Assembly (NCBI GenBank): GCA_947184155.2
Contig: CAMXCT020002702.1
Coordinates: 153,966 to 217,965 of the forward strand
Direction of reading: 5' to 3'
Source of the DNA: Cladocopium goreaui
Taxonomy: Eukaryota > Sar > Dinophyceae > Suessiales > Symbiodiniaceae
Length of the DNA: 64,000 nucleotides
The first letter of the stretch is position 1, and the number at the start of each line of letters is the position of its first letter. Below the pieces are notes generated by a model that was not told the origin of the DNA, did no database searches, and was given only the letters and a program-made list of their open reading frames with translations. Made by a program: the position numbers and the translations under genes. This document shows, one piece after another, positions 1 through 64,000 of the stretch.

Positions 1-1328
1 GCGACCCAAACGTTTCACAAACTCACCACGATTGTGTTTGACTTGTTCAAACTTTAATCGTTTGCCAGGCACTTGCTGCTTTGCAGCCCCTTGCCAAGCA
101 CGACAGCCATCAGCGTAGCACACACTACCACTTTGGATTCTTGTCAGAATCTGAGAAGAGACAATTTCAGCAATGCTCTCCTGAGGTGGTTTTGCTGTCG
201 CAGGCAACACTTTCAAGGAGGCTGGGGCAATGACCATGCGACCAGAACCACGTTCACAAGCACCCAGAACACGAAAGTGTACCAGATAATGAGGTGGATC
301 TGCTGCGTGGGGATGCTTTCGCTTCCAAAGTGCGATCTGATCTTTGTAGGTCTGGCTATTTTTTCCAATGCGCACCGTGCGCACAGAAGTGGCATCCACT
401 TCAACAGCATTTTTGACTTGCAGAGAACGGCTTAACTTTTCACCGGCAGCTGCTTCCAGACCACGTAGGCAAGCAAAAAGAGGTCCCACCAGAGTCACAT
501 GGATCCCCACGGAGATTGCAGTGGCCTGAAAACAGGGTATGTTATTCTCAAAGCCGCACAGTTGCGAGTTTCATATTTAGAAAAAACAAAAAATCACGTA
601 GGCAAGCAAAAAGGACGTCCCACCAGTCACATGGATCCCCACGCAATTGCAGTGGCCTGAAAACAGGGTATGTTATTCTCAAAGCCGCACAGTTGCGAGT
701 TTCATATTTAGAAAAAACAAAAAATCCAACTCTCGGCCTGGAGCGATGCTGGGCGAGCACCACGCAAAGCAGCATACTCACGGAGCAAATGCAGAAGTTG
801 AAACGGACTGTATCCTCGGCGCCGAACTCCGTCCGGAAGCCAAGAGGCAAGATCTAGGACGTTGACTCGCTTGCGACAGTCTGAATCTATGCATCGCCAA
901 AAGATTTGCTGAGTGGAAGTGATTTGACTTTCTCCAAAGGTGCCTCGGCGACAGGTGGTGCAAATGCGAGGTAGCTCTTGCAGAAAGCCCAAGCGTTGCA
1001 AGGTGTCAACAGCTGCACGTTGAGACTCCAGAGTCTGCGGAAGACTAGCCGTCTTCTTGCGATTTTGATTTCTAATTTTTTTCTGCAACTCAACTTTCTT
1101 GGCCCCACTGTATTGCACTGCACGCTGCTTTTTAAATTTTTTGTTCACACCACCAAGACGGGGCGGCTTTCTGCCTTTCTGTGGCTGCTTCGACCAGGAG
1201 TGAATCTTTCTAGCATGTTCTTGCGCTTTCAGGTACCTATCTCTTCCAGGCAAGGGGCAAGTTCTCACATTATGAGATTTGGCGCCGCAGAGTGCACATG
1301 TCATGCGGAGCAAAAACCACAAGCACAA
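1..1328 (-). CDS. ISXO2/IS1595-like (Merlin-type) transposase, spliced, 3' end outside window
   Basis: DDE-type transposase of the IS1595/ISXO2 superfamily (eukaryotic Merlin), which would cut and paste its own DNA element. Exon 1 (about 1310-730) begins with a CCHC-like knuckle (CALCGAKSHNVRTC) and has a later zinc ribbon (ICTTCRRG ... WRCIDSDCRKRVNVL) typical of ISXO2 N-termini. Exon 2 (525 down to 1) opens after a clean acceptor (ttttcag) and stays open to the window edge. It holds VEVDATSVRT (first catalytic Asp), GACERGSGRMVI, and YADGCRAWQG (second catalytic Asp), followed by EQVKHNRGEFVKRL. The third catalytic residue would lie before base 1. The intron overlaps a 131-133 bp tandem duplication, so the acceptor exists twice. 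Exon borders other than the acceptor are uncertain. The family assignment is firm; whether the copy is active is unknown. Confidence 0.72.
462..725. repeat. Two-copy tandem duplication (131-133 bp) across an intron-exon border
   Basis: Two adjacent units (462-594 and 595-725) differ by a few bases and a small indel. Each contains the start of transposase exon 2, the acceptor ttttcag (minus strand) and an AT-rich intron stretch. The duplication therefore offers two possible 3' splice sites. Only the distal one (525) leads into the long open exon; the proximal copy is frameshifted after a few codons. Confidence 0.85.
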
Positions 1329-1713
1329 AATGATCCAGCCATTGCTGGAACGAAGCCGTGGATCTAGAACCTACAAAGATTTCGGTGGATCATGCATCAT
1401 GCATCTTAATTATGGGAAAAGAGTGGCCCCGCCTGCCAGACGACCTCGCAAACGACCTTGACATGTGTGGTTTCTTCACTCATCAAACTGATACTTGCAG
1501 GTTTTGGGAAAAGATCATCGACTTGAAAGAGATACTTCCTCACAAGTAAACAGAGCTACGGCTGAAGATGTCTGCATCGAAAATGACGGCGCCACCTGCC
1601 AGACGACCTGAGCAAACACCTGACTAAGATATCACCCACAAAGATGTCCAACTCTCGGTCTGCGTCTAGCAATTCTTTTCGCCCTCACGACATCATACTC
1701 TAGCTGCAATGGA

Positions 1714-2239
1714 TCACCGGCTTTGGTGAGAGAAATGCCACGTCAAGTCTTCTTTCATGGACTTTCTCTTTTGCCGGACGAAGTAAGGCAAGTCACTGAT
1801 TTCTCCCTGATATTTCTCTAAGTACCAGCACTTGCGTTTTTTGTCATCTGTGAACCGCCACCAGTCGTTGCAACGCAGCAAAAACTCTCCCCCTGAGAGC
1901 ACCAGTCGCATGCACCGTAGGACTCATTGCTTTGCCACACTTCTTGCAGGCACCCCACTTGAACTTTTTCTCTGGCGCAACATCGGCAAGGCTTTCAGGA
2001 GACGCAAGGCAAGGAGACATCAAATCATCACACCAGGCAAAGAAAGCTTCTTGCTCTTCAGCCAACCATTGCCCCAAGGTCTGCGGACCTTGAACAGGAA
2101 CACCTTCAGGTGGCTCCAACGCATCGACCGCATGGCCTTCTGCAGGCGAATCATCCGCAGAAGATGGCACTGACAAAACATCGTCCACGGACCTCACATC
2201 AAGCCCATGAACCAAATAAACAAGACAGTTTTCCTGCAC
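1714..2239 (-). pseudogene. Cys-rich hypothetical coding segments upstream of the transposase
   Basis: Two overlapping minus-strand frames look like one protein broken near 1905. One gives FKWGACKKCGKAMSPT, the other LLRCNDWWRFTDDKKRKCW followed by YLEKYQGEISD. Together they suggest a small zinc-binding domain. The segment lies just upstream of the ISXO2-type gene on the same strand and may be 5' exons of it, or a separate decayed gene. Similar short motifs recur near 1430 and 1590 (CTGCCAGACGACCT), which points to another duplicated segment. I do not recognise the family. Confidence 0.35.
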
Positions 2240-2411
2240 GGTGGCTACACAGAATTAAAGACATCCCACACCAGAGAAGTGCTGGCCGAGAAACGCATCT
2301 AGCACCACGGCGGAATTCGTGATGGCATCCAAGGTATTCATCTGAATCAGATGCCAACCTTACACGTGACATGACCCATTGGGGACAAGAATCTAAAGAC
2401 GATTTCTTCAT

Positions 2412-3690
2412 GTTACCATCTCATTATTGGTTTAAACATCATACCATCATGAGACCATGATCCAGGTTTTATTATTTACACGATCGATCAAAACTTATCC
2501 AGGAATCCCCACATTCATGGTTTTGAATATTATTTTTCCAACATTCTCCCAAGAACGAATTTCACCCCAACCATGAATCATGAAGCTGCATGATTGCTAC
2601 AACCAATATCTCCGCAATACAAGAATCTGACCGTCAAAATCACATCATTGACAAAGAATAAGTAATGGAAACCCTCAAAAAACCCAAAACACCTGTATTA
2701 TTATTGCTTACACACACCAAAACTAACCCATCAACATGAAGATTCCATAAAAACATCTGCATTAACCACTCTGCAACCAATCCAGAATTTGTGTATATCT
2801 ATATACATATATACAGTATATATATATATATATATACGTTTACTTAGCTCACTCCTTCACGCGCTCGCTTTTGTTTGTCTTATTTTCAAAATAAAAATAA
2901 CGGCTTCACTTGCAAGGACAACATGCACAACTGAAATCGCGCCACTCTTTTTCCAAACTCGTTGTCGGGGGTGTCATCCTTCGATTGTTTCCTGCTGGTA
3001 CGCCAGTCAGGTTCTCCAGGACTTGGTTTGGGGGGTTGGGAACGAAGTGAGGGCGGGATCAAAAATTCAACATCCTGCAATTTAGCAGGAAACCCTCCTC
3101 ACCCACCCTTGAATCGAAAAATTCACAAGTGAGAATTTCAAACCAAGTCACAGAGTTGTTGTTTAGTTCAGGTTAAACTGTTGACCAAATAACGGAGAAA
3201 CGTCAGAAAATAAAGTTCCTCAATCAGCCAGAACAAGTCGCTGTCTCAGACAACGCACTGGCAATCAATCAATATATATATATATTCAGACGGCAAGGCA
3301 GCAGGACGCGAGGAGCGAGATGCGAAGAGAGGGAACGCGTCGCAAGCAGGGAGCAGAACCAAAACAAAAACACGAACCCTCGCAGAGGAAGAGCATCAAG
3401 AAGCGTGGCGCGGAAGGAGTGCGTTCGCAAAAAAGCTCACCGAGCAAAAGTAAACAGAGGCAACAACAAGTTGACGCCAAACATACATGTTTTTTTAAAT
3501 TAATATATATATATATATTTATTTATGTTATATGTAGATATTTTTTTTGTAACTCGATATGGCTGTGACAGTACTGCTGCCTCTGCTGAGGCAAGGTCTC
3601 TGGAAGAAGAATGAAATTATATGCATTATCTTTTTATCTCGGGTTTCGAACCATGTGTTTTGGAACTACCCAGGCACTCTTGCGTTTCCT
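2412..3690. other. AT-rich gene-free stretch with TA microsatellites
   Basis: No convincing coding sequence. Alternating TA runs occur at about 2803-2836, 3271-3283 and 3502-3518. Short ORFs here have no recognisable motif and overlap low-complexity sequence. An A/G-rich segment at 3300-3470 gives Lys/Arg/Glu-rich and, on the other strand, Leu/Cys-rich frames that are probably spurious. Confidence 0.6.
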
Positions 3691-3990
3691 TGTATGCGGA
3701 CTGTCTTCCACACGCATAGGACTAGGCATACCTTCGTCCAGATAGTCGAGGAATACCTGAGGAAAGTGAAGATATAGAGAAATCCCTGATTCTGCTGCGC
3801 AGCAACAAATGGTTTTTTAAAAAAACGCTGACCCATATGCAAAGGAGAAACCAAATCATCTTCACCAGCAGCAGAGCTTCGAGCAGAAGACGCTGGCCGC
3901 ACACTCTGTTGCACAGGAGCGGGCATAGGAAAGATTCGCGCGAAAAAAAAAAGGAAGCCAAAGAACACTACCCCCGAAGATGCGTACAAG
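3690..3990 (-). pseudogene. Possible exon remnants, function unknown
   Basis: Two minus-strand stretches have protein-like composition. One includes PAPVQQSVRPASSARS, then GEDDLVSPLHMGQ. A second, in another frame, reads FLDYLDEGMPSPM, then RVEDSPHTRKRK. They could be exons separated by a short intron, or one frameshifted exon. No family is recognised and no neighbouring gene supports a role. Confidence 0.22.
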
Positions 3991-4732
3991 AAACCGCAGT
4001 GGAGATCTGGAGCGAGACTTTGAGCGTGGAGTAGTGTCACCGGAGCGAAACCTCAAAAGGCAACCAAAAAACAGACACCATCAAACACAGCAAGTACACG
4101 TTAACGCATGCGAATGCAAAACCAATGAGGCCCAGAAACACATCTGGCGGAAGATTTGCCACTGCGTCCATGGCTGCGTACACGGAAGACGGAAGGACCG
4201 AGGAAGAACGAAAGCGAGAAAAGCGACGAGCGAAAATCAGGAGAGCACCGGTGACCACTGGCGAAGGACGTAGAGACCAACTAACGTTAAACCAAAAACG
4301 AGACAAGGCACGCACGTGAGGCAAGACACGTAGCCAAGGAAAGACACCAGAAGGATCCCCACACACAACTTGAGAAGACCAACAAATATCGGATCCAGTA
4401 AACACGGAACAAAAAGAATCTTGATGAGAATCAAGAAAAGACACAGGAAGTTGCCACAAGGAAGTTAGCTCCAAACAAAACAAGGGACACGGAACACGAG
4501 ACAAACGACACAACAAAACAAAAGACAAACCAACCCCAACAGAAAAAACTTGACCAGGAGCGGGAAGAGGCCACATTCCCTCCAAAACTGAAGCCCATAA
4601 GCAGCGGAGTTTTCAAAGAATGAACGGTGCAAATGATGCATGCAAAAATGAGCATCATATTATTATTATGCCGACATTCACCATCCACCAGTTTTCAAGA
4701 CAAAAAAGATCAAAAGAACGACAAGTGCTGCT
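3991..4732. other. No supported gene; long Phe/Leu/Cys-rich minus ORF is doubtful
   Basis: A 182-codon minus ORF (4037-4585) is rich in Phe, Leu, Val, Cys and Ser and mirrors an A/C-rich plus strand. It has no conserved motif. The plus strand shows a short Lys/Arg/Glu-rich frame over the same bases. I take both as composition effects. Confidence 0.4.
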
Positions 4733-6226
4733 AGAGAAACCTAGCAGTAGCGTAGCATGACGTATGTGTGGAAGTGCCAGAGAAACCTAGCAGTAGCGTA
4801 GCATGACGTATGTGTGGAAGTGCCAGAGAAACCTAGCAGTAGCGTAGCATGACGTATGTGTGGAAGTGCCAGAGAAACCTAGCAGTAGCGTAGCATGACG
4901 TATGTGTGGAAGTGCCAGAGAAACCTAGCAGTAGCGTAGCATGACGTATGTGTGGAAGTGCCAGAGAAACCTAGCAGTAGCGTAGCATGACGTATGTGTG
5001 GAAGTGCCAGAGAAACCTAGCAGTAGCGTAGCATGACGTATGTGTGGAAGTGAAGAGAAACCTAGCAGTAGCGTAGCATGACGTGGAAGTGCCAGAGAAA
5101 CCTAGCAAGCGTAGCATGTATGTGTGGAAGTGCCAGAGAAACCTAGCAGTAGCGTAGCATGACGTATGTGTGGAAGTGCCAGAGAAACCTAGCAGTAGCG
5201 TAGCATGACGTATGTGTGAAGTGCCACAGAAACCTAGCAGTAGCGTAGCACGTATAGTGCATGACGTATGTGTGAGTGCAAGAGAAACCTAGCAGTAGCG
5301 TAGCATGACGTATGTGTGAAGTGCAAGAGAAACCTAGCAGTAGCGTAGCATGACGTATGTGTGCAAGAGAAACTAGCAGTAGCGTAGCAGCGAGAAACCT
5401 AGCAGTAGCGTAGCATGACGTATGTGTGAATGTGCAAGTAGCAGTAGCGTAGCATGACGTATGTGTGGAAGTGCAAGAGAAACTAGCAGTAGCGTAGCAT
5501 GACGTATGTGTGGAAGTGCCAGAGAAACCTAGCAGTAGCGTAGCATGACGTATGTGTGGAAGTGCCAGAGAAACCTAGCAGTAGCGTAGCATGACGTATG
5601 TGTGGAAGTGCCAGAGAAACCTAGCAGTAGCGTAGCATGACGTATGTGTGGAAGTGCCAGAGAAACCTAGCAGTAGCGTAGCATGACGTATGTGTGGAAG
5701 TGCCAGAGAAACCTAGCAGTAGCGTAGCATGACGTATGTGTGGAAGTGCCAGAGAAACCTAGCAGTAGCGTAGCATGACGTATGTGTGGAAGTGCCAGAG
5801 AAACCTAGCAGTAGCGTAGCATGACGTATGTGTGGAAGTGCAAGAGAAACCTAGCAGTAGCGTAGCATGACGTATGTGTGGAAGTGCAAGAGAAACCTAG
5901 CAGTAGCGTAGCATGACGTATGTGTGGAAGTGCCAGAGAAACCTAGCAGTAGCGTAGCATGACGTATGTGTGGAAGTGCCAGAGAAACCTAGCAGTAGCG
6001 TAGCATGACGTATGTGTGGAAGTGCCAGAGAAACCTAGCAGTAGCGTAGCATGACGTATGTGTGGAAGTGCCAGAGAAACCTAGCAGTAGCGTAGCATGA
6101 CGTATGTGTGGAAGTGCCAGAGAAACCTAGCAGTAGCGTAGCATGACGTATGTGTGGAAGTGCCAGAGAAACCTAGCAGTAGCGTAGCATGACGTATGTG
6201 TGGAAGTGCAAGAGAAACCTAGCAGT
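4733..6226. repeat. 46-bp tandem satellite, about 32 units
   Basis: The monomer is 46 bp and contains CCTAGCAGTAGCGTAGCATG followed by ACGTATGTGTGGAAGTGCCA. Spacing was counted between successive CTAGCAG motifs (4741, 4787 and so on). Outer units are nearly identical; units between about 5050 and 5500 carry deletions and truncations. The period is not a multiple of three and stops interrupt all frames, so it is non-coding. Units have no variable spacers, so this is not a CRISPR-like array. Confidence 0.95.
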
Positions 6227-6244
6227 CGCAAAGAACGTTGACAT

Positions 6245-6270
6245 CCCCCCCCCCCACCCCCCCACCCCCC
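6245..6270. repeat. Poly-C tract
   Basis: A 26-base run of C interrupted by two single A bases starts 19 bases after the satellite ends. The complementary strand is a G tract able to form a quadruplex. It marks the edge between the satellite and the LTR-like sequence. Confidence 0.85.
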
Positions 6271-6439
6271 AATGACAAGAAGAACATAGAACATATAAAA
6301 AATGAAGACAGCCCACGGCCCCTTAACAGCGCCGACACCAAAAAGGTAAACCCAAGTACACCTCTCGTGTACCCGAATCGACGCTTTCGTAAAATCACTA
6401 CGCCAGACGCAAACACCTACTGTGTTTGCAGCTCCGCAG

Positions 6440-7790
6440 TTACTTACTTCCCCACAAAGTCAAATAAAGGAACTTGTTCCACCCCGACTCCTAAGTGCAC
6501 GTCAGACTCCTTCTTTTCTCTCCAGACGCCACACACAACGGAACAGGTCAACAAGAACCAGGGCAGGCACACGGCCACAGCCCACAAACAAAGAAAGGAA
6601 GCAAGAGGTTCCAGTGTGGCTACTGTTTCAAGTGCCCTAGGTGACACTGCAGTTCAGTTCGCTTCGGAACACTTGACACCACTCCCTTGAGCCGATGTCT
6701 CAACTGGGAAACTCGATTCCAGGTTTCCAACACACAACCTTCCCTCAAAGGTTGTTGAAACAATTCCGAACTGCTATGATATACAAATCACCTAGTCACA
6801 AAACGTCAGAAACATTTCCAAAAGTTCTCAAGTCAAACTGGTTCTCGTCCAAACGCAAATAACCAGCTAGCCGGTGTTACTAGTCTTTACCAAACGTCTA
6901 GACTAGTCACACGGCTAGTTAAGAACGAAATGTTCCACTCAAATTCCTTTACAAAATCCTCTTGCAATACAGAACAACATGGGAACCTCATGTTCCATCT
7001 CCAAAACAGTTCTTCACTTAGAGATGTCTTCTCCTAGCTTCAAACTACAGAGGAGCGTAGAATGTTCTGCTCGACTTCTCCAAAACAGCTCTTCACACAG
7101 AGATGTCTTCTCATAGTTCCAAACTACAGAGGAGAGTAGAATGTTCTGCTCGACTTCTCAGCTAATATCCAGTCATAAGCAGTCATAGCGCTAAAGTAGT
7201 TCGCTTACTGCTATAACCAAATGTCAGCAACAAGTCACAGACACAAAGATCATAACGTAGCTCTCCAGATCAAGTACCCGGAGGTTGACTACTATACGTA
7301 GGCATTGTCCTCGCAATGCCGAAGTATCTCACATACTCAAATGCTCTGCTCGACTTCTCAGCTAATATCCAGTCATCAGCAGTCATAGCGCTAAAGTAGT
7401 TCGCTTACTGCAATAACCAAATGTCAGCCAAAATTCACAGCTACAAAGGTCACAAAATAGACTCCCAGATCAAATACCCAGAGGTCGAATAAGATACGTA
7501 GGCATTGTCTTCACAAGGCCGGAGTATCTCGCATACTCGCAAGATCACCTCTTGACTACCTCTTGCAAAAAGGCTTCACAAACATCTCAGATGTATGAAG
7601 CAATGACAAGAATCGAAACGGATGATCCACAACCATCTCAGTTAGATTCATACTCCTCCAAGAGGTCAAAGAACTTCCGAGATCGATGGAATCATAACAT
7701 CCCGATTCAATTGCATAGCGAATGCTTCTGGAAGCATTCGCTCAGTATCATAAAGCTAAATAAAGCTCCAAACTGTACTTAAAGTGTCTT
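6440..7790 (-). repeat. Divergent LTR related to the 1.56-kb LTR family
   Basis: Patches match the LTRs at 11110-12671 and elsewhere in order: a CTCCTTCTTTTC...CTCCAGACGC patch near 6510, GAGCCGATGTCTCAACTGG near 6691, TTTCCAAAAGTTCTCA near 6814, and the hairpin GGCATTG-TCCTCG-CAATGCC at 7301-7320. It is much more diverged than the four LTRs of the two full elements. It contains an internal direct duplication of about 200 bp (units near 7140-7330 and 7338-7540, sharing CTCGACTTCTCAGCTAATAT). No matching second LTR or internal region is adjacent, so it is a solo LTR or fragment. Ends are approximate. Confidence 0.6.
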
Positions 7791-8057
7791 GAACTCCGTG
7801 TAGATTCACTCAGACCCACAGGTCGATATCTCAAAGCAACTCCGGCAGCTTCAAATACTACAAAGCAACATCGAAACTGCTCAAGTCTGTTGCAGACATC
7901 TTCCCATAGTCCAGTTCCACTACCACATACTCAATGAATGGCAGCTCGCACCAAAGCCAAGTTGTAACCCTGCAAGGGACACAAACTTTCACAACCTTGT
8001 AATCCGGATACTCGAGATCTACCAGTATCTCTTTCCACAGTAAGAGCTTTTTGTTGG

Positions 8058-8466
8058 CTAACAGGCGTTGAAGGTGATCAGGAAGATGTCATGCAACTTC
8101 TTTTCATCAGCTCTGAGTTCTACTGCCCTTTTCATCCATTTTTTCAGAAATGAGGCCCGCTTGGATCTGATCTTGAAAGGGTCGCCCAGAAAAACTTCTT
8201 GGAGTGTGGACTTCATCAGGTCTGACACTCTCACCAATGCATGTCTGGGATGTCCAGCTTCCGTTGCCTCCTTCATGAATGTTTCTGGACAAGGTGATGA
8301 GTTCGAAGTGCGCACCCTCTTCGATGTGCTCCGTCCAAGAGATTTTGTTTATCCAGTCGTCCCGCATGTAGCCCCACTTCAGTTGACGATGGACTACTTT
8401 GGTACCTTTGGGAAAATCTTTCAACATTTTATCCAGATTTTGGAATCCGGGGCAGTCGTGGAGCAC
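8058..8466 (-). pseudogene. Retroelement pol fragment (linker between methyltransferase and RT)
   Basis: Two minus frames (8466-8107 and 8315-8058) encode the region that follows the methyltransferase domain in this Pol family: HDCPGFQNLDKMLKDFPKGT, then PETFMKEATEAGHPRHALVR and a basic helical tail. The element at 37840-37915 has the parallel stretch IEFMKEAQNAGHPRGH. The break between frames is near 8300. The fragment continues the methyltransferase piece at 11109-10236 on the same strand, with 1.8 kb of satellite between them. No RT follows towards lower coordinates. Confidence 0.6.
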
Positions 8467-10240
8467 CCTTCGACGAAGGTACCTTAAGCCCCCTTCGAAG
8501 GTACCTTAAGCCTTTGCCGAAGGGGGGACGGGGGGGGAGGGGGGGGGTGAACGAGGAACCGAAGCCCCCTTAAGGTACCTTAAGGGGGCTTCGAAGGCTT
8601 CGAAGGTATCTTAAGGGGGCTTCGAAGCCTTCGAAGGTACCTTAAGGGGGCTTCGACGAAGGTACCTTAAGGGGTCTTCGCCGAAGACTTCGAAGGTATC
8701 TTAAGCGGGCTTGGACGAATTCTTCGAAGCCCCCTTAAGGTGCCTTCGAAGCCTTCGAAGCTCCCTTAAGGTACCTTAAGGTGGCTTCGAGCGTTGAAGC
8801 CTTGGCTGAAGCCTTTGAAGGTCATGGTATTGTGGAAGGCAAGGGGGAAGTTTAATAAAAGTTAGAATTTAGATCATGGCATTGTCGAAGGCAAGGAGGG
8901 GGAAGTTTAAATAAAGAGTTAGATTTTAGATCATGGCATTGTGGAAGGCACGGGGATGAAATTGAAACAAAGAGTTGGAATTTAGATCATGGCATTGTGG
9001 AAGGCAAGCGGGGGGAAGTTTAAGTTAGATTTTAGACCATGGCATGGTGGAAGGCAGGGGGGAAATTTTGAAGAGTTCGATTTTAGATCATGCCATTGTG
9101 GAAGGCAAGAGTGGAACTATAAATAAACAGTAGATTTTTAGATCATGGCATTGTGGAAGGCAAGGGAGGGGGAAGTTCATAAAAAGTCAGATTTTAGATT
9201 CAAATTTTAAAAAACAAGAGTTGGATTTTAGACCATGGCATTGTGGAAGGCAAGCGGAGGGAAGTTTAAATAAAGTGTTTGACTTTGGATCATGGCATTA
9301 TGGAAGGCAGGGGAGGAAGTGTAAATAAAGAGTTGGAATTTAGATCATGGCATTGTGGACGGCAAGGGGAGAAGTTTAAATAAAGAGTTCGATTTTAGAT
9401 CATAGCATTGTGGAAGGCAAGGGGGGGAAATTTTAATAAAGAGTTAGAATTTAGATCATGGCACTGTGGAAGGCAAGAAGGGGGTGGAAGTTTAAATAAA
9501 GAGTTAGATTTTAGATCATGGCATTGTGGAAGGCAAGCGAATTAGATTTTAGATGATGCCTTCGACGAACGTACCTTAAGGCGGCTTCGAAGCCTTCGAA
9601 GGTACCTTAAGGGGTCTTCGCCGATGACTTCGAAGGTACCTCAAGCCTTTGCCGAAGGGGGGACGGAGGGGGAGGGCGGGGGGGTGAACGAGGAACCGAA
9701 GCCGTTAAGCTACCTTAAGGGAGCCTTATAAGGTACCTTAAGCGGGCTTCGAAGGCTTCGAAGGTATCTTAAGGGGGCTTCGAAGGCTTCGAAGGTACCT
9801 TAAGGGTGCTTCGACGAAGGGAACCTTGAGCCTTTGCCGAAGGGGGGGTCGGGGGGGAGGGGGAGTGAACGAGGAACCGAAGCCCCCTTAAGGTACCTTA
9901 AGGGGGCTTCGAAGGCTTCGAAGGTATCTTAAGGGGGCTTCGAAGCCTTCGAAGGTACCTTAAGGGGGCTTCGACGAAGGTACCTTAAGGGGTCTTCGCC
10001 GAAGACTTCGAAGGTATCTTAAGCGGGCTTGGACGAATTCTTCGAATCCCCCTTAAGGTGCCTTCGAAGCCTTCGAAGCTCCCTTAAGGTACCTTAAGGT
10101 GGCTTCGAGCGTTGAAGCCTTGGCTAAAGCCTTTGAAGGTACCTTAAGGGAGCTTCGAAGGCTTCGAAGGCACCTTAAGGGGGCTTCGAAGCCTTCCTCA
10201 ACGGACCTTTAAATTCAATTTCTCAAGCTCCCCCCTTAAG
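8467..10240. repeat. Composite satellite: palindrome-rich arms around a 50-60 bp minisatellite
   Basis: Outer parts (8467-8820 and about 9555-10240) consist of shuffled 6-bp palindromes TTCGAA, GGTACC and CTTAAG (for example CTTCGAAGGTACCTTAAGGG). A block of about 320 bp starting at the G-rich run near 8515 recurs almost unchanged at about 9830-10140. The centre (8820-9550) is a minisatellite of about 13 units of 50-60 bp around GATCATGGCATTGTGGAAGG. G-rich runs lie at 8521-8550, 9656-9685 and 9841-9870. The block sits inside a decayed pol and has no coding content of its own. Confidence 0.9.
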
Positions 10241-11109
10241 GTACCTTCCTGAAGGGCCTCTCACCGACTGCCTGTGGAATCCTAAACGCTTGGACCGTGC
10301 CTCCGTATTCCCCAAGAATCTGCTTGAGTTTGTTGCCTCGGCTTTGTGCGGCAAACAAATTTCGCTTCCCAGTGCCGAAATCTAGGGATAGTTGTTCCTG
10401 GAGGGTCTCGCAAGAAGATACTCCACGAGCTTTGGCTTCATCCAGGCACAACGAAGCCATGCGTTGACACAGCACATGAGGATAAGCTGCTTCAGCTACT
10501 GTGGGGAAAAATAACTTTCCATCAGTCCAACGTGGTTTCCAAGATTCATGTTGGTGTGATTGGTCACATAGAAGACCCAAGCTCGCCAAAAAGTTTTCAT
10601 CAGGTTTCCGCGGATTGTGCGACCAGAATTTTGATTTCTTGTCTCTTGTTCCGCCATGCATGCAGTGTTGTAATATTGTAAAATGTCCTGGGTACCTGTT
10701 GAAAAGTCTGACCATGAAGCTTGTCATCCAAAATAAACTGTTGAGTGGGTTTTCAACTGAGACGGCAATTCCAAAACCGATGAGTATCAACAGAAGCTCC
10801 ACCATCGCCTCGTAAGACATGTTTGCTTCTCTAACCCTTTCTTCTTCCCTTTCAGACAATCCTTGCAAACCATCAGGGTAAGATTCACTCCGCAAAGGCC
10901 TAGGCGGGTTGGCAACTCCTTGGATGCGCCTTCCCTGGCTTTCGATGCAGTGCCGCAGCTTGGGCAAAATGCGCCCAACATATGTTGTCACGCTCTGTCT
11001 CGGCAAACTTGCAAACTGTCTGAAAATCATGTGGCTTTGTCAAATCAAACGCTGCAACTGGAAAATTCTCAGCCCTCTCAGGGTCCTTGTCAATGGCCAG
11101 AACTCTGAG
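10236..11109 (-). pseudogene. C5-methyltransferase-like part of a retroelement Pol, interrupted
   Basis: This resembles the SAM-dependent cytosine-C5-methyltransferase fold that precedes RT in the retroelements at 36973 and 62015. Three minus frames join into one protein: VLAIDKDPERAENFPVAAFD; then WAHFA with PSCGTASKARE (motif IV-like, catalytic Cys); then PPRPLRSESYPDGL and VSVENPLNSLFW (motif VI-like ENP). Frameshifts lie near 10985 and 10920. The 5' side is cut at 11109 by the LTR of copy 1; the 3' side runs into the satellite at 10240. Motif I is lost. A cytosine methyltransferase role is inferred from motif order, and this copy is dead. Confidence 0.65.
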
Positions 11110-12671
11110 TGTAGAAAAAGCGCCTTGCACAGATCTGCGGTCAGATCCAACGCTCCTTCCAAAATTCCTACAGAACTACGCAGGCGGACGCGTACGTCAA
11201 CCACGCACACCAAACACAAGCGCAGCGCGTAAGTCCCTAAACTAATTAAACTAAAGCAATACCGTGTCAAAAGAGATGTTTCTTCCTCGACTCCCACATG
11301 CTGACGTCAAGCTCCTTCTTTTCGCTCCAGACGCAACACGATCAGTCAAAGAGAAACACAAACACAACAAACACACGAGAAACAAAAGAACAAACAAGGG
11401 AAGATGTTCGTGTTCCTCTTTGTCGGTCTGTCTTATGTCAAGTTATGTGACACAGCAGCTTCTGTTCATTAAATGAACTTCTGACACCAGTCCTTCGAGC
11501 CGATGTCTCAACTGGTAAACTCGATTCCAGGTTTCCAGTTAACAAACCTCAAGTTCTTCAAATAAAGGTTTGTTGAAACTATTCCAGCTGCTAGAAGTCT
11601 ACAAAACTCAATTTCACCAGATGAATTCAAAATCATCGAAACACTTCCAAAAGTTCTCAGATCAAACTGGTTCTCATCCAAACGTGAATAACCAGCTCAC
11701 TAGTCATACGCTGACTAACTTCTCAAGAACGAAGTGATTCACACAAGGTGTCTGTACAACCTTCTTCTGGATACAAAGTATAGTCAGAACACAAAGTTCT
11801 TCCTCCAAATCAGTTTTCCACATAGAGATAGCATCTCACAGTTTTCAAGTTCAATGGAGAATAAAGTGTTCTATTCGACATTGTCAGTGTAGGTCAGCCA
11901 AATACAGTTGTATCGCTGAAGTCTTTCGACCACTGTAATAGCCAATCCACAATGTAGATCAAAGTCGTCTCAAAACAATTTCGTCCTCATAGAGATAACC
12001 AAAGTCATTTCAGGAACGATAAAAGTACACCATAAGATCAAGTGTATGATCCATAGGCCACGATGACGATGATGTAGGTATTGTCCTCACAATATCGAAA
12101 CATCTCATCACAAAACTCTCAGACAAATAAGATGCCCAAATATGACCATTGTCCTCACAATGCCAATGCATCTCAAGGTCCAAGCTCAAAACATAATAGA
12201 TTCTCTCCATCAGATATTTCCAGCTAGCTTAAACTCTTCTCCAAGAGTTTCTAGCTTTGTTCTCATCACTTGGAGAGAATGACCTTCTCAACGTCGAAGA
12301 CACAATAAACAATTCCAATGTCAAACCAATGTAGGTATTTTCAGCTCAAGCAATAAGCTGTACCAGACTCAAGTCGAATCCAGAATAAGATGTAGAACTG
12401 ATCCATATACCACAATCACCGGTCAACACTGATTGATGACATCATCCTGATGTCAGAAATGATACGTCCGAAGACCAATAGACTATTGTGACACAGGATG
12501 GTCACATACAAGATTCTTTCCGCAATAAGTAGAATGTTCTCTACCAATCTTCCATGACTTCTTGCAGTAACCTTCCACATATCCTCTGTGCATAGTTTGT
12601 ACACAATGATGAGTGACATGTCGCTTCACCCTTACCCAAAGGGTAGTCTCACAGGGTGTCAAATTTCCATA
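11110..12671 (-). repeat. 3' LTR of copy 1 (complete, 1562 bp)
   Basis: In sense orientation it starts TATGGAAATTTGACA and ends CTTTTTCTACA. It matches 19811-21058 almost base for base, and 30422-31986 and 43965-45541 with more differences. A 66-codon frame (12210-12010) recurs in all LTRs but overlaps conserved hairpins, so I do not call it a gene. Confidence 0.9.
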
Positions 12672-12680
12672 CCCCCTTTC
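12672..12680 (-). promoter_or_regulatory. Polypurine tract of copy 1
   Basis: On the sense strand GAAAGGGGG abuts the first base of the 3' LTR. This is the expected primer site for plus-strand DNA synthesis. Copy 2 has the same tract at 43956-43964. Confidence 0.75.
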
Positions 12681-12851
12681 GACATGACATCTCATCCACT
12701 TACTCACTTCCAGATACCCGTACTTGGAAAAAAATGTTCACGTTCCAGATCATATCCATGATCAAAAGATGTCCAAGGAAGTACGTGGACTTCCACAACT
12801 CACGATAGATGATAAAGCATCATCCAAAACTCATCTTGTTCGACTCATGCA

Positions 12852-13079
12852 TCATGTCGTAACTTCCAAATTCAAAATCTTCTCTGTCGCGAAAGCCAGA
12901 TGTTGGAATACCAGACTCAGTCCAAAGACTCCTAAAGTCTTTCCAGTACTAAGCTCGTCTTCCAAGATCCAGTTCCTCGGATAAACCATGGCGTCGATAA
13001 CGATATACCTACAGTGCTGTTGTCTTCCTACAACAAACAAAACAACAACAGAACAAAACAAAACAAACACAACACACAC
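12852..13079 (-). CDS. Small hydrophobic ORF of the LTR element, copy 1
   Basis: 75 codons. A hydrophobic start (VFVLFCSVVVLFVVG) is followed by MVYPRNWILEDELSTGK and FGLSLVFQHLAFATEKILNL. Copy 2 has the same frame (43486-43734), ending seven residues later because of one stop-codon difference. The likely start could be the internal Met of MVYPRNW. There are too few differences between copies to test for selection. It may be a small membrane protein or chance. Confidence 0.35.
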   Translation of the reverse strand: MCVVFVLFCSVVVLFVVGRQQHCRYIVIDAMVYPRNWILEDELSTGKTLGVFGLSLVFQHLAFATEKILNLEVTT

Positions 13080-14056
13080 ACGAGACCCAAGACGAAACCT
13101 AACGTCGCACGATCGGAGTCAACACGAAAACAAAGACCAACTGTTTCAGCTAATCCGCACCTTCGTGAAGAAGGTAGGCGTATGAAAAGAAAACGCAAGT
13201 GAAGTAATATTACTCATGCAACTCATCTCAAATTCAGAGCAAGTGAAGTACAGTTCACAGTCACTGCACAACAAATTCAAAATGTTCTGAGTGAGACTCT
13301 CTCACCGTCAGGATCAGGACTAGCTAAGATTGGCACAGAATGAGGAAGCGGTGAGGGACATTTTGACAAAACATCTCTCACAGCTTCATCATCGCATAGA
13401 TCGCCGTCCCCCTTTTAACGTTTGGTCCATCCTCATGATCTCGGAGGTGTGGTATGTCTTGTTTGAGTCTATATCATGACATAACAGTGCAATGTGTCTG
13501 CAATCATGGCATCAGATTCCCCAGAAGATTTTCCGATTACTTAAACTCAGATTCCGTCCGAGTTTCTTCCCAGGTTATCATCATGTGCCATGACAACACA
13601 ATTATACCAAATGTTTGTGAAAACACTCACAACATCAAGTTCCACGTTTCAAGAAACAAAACTCAAGTCATGTACACAACAACTCAAACATGAGAAATAT
13701 CGCAATCAAGCCAATCAAGAACAACCTCAACCTTTCTTCATGATGTCTCCCTCAGATCTGCTAGCAACTCCCAGTTCTGAATGCCTTCAAGAACGTTGCT
13801 CTCGCCATCGTCATTGAGAGACATATGACAACAAAACGAACCTCAAGCAACCAAAATATGCAGACAAAACCGTATTTACTGCGCCACTCAGTCGGCGTGT
13901 CTCACCCCCTTTTAAACTCAAATCCGATGCCTGCGCTCAGCCATGCCGTCATTTCTGAAAACAACAAGTGAACCTCGAGCTGATAAAATCAACTATTCTC
14001 TTGTCGTTAGACCAGGCAAATTCCAGTGCCTTTGGCACTCTGCTCAGGGATAGATA

Positions 14057-15262
14057 TCAGGGGTATACCCTGCGGTATTCCCGCGTCCCCTGAATCTGCA
14101 TATACCCTAGAGGGGAGAACGCTGCGGTCCCCGTCAGAGGATCGTGACGCGGTGTGGGTGAAACAGCTCTGACACGTCCCGTGACTTCCTCGATCACCTG
14201 AGTAGGTGGCGACTTCATGTCTTTCACCTCCAAAGCCAGGGGATAGCTCATTGGCACTTCGCCCATCCTTGCCGGGCTATACCCTGCAAATCGCACCGTC
14301 TGCAGCGTCGGTGGTGCTGGAATTGCAGGCCTTGGCGGCACCGCCGGCGGCGGTGGGATACTTGGGCCAGGTCCAGCTGGTGCCATAGCTGGCGTCGTAG
14401 GTGCCATTGGCGGGTCATACGCCGGGGGTACTTCTGCCGGTGGCGTTCCCCTTATTTCTGCCGGTGGCGTTCCTCTTTCGATTCGCTCTGCAATAAGCTT
14501 CAGGTTTTCCTGGAGCTTATCCATGGACTCCTGGAGTTGAGACATGATGTCTTGTAACGATTGGTCCCTCTCTAAGCGACCTTTCTTGTTGTCTCTGAGC
14601 GTGTCCTTCATCGAGACGTCAAGCGACCACTCAACATGCTTCTTGAGCTTGGTAAGTTCACCTACCATTGCACCAACCCTGCTGGTGTTGTGATTCACCC
14701 CCGCAGCAAGGGACTCAGAAGCACGAGCCATGTTGGTGACGGCTTCTCCAACGGCTTCCAGGGATCTGCAAAGGTCAGACTGCAGAGTATGGGTACTCTT
14801 AATCAAGATCTCAAGCTTGTCCGTTGATCCTTTCAGCGCAGCGACCATGGACGTGATTCCCACAGCCAAGCCTGTGGTAGAACTCAACAAATCGGCCGCC
14901 TCATTGGGGTCAAAGGACTCATGATGCCTTCTCAACCTCGGAGATCTCGATCGGTCATCATCTCTTCCAGCATCTCCCTCATCCTTGTCTTCCTTGTCAT
15001 CTGTTCCATCCACATGGATAGTATCCTGTTCTTTCTCTTTCTCGGAATCCGTCTCAGCCGCGGTCTGCGCCGGTAGCGCTGGATTCTCAGACACAGGAAA
15101 CTCTACACCCTCTGTCGATGGAGCTGCTGGGGCTGCTGGAGTTGCTGGAGTTGCAGAAGCTGCCACGTTCGCTGCCATGAATTGCTCGAGTCTCCTAGAC
15201 AAGGCCTGATGCGCCCGCTGAGATAAGCCGGGGCCCAAATACAGCTTGGGCATAATCTGCAA
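14057..15262 (-). CDS. 401-aa coiled-coil/proline-rich protein of the LTR element
   Basis: Function unknown; I do not recognise a family. Residues 1-50 hold a conserved start (MQIMPKLYLGPGLSQR) and an Ala/Pro/Thr linker. Residues 60-105 are acidic, then RSRSPRLRRHH is basic. Residues 110-265 are predicted helical with heptad-like spacing (DKLEILIKSTHTLQSDLCRS; LQESMDKLQENLKLIAERIE). Residues 268-335 are proline-rich with repeated TPPAE. The last 65 residues are the best-conserved block (AFSPLGYMQIQGTREYRRVY). There is no Cys/His finger and no protease site. Position before the 3' LTR and length would fit a structural, Gag-like role, but that is inference. Copy 2 carries a near-identical C-terminal 360 residues. 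Confidence 0.75.
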   Translation of the reverse strand: MQIMPKLYLGPGLSQRAHQALSRRLEQFMAANVAASATPATPAAPAAPSTEGVEFPVSENPALPAQTAAETDSEKEKEQDTIHVDGTDDKEDKDEGDAGRDDDRSRSPRLRRHHESFDPNEAADLLSSTTGLAVGITSMVAALKGSTDKLEILIKSTHTLQSDLCRSLEAVGEAVTNMARASESLAAGVNHNTSRVGAMVGELTKLKKHVEWSLDVSMKDTLRDNKKGRLERDQSLQDIMSQLQESMDKLQENLKLIAERIERGTPPAEIRGTPPAEVPPAYDPPMAPTTPAMAPAGPGPSIPPPPAVPPRPAIPAPPTLQTVRFAGYSPARMGEVPMSYPLALEVKDMKSPPTQVIEEVTGRVRAVSPTPRHDPLTGTAAFSPLGYMQIQGTREYRRVYP

Positions 15263-15905
15263 TCCAACTTGACAATCCCTCTAATGACCATGCAGACCAC
15301 AGCTCAGCCATTTCATGCCATGCCAAGCACAAACTCTCTCGTGTTCATCCTAAGGTGCGTGACTCACACCTTAACAGATGAATTACACTTCCGACAAAGA
15401 TCACACTCAATACTACCCCAAGATGCGTGCCGCACATCTTGACAGGTAATATGTGATCGACCAAACTCCAATGTCTCAGACCAAAAAAAATAATGCAAAC
15501 TTGTGGCAAACCGCAAACTCAATCCAAATCCAACTGTCTGCATGCATTGGCACAACTCTTCACAAAACTGCGAAACAGATCACAGTGGTTTCCACGCGTA
15601 TGAAACCCATAGACATGTCATGCAGCAAAAATGAAAACTCATGCAAAACTCGTGACAGCTGACAGAAAACCACTCAAACTGAGTTCCACAAGTCCAAGTT
15701 CCGTCCAGTCCGAAATCGTCCAAAACTCTGAAACTCCAAGACATCCCAAAATTGTCATTTCACTCCAATCTCAGCTTGACAGCTCTTTCACCACAGCTTT
15801 TGCATTTCTCCTCGCAGCTATCGTCGGCTTCCAAGCCTAGCACTACCACCCGACCTGGAACCATTACAAAAAAACCTATACATAGAGAGGATATTTCCTC
15901 TGTGC

Positions 15906-16295
15906 TCAGATGATCTGGTGAGCCTCCGTGGAAAACTTGTATAACAAGTTTCCGTACTGGTCAAACTCTACGGATTTCATCGTTCCCTGCCAACGGTATT
16001 CGTTGGGCTTATATTTTAAGAGAACTCCCGCCTCGGCTTTCTGGAGATAGCCAATGGCGGTCACCTCGACCTCGACCAGAACATAGTCTTTGGCACAAAA
16101 CTCACCCTTTGGACCTTCCGGTGTCCAGTCGTTGAAGTACTGAGCACGCTCGACGGCAGCAACCGGGTCTTTTCGTAGTCCAAACCTCTTGGAATATTCG
16201 TCAGGCTGAATCTCCTTCCCATTGTTCAAGTCCTCAAACTGCTTAGGAGTCAACGCCAACCAAAGACGAATAGATTCCATTGCCGTTGATGCCAT
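15906..16295 (-). CDS. 129-aa conserved protein of the LTR element, copy 1
   Basis: Function unknown. A compact mixed alpha/beta protein: MASTAMESIRLWLALTPKQF, then DEYSKRFGLRKDPVAAVERA, YFNDWTPEGPKG, DYVLVEVEVTAIGYLQKAE and KSVEFDQYGNLLYKFSTEAH. No signal peptide, membrane segment or Cys/His cluster. The copy at 35188-35577 differs at 11 nucleotides by my alignment; ten are synonymous third-position changes and one gives Ala/Ser. This is strong evidence for selection on the protein. The start Met is conserved and the upstream frame is closed. It lies between the leader region and the 401-aa ORF. Confidence 0.8.
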   Translation of the reverse strand: MASTAMESIRLWLALTPKQFEDLNNGKEIQPDEYSKRFGLRKDPVAAVERAQYFNDWTPEGPKGEFCAKDYVLVEVEVTAIGYLQKAEAGVLLKYKPNEYRWQGTMKSVEFDQYGNLLYKFSTEAHQII

Positions 16296-16299
16296 ACTA

Positions 16300-17875
16300 T
16301 CTCAAAGCTATTGCGAGGGCAGCTGAGATGCAAAAACACTGAGCCAAAGTTGTCTTATAGTAAAACAGCAACGGTGGAATGTAACCTATACAAACATGAG
16401 AAGTCCAGACAAAATGTCACGTCAAGTCCAGCATGATAGACAGCTCCATACTTCGTCTCTCACTTAGACAGTATGTCGAGCTACAAACTGACAGCACATT
16501 TACATTCATTTGAGTCAGTCTCACGTTTCGGAACCTATGCAAGTCGTAATCGCCCCTGCCGTCCAGTTCCCTTTGTTTCTTGCTCTTCTACTTAAATCTG
16601 TTCTCTGAGCCTATGCACGTCTGCAATCTAGCTCATGTGTGAACCTTGCAACGTCTTGCAATCTGGTCCACGTTTTGACTTTCTACAACTTTTCTTTTCC
16701 TTTTGGAACCTATGCAAGTCGTAATCGCCCCTGCCGTCCAGTTCCCTATGGACCTATGCAGCGCCTCTGCCATCCAGCCCATTTCTTTTCTTTTCTGTTG
16801 TAAGTCAAAACTCTTCAACTCAAAAGAAAATTGCAAATCTCAAATCCCAGATTCCCTCTCTTGCTTTTCACTCTGAGCAACACGCAAACGCACAAACTAC
16901 ACTACCGCTCTACTTCCCTCTCAGGATCCTCTGCAAAGCTCCACTGCTGTAGATCTCGTGAAACTCCATGCCAGCCTTCTGGTAGTACAAGATGTCCACT
17001 CAACATGACCCAGGTTCGCAAAGGAAACCTTCCGGAGTCGACCAACATCACAAGCATCTTGCTCTCAAACTACATCTCTACCAAAGGAAATGCCACAACC
17101 ATCGTAGGCAAACCACACTGGCAATCATTGCTATAAAGACCATAGAGCTCGTCTCACAGCCAAACTTGGCTTGCAGAAACCTCCGTGCTCGTCCATCCAT
17201 CTAGAGAGGTACGGTATGATTGCTCTAAGCCAAAAGGGAATACTTGCATTCAAGTTGTCTTCACACAAAGTCCAGTCAGTCTGACAACAACTTCAGAGTA
17301 CTTACCTGCCTCAGGTATATTGGACCCTCTCTGCATCTGTACCAGGTGTCACACACAACTGCACCAATCCAAAGAACGTAAGTCATACCTGACCTGCCTG
17401 CGACACTGCACAACTGTTCAGACTCCGGTCAAAAACATGAAAACAAACTCACAACAAAGTTTCCTGTTTCGTTTCAAATACAGTTCAAAACAGTCTCCAC
17501 TTCCTACACAGTTCAGGTCGTTTCCAATGACTCACTACATGTCCCAATCAAACGCACTCACAACTGCAGTTCAAACCTAGGATGTTGGTTACCTGATGCA
17601 TCTGACAAATCAAACCAACTTTCCCAAACAGGCAAACACAGCTCACTCCGTTGTCAACTCACAATCTCAACACCAAGTTCCACTGTGCCTCCAGTGCCAT
17701 GACGGTTCCTATCTCTCTCTCTCAGCACTCTAGTACCTACACTGCCAGGCAAACACCCATGCTTCAGGCTCCAGTCTCAAGGTTACCAGTCAGTGCAAAC
17801 ATCCGTCAAGCTCCACTGCTCCTGCACACTACTGAACCTCAGGTGTTCAATTATTCACGCATTACATTACACATG
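16300..17875 (-). other. Leader-like internal region of copy 1 without long ORFs
   Basis: About 1.6 kb between the 60-bp repeats and the 129-aa ORF. It contains a 42-bp motif twice, 175 bp apart (16530-16571 and 16705-16746; core GGGCGATTACGACTTGCATA in sense). A 67-codon sense frame (16836-16633) is identical in copy 2. The block around these motifs shows no base difference between the copies. It may be a packaging or splicing region. Confidence 0.5.
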
Positions 17876-18305
17876 TGGCAACTAAACCAAGGTCACTGAC
17901 AAAGCAAACTCGACCCTCCGTGGTTCTCATGCCAACATTTCTCAAATCTATGGCAACTAAACCAGGTCACCGACCTTTCCGGGTTCTCATGCCAATTTTT
18001 CTCAACTCTATGGCAACTAAACCAAGGCTACTGACCCTCCGTGGTTCTCATGCCAATCTTTCTCAACTCTGTGGCAACTAAACCAGGTCACCGACCATTC
18101 CGGGTTCTCATGCCAATCTCTCTCAACTCTGTGGCAACTAAACCAGGTCACCGACCATTCCGGGTTCTCATGCCAAACTTTCTCAACTCTGTGGCAACTA
18201 AACCAAGGTTACTGACCCTCCGTGGTTCTCATGCCGAACTTTCTCAACTCTGTGGCAACTAAACCAAGGCCAACAACCCTCCGTGGTTCTCATGCCGAAC
18301 TTTCT
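17876..18305. repeat. 60-bp tandem repeat in LTR element copy 1, about 7 units
   Basis: Units begin TGGCAACTAAACCAGGTCAC and contain GGGTTCTCATGCCAA. As 60 is divisible by three, the plus strand gives a repeating 20-residue frame (ATKPGHRPFRVLMP), but this is antisense to the element. Copy 2 has about five units (33302-33615). Confidence 0.85.
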
Positions 18306-18767
18306 CTCTTCAACTGTCATCTCCAGGCATGACGCCAGGCTCAGTAGCACCACGCACTGTGCACTCCGTGCGTCCAGAATCATCTACAACCTGACCAACC
18401 TGTCGAGATGTTACTCTTTCTTACTTTCAATATGGACCTATGCAGCACCCTGCCGTACAGCCCACTTTCCTTCCAACTCTTTCCAATGCTCTCTAGTGAT
18501 TCTCCAGGCACTCTCTCTCACTCTCTGCCAAAATCACCCAGCTTCCTAGTTTCCTAGTGACTCTCCAGGCTCTCTCTCTCTTTCTTGCCAAAGTCACAAA
18601 ACCTCTTACACAACCAAATCACAAATCTCACATGCAACGCAACTGCAACATACTCTCACCTGCAGCTCCGGCGTTGTCCCCTATTTTCCACGCTTACCAC
18701 TACTGCCAGGAACCCTATCGACCACATATCTGTCAAATCTATCACACAGCAATGGGTCACAGGTATT

Positions 18768-19058
18768 TCAACCTTGCAATGACCTCTGATATCTGCCTAA
18801 GATATGCTCACGCAGCTGAAGAATCTGCCTTTGCATCTCGATCTCCAATTCCGAGAGATGGTCGCGGAACATTGTCATGATGTCTCGTTGGTTCGCACTC
18901 AAACCAATATCCTCAAGCAAAGGTAGAAGCCATTCCATGAGAACAAGCATAGTCTGTACTATCCGAAAGATACTCGACACCTTCTCCAATCCAACAATCC
19001 ACTCAATGTACCGTTCCTCCATTGCTTCACGTAATGGTCGATTGTCGCGATTGTCCAT
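18768..19058 (-). CDS. Small helical protein (96 aa) of the LTR element, copy 1
   Basis: First ORF after the 5' LTR in sense order. Starts MDNRDNRPLREAMEERYIEW and is almost wholly helical (MLVLMEWLLPLLEDIGLSAN; LSELEIEMQRQILQLREHIL), suggesting a coiled-coil or helical bundle. Copy 2 encodes a clear homologue (32528-32839) with conserved core (xxLxEWLxPLLED, ILxRYxRxL) but only about half identical residues, while neighbouring DNA is much more similar. Frame and hydrophobic pattern are preserved despite divergence, so it is coding. Function unknown. Confidence 0.7.
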   Translation of the reverse strand: MDNRDNRPLREAMEERYIEWIVGLEKVSSIFRIVQTMLVLMEWLLPLLEDIGLSANQRDIMTMFRDHLSELEIEMQRQILQLREHILGRYQRSLQG

Positions 19059-19179
19059 TCCTGGTATAGACTACGTGGCAATACTTTCAAAGAGCTTAAA
19101 CGCTACAAGTCCAACCAAAATCCAATAATTTCTCAAACCTTACACACTCAAGAACTCCGACAACTTGCCTGGAAACCAG

Positions 19180-19490
19180 ACAAATGGTCAGGGTTCTCGC
19201 TTGTCCAAACATCTATTGTGTCTCAAGGACCTACTCCAAACCTCCGCCTGTCATCCAAGTCAACGTACAGACTTCTCTCTACTTAACTCATCTCTAGGCA
19301 GGTTGTCGGAGTCTTCACTGTCCAAACACCTCACTTGTGTCTCCGGGACTTACTCCCAACCTCAGCCTATCGCGATACTCTCAATGCTCATCTCCAGGCA
19401 GGTTGTCGGAGCCTTCACTGTCCAAACACCTCACTTGTGTCTCCAGGACTTACTCCCAACCTCAGCCTGTCGAGATACTCCAAGCATTTC
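19180..19490. repeat. About 100-bp tandem repeat in copy 1 (2-3 units)
   Basis: The phrase GGCAGGTTGTCGGAG...TTCACTGTCCAAACA recurs at about 19297 and 19397, followed by ACTTACTCCCAACCTCAGCC in both; a degenerate third unit starts near 19195. Copy 2 has one unit (about 32335-32420). Confidence 0.7.
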
Positions 19491-19798
19491 AAAAAAACAT
19501 GTCATCTCTGGCAATCACTTGACAAGTCACCTTCAACCAATGACCTCACAGTCAACATGCCGCAAAGTGAAACAAAAACACATCATCTCAATTAAGAATA
19601 CTCAAGCTCTTCGATGCCCTTGACTTTACATCTGCAATGTACCAACCTAGTGATCACTTCAGAACCTTAGTACAAGCTCGACACAGATCTCGCGAAAATC
19701 CAGGAGCTCAATACAAACGATCTCAGCTTCACCTTAGATGGCGTCCTTAGCACACTGCAACAAGGGTCAGCGGAGAATGGTGTGGGTAGCTCCGTAGA

Positions 19799-19810
19799 GC
19801 TCCGCTACCA
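19799..19810 (-). promoter_or_regulatory. Primer-binding site of copy 1
   Basis: Directly after the 5' LTR the sense strand reads TGGTAGCGGAGC, complementary to a tRNA 3' end GCTCCGCTACCA. Animal initiator-Met tRNA ends CTCTGCTACCA, so an initiator-like tRNA is the probable primer. The same site sits at 31987 in copy 2. Confidence 0.75.
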
Positions 19811-21058
19811 TGTAGAAAAAGCGCCTTGCGCAGATCTGCGGTCAGATCCAACGCTCCTTCCAAAATTCCTACGGAACTACGCAGGCGGACGCGTACGTCA
19901 ACCACGCACACCAAACACAAGCGCAGCGCGTAAGTCCCTAAACTAATTAAACTAAAGCAATACCGTGTCAAAAGAGATGTTTCTTCCTCGACTCCCACAT
20001 GCTGACGTCAAGCTCCTTCTTTTCGCTCCAGACGCAACACGATCAGTCAAAGAGAAACACAAACACAACAAACACACGAGAAACAAAAGAACAAACAAGG
20101 GAAGATGTTCGTGTTCCTCTTTGTCGGTCTGTCTTATGTCAAGTTATGTGACACAGCAGCTTCTGTTCATTAAATGAACTTCTGACACCAGTCCTTCGAG
20201 CCGATGTCTCAACTGGTAAACTCGATTCCAGGTTTCCAGTTAACAAACCTCAAGTTCTTCAAATAAAGGTTTGTTGAAACTATTCCAGCTGCTAGAAGTC
20301 TACAAAACTCAATTTCACCAGATGAATTCAAAATCATCGAAACACTTCCAAAAGTTCTCAGATCAAACTGGTTCTCATCCAAACGTGAATAACCAGCTCA
20401 CTAGTCATACGCTGACTAACTTCTCAAGAACGAAGTGATTCACACAAGGTGTCTGTACAACCTTCTTCTGGATACAAAGTATAGTCAGAACACAAAGTTC
20501 TTCCTCCAAATCAGTTTTCCACATAGAGATAGCATCTCACAGTTTTCAAGTTCAATGGAGAATAAAGTGTTCTATTCGACATTGTCAGTGTAGGTCAGCC
20601 AAATACAGTTGTATCGCTGAAGTCTTTCGACCACTGTAATAGCCAATCCACAATGTAGATCAAAGTCGTCTCAAAACAATTTCGTCCTCATAGAGATAAC
20701 CAAAGTCATTTCAGGAACGATAAAAGTACACCATAAGATCAAGTGTATGATCCATAGGCCACGATGACGATGATGTAGGTATTGTCCTCACAATATCGAA
20801 ACATCTCATCACAAAACTCTCAGACAAATAAGATGCCCAAATATGACCATTGTCCTCACAATGCCAATGCATCTCAAGGTCCAAGCTCCAAACATAATAG
20901 ATTCTCTCCATCAGATATTTCCAGCTAGCTTAAACTCTTCTCCAAGAGTTTCTAGCTTTGTCTCATCACTTGGAGAGAATGACCTTCTCAACGTCGAAGA
21001 CACAATAAACAATCCCAATGTCAAACCAATGTAGATACTTTCAGCTCAAGCAATAAGC
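19811..21058 (-). repeat. 5' LTR of copy 1, truncated
   Basis: Matches 11110-12357 with about eight differences, then stops at a junction (CAATAAGCT, then a T run). The first about 310 bp of the LTR in sense orientation are missing, so the 5' target duplication cannot be read. Confidence 0.88.
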
Positions 21059-21720
21059 TTTTTTTTCCTCGAGATTGGCCGATGTCGCGCTAAGGCTCGG
21101 TCCTTACATGAGAGTAAGCAGCAAAAACATTGTACAAGGACATAAGTCCTTGAGATCAGCAGATCGATAAAAACAAACCAACGAAAACCACAACCACACA
21201 AAAAGCGACGACCCGCAAATCCCCCAGCCAGATTTGCGTTTCGCCAGCGGAAACGAGGCAAAAAGCAAAACAGCACCAAGACACACCAAAAACGGGGCCA
21301 GAGCCCAAACAAAACACCCATCGAATCGATCAGCTGTCGGACGCAGCGGCATCCACTGCGTTACAACCAAAACCATGCAAAACTAAGAAAACGAATTAAG
21401 TATCGCAGCTGTACAGGCATAATGAAGACTCTAACTAGAGGGTTGCTCTAGCATCAGACAAGCTGTACATGGACGCAGATCCACTACAATAATCTCTCAG
21501 AGTCCGCTCAGGTCAGCTCGTCATAGGCCTTCATGGACGGAGTAGTCATCCTCTTGACTGTCAGCTGCGATCAGAAACCTATTGTCACAAGAAGTCAACC
21601 CCCCACAAGAGGGGGGGACAGGGATGGCAATGAGGAAGCAAAAAGGCCAGGGAGCGGCTTCCAATCATGCCATCACCGAAAACATGAGAAATGAAACGGG
21701 GGAGCACACCTCTAGTTTCA
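21059..21720. other. Gene-free junction segment
   Basis: No coding signal and no similarity noticed to other parts of the window. It holds A/C-rich sequence (21170-21320) and a C/G-run hairpin near 21599 (CCCCCC...GGGGGG). It separates the truncated LTR from the inverted-repeat elements. Confidence 0.5.
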
Positions 21721-22328
21721 TACTGCCAAGGTCCCTTTATCGCAGCCATGTTTTGACCACTTTTTTGGGCCCTGCTTTAGGGGCCATGATGAAGCAGGTT
21801 TGTTGGCATTCTCCATGTCACTGTTTTCTGATGTTGGCCCTCTTGAGGCCATCGCGGAGAACAAGACAGAACAGAAGTCGGGAGGAAAGCGAGCGGTTGC
21901 TAAAAGCACCCCTAAAGCCGCCAAGGATGCGCGTTTTCCCACAGCGCGGAGCGTATAGTTGATGAACTTGGCCTACTATACCCTGAAAACCGTGGAAATT
22001 TGCAGAAAAACATGGCCAGCGTATAGCGTATAGTTGGTTCAATTCGATTAAAAAAACCTACTAAAAAAAATCTTTCTTAGAATGTGAGCTGACCGGCCAA
22101 AATGGATCTCATGCCACAGCGCGGAGCGTTTAGTAGGGTACTAAACCGTCTGGCCCGCAACACCAAAATTGTGTTCTCGCCACAGCGCGGTGGGTTTAGT
22201 TGGGCTCTTTGTTTGCACGATTATTTTAGAGATTCAATTTTTTGCGTGACGGGCGCAGCACTTGAGAACCCCGTACGGCCATCTTAAAGGTTGAAGCGCG
22301 GCTGGATACTTTTATTTGACGCCTCCAC

Positions 22329-22625
22329 ATGGAGCAGTGGAAAGGTGGAAGCCGATGGTGCCAAGCACACACTGCCCTGTGGGTAGATCTCCTTCATTGG
22401 GGCCCAGATGAAAGATTTCCCTCATTTGCAGAGGAACCCAACAAAGCTATCTTTCGTTGCTTGCCCCGTCCATGGAACAAAGCTGAAAAAATTGCAGTAG
22501 TGAACTCTTTCTCATCAATGTGGTTGGAAATCAACAGCGCTCTTGCAGCAGAAGGACAGCGCCCATCACAGTGGCAAGCCCAACCTGAAGCCTCCACCAA
22601 GACGAAAGATAAACGCGATCTTTGA
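22329..22625 (+). CDS. 98-aa ORF inside inverted-repeat element X1
   Basis: Unknown function. Balanced composition: WVDLLHWGPDERFPSFAEEP and PWNKAEKIAVVNSFSSMWLE. The matching ORF in X2 (25429-25704, 91 aa) lacks 21 bases, which keeps the frame. That is weak support for coding. It lies in the centre between the long inverted arms. Confidence 0.35.
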   Translation: MEQWKGGSRWCQAHTALWVDLLHWGPDERFPSFAEEPNKAIFRCLPRPWNKAEKIAVVNSFSSMWLEINSALAAEGQRPSQWQAQPEASTKTKDKRDL

Positions 22626-23107
22626 CTCTCAGCTATGATTGCTGTAGCTCCCCTTTTTTCTTCACTGGAAGATTGGACTATCTACACACACCGAGAAGCC
22701 GGTGTGACGCTCGGAGATTTATAGATGCTTCAAAAGCGGCTTGTGGTGTTCAGATTTACAGTTCCTGTGGAGAATCCCGACATCGGCATTCCCAAGAGTG
22801 CCTCCTGCAAAGGGGAATCGTCGATGTTTGCGCTTCCAGACTCCAGACTTGCAGTTGCAAATCCAAGATGAGGATTTGACGTATGTTTAAATCCCCGCGC
22901 CCCATCTTCAATGTTGGACGGAAGCTTAAATGTTGCAGTTTCACCTTTTGAACTGATAGCCATCAAAAAGAAACCCTGCCTCAGGTCACATCCTCAAATT
23001 GGAATTCACTTCTTAGTTGCAATAGCATCAACACACCCTCAACATTGACAATGGGGTCGCAGGGGTTCAGTTTGTGGTTGGCCCTTGTGGGGGCCATGCA
23101 AGGAAAG

Positions 23108-23300
23108 ATGGCCGTACTGGGTTCTCAAGCGCTGCGCCTGCAGCGCTTCAACCTTTACGATGGCCGCACGGAGTTCGCAAGCGCTGCACCTGCCGCGCTT
23201 CAACTTTTAAGATGGCCGTACAGGGTTCTCAAGCGCTGTGCCTGCCGCGCTTCAACCTTTTAGATGGCCGTACGGGGTTCTCAAGTGCTGCGCCCGTCAC
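23108..23300. repeat. 52-bp tandem repeat in X1 (about 3.5 units)
   Basis: Units start GATGGCCGTAC and contain GTTCTCAAGCGCTGCGCCTG and GCGCTTCAACCTTT. The last unit merges into the right inverted arm. X2 has the same array at about 26186-26375. Confidence 0.8.
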
Positions 23301-24450
23301 GCAAACAAATGGAATCTGTAAAATAATCGTACAAACAAAGAGCCCAACTAAACCCACCGCGCTGTGGCGAGAACACAATTTTGGTGTTGCGGGCCAGACG
23401 GTTTAGTACCCTACTAAACGCTCCGCGCTGTGGCGTGAGATCCATTTTGGCCGGTCAGCTCACATTCTAAGAAAGATTTTTTTTAGTATAGTTTTTTTAT
23501 CGAATTGAACCAACTATACGCTATACGCTGGCCATGTTTTTCCGCAAATTTCCACGGTTTTCAGGGTATAGTAGGCCAAGTTCATCAACTGTACGCTCCG
23601 CGCTGTGGGAAAACGCGCATCGTAGCTTGGCGGCTTTAGGGGTGCTTTTAGCAACCGCTGGCGGCGCTTTGCTGCCGACTTCTGTTCTGTCTTGTTCTCC
23701 GCGATGGCCTCAAGAGGGCCAACATCAGAAAACAGTGACAAATTGCATCTGCAAGCCAAAGCAACACAGTTGAGATTCGAGATGCCTGTCGCAACGCTTT
23801 GTGCTGCTGCTTCAAGTGGTTCAGCTCGCGTGCCAGAACCTGCAATAGATTCCTCCACACATGTTGTTTCCTTTGTGACCCTAGAAACTAGGGCCATAAA
23901 GGACTTTGAACCTGCTGCCGCCAAAACCTTCCCCCATGGTACTCTCCCGACAGAGAAGCTTTCAATCACAAGACTTTGAGACTTCAGATCCAACCCGCAA
24001 GGTACCCCCAAATGCGACCCCAACACCATGTCCAGCCACTAACTAACCCACCAGGACACGCCCAAGAGCCACATGAGCGATATCGCTGCAAGACAACAAC
24101 AAAACCTACTGCAGCAACCCACCAACCGCCTGCAACCGAAACTGCACTAGAAGGCGCGCAGGAACCAAGTAAAACTCTTGGATTGGGAGCCAGCGCAAGA
24201 TGTATATCTTCTATGGGCATTTTTTCCACTTTTCTGACGAAGCAGTGAAAGGTGCAAGGAGGAGGCGCGGCAAACCACGGCTTGACCAACACATGCGCAG
24301 CAACCTTGAGGCTGCCATGCGTGCCTCGGGCAGGCCTCGGTAAGCCTTGGAGCGCCTCGAATGCCAACAAACCTGCTTCATCATGGCTCCCAAAACAGGA
24401 TCCAAAAAACTAGTAGAAACCATGGCGGCCAGAAAGGGACCTCGACTGTA

Positions 24451-24819
24451 CAAGAAACAAAGTGGGACGCAGAGAGAGAAAAAGCATGTATTAACACTTA
24501 CGCTCATGCCAGTGCGTCGCAAATCTGCTTGCAAAACCTCTGCGGGCAGCAGCAAAATTCTCCGATGGCTGACCCCACTTTTGGGTCCAAATCTGGATCC
24601 CAAAACGGGGCCCAAGCAAAGACCTAAAAGAAGGAATGAAAATGTGATCCAATTCTGGACCCCATTTTGGGGTCCATATTTGGACCCAAAAATGGGGTCA
24701 GCCATCGGAGAATTTCGCTGCTGCCCGCACATGTTGTGCAAGCAGATTTGCGACCCTGCAGCTTGAACATGTATGTCAACTCATACCTTTTTCTCTTTGT
24801 GCGTCCCAAGTCCGGTTGC
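24451..24819. repeat. 369-bp foldback between X1 and X2
   Basis: The two halves are inverse copies: GGGACGCAGAGAGAG at the left against GTGCGTCCC at the right, and CTCCGATGGCTGACCCCA against its inverse GGGGTCAGCCATCGGAG. Pairing continues outwards into the right end of X1 and the left end of X2, giving a palindrome of roughly 550 bp centred near 24635. No coding content. Confidence 0.85.
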
Positions 24820-27525
24820 TACTGTCAAGGTCCCTTTATCGCAGCCATGTTTTGACCACTTTTTTGGGCCCTGCTTTAGGGGCCATGATGAAGCAGGTTT
24901 GTTGGCATTCTCCATGTCACTGTTTTCTGATGTTGGCCCTCTTGAGGCCATCGCGGAGAACAAGACAGAACAGAAGTCGGGAGGAAAGCGAGCGGTTGCT
25001 AAAAGCACCCCTAAAGCCGCCAAGGATGCGCGTTTTCCCACAGCGCGGAGCGTATAGTTGATGAACTTGGCCTACTATACCCTGAAAACCGTGGAAATTT
25101 GCAGAAAAACATGGCCAGCGTATAGCGTATAGTTGGTTCAATTCGATTAAAAAAACCCTACTAAAAAAAATCTTTCTTAGAATGTGAGCTGACCGGCCAA
25201 AATGGATCTCACGCCACAGCGCGGAGCGTTTAGTAGGGTACTAAACCGTCTGGCCCGCAACACCAAAATTGTGTTCTCGCCACAGCGCGGTGGGTTTAGT
25301 TGGGCTCTTTGTTTGCACGATTATTTTAGAGATTCAATTTTTTGCGTGACGGGCGCAGCACTTGAGAACCCCGTACGGCCATCTTAAAGGTTGAAGCGCG
25401 GCTGGATACTTTTATTTGACGCCTCCACATGGAGCAGTGGAAAGGCGGAAGCCGATGGTGCCAAGCACACACTGCCCTGTGGGTAGATGAAAGATTTCCC
25501 TCATTTGCAGAGGAACCCAACAAAGCTATCTTTCGTTGCTTGCCCCGTCCATGGAACAAAGCTGAAAAAATTGCAGTAGTGAACTCTTTCTCATCAATGT
25601 GGTTGGAAATCAACAGCGCTCTTGCAGCAGAAGGACAGCGCCCATCACAGTGGCAAGCCCAACCTGAAGCCTCCACCAAGACGAAAGATAAACGCGATCT
25701 TTGACTCTCAGCTATGATTGCTGTAGCTCCCCTTTTTTCTTCACTGGAAGATTGGACCATCTACACACACCGAAAGCTGGTGTGACGCTCGGAGATTTAT
25801 AGATGCTTCAAAAGCGGCTTGCGGTGTTCAGATTTACAGTTCCTGTGGAGAATCCCGACATCGGCATTCCCAAGAGTGCCTCCTGCAAAGCGGAATCGTA
25901 GATGTTTGCGCTTCCAGACTCCAGACTTGCAGTTGCAAATCCAAGATGAGGATTTGACGCATGTTTAAATCCCCGCGCCCCATCTTCAATGTTGGACGGA
26001 AGCTTAAATGTTGCAGTTTCACCTTTTGAACTGATAGCCATCAAAAAGAAATTTTGCCTCAGGTCACATCCTCAAATTGGAATTCACTTCTTAGTTGCAA
26101 TAGCATCAACACACCCTCAACATTGACAATGGGGTCGCAGGGGTTCAGTTTGTGGTTGGCCCTTGTGGGGGCCATGCAAGGAAAGATGGCCGTACTGGGT
26201 TCTCAAGCGCTGCGCCTGCAGCGCTTCAACCTTTACGATGGCCGCACGGAGTTCTCAAGCGCTGCCCCTGCCGCGCTTCAACTTTTAAGATGGCCGTACA
26301 GGGTTCTCAAGCGCTGCGCCTGCCGCGCTTCAACCTTTTAGATGGCCGTACGGGGTTCTCAAGTGCTGCGCCCGTCACGCAAACAAATGGAATCTGTAAA
26401 ATAATCGTACAAACAAAGAGCCCAACTAAACCCACCGCGCTGTGGCGAGAACACAATTTTGGTGTTGCGGGCCAGACGGTTTAGTACCCTACTAAACGCT
26501 CCGCGCTGTGGCGTGAGATCCATTTTGGCCGGTCAGCTCACATTCTAAGAAAGATTTTTTTTAGTATAGTTTTTTTATCGAATTGAACCAACTATACGCT
26601 ATACGCTGGCCATGTTTTTCCGCAAATTTCCACGGTTTTCAGGGTATAGTAGGCCAAGTTCATCAACTATACGCTCCGCGCTGTGGGAAAACGCACATCC
26701 TAGCTTGGCGGCTGTTGGGCTGCTTTTAGCAACCGCTGGCGGCGCTTTGCTGCCGACTTCTGTTCTTTCTTGTTCTCCGCGATGGTCTCAAGAGGGCCAA
26801 CATCAGAAAACAGTGACAAATTGCATCTGCAAGCCAAAGCAACACAGTTGAGATGCCTGTCGCAACGCTTTGTGCTGCTGCTTCAAGTGGTTCAGCTCGC
26901 GTGCCAGAACCTGCAATAGATTCCTCCACACATGTTGTTTCCTTTGTGACCCTAGAAACTAGGGCCATAAAGGACTTTGAACCTGCTGCCGCCAAAACCT
27001 TCCCCCATGGTACTAAGTACCGCCCTACTCCCGACAGAGAAGCTTTCAATCACAAGACTTTGAGACTTCAGATCCAACCCGCAAGGTACCCCCAAATGCA
27101 ACACCATGTCCAGCCACTAACTAACCCACCAGGACACGCCCAAGAGCCACATGAGCGATATCGCTGCAAGACAACAACAAAACCTACTGCAGCAACCCAC
27201 CAACCGCCTGCAACCGAAACTGCACTAAGGCGCACAGGAACCAAGTAAAACTCTTGGATTCGGAGCCAGCGCAAGATGTATATCTTCTATGGGCATTTTT
27301 TTCACTTTTCTGACGAAGCAGTGAAAGGTGCAAGGAGGAGGCGCGGCAAACCACGGCTTGACCAACACATGCGCAGCAACCTTGAGGCTGCCATGCGTGC
27401 CTCGGGCAGGCCTCGGTAAGCCTTGGAGCGCCTCGAATGCCAACAAACCTGTTTCATCATGGCTCCCAAAACAGGATCCAAAAAACTAGTAGAAACATGG
27501 CGGCCAGAAAGGGACCTCGACTGTA
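24820..27525. mobile_element. Inverted-repeat element, copy X2
   Basis: Near-identical to X1 with scattered indels, including the 21-base deletion at 25487, a small insertion near 27015 and a deletion near 27095. Begins TACTGTCAAGGTCCC and ends GGGACCTCGACTGTA. Inner inverted arms run from 24916 to about 25400 and from about 26320 to 26818. Its right flank differs from X1's right flank, so the shared unit ends there. Confidence 0.7.
25429..25704 (+). CDS. 91-aa ORF inside X2
   Basis: Homologue of the 98-aa ORF of X1 with seven residues missing in frame (VDERFPSFAEEPNK directly after the Trp). Other residues are unchanged. Function unknown. Confidence 0.33.
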   Translation: MEQWKGGSRWCQAHTALWVDERFPSFAEEPNKAIFRCLPRPWNKAEKIAVVNSFSSMWLEINSALAAEGQRPSQWQAQPEASTKTKDKRDL

Positions 27526-27544
27526 GAGGAGAGACATCCATCCG

Positions 27545-28102
27545 TTGTATGGTCTCAGTCAGCGACGTACTAGTAGTATCTGCAAAGCTGAGCAACATGC
27601 AGACAAGTTTGCGTCCAAAAAATGTGATTGCATCTGCCACAGTACCAATGCTGTCGTAGCGTGGCATTCAAAGAGCTGGTTCGCACGAGATACACACTGC
27701 AGAACTGTTCGGGACATTAGGATGTCATCGTTCCTGAAGGACCCGCAGTGCATTGCAGCACGTACCAGAAACATTGTGAAATGTAGCAAACCTCCGACTG
27801 ACGTGCCACTCACCCAGAGAGTAGACAGGCAGCAGAGTTACCACATCGTTCTGTCCAGTGACGAGCCATGCTGGCGGCTTGTGCTGCTTCGCGGGCGCCT
27901 CAGGCTGTCCTACAGGAAGGACCACCGGAATGCACCGGTGGAGCTCGCTGCACAGGCTGGTCCATGGCATCGGCCGGCTAACTACCGCCCCCTCCAGTTG
28001 CATGCAGCACCCGAAAGAGAGGACCTAGCCAGAGGACAAACCAGGGGGCCCAAAGAGGACAAACAAATTAGGGTGGGTGAGCAAAGCAGCCCCTCAAATT
28101 AA
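27545..28102 (+). CDS. Orphan ORF (185 aa), possible gene fragment
   Basis: Not recognised. The central part has protein-like character: CDCICHSTNAVVAWHSKSWF, DIRMSSFLKDPQCIAARTRN, then SYHIVLSSDEPCWRLVLLRG. The Cys pair CDCIC and His suggest possible metal binding. The last 40 residues drift into the purine-rich sequence that follows. It starts just after X2, so it may be an exon exposed by, or captured next to, that element. Confidence 0.35.
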   Translation: MYGLSQRRTSSICKAEQHADKFASKKCDCICHSTNAVVAWHSKSWFARDTHCRTVRDIRMSSFLKDPQCIAARTRNIVKCSKPPTDVPLTQRVDRQQSYHIVLSSDEPCWRLVLLRGRLRLSYRKDHRNAPVELAAQAGPWHRPANYRPLQLHAAPEREDLARGQTRGPKEDKQIRVGEQSSPSN

Positions 28103-29290
28103 GACAATTAAGCCAGCACAAAAGACTGAAAGAAAACGGCCAGCACGGGCAGAGACGAAACGAGTGTCCTAAGTCACCTTAGTGTGTCATAAGGGTGCAG
28201 TGTTGGTGTCGCTCCCTTCCAGAGAAAAAACAACCAAACAAGCAGCAAACAACAAGGAAAAACACAAAAACAGTGAAGAGCAGTCACACGATGTTCCATT
28301 AATGTACCACGTCTATGGACAGATGCACCAGTGGCCAAGAGCAAGAGCAGGGAAGAACAAAACAGCAAGGGGAGCAAAGGGAGCACCCAAGGCCCACAGC
28401 AAACACAACCAAAGAAAGGAAGGAAAAGGAGAAACCAACAAAACACAACGAGAAAGAGGGGCCAGGTGTGGCAACAACAGGAGGGGGCGCCGGGAAGGCA
28501 GAGGAGGACAGGGCGGAGAAGGCTGCACACATCACATTAGAATAGCAAAGGTGCAGCTTAGCGGCGCCTAAGATGCGTTCTGGATCATCATAACGGTGAA
28601 TACCTCGGTATGGCCGAACTAAGCTTCCCGACGTCACCAGTAGCATGGTGTAGAGGGTAAAAAACCCCACACAGGGAAAAAAGCCTTTGTTGCCATGAAC
28701 CGAATGACGGAGGGAAACAAAGCAAGACCATACACCCAGCATGAAAGCAAGGCAACGGAGCCGTCACAGCTGCAACCAGATAGTCCGAGGGAGGTACCAG
28801 CACACAGGAGTGTAAGCTGGACCAGAGCACACAAGAGACTGTCCGCGGGGCAGGGGAGGCAAAAAGAACAGAGACAGGAAACACAACAAGGAGAGCAGGC
28901 AACACGGAAACACCGAAAACCGCACCAGAAACGAGAAGAGCACAAAGAACAGAAAAGGGCGGCGAGCCCGCGGAGCCAGAGAAAGCAAGAAAACGCAAAT
29001 CTCACCGGACACCACTCGCAAAGACACACAAACAACAAAGACAAAAGGGAGGAGGAAAGCACCGACACGGCAGAAGGAGACAACAAACGCCAGACCAAAG
29101 TAAGGCGAAGTGACAGAAAGGATAGATAGGGAGAGGGGCGTCCAGCACATGCAAATAATCAACGCAAAACGAATTAGGAAGTGCGAGTGCACCTGTCACG
29201 TCTACGAACAGACACACAAGCACCAAAACTAGGCTCGTATCATTCGCGAGGGGGAGTGAGACCCCAATGCACCTGCCGCGTCTATGGACA
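28103..29290. other. A/G-rich region without supported genes
   Basis: The plus strand is rich in A, G and C with few T. This makes long Lys/Arg/Gln frames on plus and long Leu/Cys/Phe frames on minus (for example 28299-28742, 28634-29098). None shows a motif. A phrase GTCTATGGACAGATGCACCA near 28312 recurs near 29436 in altered form, pointing to an old duplication. Confidence 0.5.
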
Positions 29291-29442
29291 TTTTTTGTGG
29301 CGCCCGTTGCCTTTCGGCGGGTCGCACTTGAGACTCCCGAGTGGACTAGCAGGGATTCGAACCACCACCGGCAGTCTGTCAGCGCTGGCAAGACCAACGC
29401 CATACCAACTGAGCCATCGGGTCGCCTACCTGCCGCGTCTAT
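29271..29442. repeat. Target-site duplication flanking the SINE
   Basis: ACCTGCCGCGTCTAT occurs at 29271-29285 and again at 29428-29442, with similar bases after it. These 15 exact bases flank the SINE, as expected from LINE-mediated insertion. Confidence 0.7.
29291..29425 (-). mobile_element. tRNA-derived SINE, apparently full length
   Basis: On the minus strand it starts GCGACCCGATGGCTCAGTTG (A-box-like, TGGCTCAGTTGGT), then a paired stem GCGTTGG/CCAGCGC, then GGTTCGAATCC, which is a B box of the Pol III internal promoter. A non-tRNA tail (GCGACCCGCCGAAAGGCAAC, GGGCGCC) ends in a short A run. Total about 135 bp. The tail recurs as a truncated copy at 46309-46354. It is a transposon rather than a tRNA gene: the acceptor ends do not pair. 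Confidence 0.75.
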
Positions 29443-29599
29443 ACACAGATGCACCAGTGGCCACACAAACAAAAGAACCCAAGTGAACAACAAAATAATC
29501 AGATTTGGACAAACCGAAAAAGAGGAGCCTCAAAAAGGTCCAAACCGGAGCAAAAAGGGCCCAACCGAGTGGACACGGGGGCCAAACGCAAAAACAAGC

Positions 29600-30421
29600 A
29601 AGCCAGAAGGCTGAGAGGTGAATCTGAGAGTGACTCCGTTGAGTGTATTCAAGATAGTGGCGTTTGTCCGCTCGGAGGGTGTCATTCCAGCTATTCCCGA
29701 TGGCAAAGGAGACCGGTTTCTCTGCTTCACTTATTGCTGCCAAGCGACGTACGTCGTTGCATGCAGCCTCAAACGCAGCGATGTCAAGATCCGGTGCTCT
29801 TTTGCGTAATTTCCGATCTGGGAAGACTCGCTCTCGCACATGCTGTTGCCAAGTCTGTTCCGGCACATAGTAAGCTGGTCGTTGGAACAATACTCGGCTG
29901 GCAAGCTTAGCGCGATTGACTTCCCACTGAGTGAACATATGTTGATGTTGAACTTGTTGCTTGAGTTGCGCAGCATATTGGTGGAAACTTTTGGACGTGT
30001 GCCACAATCTCAAGAGGCTGTAATTGGATGGCCAGTCAAGCGGGCATGGCTGTCTGCTTCCACCTTTCAGGCGTAAGTCCTGTAGCAGATGGTACAATTA
30101 CTTCCAGGTTGACTCGGATGGGTCCAGTTGGTTGCAGGCCCACCATTGTGTAGGAGCGAGTTCTGAAAAGCAGTCAGCGGCCTGAAATTCCTCATCCAAA
30201 GCCAAGCTCAATCCTGGAGCATTCTTGTCAGTAAACTTAACCGCCTGCAAGACTTGATCAGCTACATATCTTTGCAGTCCCTCAAATGCTCGGTGGGGGC
30301 AAGAGAAGGAAACCTCCTGTGGGCTTGAGTGTTACCGCCAGCTTCTTCGAGAAAACAAGGTGCGATCTTGCTGGTCCAGCTCGCCGGAAACCACGCCAAT
30401 AGGGCGGTAGTACCACTAACC
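29600..30421 (-). pseudogene. Downstream part of the interrupted helicase gene
   Basis: Minus-strand coding sequence that continues the frame broken at 45547 once the LTR element and one TAACC are removed: HTGVDL joins to VSGTTALLAWFPASW. A frameshift near 30300 leads to RAFEGLQRYVADQVLQAVKF, then a stop at about 30100, then YHLLQDLRLKGGSRQPCPLD and EVNRAKLASRVLFQRPAYYV, ending near 29640 (SEAEKPVSFAIGN). Family unknown by itself; it is placed by the insertion geometry. Beyond 29600 the frame runs into low-complexity sequence. Confidence 0.6.
30417..30421. repeat. Left target-site duplication of LTR element copy 2
   Basis: TAACC directly precedes the LTR start TATGG. The same five bases follow the other LTR at 45542-45546. 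Five bases is usual for LTR retrotransposon integrases. Confidence 0.8.
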
Positions 30422-31986
30422 TATGGAAATTTGACATCCTGTGAGACGACCCTTTGGGTAAGGGTGAAGCGACATGCCATTCATCATTGGTTGTATAGAT
30501 TATGCACAGAGGATACGTGGAAGGTTACTGCAAGAAGTCATGGCAGATTGGTAGAGAACACTCTACTTATTGCGGAAAGAATCTTGGATGTGACCATCCT
30601 GTGTCACAATATTCTATTAGTCTTCGGACTTGTCATTTCGGACATCAGGATGATGTCATTGATCAGTGTTGACCAGTGATTGTGGTATATTGATCAGTTC
30701 TACATCTTATTCTGGATTCGACTTGAGTCTGGTACAGCTTATTGCTTGAGCTGAAAATACCTACATTGGTTTGGCATTGGAATTGTTTATTACGTCTTCG
30801 ACGTTGAGAAGGTCATTCTCTCCAAGTGATGAGAATACAGCTATAAACTCTTGGAGAAGAGTTTAAGCTAGCTGGAAATATCTGATGGAGAGAATCTATT
30901 ATGCTTTGAACTTGGATCTTGAGATGCATTGGCATTGTGAGGACAATGGCCATATTTGGGCATCTTATTTGTCTGATAGTTTTGTGATGAGATGTTTCGG
31001 TATTGTGAGGACAATACCTACATCATCGTCATCGTGGCCTATGGATCATACACTTGATCTTATGGTATGTCTTTTATCGTTCCTGAGATGACTTTGATTA
31101 TCTCTGTGAGGACGACATTGTTTTGGCACGACTTTGATCTACATTGTGGATTGGCTATTACAGTGGTCGAAAGACTTCAGCGATACAACTGTATTTGGCT
31201 GACCTACATTGACAATGTCGAATAGAACATTCTATTCTCCATTGAGCTTGGAAACTGTGAGATGCTATCTCTATGTGGAAGACTGATTTGGAGAAAGAAC
31301 TTTGTGTTCTGACTATACTTTGTATTCAGAAGAAGGTTGTACAGACACCTTGTGTGAATCACTTCGTTCTTGGGAAGTTAGTCACAAGTTTGACTAATGA
31401 GCTGGTTATTCACGTTTGGATGAGAACCAGTTTGATTTGAGAACTTTTGGAAGTGTTTCGATGATTTTGAATTCATCTAGTGAAATTGAGTTTTGTAGAC
31501 TCCTAGCGGCTGGAATAGTTTCAACAAACCTTTATTTGAAGAACTTGAGGTTTGTTAACTGGAAACCTGAAATCGAGTTTACCAGTTGAGACATCGGCTC
31601 GAAGGACTGGTGTCAGAAGTTCATTTAATGAACAAGAGCTGCTGTGTCACATAACTTGACATAAGACAGACCAACAGAGGGAACACTTCCCGCTTTGCGT
31701 TTTCTGTTGTGTTTTGTTTGTTTGTTTGTTGTGTTTGTGTTTCTCTTTGACTGATCGTGCTGCGTCTGGAGCGAAAAGAAGGAGCTTGACGTCAGTATGT
31801 GGGAGTCGTGGAAGAAACATTCCTTTTGACACGGTATTGCTTTAGTTTAATTAATTTAGGGACTTACGCGCTGCGCTTGTCTTTGGTGTGCGTGGTTGAC
31901 GTACGCGTCCGCCCGCGTAGTTCTGTAGGAATTTTGGAAGAAGCGTTGGATCTGACCGTGGATCTGTGCACGGCGCTTTTTCTACA
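30422..31986 (+). repeat. 5' LTR of copy 2 (1565 bp)
   Basis: Starts TATGGAAATTTGACATCC, ends CTTTTTCTACA. Contains two hairpins with a TGAGGA loop (30931-30950 and 30999-31018) and a third stem AACAAACCT/AGGTTTGTT (31523-31556). It should carry the Pol II promoter; I see no canonical TATA box that I would call. Confidence 0.92.
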
Positions 31987-31998
31987 TGGTAGCGGAGC
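31987..31998 (+). promoter_or_regulatory. Primer-binding site of copy 2
   Basis: TGGTAGCGGAGC begins at the first base after the 5' LTR. It fits a tRNA 3' end with CCA, close to initiator-Met. The bases that follow (TCTACGGAGCTACC) can fold back on the site (GGTAGC with GCTACC). Confidence 0.78.
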
Positions 31999-32527
31999 TC
32001 TACGGAGCTACCCACACCATTCTCCGCTGACCCTTGTTGCAGTGTACTAAGGACACCATCTAAGGTGAAGCTGAGATCGTTTGTATTGAGCTCCTGAATC
32101 TTCTGCAGGGATACGTGTTGAGCTTGTACTAAGGTTCTGAAGTGATCACTAGGTTGGTACATTGCGGATGTAAAGTCAAGGGCATCGAAGAGCTTGAGTA
32201 TTCTCGATTCAGATGAGACGTGTTTTTGTTTCACTTGTGTGGCATGTTGACTGTGAGGTCATTGGGTGAAGGTGACTTGTCAAGTGATTGCCAGAGATGA
32301 CATGTTTTGAAATGCTTAGGATATCTCGACAGGCTGAGGTTGGGAGTAAGTCCTGGAGACACAAGCAAGGTGTTTGGACAGTGAAGACTCCGACAACTTG
32401 CCTGGTGACGTTTGAGTGTGTAGAATGCTTGTAGAAATTGACCTGTTTGGAAAGTTTGAAACCACTGTACCCTATCTGGAACCGAGAAATTTGGGTATCA
32501 AGGAACTTTGCAATAGTTTTGCCTAAG

Positions 32528-32839
32528 ATGGATGCCAGAGATAGATCCAGAGATCGGAGGAGAGACAATGCTGTGTATGAGGCAGAGAATGAGCAACTCC
32601 TTGGCCGAATTATTGAGATAGAGAAGTTGCAAGGTGTCATAAGGTTGCTACAGACACAGATCGTACTCCTGGAATGGCTGATACCGCTATTGGAAGATGT
32701 GCGAATTAACCGAAGCAACTTGGATATCATCAGGATGTTGAAGGACAATCTCATGGGCTTGGAAATGGAGTTACAGCATCGATCCTGTGAAGTGCGAGGA
32801 CAGATACTTGCACGGTACCACAGAGCATTGGATGGATGA
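32528..32839 (+). CDS. Small helical protein (103 aa) of the LTR element, copy 2
   Basis: Homologue of the 96-aa protein of copy 1. Starts MDARDRSRDRRRDNAVYEAE, then LLGRIIEIEKLQGVIRLLQ, ILLEWLIPLLED-type core and RGQILARYHRALDG. The frame is open 90 bases upstream, but copy 1 places the start at the Met of MDxRD. Sequence identity to copy 1 is low compared with the flanking DNA. Helical throughout; possible oligomerisation protein. Function unknown. Confidence 0.7.
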   Translation: MDARDRSRDRRRDNAVYEAENEQLLGRIIEIEKLQGVIRLLQTQIVLLEWLIPLLEDVRINRSNLDIIRMLKDNLMGLEMELQHRSCEVRGQILARYHRALDG

Positions 32840-33301
32840 AATATCTCTGTACTCAACATTGTATGAGGCAATTTTGGCAATCATGGGCATAGGCGATGGA
32901 GTTCCTGACAAAAGTGGTAAGCGAGAGTAAAATAAGTATCAACGGCTGAGCTGCATGTGATGTTGTGTTGCAGTTGCGTTTCATGTGTGATTTGCGTTCT
33001 ATTGTATAAGAGGTTTTGTGACTTTGGCTAGAAAGAAAGAGAGAGAGAGAGAGTAGGAAACCAGGAAGCTTGGTGATTTTGGCCGAGAGTGAGAGAAAGT
33101 GCCTGGAGAATCACTAGAGAGCATTGGAAAGAGTTAGAAGGAAAGTGGGCTGTACGGCAGGGTGCTGCATAGGTCCATATTGAAAGTAAGAAAGAGTAAC
33201 ATCTCGACAGGTTGGTCAGGTTGTAGATGATTCTGGACGCACGGAGTGCACAGTGCGTGGTGCTACTGAGCCTGGCGTCATGCCTGGAGATGACAGTTTG
33301 A

Positions 33302-33615
33302 GTTAAGAAAGATTGGCATGAGAACCACGGAGGGTTGGTGACCAGGTTTAGTTGCCACAGAATTGAGAAAGATCGGCATGAGAACCCGGAATGGTCAGTA
33401 GCCTTGGTTTAGTTGCCACAGAGTTGAGAAAGATTGGCATGAGAACCCGGAATGGTCAGTAGCCTTGGTTTAGTTGCCACAGAGTTGAGAAAGATCGGCA
33501 TGAGAACCCGGAGGTTGGTGACCAGGTTTAGTTGCCATAGATTGGAAAACGTTGGCATGAGAACCACGGAGGGTCGAGTTTGCTTTGTCAGTGACCTTGG
33601 TTTAGTTGCCACATT
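33302..33615. repeat. 60-bp tandem repeat in copy 2, about 5 units
   Basis: Same unit as 17876-18305 in inverse orientation (TTTAGTTGCCACAGAGTTGA, GGCATGAGAACC). Fewer units than copy 1, so the array changes in length between copies. Confidence 0.85.
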
Positions 33616-34647
33616 TGCAATGTAATGCGTGAATAATTGAACACCTGAGGTTCAGTAGTGTGCAGGAGCAGTGGAGCTTGACGGATGTTTGCACTGACTG
33701 GTGACCTTGAGATTGAAGCCTGAAGCATTGTTGTTTGCCTGGCAGTGTAGGTACTAGAGTGCTGAGAGAGAGAGATAGGAACCGTCATGTCACTGGAGGC
33801 ACAGTGGAACTTGGTGTTGAGACTGTGAGTTGACAACGGAGTGAGCTGTGTTTGCCTGTTTGGGAAAGTTGGTTTGATTTGTCAGATGCATCAGGTAACC
33901 TAGGATGTAGTTTGAACTGCAGTTGTGAGTGCGTTTGATTGGGATATGTAGCGAGTCATTGGAAACGACCTGAACTGTGTAGGTAGTGGAAACTGTTTGA
34001 ACTGTATTTTGAAACGAAACAGGAAACTTTGTGAGTTTGTTTTTCATGTTTTTGACCGGAGTTTGAACAGTTTTGCAGTGTCGCAGGCAGGTCAGGTATG
34101 ACTTACGTCCTTTGGATTGGTGCAGTTGTGTGTGACACCTGGTACAGATGCAGAGAGGGTCCAATATGCCTGAGGCAGGTAAGTACTCTGAAGTTGTTGT
34201 CAGACTGACTGGACTTTATGTGAAGACAACTTGAATGTAAGTATTCCCTTTTGGCTTAGAGCAATCATACCGTACCTCTCTAGATGGATGGACGAGCATG
34301 GAGGTTTCTGCAAGCCAAGTTTGGCTGTGAGACGAGCTCTATGGTCTTTATAGCAATGGTTGCCAGTGTAGTTTGCCTACGATGGTTGTGGCATTTCCTT
34401 TGGTAGAGATGTAGTTTGAGAGCAAGATGCTTGTGATGTTGTTCGACTCCGGAAAGGTTTCCTTTGCGAACCTGGGTCATGTTGAGTGGACATCTTGTAC
34501 TACCAGAAGGCTGGCATGGAGTTCTGCGAGATCTACAGCACTGGAGCTTTGCAGAGGATCCTGAGAGGAAGTAAAGCGGTAGTATAGTTTGTGCGTTTGC
34601 GTGTTGCTCAGAGTGAAAAGCAAGAGAGGGAATCTGGGATTTGAGAT

Positions 34648-34851
34648 TTGCAATTTTCTTTTGAGTTGAAGAGTTTTGACTTACAACAGAAAAGAAAAGA
34701 AATGGGCTGGATGGCAGAGGCGCTGCATAGGTCCATAGGGAACTGGACGGCAGGGGCGATTACGACTTGCATAGGTTCCAAAAGGAAAAGAAAAGTTGTA
34801 GAAAGTCAAAACGTGGACCAGATTGCAAGACGTTGCAAGGTTCACACATGA
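34648..34851 (+). CDS. 67-codon basic ORF, identical in both LTR copies
   Basis: Begins MQFSFELKSFDLQQKRKEMG and has a basic patch (GSKRKRKVVESQNV). It is identical in protein and DNA to 16836-16633, so coding cannot be separated from conservation of the RNA or DNA. It overlaps the first 42-bp motif. Confidence 0.25.
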   Translation: MQFSFELKSFDLQQKRKEMGWMAEALHRSIGNWTAGAITTCIGSKRKRKVVESQNVDQIARRCKVHT

Positions 34852-35187
34852 GCTAGATTGCAGACGTGCATAGGCTCAGAGAACAGATTTAAGTAGAAGA
34901 GAAAGAGACGTAGGGAACTGGACGGCAGGGGCGATTACGACTTGCATAGGTTCCGAAACGTGAGACTGACTGAAATGAATGTAAATGTGCTGTCAGTTTG
35001 TAGCTCGACATACTGTCTAAGTGAGAGACGAAGTATGGAGCTGTCTATTATGCTGGACTTGACGTGACATTTTGTCTGGACTTCTCATGTCTGTGTAGGT
35101 TTCATTCCACCGTTGCTGTTTACTATAAGACAACTTTGGCTCAGTGTTTTTGCATTTCAGCTGCCCTCGTAATAGCTTTGAGATAGT

Positions 35188-35577
35188 ATGGCATCAACGG
35201 CAATGGAATCCATTCGTCTTTGGTTGGCATTGACTCCTAAGCAGTTTGAGGACTTGAACAATGGCAAGGAGATTCAGCCTGACGAATATTCCAAGAGATT
35301 TGGACTACGAAAAGACCCGGTTGCTGCCGTCGAGCGTGCTCAGTACTTTAACGACTGGACACCGGAAGGTCCAAAGGGTGAGTTTTGTGCCAAAGACTAT
35401 GTTCTGGTCGAGGTCGAGGTGACCGCCATCGGCTATCTTCAGAAAGCCGAGTCGGGAGTTCTCTTGAAATATAAGCCCAACGAATACCGTTGGCAGGGAA
35501 CAATGAAATCCGTAGAGTTCGACCAGTACGGAAACTTGTTATACAAGTTTTCCACGGAGGCTCACCAGATCATCTGA
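35188..35577 (+). CDS. 129-aa conserved protein of the LTR element, copy 2
   Basis: Same protein as 15906-16295 apart from one Ser for Ala at about residue 90. Ten of eleven base differences are silent, so the protein is under constraint in both lineages. It is preceded by a leader and followed by about 600 bp of non-coding sequence into which the nested retroelement inserted. Function unknown; a role in the element's cycle is inferred only from selection and position. Confidence 0.82.
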   Translation: MASTAMESIRLWLALTPKQFEDLNNGKEIQPDEYSKRFGLRKDPVAAVERAQYFNDWTPEGPKGEFCAKDYVLVEVEVTAIGYLQKAESGVLLKYKPNEYRWQGTMKSVEFDQYGNLLYKFSTEAHQII

Positions 35578-36185
35578 GCACAGAGGAAATATCCTCTCTA
35601 GGTATAAGTTTTTTTGTAATGGCTCCAGGTCGGGTGGTAGTGCTAGGCTTGGAAGCCGACGATAGCTGCGGGGAGAAATGCAAAAGCTGTGGTGAAAGAG
35701 CTGTCAAGCTGAGATTGGAGTGAGATGACAATTTTTGGATGTCTTGGAATTTCAGAATTTTGGACGATTTCGGACTGGACGGAACTTGGACTTGTGGAAC
35801 TCAGTTTGTGTGATTTTCTGTCAGCTGTCACGAGTTTTGCATGAGTTTTCATTTTTGCTGCATGACATGTCTATGGGTTTTGTGCGCAGAAACCACTGTG
35901 ATCTGTTTTGCAGTTTTGTGAAGAGTTGTGCCAATGCATGCAGACAGTTGGATTTGGATTGAGCTTGCGGTTTACCACAAGTTTGCACTATTTTTGTTTT
36001 GGTCTGAGACATTGGAGTTTGATCGATCACATATTACCTGTCAAGATGTGCGGCACGCATCTTGGGGTAGTATTGAGTGTGATCTTTGTCGGAAGTGCAA
36101 TTCATCTGTTAAGGTGTGAGTCACGCACCTTAGGATGAGCAAGAGAGAGTTGGTGCTTGGCATGGCATGAAGTGGCTGATTTGTG

Positions 36186-36614
36186 CACGTCCTCTTTGGC
36201 ACAAAGATGATTGCATTATTGTTGGGGTCAATGGTGTTTTGCATGGTAATGCAAAACATGTGGATCTGCTGCGTCTGTTGGGTTTGATCCAAGGGTTCTA
36301 AAAACCTGAATGTCAAATTGAACAGTTATTTTAATGTACTGTATGTACAACCTACCTTGTGGTCCGTCCTTCAAAAGGCTGATCTCCATAGGCGGTGAAC
36401 CTTTTGTTGAAACATGATTACAACAACCATTCCAAGGTCACCTGCCTTTTTTCTCTGTTCAATTTTTCCTGGTTAAAAAAAATCAACCTTGTTTTTATCA
36501 AACCTGGTTGTTGTTTGTTTTGTCAAACACCTGACAAACTATGCAAACAAACACGTTGATTTCCATTGACACACGAGATCAATTTTTATATCTCGCCTTT
36601 CTGTCAAGTGGGCT
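36186..36614 (+). repeat. Split direct repeat A1
   Basis: Starts CACGTCCTCTTTGGCACA, ends TTTCTGTCAAGTGGGCT. Matches A2 with essentially one extra A in A2. Forms the left terminus of the element. Confidence 0.92.
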
Positions 36615-36972
36615 GATGCATGATCAAAGAGTGAACGTACACCTGATCGCATTGCCTCGCGTTGCCCCGGGGGTCAATGGTGGAAACCCAAAGGGAAACA
36701 AAAGAGAGGCAGACCATGGGGGTTGGAACAAGCCACAACCATTGGATAGACCACGCACTGGAGACAAAGAACCAGCCAAAGTTCCTGAAGAGCTCAAGGG
36801 CCCGAAACTCAGAACGTCGGAAAGAAAACCTATGTGCTGGCATCACAAATTGAGCAAGGGTTGCAACAATCCCACAAAAAATGGCAGGTGCAAGTTTGGA
36901 TACCACACATGCATGAAATGTTTGCGTCTGAAGCATGGTGCAGCAGCTTGCCACGCCAATGGGACTTCGTGA
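36615..36972 (+). pseudogene. Gag C-terminal part with Cys/His finger
   Basis: The frame is open from within A1 but Gag-like sequence starts after it. It ends in a finger KPMCWHHKLSKGC ... GRCKFGYHTCMKCLRL, matching the finger at the end of the gag at 60794-62014. The N-terminal two thirds of Gag are missing. The stop is TGA followed by CCA; the methyltransferase frame continues in phase directly after it. Confidence 0.7.
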
Positions 36973-37916
36973 CCAAAGATCGAGACCACCATGACAGTGC
37001 CTTGCAGTGGTGGCTTGGAGACGACATCAGGCGCCAGTTTTGTGGATGCATGTGAAGAGGCCGTTTTGAGCCCTGAAGTTTTGCCGAAATTTGTCGGACT
37101 GCAATCAACAGAAACATGTTGGCTTAGTGGTCGAAATTTTTCTGGAACTTGCAGACCCAGCAAAGCCTGTCGGAAGTATGGGCTACGTGCGTTGCCAGTT
37201 GACAAAGACCTTAAAAGGGCAGAACACTGTGCGGTCGCAAACTATGACCTGACGGACCCAGAGCGATATGCAACGTTGGTCACGGTGTTGTAGGCTGAAA
37301 AAGGACATGTTGGTGCACGCCCACTGTGCGCCTACCTGCGGTACTGCCTCGCGTGCAAGAGGCAGCAAGGTGGCAGGCATTCCGTTACACAAACAACCAC
37401 AACCTCTCCGTAGTGATGACCACCCAGACGGTCTCCCAAATCTTGGTGACGCTGAGCGCAATCGACTTGATAGTGCAAACAGGTCTTACAAGGCCACAGC
37501 GAGCTTGCTCTTGATGGGATAAGTCGTCTAGGCTCTGGTCGTTTAACCCTCTCAAGCCGAACGAGAACATGCTTGCGTCTCTGGCCGTGCGATGGTGGAA
37601 ACCTACGGTCCAGAATGGGACAACTTTTACATGCAGTTTCAGAGTTTGGGCATTACGCAACAACAGTCATACCTCTCAATTGTGACAATTCGCAATCCAT
37701 GTTCTCTGAACTGCCTAAAGGTGCAAAGAACACATCCCGAGTTGTGCAGCGGGGTTTTTCCAGGGATGCTTTGAGAGCCGCGTTTGGAAATCAAGTGCTC
37801 ATACATCAAGATCTTTGTCATGGACAAGACTTTGAACGAATCACGGTTGGGGTGCCGAGGGACCCAATCGAGTTCATGAAAGAGGCCCAAAACGCAGGTC
37901 ACCCTAGAGGGCATTA
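36973..37916 (+). pseudogene. C5-methyltransferase-like domain and linker of Pol
   Basis: In phase with gag after one TGA. Motif I-like FSGTCRPSKACRKYGLR, then LPVDKDLKRAEHCAVANYD, then (after a frameshift near 37290) HCAPTCGTASRARGS with the motif IV Cys, PLRSDDHPDGLPNLGD, and a TAA at about 37520 that truncates the region before motif VI. The linker IEFMKEAQNAGHPRGH is still readable near 37870. Several frame breaks make it non-functional. Confidence 0.65.
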
Positions 37917-38099
37917 GCAATAAAGGCAAACCTTGAATTGGAGGAGCATGAACTCTTTGCACACAGAGCTCAAGTTTTCAAAGGTTGACTACAGAAGGCG
38001 GCCGAACTAAGGCAAGCAGAAACTAAACTCCATGCTGGACTCCCACAGCACTTGCGACAAATTCTTGCAAGGAAGAAGCTCTACTCTGGAAACATCTGC

Positions 38100-39745
38100 T
38101 TGTCAGCTTAGATTACGGTGATGCAAAAATCGTCGATGAAATCATTTCTGGTTTTTCCTTGACGGGATGGGAGAGTGAGAGTGGTGTGTTTAACAAAAAA
38201 AGTCAGACCTGCGGGCATGACTGTGGAGCAGCTGCAGGGAGTTGCGTTGGGCCTCAATGCTGCGGTGGTGGGAAGCTTGAAACAAGGCCAGTGGACAGAT
38301 TTGGACGCCAGTGCTTTGGCTGAGACTGAGATCGAAGTAGACAAAGGCTGGTTATCCCAGTGCAACAAGTTGACATGAAGAACCACTTCGTGGCAAAGCG
38401 TCTTTTTGCCATCCAACAAAAGGGCAAGATGCGTCTAATAGACGATTCTTCTGCTTGTGGCGTAAATGCCACGGTGGGCCTTCCAGAAAAGCTGCGAGTG
38501 GAGTCGGTGGGCCAGGTGGTGGCCATTATTCCCTCCATGATGCGCTTCAGGCAGACCTTGAGCAGGCTTCCATGGACGGGACGGACTTTTGACTTGAAAG
38601 CTGCGTACAAGCAATTTGGGGTGAGCTTGGATGAATCGAACAGACTAAAGATTGCAATAAAGTCTGGCCAGAGTGATGTGAGCTTCTACAACTTCTTAGC
38701 CTTTCCTTTGGAGCAACCGGAAGTGTTGTGGCGTTCTTGAGGATAGCTGCTGCGCTGTCCTTCATAGGGACCCGTGGCTTGCTGATTTGCTGGTCGATCT
38801 TCTTCGACGACTTTACGGCGGTTGCTCCTGAGAAAGTCGCCGGAAACACGCAGCTTTATATAGAGTTCTTGTTCCGACTCCTTGGGGTGAATTTTTCTGC
38901 CGAGGGCGACAAGGCCCCACCTTTTGCACCTCTTTCAAATCGCCTGGAATGCAGTTTGACTTGGACAGAATTGGACGAGGTTCTGTTTCTCTTAGTCATA
39001 CGGCTGCAAGGAGAGGCGAGCTGCTGGAGCACATAGGCAACATGCTCTATGTGGATGGACCAGGTGCTGGCCCAAAAGAGCTGGAAAGACTACATGGAAG
39101 GTTGGTTTGGTTTAACTCTTTTGTCTTTGGCCGTACTTTGAAGGCAGCTGTGAGTGTTGCCTCTTAGTAGGCAAGGGCCAGCGCTCCGAAAGTCGGCGTT
39201 GCAGGGCCACTCAAAGATGCGCTTGTCATTTTGCAAGAAGAACTGGCCAAGGACGAACCCGTCACAATCAACAGTGCTACAACAAAGACTTGGACAATAT
39301 AAGCGGATGGTGCTTTCGAACCAGATGGTGAGATAAGAGCTTCAGTGGGGGCTGTGCTGTCAACCCGGATGGTCTAGTAGTGGAGCGCTTCGGTTTGAAG
39401 CTGCCTGACAGTTTGACGTCTAAATTTGAGAAGGACAGTAAGCACCCAGTATATGAGCTCGAAATCTTCCCCATCTTGCTGGCCTTGCGTGTTTGGCAAA
39501 GGCACTTTCTCAACGCCCAAATAGTATTCTATCTGGTTAACGATGCGGCTCGGAGTCGAATGATCAGAGCTGAAGGGTCAACTAGACTTACACAGAGCCT
39601 GATCTCTGAGTTCGTAAAGCTTGAGAAACAACTAAGAGTTTTCCTTGGTTCGCCAGGGTTCCTACTGCCGGCAACCCAGCAGATGATGCCTAGAGGCCTA
39701 ACTTCAACGCCCCATGGTTGGTTGGAGTACCCAGGCCTGAACTAG
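38100..39745 (+). pseudogene. Reverse transcriptase and RNase H, decayed
   Basis: RT motifs across three frames: KMRLIDDSSACGVNATVG, GRTFDLKAAYKQFGVSLDE, FYNFLAFP, then FFDDFTAVAPEKVAG, where FDD takes the place of the YxDD box (catalytic Asp pair kept), then LLGVNFSAEGDKAPP. An RNase H-like region follows: DGAFEPDGEIRASVGAVL, YELEIFPILLALRVWQRHFL, and a typical tail (NPADDA). Frameshifts lie near 38350, 38710, 38950 and 39290. It is the polymerase of the split-repeat element. No integrase or recombinase follows before B1. Confidence 0.72.
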
Positions 39746-39769
39746 TGTTGCCAGCTCAGTTTTGTCAGT

Positions 39770-40250
39770 CGGGGAATGTAAGGAGCTGCAACCATACTGC
39801 GGCGGTCAAAAACCTTTTCCAGTCTTGGAGAAAAAATTTGAATGCCAATTTGACTGGAATCGTATCCAGAAGCCTGGCACCTTCTTTCTCCTTCGAAGTC
39901 GGATGTACACTCCGATTGATGAACTTCCCCCGTGTGACTTGAGAATTTTTCTGGCGACAAAAAAGGACCGCAGTGAATCCATGCACTGTTGCTTGTTATC
40001 GAGTTGCATGTCCTTTTTTGTGGTGCTGTATTTTGTGACCTCGTTTATTTTTTGTGACCTCGTTTTTTGTGGTTTCTTTTACTGCGAGTTTCACGGAGGT
40101 CAGAATATATGTCAGCACGACGTATCGCGTACGCGTGGTTTATATGTTTACTCTTGTTCCTCGCGTATTGCGTTTCAACTCTCCGGTTTTTGTCTCCCTT
40201 TTCTCAAACCCTTTTATGCAGTTCCACTGTCCATTGGCCCCAAAAATAAG
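39770..40250 (+). repeat. Split direct repeat B1
   Basis: Starts GGGGAATGTAAGGAGCTGCA, ends CCCCAAAAATAAG. Near-identical to B2. The B1/A2 junction AATAAG|CACGTCC joins the right and left element ends, as in a circular intermediate. Confidence 0.92.
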
Positions 40251-40680
40251 CACGTCCTCTTTGGCACAAAGATGATTGCATTATTGTTGGGGTCAATGGT
40301 GTTTTGCATGGTAATGCAAAACATGTGGATCTGCTGCGTCTGTTGGGTTTGATCCAAGGGTTCTAAAAACCTGAATGTCAAATTGAACAGTTATTTTAAT
40401 GTACTGTATGTACAACCTACCTTGTGGTCCGTCCTTCAAAAGGCTGATCTCCATAGGCGGTGAACCTTTTGTTGAAACATGATTACAACAACCATTCCAA
40501 GGTCACCTGCCTTTTTTCTCTGTTCAATTTTTCCTGGTTAAAAAAAAATCAACCTTGTTTTTATCAAACCTGGTTGTTGTTTGTTTTGTCAAACACCTGA
40601 CAAACTATGCAAACAAACACGTTGATTTCCATTGACACACGAGATCAATTTTTATATCTCGCCTTTCTGTCAAGTGGGCT
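40251..40680 (+). repeat. Split direct repeat A2
   Basis: Copy of A1 placed directly after B1. Followed by 86 bp of unique sequence before B2, which contains two inverse-like phrases (AAAATACCCACTCC and CCCACCCAAAACC). Confidence 0.92.
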
Positions 40681-40766
40681 AAAATACCCACTCCAAAACA
40701 CAGGGAATCTTTCCTTTTCGTTTACCCACCCAAAACCTGGGAAATCCATGTTTTCTCCCACCCTGG

Positions 40767-41246
40767 GGGGAATGTAAGGAGCTGCAACCATACTGCGGCG
40801 GTCAAAAACCTTTTCCAGTCTTGGAGAAAAAAATTGAATGCCAATTTGACTGGAATCGTATCCAGAAGCCTGGCACCTTCTTTCTCCTTCGAAGTCGGAT
40901 GTACACTCCGATTGATGAACTTCCCCCGTGTGACTGAGAATTTTTCTGGCGACAAAAAAAGGACCGCAGTGAATCCATGCACTGTTGCTTGTTATCGAGT
41001 TGCATGTCCTTTTTTGTGGTGCTGTATTTTGTGACCTCGTTTATTTTTTGTGACCTCGTTTTTTGTGGTTTCTTTTACTGCGAGTTTCACGGAGGTCAGA
41101 ATATATGTCAGCACGACGTATCGCGTACGCGTGGTTTATATGTTTACTCTTGTTCCTCGCGTATTGCGTTTCAACTCTCCGGTTTTTGTCTCCCTTTTCT
41201 CAAACCCTTTTATGCAGTTCCACTGTCCATTGGCCCCAAAAATAAG
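40767..41246 (+). repeat. Split direct repeat B2
   Basis: Copy of B1 forming the right terminus; ends AATAAG and is followed directly by LTR-element sequence (ATCTGCATGG). Confidence 0.92.
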
Positions 41247-41281
41247 ATCTGCATGGTCATTATAGGGATTGTCAAGTTGAA

Positions 41282-42504
41282 TTGCAGATTATGCCCAAGC
41301 TGTATTTGGGCCCCGGCTTATCCCAGCGGGTGCATCAGGCCTTGTCTAGGAGACTCGAGCAATTCATGGCAGCGAACGTTGCCGGTTCCGTAACTCCAGC
41401 AGCCCCAGCAGCTCCATCGACGTGTCTGAGAATCCAGCGCTATCGGCGCCAGCGTTACCGGCGCAGACAGGAGTGACTGAGACGGATTCCGAGAAAGAGA
41501 AAGATCAGGATACTGTCTATGTGGATGGAGAAGAGAAGGAAGAGAAGGAAGAGAAGGAAGAAGGAGATGCTGGAAGATATGATGACAGATCGAGATCTCC
41601 GAGGTTGAGAAGGCATCATGAGTCCTTTGACCCCAATGAGGCGGCTGACTTGTTGAGTTCTACCACAGGCTTGGCTGTGGGAATCACGTCCATGGTCGCT
41701 GCGTTGAAAGGATCGACGGACAAACTTGAGATCCTGATTAAGAGCACCCATACTCTGCAGTCTGACCTTTGCAGATCCCTGGAAGCCGTTGGAGAAGCCG
41801 TCACCAACATGGCTCGTGCATCTGAGTCCCTTGCTGCGGGGGTGAATCACAACACCAGCAGGGTTGGTGCAATGGTAGGTGAACTTACCAAGCTCAAGAA
41901 GCATGTTGAGTGGTCGCTTGACGCTTCGATGAAGGACACACTCAGAGACAACAAGAAAGGGCGCCTGGAAAGGGATCAGTCGTTACAAGACATCATGTCT
42001 CAACTCCAGGAGAGCATGGATAAACTCCAGGAGAACCTCAAGCTAGTGGCAGAAAGAATCGAAAGGGCAACGCCACCGGCAGAAATCAGGGGAACGCCAC
42101 CGGCAGAAATTCCCCCGGCGTATGACCCGCCATTGGCACCTATGGATCCGCCATTGGCTCCTATGACTCCAGCCATGGCACCAGCTGGACCCGGCACAAG
42201 TGTTCCACCGCCTCCGGCGATTCCGCCAAGGCCGGCAATTCCAGCACCACCAACATTGCAGACGGTGCGATTTGCAGGGTATAGCCCGGCGCGGATGGGC
42301 GAAGTTCCGATGAGCTATCCCCTGGGTTTGGAGGTTAAGGACATGAAGTCGCCACCTACTCAGGTGATCGAGGAGGTCACGGGACGTGTCAGAGCTGTTT
42401 CACCCACACCACGTCACGATCCTCTGACGGGGACCGCAGCGTTCTCCCCTCTGGGGTATATGCAGATTCAGGGGACGCGGGAATACCGCAGGGTGTACCC
42501 CTGA
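41282..42504 (+). pseudogene. Coiled-coil/proline-rich ORF of the LTR element, copy 2 (frameshifted)
   Basis: Homologue of the 401-aa protein. The conserved start (MQIMPKLYLGPGLSQR) is at 41282, but a 19-base deletion near 41420 shifts the frame, so the original start gives only 64 residues. From the Met at 41422 a 360-residue frame is open to the conserved C-terminus (GTREYRRVYP, 42504). It keeps the helical core and TPPAE repeats, with a longer Glu/Lys run (EEKEEKEEKEE). It may be expressed from the inner start, or be dead at full length. Confidence 0.7.
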
Positions 42505-43485
42505 TATCTATCCCTGAGCAGAGTGCCAAAGGCACTGGAATTCGCCTGGTTTAACGACAAGAGAATAGTTGATTTTATCAGCTCGAGGTTCACTTGTTGT
42601 TTTCAGAAATGACGGCATGGCTGAGCGCAGGCATCGGATTTGAGTTTAAAAGGGGGTGAGACACACCGAGTGACGCAGTAGATATGGTTTTGTCTGCATA
42701 TTTTTGGTTTTGGTTTGAAGTTCGTTTCGCTGTCATATGTCTCTCAATGACGATAGCGAGAGCAACGTTCTTGAAGGCATTCAGAACTCGGAGTTGCTAG
42801 CAGATCTGAGGGAGACATCATGAAGAAAAGTTGAAGTTGTTCTTGATTGGCTTGATTGCGATATTTCTCATGTTTGAGTTGTTGTGTACATGACTTGCGT
42901 TTTGTTTCTTGAGACATGGAACTTGATGTTGTGAGTGTTTTTACAAACATTTGGTATAATTGTGTTGTCATGGCACATGATGAGAACCTGGGAAGAAACT
43001 CGGACGGAATCTGAGTCTAAGTAATGGAAAAATCTTCCAGGGGAATCTGATGCCATGATTGTAGACACATTGCACTTTCATGTCATGATATAGACTCAAA
43101 CAAGACATATCACACCTCCGAGATCTTTAGGATGGATCAGACGTTGAAAGGGGGACGGCGATCTATGCGATGATGAAGCTGTGAGAGATGTTTTGCTAAA
43201 ATGTCCCTCACCGCTTCCTCATTCCGTGCCAATCTTAGCTAGTCCTGACCCTGACGGAGAGAGAGTCTCATTCAGAACATTTTGAATTTGTTGTGCAGTG
43301 ACTGTGAACTGTACTTCACTTGCTCTGAATTTGAGATGAGTTGCATGAGTGATATTACTTCACTTGCGTTTTCTTTTCATACGCCTACCTTCTACACGGA
43401 GGTGCGGATTAGCTGAAACAGTTGGCCTTTGGTTTTCGTGTTGACTCCGATCATGCGGCGTTAGGTTTCGTCTTGGGTCTCGTGT
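42505..43485 (+). other. 3' internal region of copy 2 without genes
   Basis: Corresponds to 14056-13080 in copy 1. No sense ORF of note; ends in a GT-rich run (43480-43530). Confidence 0.5.
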
Positions 43486-43734
43486 GTGTGTGTGTTTGTT
43501 TTGTTTTGTTCTGTTGTTGCTGTTTTGTTTGTTGTAGGAAGACAACAGCACTGTAGATATATCGGTATCGACGCCATGGTTTATCCGAGGAACTGGATTT
43601 TGGAAGACGAGCTTAGTACTGGAAAGACTTTAGGAGTCTTTGGACTGAGTCTGGTATTCCAACATCTGGCTTTCGCAACAGAGAAGATTTTGAATTTGGA
43701 AGCTACGACATTATGCATGAGTCGAACAAGATGA
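43486..43734 (+). CDS. Small hydrophobic ORF of the LTR element, copy 2
   Basis: 82 codons, homologous to 12852-13079. A hydrophobic segment is followed by MVYPRNWILEDELSTGK. The first third is driven by the GT-rich run and may not be coding; the part from MVYPRNW (43576) looks more protein-like. Just upstream of the polypurine tract. Confidence 0.35.
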   Translation: MCVFVLFCSVVAVLFVVGRQQHCRYIGIDAMVYPRNWILEDELSTGKTLGVFGLSLVFQHLAFATEKILNLEATTLCMSRTR

Positions 43735-43955
43735 GTTTTGGATGATGCTTTATCATCTACCGTGAGTTTTGGAAGTACACGTACTTCTGTTGCAACTTCT
43801 TTGGATATTTTGGTCATGAATGTGACCTGAACCGTGAACGTACTTCTGTGGATATCTTTTGATCATGGATATGATCTGGAACGTGAACATTTTTCCTGTG
43901 GATATTCGAGTGGTATCCATATCTGGAAGCGAGTGAGTGGATGAGATGTCATGTC

Positions 43956-43964
43956 GAAAGGGGG
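43956..43964 (+). promoter_or_regulatory. Polypurine tract of copy 2
   Basis: GAAAGGGGG directly before the LTR start TATGG. Confidence 0.75.
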
Positions 43965-45541
43965 TATGGAAATTTGACATCCTGTGAGACCACCCTTTGG
44001 GTAAGGGTGAAGCGACATGCCATTCATCATTGGTTGTATAGATTATGCACAGAGGATATGTGGAAGGTGACTGCAAGAAGTCATGGCAGATTGGTAGAGA
44101 ACACTCTACTTATTGCGGAAAGAATCTTGGATGTGACCATCCTGTGTCACAATATTCTATTAGTCTTCGGACTTGTCATTTCGGACATCAGGATGATGTC
44201 ATTGATCAGTGTTGACCAGTGATTGTGGTATATTGATCAGTTCTACATCTTATTCTGGATTCGACTTGAGTCTGGTACAGCTTATTGCTTGAGCTGAAAA
44301 TACCTACATTGGTTTGGCATTGGAATTGTTTATTACGTCTTCGACGTTGAGAAGGTCATTCTCTCCAAGTGATGAGAATACAGCTATAAACTCTTGGAGA
44401 AGAGTTTAAGCTAGCTGGAAATATCTGATGGAGAGAATCTATTATGCTTTGAACTTGGATCTTGAGATGCATTGGCATTGTGAGGACAATGGCCATATTT
44501 GGGCATCTTATTTGTCTGATAGTTTTGTGATGAGATGTTTCGGTATTGTGAGGACAATACCTACATCATCGTCATCGTGGCCTATGGATCATACACTTGA
44601 TCTTATGGTATGTCTTTTATCGTTCCTGAGATGACTTTGATTATCTCTGTGAGGACGACATTGTTTTGGCACGACTTTGATCTACATTGTGGATTGGCTA
44701 TTACAGTGGTCGAAAGACTTCAGCGATACAACTGTATTTGGCTGACCTACATTGACAATGTCGAATAGAACATTCTATTCTCCATTGAGCTTGGAAACTG
44801 TGAGATGCTATCTCTATGTGGAAGACTGATTTGGAGAAAGAACTTTGTGTTCTGACTATACTTTGTATTCAGAAGAAGGTTGTACAGACACCTTGTGTGA
44901 ATCACTTCGTTCTTGGGAAGTTAGTCACAAGTTTGACTAATGAGCTGGTTATTCACGTTTGGATGAGAACCAGTTTGATTTGAGAACTTTTGGAAGTGTT
45001 TCGATGATTTTGAATTCATCTAGTGAAATTGAGTTTTGTAGACTCCTAGCAGCTGGAATAGTTTCAACAAACCTTTATTTGAAGAACTTGAGGTTTGTTA
45101 ACTGGAAACCTGAAATCGAGTTTACCAGTTGAGACATCGGCTCGAAGGACTGGTGTCAGAAGTTCATTTAATGAACAAGAGCTGCTGTGTCACATAACTT
45201 GACATAAGACAGACCAACAGAGGGAACACTTCCGGGAACACTTCCCGCTTTGCGTTTTCTGTTGTGTTTTGTTTGTTTGTTTGTTGTGTTTGTGTTTCTC
45301 TTTGACTGATCGTGCTGCGTCTGGAGCGAAAAGAAGGAGCTTGACGTCAGTATGTGGGAGTCGTGGAAGAAACATTCCTTTTGACACGGTATTGCTTTAG
45401 TTTAATTAATTTAGGGACTTACGCGCTGCGCTTGTGTTTGGTGTGCGTGGTTGACGTACGCGTCCGCCCGCGTAGTTCTGTAGGAATTTTGGAAGAAGCG
45501 TTGGATCTGACCGTGGATCTGTGCACGGCGCTTTTTCTACA
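43965..45541 (+). repeat. 3' LTR of copy 2 (1577 bp)
   Basis: Matches the 5' LTR (30422-31986) except for about five substitutions and one extra short unit near 45230 (GGAACACTTCC repeated). Followed by TAACC at 45542. Confidence 0.92.
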
Positions 45542-45546
45542 TAACC

Positions 45547-47954
45547 AAGTCGACCCCGGTGTGACGCCGCGAGTGGGGCTGGTTCGTGACGACAACTTTG
45601 ACAGGGCCACTGGGAGCACGTTTCCGATTGACCTCTGCACTCTCTCTGGCTGCAACAATGAGCTCAGAGAGGATTGGACGGAACCAAAAAGTAGCATATA
45701 GCAGGCACTCCGTCTCTGGGGTGGCCAGGGACTCCGCTCTTCGAGTGAGAGAGCAGATGTACTTCGAGAGCGTTTCGGCCAGCCGGAGAGTAAAACTCCG
45801 GGCAGCCTGAGCAAAGACCTCCTCAACCTTCTCAATCACGCCCCGCAACCATAGTTCTGACGCAATCGTCATGAAAAGGCGAGCAAACTTTTCCTGCACT
45901 GAAGTCAGGGAGATGGTAAGCTTAGCTTGCAGCCATAGGTGTGGAAGGGCTCCAAGGTTATCAGGATGGTAGAAAACACTGGCACTAGGCTGAGAACTGC
46001 TGATCATAGTGGCTAACTTGTCCGCAGCACCTTTGATTTTGTTCCGGAGGGTCGTCCATGGCCGGTGGGGTTGGTGGGCACCATGGTTCCTCAGGGGGTG
46101 TATTTTCGTCATCTTCTTCACTTTCAGCCTCGGTTTCACTTGCAGTGGTGGCTTCTTCTTCGTCCGATGAGGGATCATCCACCTGCTCGCCAGCCCCTTC
46201 CGGGCCTACCAGGGAGCTCTCTCTCATGTGTACTTGCAGTGCAGGAGCTTGTAACAGTAGTGGTTGCAGTCGATGTGCGTCAAAATAGTGTATGCCTGGG
46301 ATGAGCAATCAAGTGCGACCCGCCGAAAGGCAACGGGCGCCGACCACAAAAAAAGTATGCCTGGGATGAGCAAAATTCGCCGATCCTTGGTGGCTTGATG
46401 AAAATACATTTTACTTCCTCGGAGCCTTTGCACCAGCACGGGGCTGCCATTGTAGAAAACACACAACCAAAGCGGTGAACGATATCCATCGCCGGCATAG
46501 CCGTAGAGGTATTCCCCATCTATGGAGCACGGAAAGAAGCTGCTTGCCGTGAGACGGTGCTCACGACTGTGCGAAGCTAATGCTGCAGTGACTTCCTGTG
46601 TGAGCCGAAGCTTTGATTTCTGTGCAATGACTACTCGAAACCTTTTCAGGGATCGTTCGCCATTCACGGTCACTACCATAGCAATGGCAAGAGGTGGTTT
46701 GTCTTGAGAGCTGAACGGTGTATTTAGGCCCCACTCAAGAACCGCCTCTGCATCAGATGGCACGTACTTGGGCTCGTGGAACTGGACAGTGCGATCTTTA
46801 AGGGTATAATACCCGTAGTGGTACATTGCAAGTGTCTGCGCCATACCGATCAGCCCAGCCATATCAATGGGGGAGACAATGTACGTATGCTGGATCGCTC
46901 GAGTGAGCGCAACATTGGCTCGTCCAAAGCAATCCTCTTTGTCTTCTGCCGTTGCTCCTCGCCGTCCCCCACTGAGGAAACCACATCCTGTCTGGACTAC
47001 TACTGCTATTCGTGCCGTGGCTCCTGCTGCTAATGAGGTGGTAGCAATCCGCAAACCTCCAAACCATGCAGCCTGGAAGCCATGCTGCAACAGTTGTGTG
47101 TGCACTGCCGTGCGATTACACATGACGAGGAGCTGCGCCGTCGCACCTTCATTGAGGTCTCTATAACACTTTTGTAGGTGATTGAGAAAGACCACAATAT
47201 CCTCAATAGCTGCTAGGAGGTCTCTGGAATATTTAGGTACTTCCCATAACACCGTACGGAATCCTCCCTGCCCAACCGTGTAATCGTGGGGGACAAAATG
47301 GCCTATTTGTATGGGATCCTGATCATGGAGCACCAATTCCGGGTATCGGACTGCAACAATGGCTTTATACGTCAATAGGGAGACTCTGGAGCTGTTGGGC
47401 AGTATGATGTTCCATCGATGCGGACCATCCAGGCCGGCTGCTTCAATCGTGGTTGTACACTTAGGGATGCCAAATTCTTCTGGTGCCGTTGCAATGAGCA
47501 GGACAGCCAGTATCGCAGAAATCAAGCAACTCTGAACATTCAGGTGGCTAAGCATTTCCTCACTGAAAAGGCGTGCCAAGGAGATTGGTAACTGTTGGGC
47601 AGTTGTCGCCGTTACCCAAGTCCCTGTATGCGGTGCTTGGCCGAGATTGAGTAGCCGCGCCACTTCCGAATCGCTGTCCTGGCTTGCATCCGGCCACAGG
47701 AGTGCAATTAACTTGGGGAGCCGGGCAGGAGGCAGATAATCTCCAGGGCGATTCAAAGCCCGTAGTCCCAGGGGACGGTGGAGAAGCTTTTGTCTGTTCG
47801 CTGCTGCCGCCCTTCCCTTGGATAGACCTCTAGGCGTTTGCCTATGGTCGCCGACAAACACTAACAGTGCTGGTTGCTGGATTGCAGCAAGAGCGGCAAT
47901 TTCATGGTAGTTGCCGTACTGTTGACTTTCATCCATAAATGCAAGCCAGACTTT
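45547..47954 (-). pseudogene. SF1 helicase (UPF1-like), core and C-terminal part, interrupted
   Basis: Superfamily 1 RNA/DNA helicase of the UPF1/ZNFX1 type (AAA_12-like C-terminal half). From 47936: Walker B MDESQQYG (residues 2-5), motif III FVGDHRQ (28-33), motif VI NVALTRAIQH (341-347). The frame runs to a SINE fragment at 46354; after it the natural continuation is HYFDAHRLQPLLLQAP (46308 down), then an acidic SDEEEATTASETEAESEEDD tail. A frameshift near 46040 leads to LATMISSSQPSASVFYH and VQEKFARLFMTIASELW, up to HTGVDL at 45547, where LTR element copy 2 cuts it. A host gene is likely, but now disrupted. Confidence 0.75.
46309..46354 (+). mobile_element. 5'-truncated SINE copy in the helicase gene
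   Basis: 46 bp matching the 3' tail of the SINE at 29291-29425 (GTGCGACCCGCCGAAAGGCA) and ending in seven A. The flanks GTATGCCTGGGATGAGCAA occur at 46290-46308 and 46355-46373, a 19-bp target duplication. Removing it and one flank restores the helicase frame. Confidence 0.85.
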
Positions 47955-48573
47955 GTTTCACGGCGGTAGTTTCTCACCACTTTGTTGTGACCCGGCGTTG
48001 TCGGTGTTTGCTTCAAAGTGTCAGGGTGAATGTCATGCCATGATGGCTGCTCTTTGTGATCTCGGGGATCCTGGCTGGGGGGATCCCTGGTTTCCGCATT
48101 GAGCTTTTTTGCTTGCACCCTCGGAGTGGCCCTTTGTGATTTTGTTGGTGGTTTGGTTGTTGTTTGTTTTATTTATGGGCCGGCGAACATGACACATAAG
48201 CTGTCATCTGCATGTGCCGAGACGATACTAAGCTATCACAACTCGCTTCAACAGAACTGTTTCACCCATAAACTGGAACCCGTCACGTCACTGTTGTGCG
48301 TTTGTGTGGTTGTTTGTTTTTTGTGTGGGTCGTTGTTTTGTTTTTTGTTTGGGTTTGTTTTTGGCGTGTTTTTTGCTTTCTGTTCTTTGTGCTTCGGTTT
48401 TTGCTCTCGAATGTGACAAGGGATTTGGACTATGTATCGGTCCTTTACCAGTTTACTTTTGCGGCCATTACAGCTTCGGCCCCTGCACGAGTCAATTAAT
48501 TAATCTCATTTGCAACATGCTTGGAAACATGTTGAACGACCTGGCGGAAGCCATACGGCGTTGGACGGAAAAA
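47955..48573. mobile_element. Insertion of about 620 bp with 20-bp target duplication
   Basis: Flanked by ATAAATGCAAGCCAGACTTT at 47935-47954 and 48574-48593. The inside is T/G-rich on plus (TTTGTTTTTTGTGTGGGTCG near 48318), holds a GGGATCC-type palindrome near 48065 and no recognisable ORF. The long target duplication suggests a LINE-type or LINE-mobilised insertion. Precise excision brings VWLAF and MDESQ into one frame, which supports the boundary. Confidence 0.7.
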
Positions 48574-48593
48574 ATAAATGCAAGCCAGACTTT

Positions 48594-49330
48594 AGAGCCA
48601 GAGACTAAAGGACGAATATTTCATGGCCATCTCCGCCGTAGCCGAGCCACCCGTTGCAATCAAGATGCGTTTCTCAGCAATAACCTTGTTGCGATCACTG
48701 CATCGCACATCAATTTTTGTTGCATACGCCTCACCTTTCCCTTCTTCGGTCCAAAGGCACTTCGTGTGGGGGGAGCAAGGTCACTGATTTGGTCTGCCAA
48801 GGCTTTTGCAGCAACATTTTCTTTGGTGTACACTATGGCATAGAAATCACCGAGCTCGCAGCTGAGGGCAATTAGCAAAACCGCCAACGAATGTGTCTTA
48901 CCGGCACCAAAAACGCCTGCAATGCAGGTCAGAGCGGCCAGTGAGGATCGCCAGGAGCAATGCTACTGCTACCGTAAGGACGTGCCCATCCCCATGCGCA
49001 GCCAATGTGAGTAGGCTATTACGCATATATTCATTATGCGGGCCAGGGATGGCAACTCCAATAGGTGTCAGTAATCGACAGAGCACTCGGACCAATGCGT
49101 CCGTCAGCTTCGTACGACGTTCGCTCATCATTCTTCGCACTGGGATGTTGGGCTGCAAAATGCCCATCGTCAGCGGGAGGCGTGCCGGGTTTGCCTGTGC
49201 GAACACCAGCAATTCACATCTGCTTCTTGTGTCACCAAGGAAAGCCATTTCTTCCATCACAAGTGGCAGGTGCACAGCAAACAAACTGTGTGCAACGCAC
49301 TTGTGCGGTGAAATTGATGTTTTATGAACT
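48594..49330 (-). pseudogene. SF1 helicase, N-terminal part with Walker A
   Basis: Walker A CIAGVFGAGKTHSLAVLLIA lies at 48930-48870, followed by CELGDFYAIVYTKENVAAKA and LADQISDLAPPTRS. Upstream is KLTDALVRVLCRLLTPIGVA and HVLTVAVALLLAIL in a frame shifted by one just before Walker A. After 48700 the frame changes again to KRILIATGGSATAEMAMK. These breaks may be frameshifts or short introns. The part is continuous with the core at 47954 after removing the 620-bp insertion. Confidence 0.65.
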
Positions 49331-49339
49331 TGAGTCTTG

Positions 49340-51528
49340 AATTTTTCATGCAGTTCGTTTTGTTGTTTGCAAAATTTTGGAATGTGATCGAGAGAAACCT
49401 GAACGATGCGATGGAATGTGCAACATCGGTTAATGTCAGTCGACTGTGCAGTCTAGATGCCAGATGTGACTATGATCAAGTGTAGCATCTGTCACAAACA
49501 AACGTGAAACTTTGAAACATCCACATGCCATGAAAGGGTTTCATACATGTCCACTGATCAATAAATCTTATGGCGGATTTTACATCCCAATTGCGGTGGG
49601 TGGGTGGGTGCATGTGCTATGAGAACATTGGATTGTTCAGTTTCACCCACCCTCCCACCCACCTCTGAAACTCAACAATCCTGTTGTCTATATCCCTCTC
49701 ACATGGGAGATGGAGGTCAAATGCAAACACAACAAATGGTAAAAGCAACCTAACGGATCATGCAATCCAAGTCCACTAACAGTGGATGAATTTTTCCATC
49801 GACACCCCAATTCTGCGAAGGAAAAAATAACAACGGTGTGATCGTGTCGGCAATCATCATGTCATGGTGTGCACAGTTTTCCAATTTCACGTTTGATGTT
49901 TTCCATTTTTGCTTTGCGAGACGTTTTTGGCGACGACGTATTCAAGGCTAATATACCATATGTAGGTATACCGGGTTTATACTAGATGTGATGATATAGT
50001 CTGCTCGTTTACGTATTGTATATGTTTTGAGTTGGCATGTATATATATATATATATACATACATATATATTATATATGTGTATATATGGCATATGTGCTA
50101 TGAAAACATGTATGTGTAGGCTCCTTATACAACTGGCGCAACTCTGTGAGATGTGTTTTGCAATCGCATCCCTTTTGGCGTTTGAAAGTTCCTCCTGGCT
50201 ATAAAAAACTTCATATTTTGTATTTTAGCTGAAGAACCTTTTGGATTACACATTTTTTTCGGAACTCACGAAATCTTGTCATCAACTTCTGGTGTACAGT
50301 AGTTCATACCCCATTTGGTGTAAACACACCTGAATTATATGTTACACATCTGGGAATATTTCAGTGGATCAAACTTGAGGGTTGGAACAATTTTTTTGCC
50401 CTGCCATCGGAAAGAAACATGGCAAGTCAATAGCAAATGGTGTGAATCCATTCTTTACCAAAAAAAATAAAGAAAAGGGGAAAAAACACCGCTATTATAA
50501 ACGTGCGCATTTTCCGGAGTGCATCATTTTCAGTGATGTCCTATTTGTCTTATTTATAAAGCGGCTGTTGAGATATTGGTGATAGATACCGTGGCGATAG
50601 CCTTACCTCGTTATATATATATATATATTTTGATTGCGGGTTTCACTAGATTTGAAACTGGTTAGCGAGAGTAGTTCCCCGTTTTTTCCCATGGGAGGGT
50701 TTAGGGAAGGATACTACTTACGTACCTAGCACTGATTCTTCCCACCTCTGCTTTTTCATCTGCTCATATTGTCATTTTTTTGTTTTTTCAACTTCCTTGG
50801 ATGCTTAAAAGATATTGGATTCATGTTGATTCATGTTTTTTAGTTATAGGTGGCTCAACCACTAACCGGCCCAGGTTGTCAACAAAATTCAACAAATTTG
50901 GCCCCAATGGGGCCCATGATGTATCCTCATGTTCCCACTTCCAATGGTCGTTTTAGTTGGTACCAAGCCATTGACGCAGGTCCGGTTTGATTCATGGCTA
51001 ACCACTGAACCACTATTGTCTGCTGTAGCTGCCCAAGAAACCGTGAAAGATGGGTCATGTTAGGTCCGGTTAGGCTAAACTATGGTCCTTACCATAGTTT
51101 ATGGCGTCCACCTTGGGATGGTACACCTTTCACTCCAAAGGATCACATGGTCAGAAATAAATTTGATGTTGTTGGACACCTCAAAACTAGTTTTTACATC
51201 ATTGTTTCAGGTCACAAGATCTTACAAGATCCGGGTTTTGGCAATCAAATGACTGGTTTTTGTATCACCAAACTATCACTGGGGAAATTGACGCCAGTCG
51301 TGTCCGCTGAATTCGGATCAACAGTGGGGAAAATTTACCGATGTGAAGTGTACCAGGGTACCATTGTCCTTGCTTACATCTTTTAAACCACACGGTCTTT
51401 CAGTGTTGCTCTGGCAATGGAGTAGTTGAATTTTCTTGGGTCAGCAGGATTTTTTTTAAAAATCAAACAGTTCATTCATCAAGTTTTGCCAAGGAATAAC
51501 AGTGAACTGCCCGCTCCGATGAGTTGCG
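49340..51528. other. AT-rich gene-free region upstream of the XK-related gene
   Basis: TA microsatellites at about 50038-50072 and 50615-50631. A CCCACCC/GGGTGGG inverse pair lies near 49600 and 49650. A 109-codon frame at 51057-51386 has balanced composition (DHMVRNKFDVVGHLKTSF) but no recognisable domain; it could be an upstream exon. Nothing else is supported. Confidence 0.5.
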
Positions 51529-52728
51529 ATGCTCACAATGGAAGGTTTTGTCCAGAAACGTGTTCCAAGTCCGTACAAGAGGCTTGTACTAGATCGACTG
51601 TTGACAGTTTTTCTCAATTACACGGATTTAATCACTGACATTTTGGTCATGCTGCAGTATGGGTGCTTTCTGCAACATACACTCAGTACCAATTGCACTA
51701 CGGGCATTGAGAATGTCGGAAACGTGACAACCAGCTGGATTCCCACCTGTGAACCACATTGGTGGTGGTTTGGGCTTAGCCTTTCCATTTTGGTGGTGTC
51801 GACTGTTGCACACGCCTTTGTTTACACCATAAGACCCGGTCAAAATCAGAAATTCTGCTGCTTCTGCTGCCTGGGCATCTTCCAACTGACTTACCTTCGA
51901 GATCTGTGGCTTGCAGTGCTGTATCCAACCACTGCGGAAGCTGAAGAGGAGAAACACTCCACAGTGGGCCGCGACTTCACGGTCAAGATCCTGGAATGTA
52001 CTCCGCAGCTCTACTTACAGACTTTTGTGCTTTTCTCCATTCAAGCTCATGGAGATCGACTGAAAGTGGTCTCAACGCTTCTATCAGCAGCTTCGCTTGC
52101 GCTCGGACTCGTGAAGTTTATGGCGGCACAGTCGGTTTATCAACAAAATTTTCTGCAAACTTTCGCCAGGAAATTGACCGTGGGCCTGTTTTTGACCACA
52201 GATCAGCTCCTGCGTGCCTCGGCCTATAGCCTGATGCTATCAGAGGTGGCACGGCCGCTGGGGATTCCAATCATCTTGCTGTTCCCAGTGTTGTCCTTGA
52301 TCATTTGCTACAAGGCTTTGGGCCGCAGTGGTTTTGGAGGTTTTTGTCTGGCATTTTCTGTGGGTGTCTTGGCTGGGCACATCTTGCCACTCTTCAGTCT
52401 CACCAGCACATTGGGTGACTCCACAGACTTTCGGGGTCCTGCGTGGTGGCAAGAAATTTATTTCTACTTGGCCTTGCCGCTGCGATACATCGAGATGACC
52501 TTCTGTGGTGTTGTTGGACTCACAGTGGCCAAAACCACCTGTGGGCATGTGCCAGTGATTGAAATGATCACGTTCTTCAGCCTGATGGTTGGGAACCTCG
52601 TCTTTTTCATCGCGATGTTTTTTTGCATGTCCAAGACTCAGGTAAATCCCACTGACGAATTGCAGGCAAAACCTGACTCGCCTCCCATGACACTGGTGGG
52701 GGCGAATTCCGTGCCTCAGGGCAATTAG
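51529..52728 (+). CDS. XK-related (XKR/CED-8-like) multi-span membrane protein
   Basis: 399 aa, single exon. Predicted plasma-membrane protein of the XK-related family, whose animal members act in phospholipid scrambling; the role in a protist is unknown. Hydrophobic spans: about 20-45 (LLTVFLNYTDLITDILVMLQ, with the family's D..TD..V pattern), 78-101, 110-132, the ECTPQLYLQTFVLFS segment with the characteristic E..PQ..LQ, then VVSTLLSAASLALGLV, GIPIILLFPVLSLIICY, FCLAFSVGVLAGHILPLF, ALPLRYIEMTFCGVVG and FFSLMVGNLVFFIAMFF. The C-terminal tail is Pro/Asn-rich. The start Met was chosen as the first in frame; a second lies three codons on. Neighbouring sequence is AT-rich and gene-free. This is the only apparently intact host-type gene in the window. 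Confidence 0.72.
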   Translation: MLTMEGFVQKRVPSPYKRLVLDRLLTVFLNYTDLITDILVMLQYGCFLQHTLSTNCTTGIENVGNVTTSWIPTCEPHWWWFGLSLSILVVSTVAHAFVYTIRPGQNQKFCCFCCLGIFQLTYLRDLWLAVLYPTTAEAEEEKHSTVGRDFTVKILECTPQLYLQTFVLFSIQAHGDRLKVVSTLLSAASLALGLVKFMAAQSVYQQNFLQTFARKLTVGLFLTTDQLLRASAYSLMLSEVARPLGIPIILLFPVLSLIICYKALGRSGFGGFCLAFSVGVLAGHILPLFSLTSTLGDSTDFRGPAWWQEIYFYLALPLRYIEMTFCGVVGLTVAKTTCGHVPVIEMITFFSLMVGNLVFFIAMFFCMSKTQVNPTDELQAKPDSPPMTLVGANSVPQGN

Positions 52729-55088
52729 TGCCGGAATGGCAAGGCGGCAAGGACATGTTTCGCGGCAAAACACATCAAAACTAACTAACTCATCGAACTC
52801 ATTCAAATTCTGTGATATGATATACTATTTGAATCTATTTGAGTAATGGTCAATATTGTAGTTACACATCAATAGGGGATGGTCCTCCAATGGTTATCAA
52901 ATATTATAGAGGTTGACCATTGCTCACATGCATCATCGCATTGACAATGTGTTTCACAAGGTTCAGTGGGCTCAAGATGAGCTCGTCGGTTGCAACGATG
53001 AAGATCACATTTGGGCCCCAAAGAAACAGATTTAGCAGCCATCGATGGAAAGGATGTCAAGGAAATATTCGCAGGATGGCTGCGAACCACAAATTCTCTG
53101 ACCCCAACACAAACGTTGCGCAATTTCTTTGGGGCCGAGAGAGAGAGGAAGACACCAACATTCCTTGACAAAGCTCACTCAAGGCTGTGTGGGACCTCTC
53201 AGGAAAATAGGCTCAAGTTGGTACTGATACTGACCTAAATCAAACACTGCAATGGAAAATTTCAGGCCTAAAACAGTTTGAGTTTAGGACTCGACCACAT
53301 GATCTGGGTGCGGCAATGATCCGCCGATTCCCAGCATCACTTTTTAGCCTCTTGAGGTGCAAACTACACGTGGAAAAAGGAGGGGTGCCCGTGCAGAGCT
53401 CCTGACTTGGATAGTCAGGAACGATAGCAGCAACTAGCAGGAGTTGTTTCTTGTTCGTGTAAGTCAACAGGAGGGCTGTGGGTTAGGCCTGGCAACCTTA
53501 GAGGCAACAAAACTCGATATCAAGACATCAAAAAACATGATGACGACAGCAATCCGATATACCAACAACATGCTTTTGTCGACCAATCCTTGAGATTCGA
53601 ATGACTTCTTGAAATGACCCAACTGTTCCAATCAGGGACCATTTCTGCTTGTGGCCGTGTATCGACTATGCTTGGCCACCTTTCTTGTGAGATAGACTAT
53701 AGAGACTACAGCAAGGAACTTTTGGACACACATTCAGATTGCGCAGCATGTGATTGGTTGGCTTAGCACTCCAAGCCGAGATGTGAGACATGTTTGAGGA
53801 TTGGAGATTAACCTCAGCAGGTTCCTGTCCGGGAAAATTTGCAGTCCGCCAACATGATGTCCATTTGGTGTCGTGTTTTGATTTAGCTTTGCTGGCCGCA
53901 GGCTTTATGCCCAAACAACCACATTTATGAGATCCTTTCAATGCAGATGATACCTTCGAATTGTATTGTAACAGCGGCAGCTACAAATGATTTCATTGAA
54001 AGATTGAAAAGTCGGTGCAAGGAAGCTGAGTCACCGGGAAAAGATGAGCATAAACTAGAAACAAAGAGTTTGACATCCAGTCCTGGAAGTGTGATCGTGG
54101 TTCGCCGGTCGAATTTTCGCCATGTTATCGCCCGCCCTTGCTTTGGCTGTGGCAATATCGCCTGCCCAGTCACGAGACGTGAAACTCTTGCCGTATCTCT
54201 TGGGAACTGCTCCCAGAAGTCCGAAATGGCTCGCCCGACACAATCGCGAGGATAGGAAAAAATTCAGACAAGCCACGTGTCGCTTGGCAATTTCCATGAG
54301 CATTTTGCATATATTCTTGGTGGATGTGACTGTAGTGTTCCATGAAAATAAGTTTTGAACTAAGCATGCTCAAATTTTATACCTTGAAACCACTTCATTT
54401 TGCCCAAACCGTTTGGATACGTCAACCCTTTCCAGCAACTGCCAGGCAGTTTTGGGGTCCTGGGTCTATTGTCCAACCTGGGGCGACTCACCTTTATTCT
54501 GAGAAACATCGTGAATTCCTGTCCACAGTCAGTGGAAGATTCTGCATCGTACCAACCAGGGGAGGAAGCAACGCTCCCGGTGAAAGTGACCTGGCAACAG
54601 AGATTTCTGTTATGGGCCAGGCAGCGGACATATTTCCACCTGTCAATTCTATGTTGAGGGCTTTCCTTGCTGATACACTACTTTGACAATTTAAATTGCA
54701 TTTTCCTGTCGATTCCCTTATCCCTTCAGCTTCACTCAAAATTTCCACTATTTCCCGCTACTATACCATCATCTGCAGAGTCATAGTGCCGTTTTTTGGG
54801 AGGTACAACATCAGTCAGCGATGGAATTTCACCTCAGTTTCCATCCGTCGAGTAGCAGAGTAGCACTCTTGTTCCCTCGCAACCTTTCCCCTAATGGGTC
54901 GCCCAAATATGTGGATGGTTTTGAAATTAGTTTCTTTCCAGCAACATCTGACCCCGGTTTAACGCTTTTCACTATAAATAGCATTTGCTTCCATCCCTGA
55001 ATCCCATTTCTTATATTTTTTCGATTCCACTTAGTATCTCAAGTTTCCCAACTCTCCCAGTCCATTCCCATTTTTTTCCCTCCTTTTC
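52729..55088. other. Gene-poor region with only weak short ORFs
   Basis: Several 80-115-codon frames (for example 53941-54255 plus, 54342-54686 plus) show mixed composition but no motif, and neighbouring frames overlap. Sequence from 54690 to 55080 is T/C-rich. I see no RNA gene or repeat family. Confidence 0.45.
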
Positions 55089-55313
55089 TCATATCCCTTT
55101 GAGGTCTGTTTGCTGAGCGTCAGCGCCCTGTTCGGTGGCCTGGCGCAGGCCGCGCGCTCGCTGACGGTCTTGGTCTCCACCTGCGCGCGCACGGCCACAG
55201 TGGAGGAGGGCTGCGCCGCCTCCATCGAGACGGTTCTGGTGCCGGCGACGCTTTTCATCAACGGCGGCATCGCCATCTCGGCGGCCTGCGACAAGGGACA
55301 GCGACAATGGATG
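55089..55313 (+). other. Isolated GC-rich exon-like segment
   Basis: About 200 bp of high GC in an AT-rich setting. The plus frame reads LLSVSALFGGLAQAARSLTV and ASIETVLVPATLFINGGIAI, a small-residue, hydrophobic pattern like a membrane segment. Both ends show AG next to a G (TTTGAGG..., GACAAGG...), compatible with splice borders. I do not recognise the family and no flanking exon is visible. Confidence 0.35.
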
Positions 55314-55545
55314 GGGAAGGGATATGAAGGGAGGTTTCAAGAAAAATATGTGGTGGTAGCTACCAAAGCAGGGGGAAATGAGATGTTCTCATTTTTGACT
55401 TGGTGAAAGATAATATGTTGATACAGAAAATGGAAAGAACCTTAAAATTGACGAAGAGGAAACCATTGAAAAACAACATGAACTTAGGAACCTGAAGTAT
55501 CTGAAATCATTCAACAAATTAGAGCTAAGTTTATGGAGCTGTACC

Positions 55546-55893
55546 ATGATTCTGATTGGTTGCATTGCGGCTCCCTCTTTGTTTCTTATGTCTCGGCGAA
55601 GGAGCGGTGGATCTTCCAAAGGATATTCAACCCAACCGTCGCTTGCTGGATCCGCGGGATCTGCCTGTGCCTGGTCTGGGGATGTCAATGATTTGTTGTG
55701 GAAGTGTTTGACAGATGCATTCCAGGGCGAGGTCTACCAGTCTACCGAAGTCCAAAAAAAAAGGCGTGTTGTCACCAGAGAATACCAGAGATACCTTGGA
55801 GTTGTAGGATGCCTTGGATTTTACGGGAGTTTTGGGGCCCCCAGTAAAATCCAACTGGCTTCCAGACGTTTCAGAGAAAACTTGTCCAGGTGA
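55546..55893 (+). CDS. Hypothetical ORF (115 aa)
   Basis: Not recognised. Starts with a short hydrophobic stretch (MILIGCIAAPSLFLM), then a basic, Ser/Gly-rich linker and VVTREYQRYLGVVGCLGFYG. Might be an exon; no supporting neighbour. Confidence 0.25.
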   Translation: MILIGCIAAPSLFLMSRRRSGGSSKGYSTQPSLAGSAGSACAWSGDVNDLLWKCLTDAFQGEVYQSTEVQKKRRVVTREYQRYLGVVGCLGFYGSFGAPSKIQLASRRFRENLSR

Positions 55894-56241
55894 AGCGTCA
55901 ATGGGACATCGCTCAGTGTACCATGGATGCCATTGATGCGGCCCGTTCCGTGGCAGCGCTGGGGCTCACACTTGACCTCCTTTCCAGGCCTGGGGAGCAG
56001 GTGACAACAATGGGGGGCAGCAAATCATCCATTCTACTAGGTTTTCCATGGTTGGTTCTTCTCCCGTAGGGATAAGGCTTTATTGACAACACTAAAGAAA
56101 CTGTAATGTACAGTTGTCACACTCTTGGATGTCAATTGGACATGTTCGCAGATTGCAGTCTTCATCACTACACATTCTGATAGCTGTTATCAGCTCAATT
56201 TTCCAAAATTTTCGTTCAGTTTTCATCCACCGTCGTGATTT

Positions 56242-56850
56242 TTGATGCTGCCTGTGTCTTCGGCGCCCACCGGGTACATCGAGACCAACATCTTCTACTT
56301 GAGAAGCGACGAGCAGCTTCCGACCCATCTGCAACCAGATGCTCACTTCACGTACGGTGTGCATGAAAATTGGACACATCTCTTCAGGGACATTTCAGAG
56401 AACACATGTGGACTACTACCCTGCCACGTGCTTGGTGTGGCTCAGGATGATCAAATGTCTGACGACAACGACGAGGCCAACTCTGACGACACAGGTGATC
56501 ATCCACCAGATACTAGCACTGCCCCTGTTGCAGATACTAGCACTGCCCCTGCTGCAGCTACTCCAGCCGCCGCGTCCACTGACCTTGTGCCGGTGCACCC
56601 AGATGCTCTCCCAGTTGGTCCTGTCCGCCAGGTGTTGCCTCTCGAAATCCAACAACAGTTGGAGATGAACCTGAACGCAGCGGTGCAGCCAGTGATCCAA
56701 CACCTACGTCGCACAGGCCTGACTGAGGAAGATGCCGTGAATGAGGCACGCAGTGTGGCGTGGAATCACATCCGCAATATGGGTGGCCTCAACACCCGCC
56801 ACACCAAGAACCGCCGTACCGGCACATCTGAGTCGCCCCGATGGTACTAG
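56242..56850 (+). CDS. Hypothetical protein (202 aa), acidic/Ala-Pro linker
   Basis: Not recognised. The N-terminal part has HLQPDAHFTYGVHENWTHLF, followed by an acidic stretch (DDQMSDDNDEANSDDTGDH) and an Ala/Pro/Thr linker with a 24-base direct repeat encoding DTSTAPxA twice. The C-terminus is helical (LEIQQQLEMNLNAAVQPVIQ; LTEEDAVNEARSVAWNHIRN). This modular composition favours a real protein. The sequence just after it repeats the phrase GGCCTAC...TGGCAG twice. Confidence 0.45.
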   Translation: MMLPVSSAPTGYIETNIFYLRSDEQLPTHLQPDAHFTYGVHENWTHLFRDISENTCGLLPCHVLGVAQDDQMSDDNDEANSDDTGDHPPDTSTAPVADTSTAPAAATPAAASTDLVPVHPDALPVGPVRQVLPLEIQQQLEMNLNAAVQPVIQHLRRTGLTEEDAVNEARSVAWNHIRNMGGLNTRHTKNRRTGTSESPRWY

Positions 56851-58382
56851 CCTTCCAGCAGCTAGCAAGGGGAAGGGCCTACTGGAATGGCAGCAACAGT
56901 GGCCTACTTGGAAGGGGCCTACATGAAATGGCAGTCAACATGGCCTGCATGGTATGGCGAACTTTGGTGGCCCACTGACAGCAAACTATGGTGGAATTGC
57001 CATCAAGGTGCAATCTGTGCATGAGGCCCTGAGATTTCCCTTTTTCCTTTTGAACTTTTTCTCCATACAATTCGGATCTACGTCGTTGAGATCGACCTCA
57101 TTTACATGAAAATTTGTTTACTCTGACATACAGAGGATGTGACCCTGCAAAGCCTGGGAGCCGTGAAAATCAATAGGCAGTGGTTTTGCCGCAGTCGTGT
57201 CGGAGATTCCACCAGCCGGGCTCAGAAGTTTGTCGATGTGACAACATGCAAGATGTTTGCAATGTTCACAGGTTTTGATTGCACGAGTCCTGGTTTGGCT
57301 CCAGCACGGGTTTTTCCATATCGCGCTCCTGGGTTTTCTGCTTGGGCTCCAAAGATGTATCCAGTTTGTTACTTTAGTTGACTAACACCAGAAAATTTCT
57401 GAGTTTGTCAAATTGCTTGAGCTAGTTTTCAATTCAGCGCCAGTGCTTGTAGGTGTGGCCCCACGGGCACTGGTCCCGACTGGACGAGGACGGAGTCTGC
57501 GCAACGGAATGCGTCACCAAGCTTTATGTGCTTGAGACTTCAATAGAGAGATGTTCTCTTGTGTTGGATGGATGTCATCCCCTTTCAATTTCATTGGTGC
57601 AATGTTCAGGAACTGCTCTCCAGGGTCGCCCATTGGAGCGGTGTTGAGTCGGATCCTGACTGTGCAGGCAGCCACAATGACACACAAGATGTTTGGTGAA
57701 GACAGCGAGTTGCTGTTCATGATGATTTCAACCTGTTTGGGGTCTCAGGACTGAAGTCTACGACCCTATCCGTGGTCTCAGCCTCATAAACTTCATATCA
57801 CTACCAGATTGTATGTTGAGCACATTATGTATGATTCTGTTACCGATTTGTCTATGTCTAGAAGAGCACTGTCGTGTAGGGGACATAAACGGTGATCCTG
57901 TCAGGTAACCGCAGTAGGTCTCTCCTCCAGTCACAACCTCAGTTGTGACACACAGGATGTGGCCTTTTCGTCGGCATCACTTGTGTTGCCCCATTTTGGG
58001 TCCATGTTAGATCAAAGCAGATGTTGCAAGCCTTGGAGGTGCCACATCATCTCCTGGAGGGAGCGGGCCAACCGTAGCCTTATTGTGGAGCCAGGCCAGA
58101 AAGTCAGATGTTGAAATGTGCATTCCACTATCAGGCATCAGCTAAACACACAGATGTTTTATCACGACAGATGTTGTCGACCATGGAGGTGACTTTGTCC
58201 ACCACCGGAGTAGCAGGCCTACTTGGCGTCGTGTGAGACCGGGTGAGCCACCACAGATGTTGAATATGTGGCTAAGTCTTCAGGACATGAGCTGGAGTTC
58301 GGATGTTGGACAACACGAATAGCTGCATGGCCGCAGGTCTCAGATCTGCAGACTTTGTGTGAGGCAGGATCCTTGATCTGTC
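56851..58382. other. Region with orphan short ORFs and a recurrent AGATGTT motif
   Basis: Short plus frames (57139-57381 with VGDSTSRAQKFVDVTTCKMF; 57453-57754 in two frames) have no recognised domain. From 57940 to 58310 the phrase (A/G)GATGTTG recurs about seven times at irregular spacing of 20-90 bp. This is upstream of the recombinase ORF and may be its 5' region. Confidence 0.35.
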
Positions 58383-60520
58383 ATGCAGACGAGCATGCAT
58401 CGTGGCAAGAGTCATGTCACCCTTGTGGATCAGCAATGTAAGAGTTGGATGTTCGACTCATCCCAGGTGAGCCGTGTGGGAGGCCAGCTAACTGTTGGCG
58501 CCAGCCCTGAGAGCGCTAGTTTGCATGCGTGCGGTGAGGCACATGGTCTAACCAGTCAACAAAGAGAGAGCTTTCAGGCAATGTTGAATGAAGATCATTT
58601 CAACAGTTCTGCACCTCCAAACATTGTCATGCCGTGGGACATGCCGGCCATGTCACTTGTTTTTGGTGGACCAGAGAGGCCAATAATCCCACCTGTGAGA
58701 CCGGTGCTGGGGTATGTTGAGCCTGCTCCATCGAGCGCAGCACAATCAGCTGTCTTGCCATCAGAGGCCAAGGCGACAGCCTTTGAACATGCAATCAGTT
58801 TTGAATCTAGAAGGACGTGTCATCTTCCAGAGCACGAGCAATTTGCACTTCTTGTCCAGAAATGGGAAGCATTGATATCCATCAATTACAAAGCATTCGA
58901 TCTTGGCATTGACATCGAACATTTGGAATATCAAGAACGCCTGGGCATCATTAGTGAAGTCCTTAGGGGGAAAGCAGTTGCCACGGTCAAACAGAGACTA
59001 GGGCAGTTGGGCCGCTACGTTCAGTGGTCGACAGCAGATGCAAAGCGACCGGCCTTCCCCGTCACACCAGAGTTGATCAAGAACTATGTTAGACATCTCC
59101 GCAATCAAGATGCTACTCACTCCAATTACACTGGATTTCATGAGGCACTCAAATTTGCCAAGTTTGTGATGGGTCTCCAGTGTGACTTGGGTGCCTTTGA
59201 AGCGGCTTGGGTTGCAGGCATCATGAGGACAGCAAGCCAGATGAGACCACTGCGTAAGCAGTCAAAGGTCTTGACAGTGGAGGCGTTGCAATTCCTCGAG
59301 CGGCAACTGGAAGACAAGCAGCTTCCGTCAGTTGACAGGTATGCCATCGGAGTCATCTTGTTTGCAACATATTCAAGGGCCAGATTTGGAGACCTCAGGG
59401 GCATCTCTGAAATTTTTGTCGATGCAGTTTCGGCCGGTACAAATGAAGGTGTCGGATACCTTGAGATGCACTCAGCATCGCACAAGATGAGGGCAACCGG
59501 CAATCGACTTGGAGCCCATTTGCCACTTGTGGCACCATTGAAAGGCCTTGGACCGCATGCCTGGGGCAAAACATTTGTCGAGCTTTTTCCCAGCAAGTGG
59601 GACTTGATTTTACAGCCTGGTGTCAGGTGCAACCTCTGCTACCGGCACCGAACTTGATGGGGGCGTGGACAGACAGGCCAGTTACATCAGGCGAAATTGG
59701 GCGTTGGATCCGCCAACTCCTCATCCCCTGCTCCTTTGACAGTATGGGCTTCACACCTCATGGATGCAAGGCGACGACCCTTGCAATGTTGTCGAAATAT
59801 GGTGTCGCATCAGAGGTCAGGCTTGCACTTGGTCACCATCAGATACAAAAAGGGGCAGCGGAGGTGTATGCTCGGGACACTCAGTCTGCGCCGCTCCGGG
59901 TCTTGGAGGCCATGTTCAAGGATATCCGGAATGGCCGTTTTCATCCAGACCAAACGAGGTCGGGCATGTTTCTGCCACCTTCAGAGCAACAAGATGGACC
60001 CGGACAAGCAGATGAGGTGACAGACCTCCCACTGCTATCCTTCTCGATCGACCAAGTCTCCCCGACCTCAATGGGTGACGTTGCACCAGTGGTGGCAGTT
60101 GATGATGAAACTCAAAGCCAAGAGCAGTCTTGCCAACCTGAAGTTCAGCTATGGCCACTTCAAGTGCCAGAGGAGAGAGGTGTCACAAGTGACAGTGACA
60201 CGTCAACTGACTCTGATGCTGACAGCTGTGCCACTGAAGTGCTGTGTGAACAAGCATCCACACAAGGTACAGTCCACAAGGATGAAAGCAAACACAAATT
60301 CTATCAGCATCGAAAGACGAAGGTAGTGCACTCGGCATCACCTCTTGGTACTTCGTTTTTGTGTGGGCGACGGGTGACGGCCGAATACAGGCCATACCCC
60401 GACTGTTTGATTGTAAACTCAATGAAATGTCAACAGTGCCGCGTCAGGACCGATAGTAAACCGGTCGATCAAAATCTTGAGAACATGGATGCGGCGGTCA
60501 AAAGGGCCAGACGCCAGTGA
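58383..60520 (+). pseudogene. Tyrosine recombinase of a retroelement, one frameshift
   Basis: Phage-integrase-type tyrosine recombinase as used by DIRS/Ngaro-like retroelements or Cryptons. First frame (58383-59657): variable N-terminus, core-binding helices (about residues 195-310), box I with FATYSRARFGDLRG (Arg334). Second frame (59597-60520): LLPAPNLMGAWTDRPVT, box II GFTPHGCKATTLAMLSKYG (His and Lys, HxxK instead of HxxR), LALGHHQ, and the nucleophile EVYARD (Tyr91 of that frame). The C-terminus holds a Cys-rich tail (SFLCGRR ... KCQQCRV). The frames overlap by 61 bases and differ by one base; no slippery heptamer was seen. Gag starts 273 bp downstream. Confidence 0.8.
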
Positions 60521-60793
60521 GACAAGACGCGAAGGAAAACAATGTTTCATCAGTTGAGAAGTCTCAACATGTCGGAGCGATGTCACTCCAGTGAAGTTTG
60601 ACACATGCACCTGCGATGTGCAGGAGATCGATCGTCTCTGCCCTTATCATGCTCCAAGCCCAAAAAAAAACTTTTTGCTATTGGACCATGTTTTCCAGTG
60701 TTGACATCGCACACATGTGAAACGTGATTGTGCAAATCAGCCTTACATGAAACATCTGTTACCTTTTTCCTTTTGTCGCCTCGACCGATCAGC
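60521..60793. other. Spacer between recombinase and gag
   Basis: Contains a short perfect hairpin at 60553-60568 (GTTGAG-AAGT-CTCAAC) and an A run at 60661-60669. No similarity to repeats A or B of the element at 36186 was noticed. Confidence 0.35.
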
Positions 60794-62014
60794 ATGGCAA
60801 CTATCTTGGACTCCACTGCAGCGTTTGATGCAAGGGCCCTGGAACATGGATTGACAGAAGACCAACTCGGCCGCCTGAAACTCAAAGGCCTCAACAACTT
60901 GTCCAAATTAGCATTTGCAATTTCAACGCCGGGCACTAGCCCTGATGATGAATCCCTCAAGACATTGGTCCACGATGATCCTGATATGGTCACGGTTGGA
61001 CAGCTAGCATCGATTCGCAGGCTCATGTTTGACGCACAGACGCTGTGTGCAGCACAAGTCAAGCACATCCTTGCTGGTACAGAGGCCGCCCGCAAAGCTG
61101 AATTGGTACCAGCAGAACGAGCCCAGAGAATCGAAGAGCAGCGTGCCAGGCTTGCAGGCATGGAACTCACTGGTCCATTGGAATGTTCTCACCAATCATA
61201 CGATTGTGTTGCCAAGATGATCGAAGCCAATGTACCTCATTACCTGGAGCCGCACCGGTTCACAACAAGGTCATCAGAAGTCTCAAAGGAGAAGCCAGGA
61301 AAGGAGCTCATTTTGGATCACTCCCAGTTGATGGTGAAGGACTCGGAGCGCAAAGATCGATGCACCCTTTCCAATGACCTGCAAGTCTTCCAAGCCTTGA
61401 CAAGAAGGTCCTTGGCATGTGATCTCATGGGCGTGTGCTCCTTCAAAACCATGGAGCGTTGGCATCGCTTTTTGATGGATGCAACACAAGTTTCAGCCCC
61501 TGGTGGATACAAAGCGCCCACCACCGAACAGATTCTCAGGGCTGATCGAGCTGCATGGGTTCGCATGGCAGAAGGGGTGCCGTCTTTGAGGCGCCGAGCC
61601 GACGGCATTTTACCACTTGACGTGGCACTGGACGCTCTGAGAACCGATCCAACTGTGGTGTTCCACATGATGCCATTGCCTGTGCAGACCAACGCAAAGT
61701 CGGACAAGGCTCCTGACAAACCAAGTGGACCCAAGCCACCCCCGAAAAAGGATCAACCATTCAACAAGACCTCGAAGGGTGGCAAAGGCAAGGGCAAAGG
61801 CCGGGGAAAAGCGGCCCGTGGTCGCATGCCTCAAGAGTTGGTGGGGTTGCACCAGAACCTAAAGAACGGCAAAAGGATATGTTACAATTTCAACCTCGAC
61901 AAGGGATGTGCCTATGCAGAAGCGGGCAAGGATTGTATGAAGGGTGGGCACTATTGCATGCGGTGCTTGGGGACCCATCCAGCATATGAGTGTCCATCCA
62001 AACCCAATGCCTGA
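60794..62014 (+). CDS. Retroelement Gag with C-terminal Cys/His finger
   Basis: 406 aa from the Met of MATILDSTAAFDARALEHGL (60794); the frame is open 66 bases upstream from another Met at 60728, but the later start matches the change in composition. Helical N-terminal two thirds (HGLTEDQLGRLKLKGLNNLS; DLMGVCSFKTMERWHRFLMD), then a Lys/Gly/Pro linker (KGGKGKGKGRGKAARGR) and a finger ICYNFNLDKGC ... GGHYCMRCLG, probably for RNA binding. It would form the particle. The finger matches the gag fragment at 36615-36972. Intact. The stop is TGA in the context TGACTAG, and pol continues in the same frame. Confidence 0.82.
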   Translation: MATILDSTAAFDARALEHGLTEDQLGRLKLKGLNNLSKLAFAISTPGTSPDDESLKTLVHDDPDMVTVGQLASIRRLMFDAQTLCAAQVKHILAGTEAARKAELVPAERAQRIEEQRARLAGMELTGPLECSHQSYDCVAKMIEANVPHYLEPHRFTTRSSEVSKEKPGKELILDHSQLMVKDSERKDRCTLSNDLQVFQALTRRSLACDLMGVCSFKTMERWHRFLMDATQVSAPGGYKAPTTEQILRADRAAWVRMAEGVPSLRRRADGILPLDVALDALRTDPTVVFHMMPLPVQTNAKSDKAPDKPSGPKPPPKKDQPFNKTSKGGKGKGKGRGKAARGRMPQELVGLHQNLKNGKRICYNFNLDKGCAYAEAGKDCMKGGHYCMRCLGTHPAYECPSKPNA

Positions 62015-62018
62015 CTAG
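62012..62018 (+). promoter_or_regulatory. Candidate stop-codon readthrough site between gag and pol
   Basis: TGA CTA G directly ends gag; the following codons stay open into pol in the same frame. UGA-CUAG is a known leaky context in eukaryotic cells and some RNA viruses. The related element at 36970 also has gag and pol in one frame with a single TGA, there followed by CCA. Confidence 0.6.
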
Positions 62019-64000
62019 CTCCAGCTGGTCCAAGGCATGCTGCCTGCAAACGCACTGCCGAGGGGCAGGCTGTAGGCTCTACAATGCCGAAGCAACCCAA
62101 GAATTCTGCCCAGAACCAACCATCTCAACAGGTGACTTCTGTAAGTGCAGGTCCTTCAATGCAATCTTCTGGTAACCGAAGTGTTCCCACACAATTTTTG
62201 CGTACAGATGATTTTCAAGCGAAGCTTGCGGCCCGGATATCAGGCAAACAAATGTCCCGGCTCTTTACAATCGAAATTTTTTCTGGTACAGGTGGTCTGA
62301 CAGCAGCTGTCAGCAGGATGGGGTTGGCACAATCCATTGGCATCGACGCCCATGTCACCAAGCAAGTCAAGTCTCCAATCATACGAATCAACCTTGCCGA
62401 AGAAACTGGCCAGACTCTTTTATGGCGAATTTTGCAAAATGACAACATTGCTGCAGTGCACATGGGCCCTCCCTGTGGCACTTCCAGCAGGGCCAGAGAG
62501 ATCAAACACAAACAGCGGTACAACCCGCCACCACTACGTTCTACGGCTCACCCTGATGGACTGCCTACATTGACAGGTGCATCATTGGAGAAAGTCCGTG
62601 CAGCCAACCGACTGTACCTACTGTGCGGCCAGGTCATGGAGTGGGCCACAGCCAATGGCATCATTGCCTCCATCTAAAACCCACTCCGCAGTCATGCTTG
62701 GGCGACCTCCTACATGAAGAAGCACCTATGCGGCATTCAACTATACTCTGTTGAGTTCCATCACTGCATGTATGGGGCAACAAGAAGGAAACGTACCAAA
62801 GTACTTTGCAATCACCAATGCTTGGCCCCACTAGGCCTCGAATGTGATGGCAACCACCCACATGATGCCTGGGGAGTCACCTCCTCCGGCAGTTGGGCGA
62901 CTGCAGCTGAAGTGGAGTATCCCCATCAGCTTTGCCAGGCTTGGGCACATTGTCTCTACAGATGTTTCCTCGCCCTTGGTGCTATTGAGTCACCTCAAGA
63001 ACTAGTTCCTAACAGCGACATCTCTTTGGTGCAGGCTAGCAAAGTGGCCACTGGAACACAACTTCGTGGCAAGAAGCTCAAACCCCTCATGAGGGAATAT
63101 GATTATTTCCTAACCATACAAGGGCCCCAGTGCATCCTGACCGAGCTTCCTGCCAAGTGCTCCCATGATACTCCAGTTCCCACTACTTGCACAACTTCGC
63201 CACACAGCTCTCACATTCCTGCCCAAGCCAAACGTATCAAACTTCCCTACCAAGTGGGGGAGAAAGCGGAATTTGACAGGTGGGAGACGGTCTATGGAAT
63301 CTCGTGGACACCACAAGCATTCATTGAAAGAGCGGCAGGTCGATCACACCCAGGCCATTTCCTCGACGGTGTGCACCCAGTACTCAAGAGCATGTTTGAC
63401 AGTGGAGCCAACAAATCACTTTCTTGCAGAGCGAAAGAGCGGTCTGAACAGATGAGGAAATGGATAACCAGAGCATCTGAGCTGACTAGAGGCGTGGAAG
63501 ACGGCAAAGATGACTCGCCCTGCCATGCCAAGGTCATCCTAGCCAAGAAAAACTTGAAACTGTTTGAGGAGATGATCGGCGCCTCTGGATCTCCAGACCT
63601 TGGACTGGCCAAAGACATTGCCCAAGGCTTCAACTTGATGTGCGATATACCAACTGGATCAGTCTACCCAGTCAGGCCCTCGTACGCCACTCTCTTGCCA
63701 GAGCAAGTTAGGCGCATGGCTGATGTAGCCAGGCCGGCAATTTGGGAGGCCGCCAAAAAGATCATGGATCCAGAAGTCGCCGCCGAAGTGCATCGCATCA
63801 CCCTTGAAGAGAGGGACAAGGGCTGGCTACGGGGCCCGTTTGCACCCCAGGATCTCCCCAAGGAAGCAATCTTGACCAGGAGGTTTGGAGTGAAGCAGTC
63901 GTCCACCTTATCAGACGGAAGTCGCACGATGAAGGTGAGGCCGATCGATGATTTTTCAGAAAGTCTGGTTAACTCTACAAACTCTTGTGCTGAATCGATC
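62015..64000 (+). CDS. Retroelement Pol: C5-methyltransferase-like domain then RT (3' end outside window)
   Basis: Open in one frame from the gag stop to the window end except for one TAA at 62675-62677. Counting from the first Met (62084): motif I IEIFSGTGGLTAAV (FSGTGG 66-71), SIGIDAH, motif IV VHMGPPCGTSSRARE (PPCG 129-132, catalytic Cys), HPDGLP, then GIIASI-stop-NPLRSHAW, where the TAA replaces the Glu of the ENP/ENV motif VI. Beyond it the frame is intact: HQLCQAWAHCLYRCFLALGA, RWETVYGISWTPQAFIERAA, and at the edge the first RT motif MKVRPIDDFSESLVN. The methyltransferase call rests on motifs I, IV and VI in order. The stop may be a recent mutation or a base error. Confidence 0.75.

What the first reader, a model, noticed from the sequence alone, without database searches (positions are those of the whole stretch)
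30422..45541. LTR retroelement family with three unfamiliar ORFs and no gag-pol, present twice
Two 10-kb elements (11110-21058 minus; 30422-45541 plus) have textbook LTR signals: 1.56-kb LTRs, a primer site right after the 5' LTR, a polypurine tract right before the 3' LTR, and TAACC flanking copy 2. The interior encodes a small helical protein, a 129-aa protein and a 360-401 aa coiled-coil/proline-rich protein, none of which I can place, and no RT, RNase H, protease or integrase. Non-autonomous LTR elements (LARDs, TRIMs) normally carry no conserved genes. An LTR element that keeps its own non-Gag-Pol genes under selection while borrowing RT would be new.
Basis: partly seen in the sequence, partly recalled or inferred. 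Interest (0 to 1): 0.92.

Follow-up and report, generated by a model that had tools for sequence, protein, structure and literature searches.

The report
Polymerase-less retrotransposon keeping three genes
A jumping DNA element in what is probably a dinoflagellate genome shows no copying enzymes of its own, yet keeps three selected genes of unknown kind and appears to be copied by a partner element with matching ends; that would make it a retrotransposon counterpart of a satellite virus.

Summary
Two copies of an LTR retrotransposon lie in the window (copy 1, minus, 11110-21058; copy 2, plus, 30422-45541). Copy 2 is longer because a 5.06-kb DIRS-like element sits inside it (36185-41246); copy 1 has a truncated 5' LTR. 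The three proteins match no Pfam family above cut-off but have 111, 83 and 125 database relatives (ORF1, 2, 3; E up to 1) and evolve under purifying selection (median dN/dS 0.12 for ORF3; 0-0.26 for ORF2). In the same genome the layout LTR-PBS-ORF1-ORF2-ORF3-PPT-LTR recurs at fixed spacing, without gag-pol in the copies read. A sister family has the same three genes in another order. A Ty1/copia family in the genome (zinc knuckle, RVT_2) shares the 12-nt primer site, the polypurine tract, the first nine LTR bases and the 5-bp target duplication, so it is the likely helper. ORF2 is predicted to have an ADP-ribosyltransferase-like fold (moderate support). Best reading: a non-autonomous LTR lineage, mobilised in trans by a copia helper, that keeps its own non-Gag-Pol genes, beyond LARD, TRIM or TR-GAG as described. 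What the three proteins do, and the borrowing itself, are inferred, not shown.

The parts
30417..30421 (+). target-site duplication TAACC, left of copy 2
30422..31986 (+). 5' LTR of copy 2 (TATGGAAA...TTTCTACA)
31987..31998 (+). primer-binding site TGGTAGCGGAGC, identical over these 12 nt in the sister family and the copia family
32528..32839 (+). ORF1, 103 aa, divergent allele (41% aa identity to ORF1 of copy 1)
35188..35577 (+). ORF2, 129 aa, predicted ADP-ribosyltransferase-like fold
36185..41246 (+). nested DIRS-like element with split direct repeats (A1 36185-36614, B1 39771-40250, A2 40250-40680, B2 40767-41246); not part of the LTR element
41291..42504 (+). ORF3 of copy 2, broken by a frame change (41291-41476, then 41350-42504)
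43957..43964 (+). polypurine tract AAAGGGGG
43965..45541 (+). 3' LTR of copy 2
45542..45546 (+). target-site duplication TAACC, right of copy 2
11110..12671 (-). 3' LTR of copy 1
12672..12679 (-). polypurine tract of copy 1
14057..15253 (-). ORF3 of copy 1, 398 aa, open throughout: long predicted helix (119-261), DRSRSPR motif, proline-rich part, conserved C-terminus
15906..16295 (-). ORF2 of copy 1, 129 aa
18768..19058 (-). ORF1 of copy 1, 96 aa
19799..19810 (-). primer-binding site of copy 1
19811..21058 (-). 5' LTR of copy 1, truncated at 21058

Best explanation
This is a non-autonomous LTR retrotransposon lineage with its own small gene set. SHOWN: LTRs, a primer site, a polypurine tract, 4-5-bp target duplications, many copies, three ORFs under purifying selection, no gag-pol in the five canonical relatives aligned, standard spacing in most others measured, and a Ty1/copia family in the same genome that shares the primer site, the polypurine tract, the LTR start and the duplication length. 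INFERRED: the LTR transcript is packaged, reverse transcribed from the same tRNA primer and integrated by the Gag-Pol of that copia family or a close relative, acting in trans, because the helper recognises the shared ends. The three proteins keep being selected because each copy's success depends on them, most likely acting on their own RNA (in cis). My favoured model, weakly held: ORF3 (predicted long helix, RS-like motif, proline-rich) and ORF1 form the ribonucleoprotein that oligomerises the RNA and hands it to the helper's Gag, while ORF2, an ADP-ribosyltransferase-like fold apparently without the usual catalytic histidine, binds RNA, a nucleotide or a host factor. ORF1 is a cassette that has been exchanged between families, as template switching between co-packaged RNAs would do.
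For: TSDs TAACC, GGCAT, GCAAG (5 bp) and CCAC (4 bp) in the 4 copies where both ends were read, of 5 tried; L039's 5' end was not found by the motif. Copies: the ORF3 search scored 104 of 5,505 candidates and gave 105 rows, 2 with a stop inside and one place split by a frame change. Five of six relatives fetched align to copy 1 from LTR to LTR (one with a truncated 3' LTR), the sixth has DIRS-like sequence upstream of ORF2. No pol family in copy 1: ORF1-3 and the four longest other frames (126-164 aa) have no Pfam match above cut-off. Spacing. Selection: ORF3, 28 of 30 loci, 378 pairs, 366 with 15 or more substitutions, median dN/dS 0.116, range 0.012-0.29 for those with dS above 0.03; ORF2, 9 copies, 36 pairs, 0-0.26, 32 of them at or below 0.10; ORF1 within an allele class 0.08-0.40. 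Relatives from independent environmental sources. Sister family L051: LTRs 98% identical, TSD CTTGC, same PPT, order ORF2-ORF1-ORF3. Helper: L050 with zf-CCHC and RVT_2; junction AAAAGGGGG|TATGGAAATATACAC at 80+62 places, control 0+0; LTR 819 bp with matching first bases; TSDs TACAT, ATTTG, GTTTG in 3 of 4 copies tried; same primer site behind other LTR ends at 934+814 places, control 1+1.
Confidence: 0.8

Rival explanations
1. ORF3 is a highly diverged Gag, so the element is a TR-GAG type (LTR element with gag only) that packages its own RNA and borrows only Pol.
For: ORF3 is the largest ORF, with predicted long helix, RS-like and proline-rich parts; TR_GAG is listed among the known non-autonomous classes.
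Against: No Pfam Gag or zinc knuckle in ORF3; its profile does not hit the copia locus, whose first ORF carries a zinc knuckle; the confident part of the model is one long helix (low overall confidence); it leaves ORF1 and ORF2 unexplained.
Confidence: 0.2
2. The three genes are captured host genes kept because they protect the element from host silencing or defence (counter-defence), not for packaging.
For: An ADP-ribosyltransferase-like fold is typical of host-conflict proteins (recalled); retrotransposons of Symbiodinium have captured DNA methyltransferases (PMC5890265, passages).
Against: No host homologue was found or tested: the search for the host's own Tpt1 (PF01885) did not complete. 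Three genes kept together in two families with shuffled order fits a core replication set equally well.
Confidence: 0.3
3. An autonomous element with the same three genes plus gag-pol exists and the copies seen are internal deletions of it (LARD-like).
For: Five of 31 primer-site-to-ORF3 distances are 4-9 kb longer.
Against: The two that were opened hold a DIRS-like element (10 of 13.4 kb read) and a 3.9-kb insert with an apparent 9-bp duplication and no long ORF; 26 of 31 are standard. In the one sister copy read, the three genes are likewise the recognisable ones; its other frames were not searched for pol families.
Confidence: 0.07
4. The ORFs are decayed fragments of a known Gag-Pol or chance frames in non-coding sequence.
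For: The non-coding parts of copies 1 and 2 are also mostly 89-100% identical outside indel-rich windows, so identity alone proves nothing.
Against: Codon-level selection; relatives down to 35% (ORF3) and 56% (ORF2) identity in the databases; no copia match.
Confidence: 0.02

Closest known systems
LARD (large retrotransposon derivatives)
   Same: Non-autonomous, longer than 4 kb, with LTRs; such elements can parasitise other LTR elements' machinery (PMC6696364, passages).
   Different: LARD interiors are non-coding (recalled; the review's figure legend draws single lines as non-coding); here three genes are kept under purifying selection.
TR-GAG elements
   Same: LTR element with coding capacity but no pol; the class is named in PMC6696364 (passages), its definition is recalled.
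   Different: No recognisable Gag here; three unrelated genes instead.
Non-autonomous endogenous pararetroviruses of grasses with an autonomous partner
   Same: Partnership through shared non-coding regulatory sequences, with recombination (PMC5491270, abstract and outline).
   Different: Those are structurally defective viruses; this lineage has a gene set not found in the helper locus that was read.
Symbiodinium DIRS and LINE elements with captured DNA methyltransferases
   Same: Same kind of host, if the host guess is right; retroelement keeping an extra gene (PMC5890265, passages). The nested element in copy 2 has the A-coding-B-A-B repeat plan described there.
   Different: Those keep their own reverse transcriptase.
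TARE1 of tomato
   Same: LTRs starting with TA (PMC3701649, search listing).
   Different: Described there as a mutated copia-like element; no such gene set is mentioned in the listing.
Satellite viruses and helper-dependent transforming retroviruses (recalled)
   Same: Own genes, replication by a helper.
   Different: Here a genome-resident retrotransposon, with genes apparently maintained over long evolution rather than recently captured.

Membership tests
LTR retrotransposon | paired LTRs, primer site after the 5' LTR, polypurine tract before the 3' LTR | tested here: met
LTR retrotransposon | short fixed target-site duplication | tested here: met
   5 bp in 3 and 4 bp in 1 of 4 readable copies, 5 tried
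Autonomous LTR retrotransposon | own RT and integrase between the LTRs | tested here: not met
   no pol family in ORF1-3 or the four longest other frames of copy 1; five relatives align to copy 1 without extra sequence of pol size; spacing; the RT-like sequence in copy 2 lies in the nested element
LARD | non-coding interior (recalled) | tested here: not met
   three ORFs with dN/dS well below 1
TR-GAG | a recognisable gag domain | tested here: not met
   no Pfam Gag or zinc knuckle in ORF1-3; a Gag beyond profile detection is not excluded
Ty1/copia (membership of the element itself) | copia RT phylogeny | not testable with these tools
   no RT was found in the element
Helper relationship with the copia family L050 | shared primer site, polypurine tract, LTR start and TSD length | tested here: met
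   12/12 primer site, AAAGGGGG, TATGGAAAT 9/9, 5-bp TSDs; 3' LTR ends differ (TTTCTACA against TTTTCGCA); no other copia family compared
Helper relationship with the copia family L050 | trans mobilisation observed | not testable with these tools
   needs RNA, particles or new insertions
ADP-ribosyltransferase superfamily (ORF2) | fold | tested here: inconclusive
ADP-ribosyltransferase superfamily (ORF2) | sequence profile match | tested here: not met
   two weak Pfam names, neither an ART, among 32 members up to E 10; no ART chain in the PDB profile search
ADP-ribosyltransferase superfamily (ORF2) | catalytic histidine in the first strand | tested here: inconclusive
   the strand reads LW[LV]ALTP in the rows of A3 with an ordinary N-terminus, a few rows have other or missing N-termini; the equivalence to the ART His is recalled, no residue alignment was available

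The most novel reading that the evidence does not exclude
A satellite retroelement lineage: LTR elements that gave up, or never had, gag-pol, evolved or assembled their own conserved three-gene set (including an ADP-ribosyltransferase-like protein), exchange gene cassettes between families, and have persisted over long times as obligate clients of copia elements, as satellite viruses do with helper viruses.
Probability: 0.4. Interest if true: 0.9.

Novelty: new variant of a known kind. Interest (0 to 1): 0.8.

Why it matters
Non-autonomous LTR elements are usually thought of as coding-free parasites (recalled). Here the parasite carries genes that selection keeps, with a candidate helper in the same genome, so one can ask directly what a pol-less element needs to win helper machinery. 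It also ties three protein families that are common in the databases, but match no Pfam family, to a mobile element, and suggests an ADP-ribosyltransferase-like protein in an LTR element; the one literature search for that combination returned two papers, neither on the topic as far as title and start of abstract show.

Tried and rejected
Pfam, PDB and Rfam searches of the LTR element and its ORFs gave nothing above a family cut-off (weak names such as CENP-Q and SlyX for ORF3 are coiled-coil-type matches below cut-off). A viral-contig scan with the ORF2 profile found no relative. No tRNA gene in the window, so the primer tRNA was not identified (its 3' end should read GCTCCGCTACCA; initiator Met is a guess from recall). 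The ORF3 model is too poor for a fold search. A recalled spliced-leader motif was not found in the window (14-base exact pieces). BFVD matches for ORF2 have no E at or below 0.001. Own-genome searches with ORF2, PF00665, PF07727, PF01885, the sister's ORF3 and the sister's PPT did not complete. The PF00078 search was answered but its 150 scored places of 4,498 candidates were not used further. Dropped rows: L041's LTR-LTR figure (3' LTR truncated); L024 and L032 from the ORF3 set (start motif not found); L039 (52-aa frame) and L042 (none) from the ORF1 set, and the sister's broken ORF2 from the ORF2 set; one of 32 primer-site rows (17,214, a cross-pair on C766) and four of 42 PPT rows above 9.8 kb (C766 and C607 cross-pairs; C1424 and C602, whose usual-distance PPT was not in the list). 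In one search the loose ORF1 motif hit an ORF of the nested element in L045; ignored. An earlier count said 'ALL' for the ART rows and '97%' for the sister's ORF1; the report's figures (49 of 50 by recall; 90%) replace them. Literature: searches listed no dinoflagellate element of this kind by title and abstract start; most subscription papers and all preprints are not in that library.
Full report
OBSERVATION. The window lies at G000:C2702:153966-217965 of an unnamed 1.166-Gb assembly of 6,202 contigs. That the host is a dinoflagellate of the Symbiodinium kind is an inference from the genome size and from the nested element of the A-B-A-B plan described there (PMC5890265, passages); no call names the organism. 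Copy 2 has LTRs 30422-31986 and 43965-45541 and the duplication TAACC on both sides. It contains a nested element, 36185-41246, with split direct repeats and RT-like sequence by eye (no Pfam match for its 136-aa frame). Copy 1 lacks that insert, and its 5' LTR is cut at 21058.

THE GENES. ORF1 (96 or 103 aa), ORF2 (129 aa) and ORF3 (398 aa in copy 1; frame-broken in copy 2) were located exactly. None reaches a Pfam cut-off. Copy 1's interior has 28 frames of 80 aa or more overlapping it; besides ORF1-3 the four longest (126-164 aa) were searched and have no Pfam match at E 0.1, nor is there a pol family among six frames of copy 2's interior. Yet each of the three ORFs has many relatives in a 5.8-billion-protein collection at E up to 1: 83 for ORF2, 125 for ORF3, 120 of them listed, 111 for ORF1, one of them the window's own. 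Most are labelled only 'ena', but 10 of the 111 ORF1 rows and three of the 120 listed ORF3 rows have JGI among their sources, so the families are not confined to one assembly. Relatives go down to 35% identity for ORF3 and 56% for ORF2. A good number of rows lie on contigs of about 1 kb, which may be transcripts; that was not checked.

SELECTION. Identity between copies 1 and 2 is mostly 89-100% per 100-base window outside indel-rich stretches, non-coding parts included, so conservation alone means little. Codon analysis does: ORF3 in 28 of 30 loci, 378 pairs, 366 of them with 15 or more substitutions, median dN/dS 0.116, range 0.012-0.29 for those with dS above 0.03; ORF2 in 9 copies, 36 pairs, 0-0.26, 32 of them at or below 0.10. 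The 30 loci are the best-scoring ones and so are biased towards intact copies; the nine ORF2 copies were not chosen by ORF2. ORF1 is different: copies 1 and 2 carry alleles only 41% alike; the nucleotide identity in the ORF1 windows is 53-64% where it can be aligned without large gaps, while the nearest windows on either side climb to 88-93% and 86-99%. Within an allele class dN/dS is 0.08-0.40.

RELATIVES IN THE SAME GENOME. An ORF3 search scored 104 of 5,505 first-look candidates; of 105 rows two have a stop inside and one place is split by a frame change. Six places were fetched. L039, L040, L041, L043 and L044 align to copy 1 from LTR to LTR with no extra sequence of pol size (L039 has only a 52-aa ORF1 frame by the motif used, and the 3' LTR of L041 is truncated). 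L042 has DIRS-like sequence upstream of ORF2, and the element's 5' part was not found in a further 4 kb. The distance from primer site to ORF3 is 3.9-4.4 kb in 26 of 31 pairs, 8.53 kb in 2 and 12.1-13.4 kb in 3; 38 of 43 ORF3 places on the contigs covered by the PPT list have a PPT 1.33-1.46 kb behind them (the list holds the first 100 of 246 PPT places). Of the five long cases I opened two: C4879 holds a DIRS-like element that begins in ORF2's end (L045, 10 of 13.4 kb read); C97 holds a 3.9-kb insert with an apparent 9-bp duplication and no long ORF (L057). C766, C2614 and C607 were not opened. Nine of the 40 scored primer-site places (of 833 candidates) have no scored ORF3 within 20 kb, one being the window's own copy 2. 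Exact PPT|LTR junctions number 131+115, control 0+0. LTR pairs differ at 5 to 22 substitutions in the six elements where this was read, so the insertions are young relative to the divergence between copies.

SISTER FAMILY. A pattern for the same primer site behind another LTR end has 934+814 places, control 1+1; of the 100 listed, 51 end in CGCA, 42 in CACA, 7 otherwise. One CACA place was read, L051, and is a second family: LTRs of 1.62 kb, 98% identical, ends TGTGAAAG and TTTCACA, duplication CTTGC, polypurine tract GTCGAAAGGGGG as in ours; its LTR is about 70% like ours over some 430 columns. It carries homologues of all three genes (profile E 5.9e-36 and 1.8e-13 for two frames of a broken ORF2, 1.6e-52 for ORF1, 7.9e-17 for ORF3) in the order ORF2-ORF1-ORF3. 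Its other frames were not searched for pol families. Identities to ours are 90% for ORF1, 59% and 74% for the ORF2 pieces and 23% for ORF3. So ORF1 behaves as a cassette that has moved between families, and the three genes form a set that survives reordering.

CANDIDATE HELPER. One CGCA place was read, L050: a 1,747-aa frame with a zinc knuckle and a separate frame with RVT_2, the copia reverse transcriptase; Pfam recognised no integrase, protease or RNase H there. Its 3' LTR junction reads AAAAGGGGG|TATGGAAATATACACTCCTGTG against AAAGGGGG|TATGGAAATTTGACATCCTGTG in ours. The 24-base version occurs at 80+62 places, control 0+0. The LTR is 819 bp and otherwise unlike ours. Four further copies chosen by that junction gave 5-bp duplications TACAT, ATTTG and GTTTG in three; in the fourth the LTR start motif was not found. 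LTRs that begin TA are unusual (TARE1, PMC3701649, listing), which makes the shared start more telling; a shared primer site alone would not be. Other copia families of the genome were not compared, so uniqueness of the match is untested. No similarity of ORF1-3 to the copia locus was found.

MECHANISM. Shown: anatomy, integration signature, copy number, selection, absence of pol in the copies read, shared ends with a copia family. Inferred: trans replication, action of the proteins in cis, and any role of each protein. Selection on genes in a non-autonomous element is expected if a copy profits from its own proteins, hence the cis argument.

COMPARISON AND NOVELTY. Non-autonomous LTR classes named in a review are TRIM, LARD, TR_GAG and BARE-2 (PMC6696364, passages). 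A non-coding interior was tested and not met; a recognisable gag was tested and not found. Grass pararetroviruses give a precedent for helper partnership through shared regulatory sequences (PMC5491270, abstract and outline). Symbiodinium retroelements with captured genes are known, but keep their RT (PMC5890265, passages); accessory domains of LTR polyproteins are discussed in PMC6338049 (passages). A genomics review mentions LTR content and heat-activated copia elements in dinoflagellates (PMC11453091, passages). I found no description of this lineage in the listings, which cover open-licence PMC papers only. I rate it a new variant of a known kind; if the satellite reading is right it would deserve a category of its own.

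Noticed in passing
window 36185-41246; L042 5434-10000; L045 1550-10000: DIRS-like elements sit inside copies of the LTR element at two different sites (after ORF2 in copy 2, inside ORF2's end in L045) and upstream of ORF2 in L042; L042 and L045 show methyltransferase-like and RT-like frames by eye, but Pfam gave no hit.
   Followed up: partly
window 58377-64000: Frames that look by eye like a tyrosine recombinase, a zinc-finger gag and an RT, running off the window; Pfam up to E 1 gave only one weak Gag_FV_central match.
   Followed up: partly
window 21059-21070 and the copia 5' LTR at C80 (L052): Both truncated LTRs abut a similar GAGG-plus-A-run tail, as if LINE-type insertions had ended there.
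   Followed up: no
window 4600-6377: 46-bp tandem satellite in two blocks, 24 in-register reference positions.
   Followed up: no
window 21721-27496: About 3.1-kb tandem duplication with internal inverted repeats.
   Followed up: no
window 46224-47957, minus: 577-aa open frame that looks like a superfamily 1 helicase by eye; no Pfam family at E 0.01.
   Followed up: partly
L050 6814-7905 and the adjoining stretch up to the 3' LTR (L053, L056): The copia candidate helper carries further frames downstream of its RT (364 aa, which also spans the RT frame's end and a likely RNase H part, and 539 aa nearer the 3' LTR); the first has no Pfam family, neither matches ORF1-3.
   Followed up: partly
window 31987-32012; L051 from 503: The primer site lies in a possible hairpin (GGTAGC...GCTACC) in both pol-less families; not folded.
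   Followed up: no
G000:C766:182478-202502: Two element interiors appear to follow each other and share the LTR between them, judged from the places of primer sites, ORF3 and PPT.
   Followed up: no
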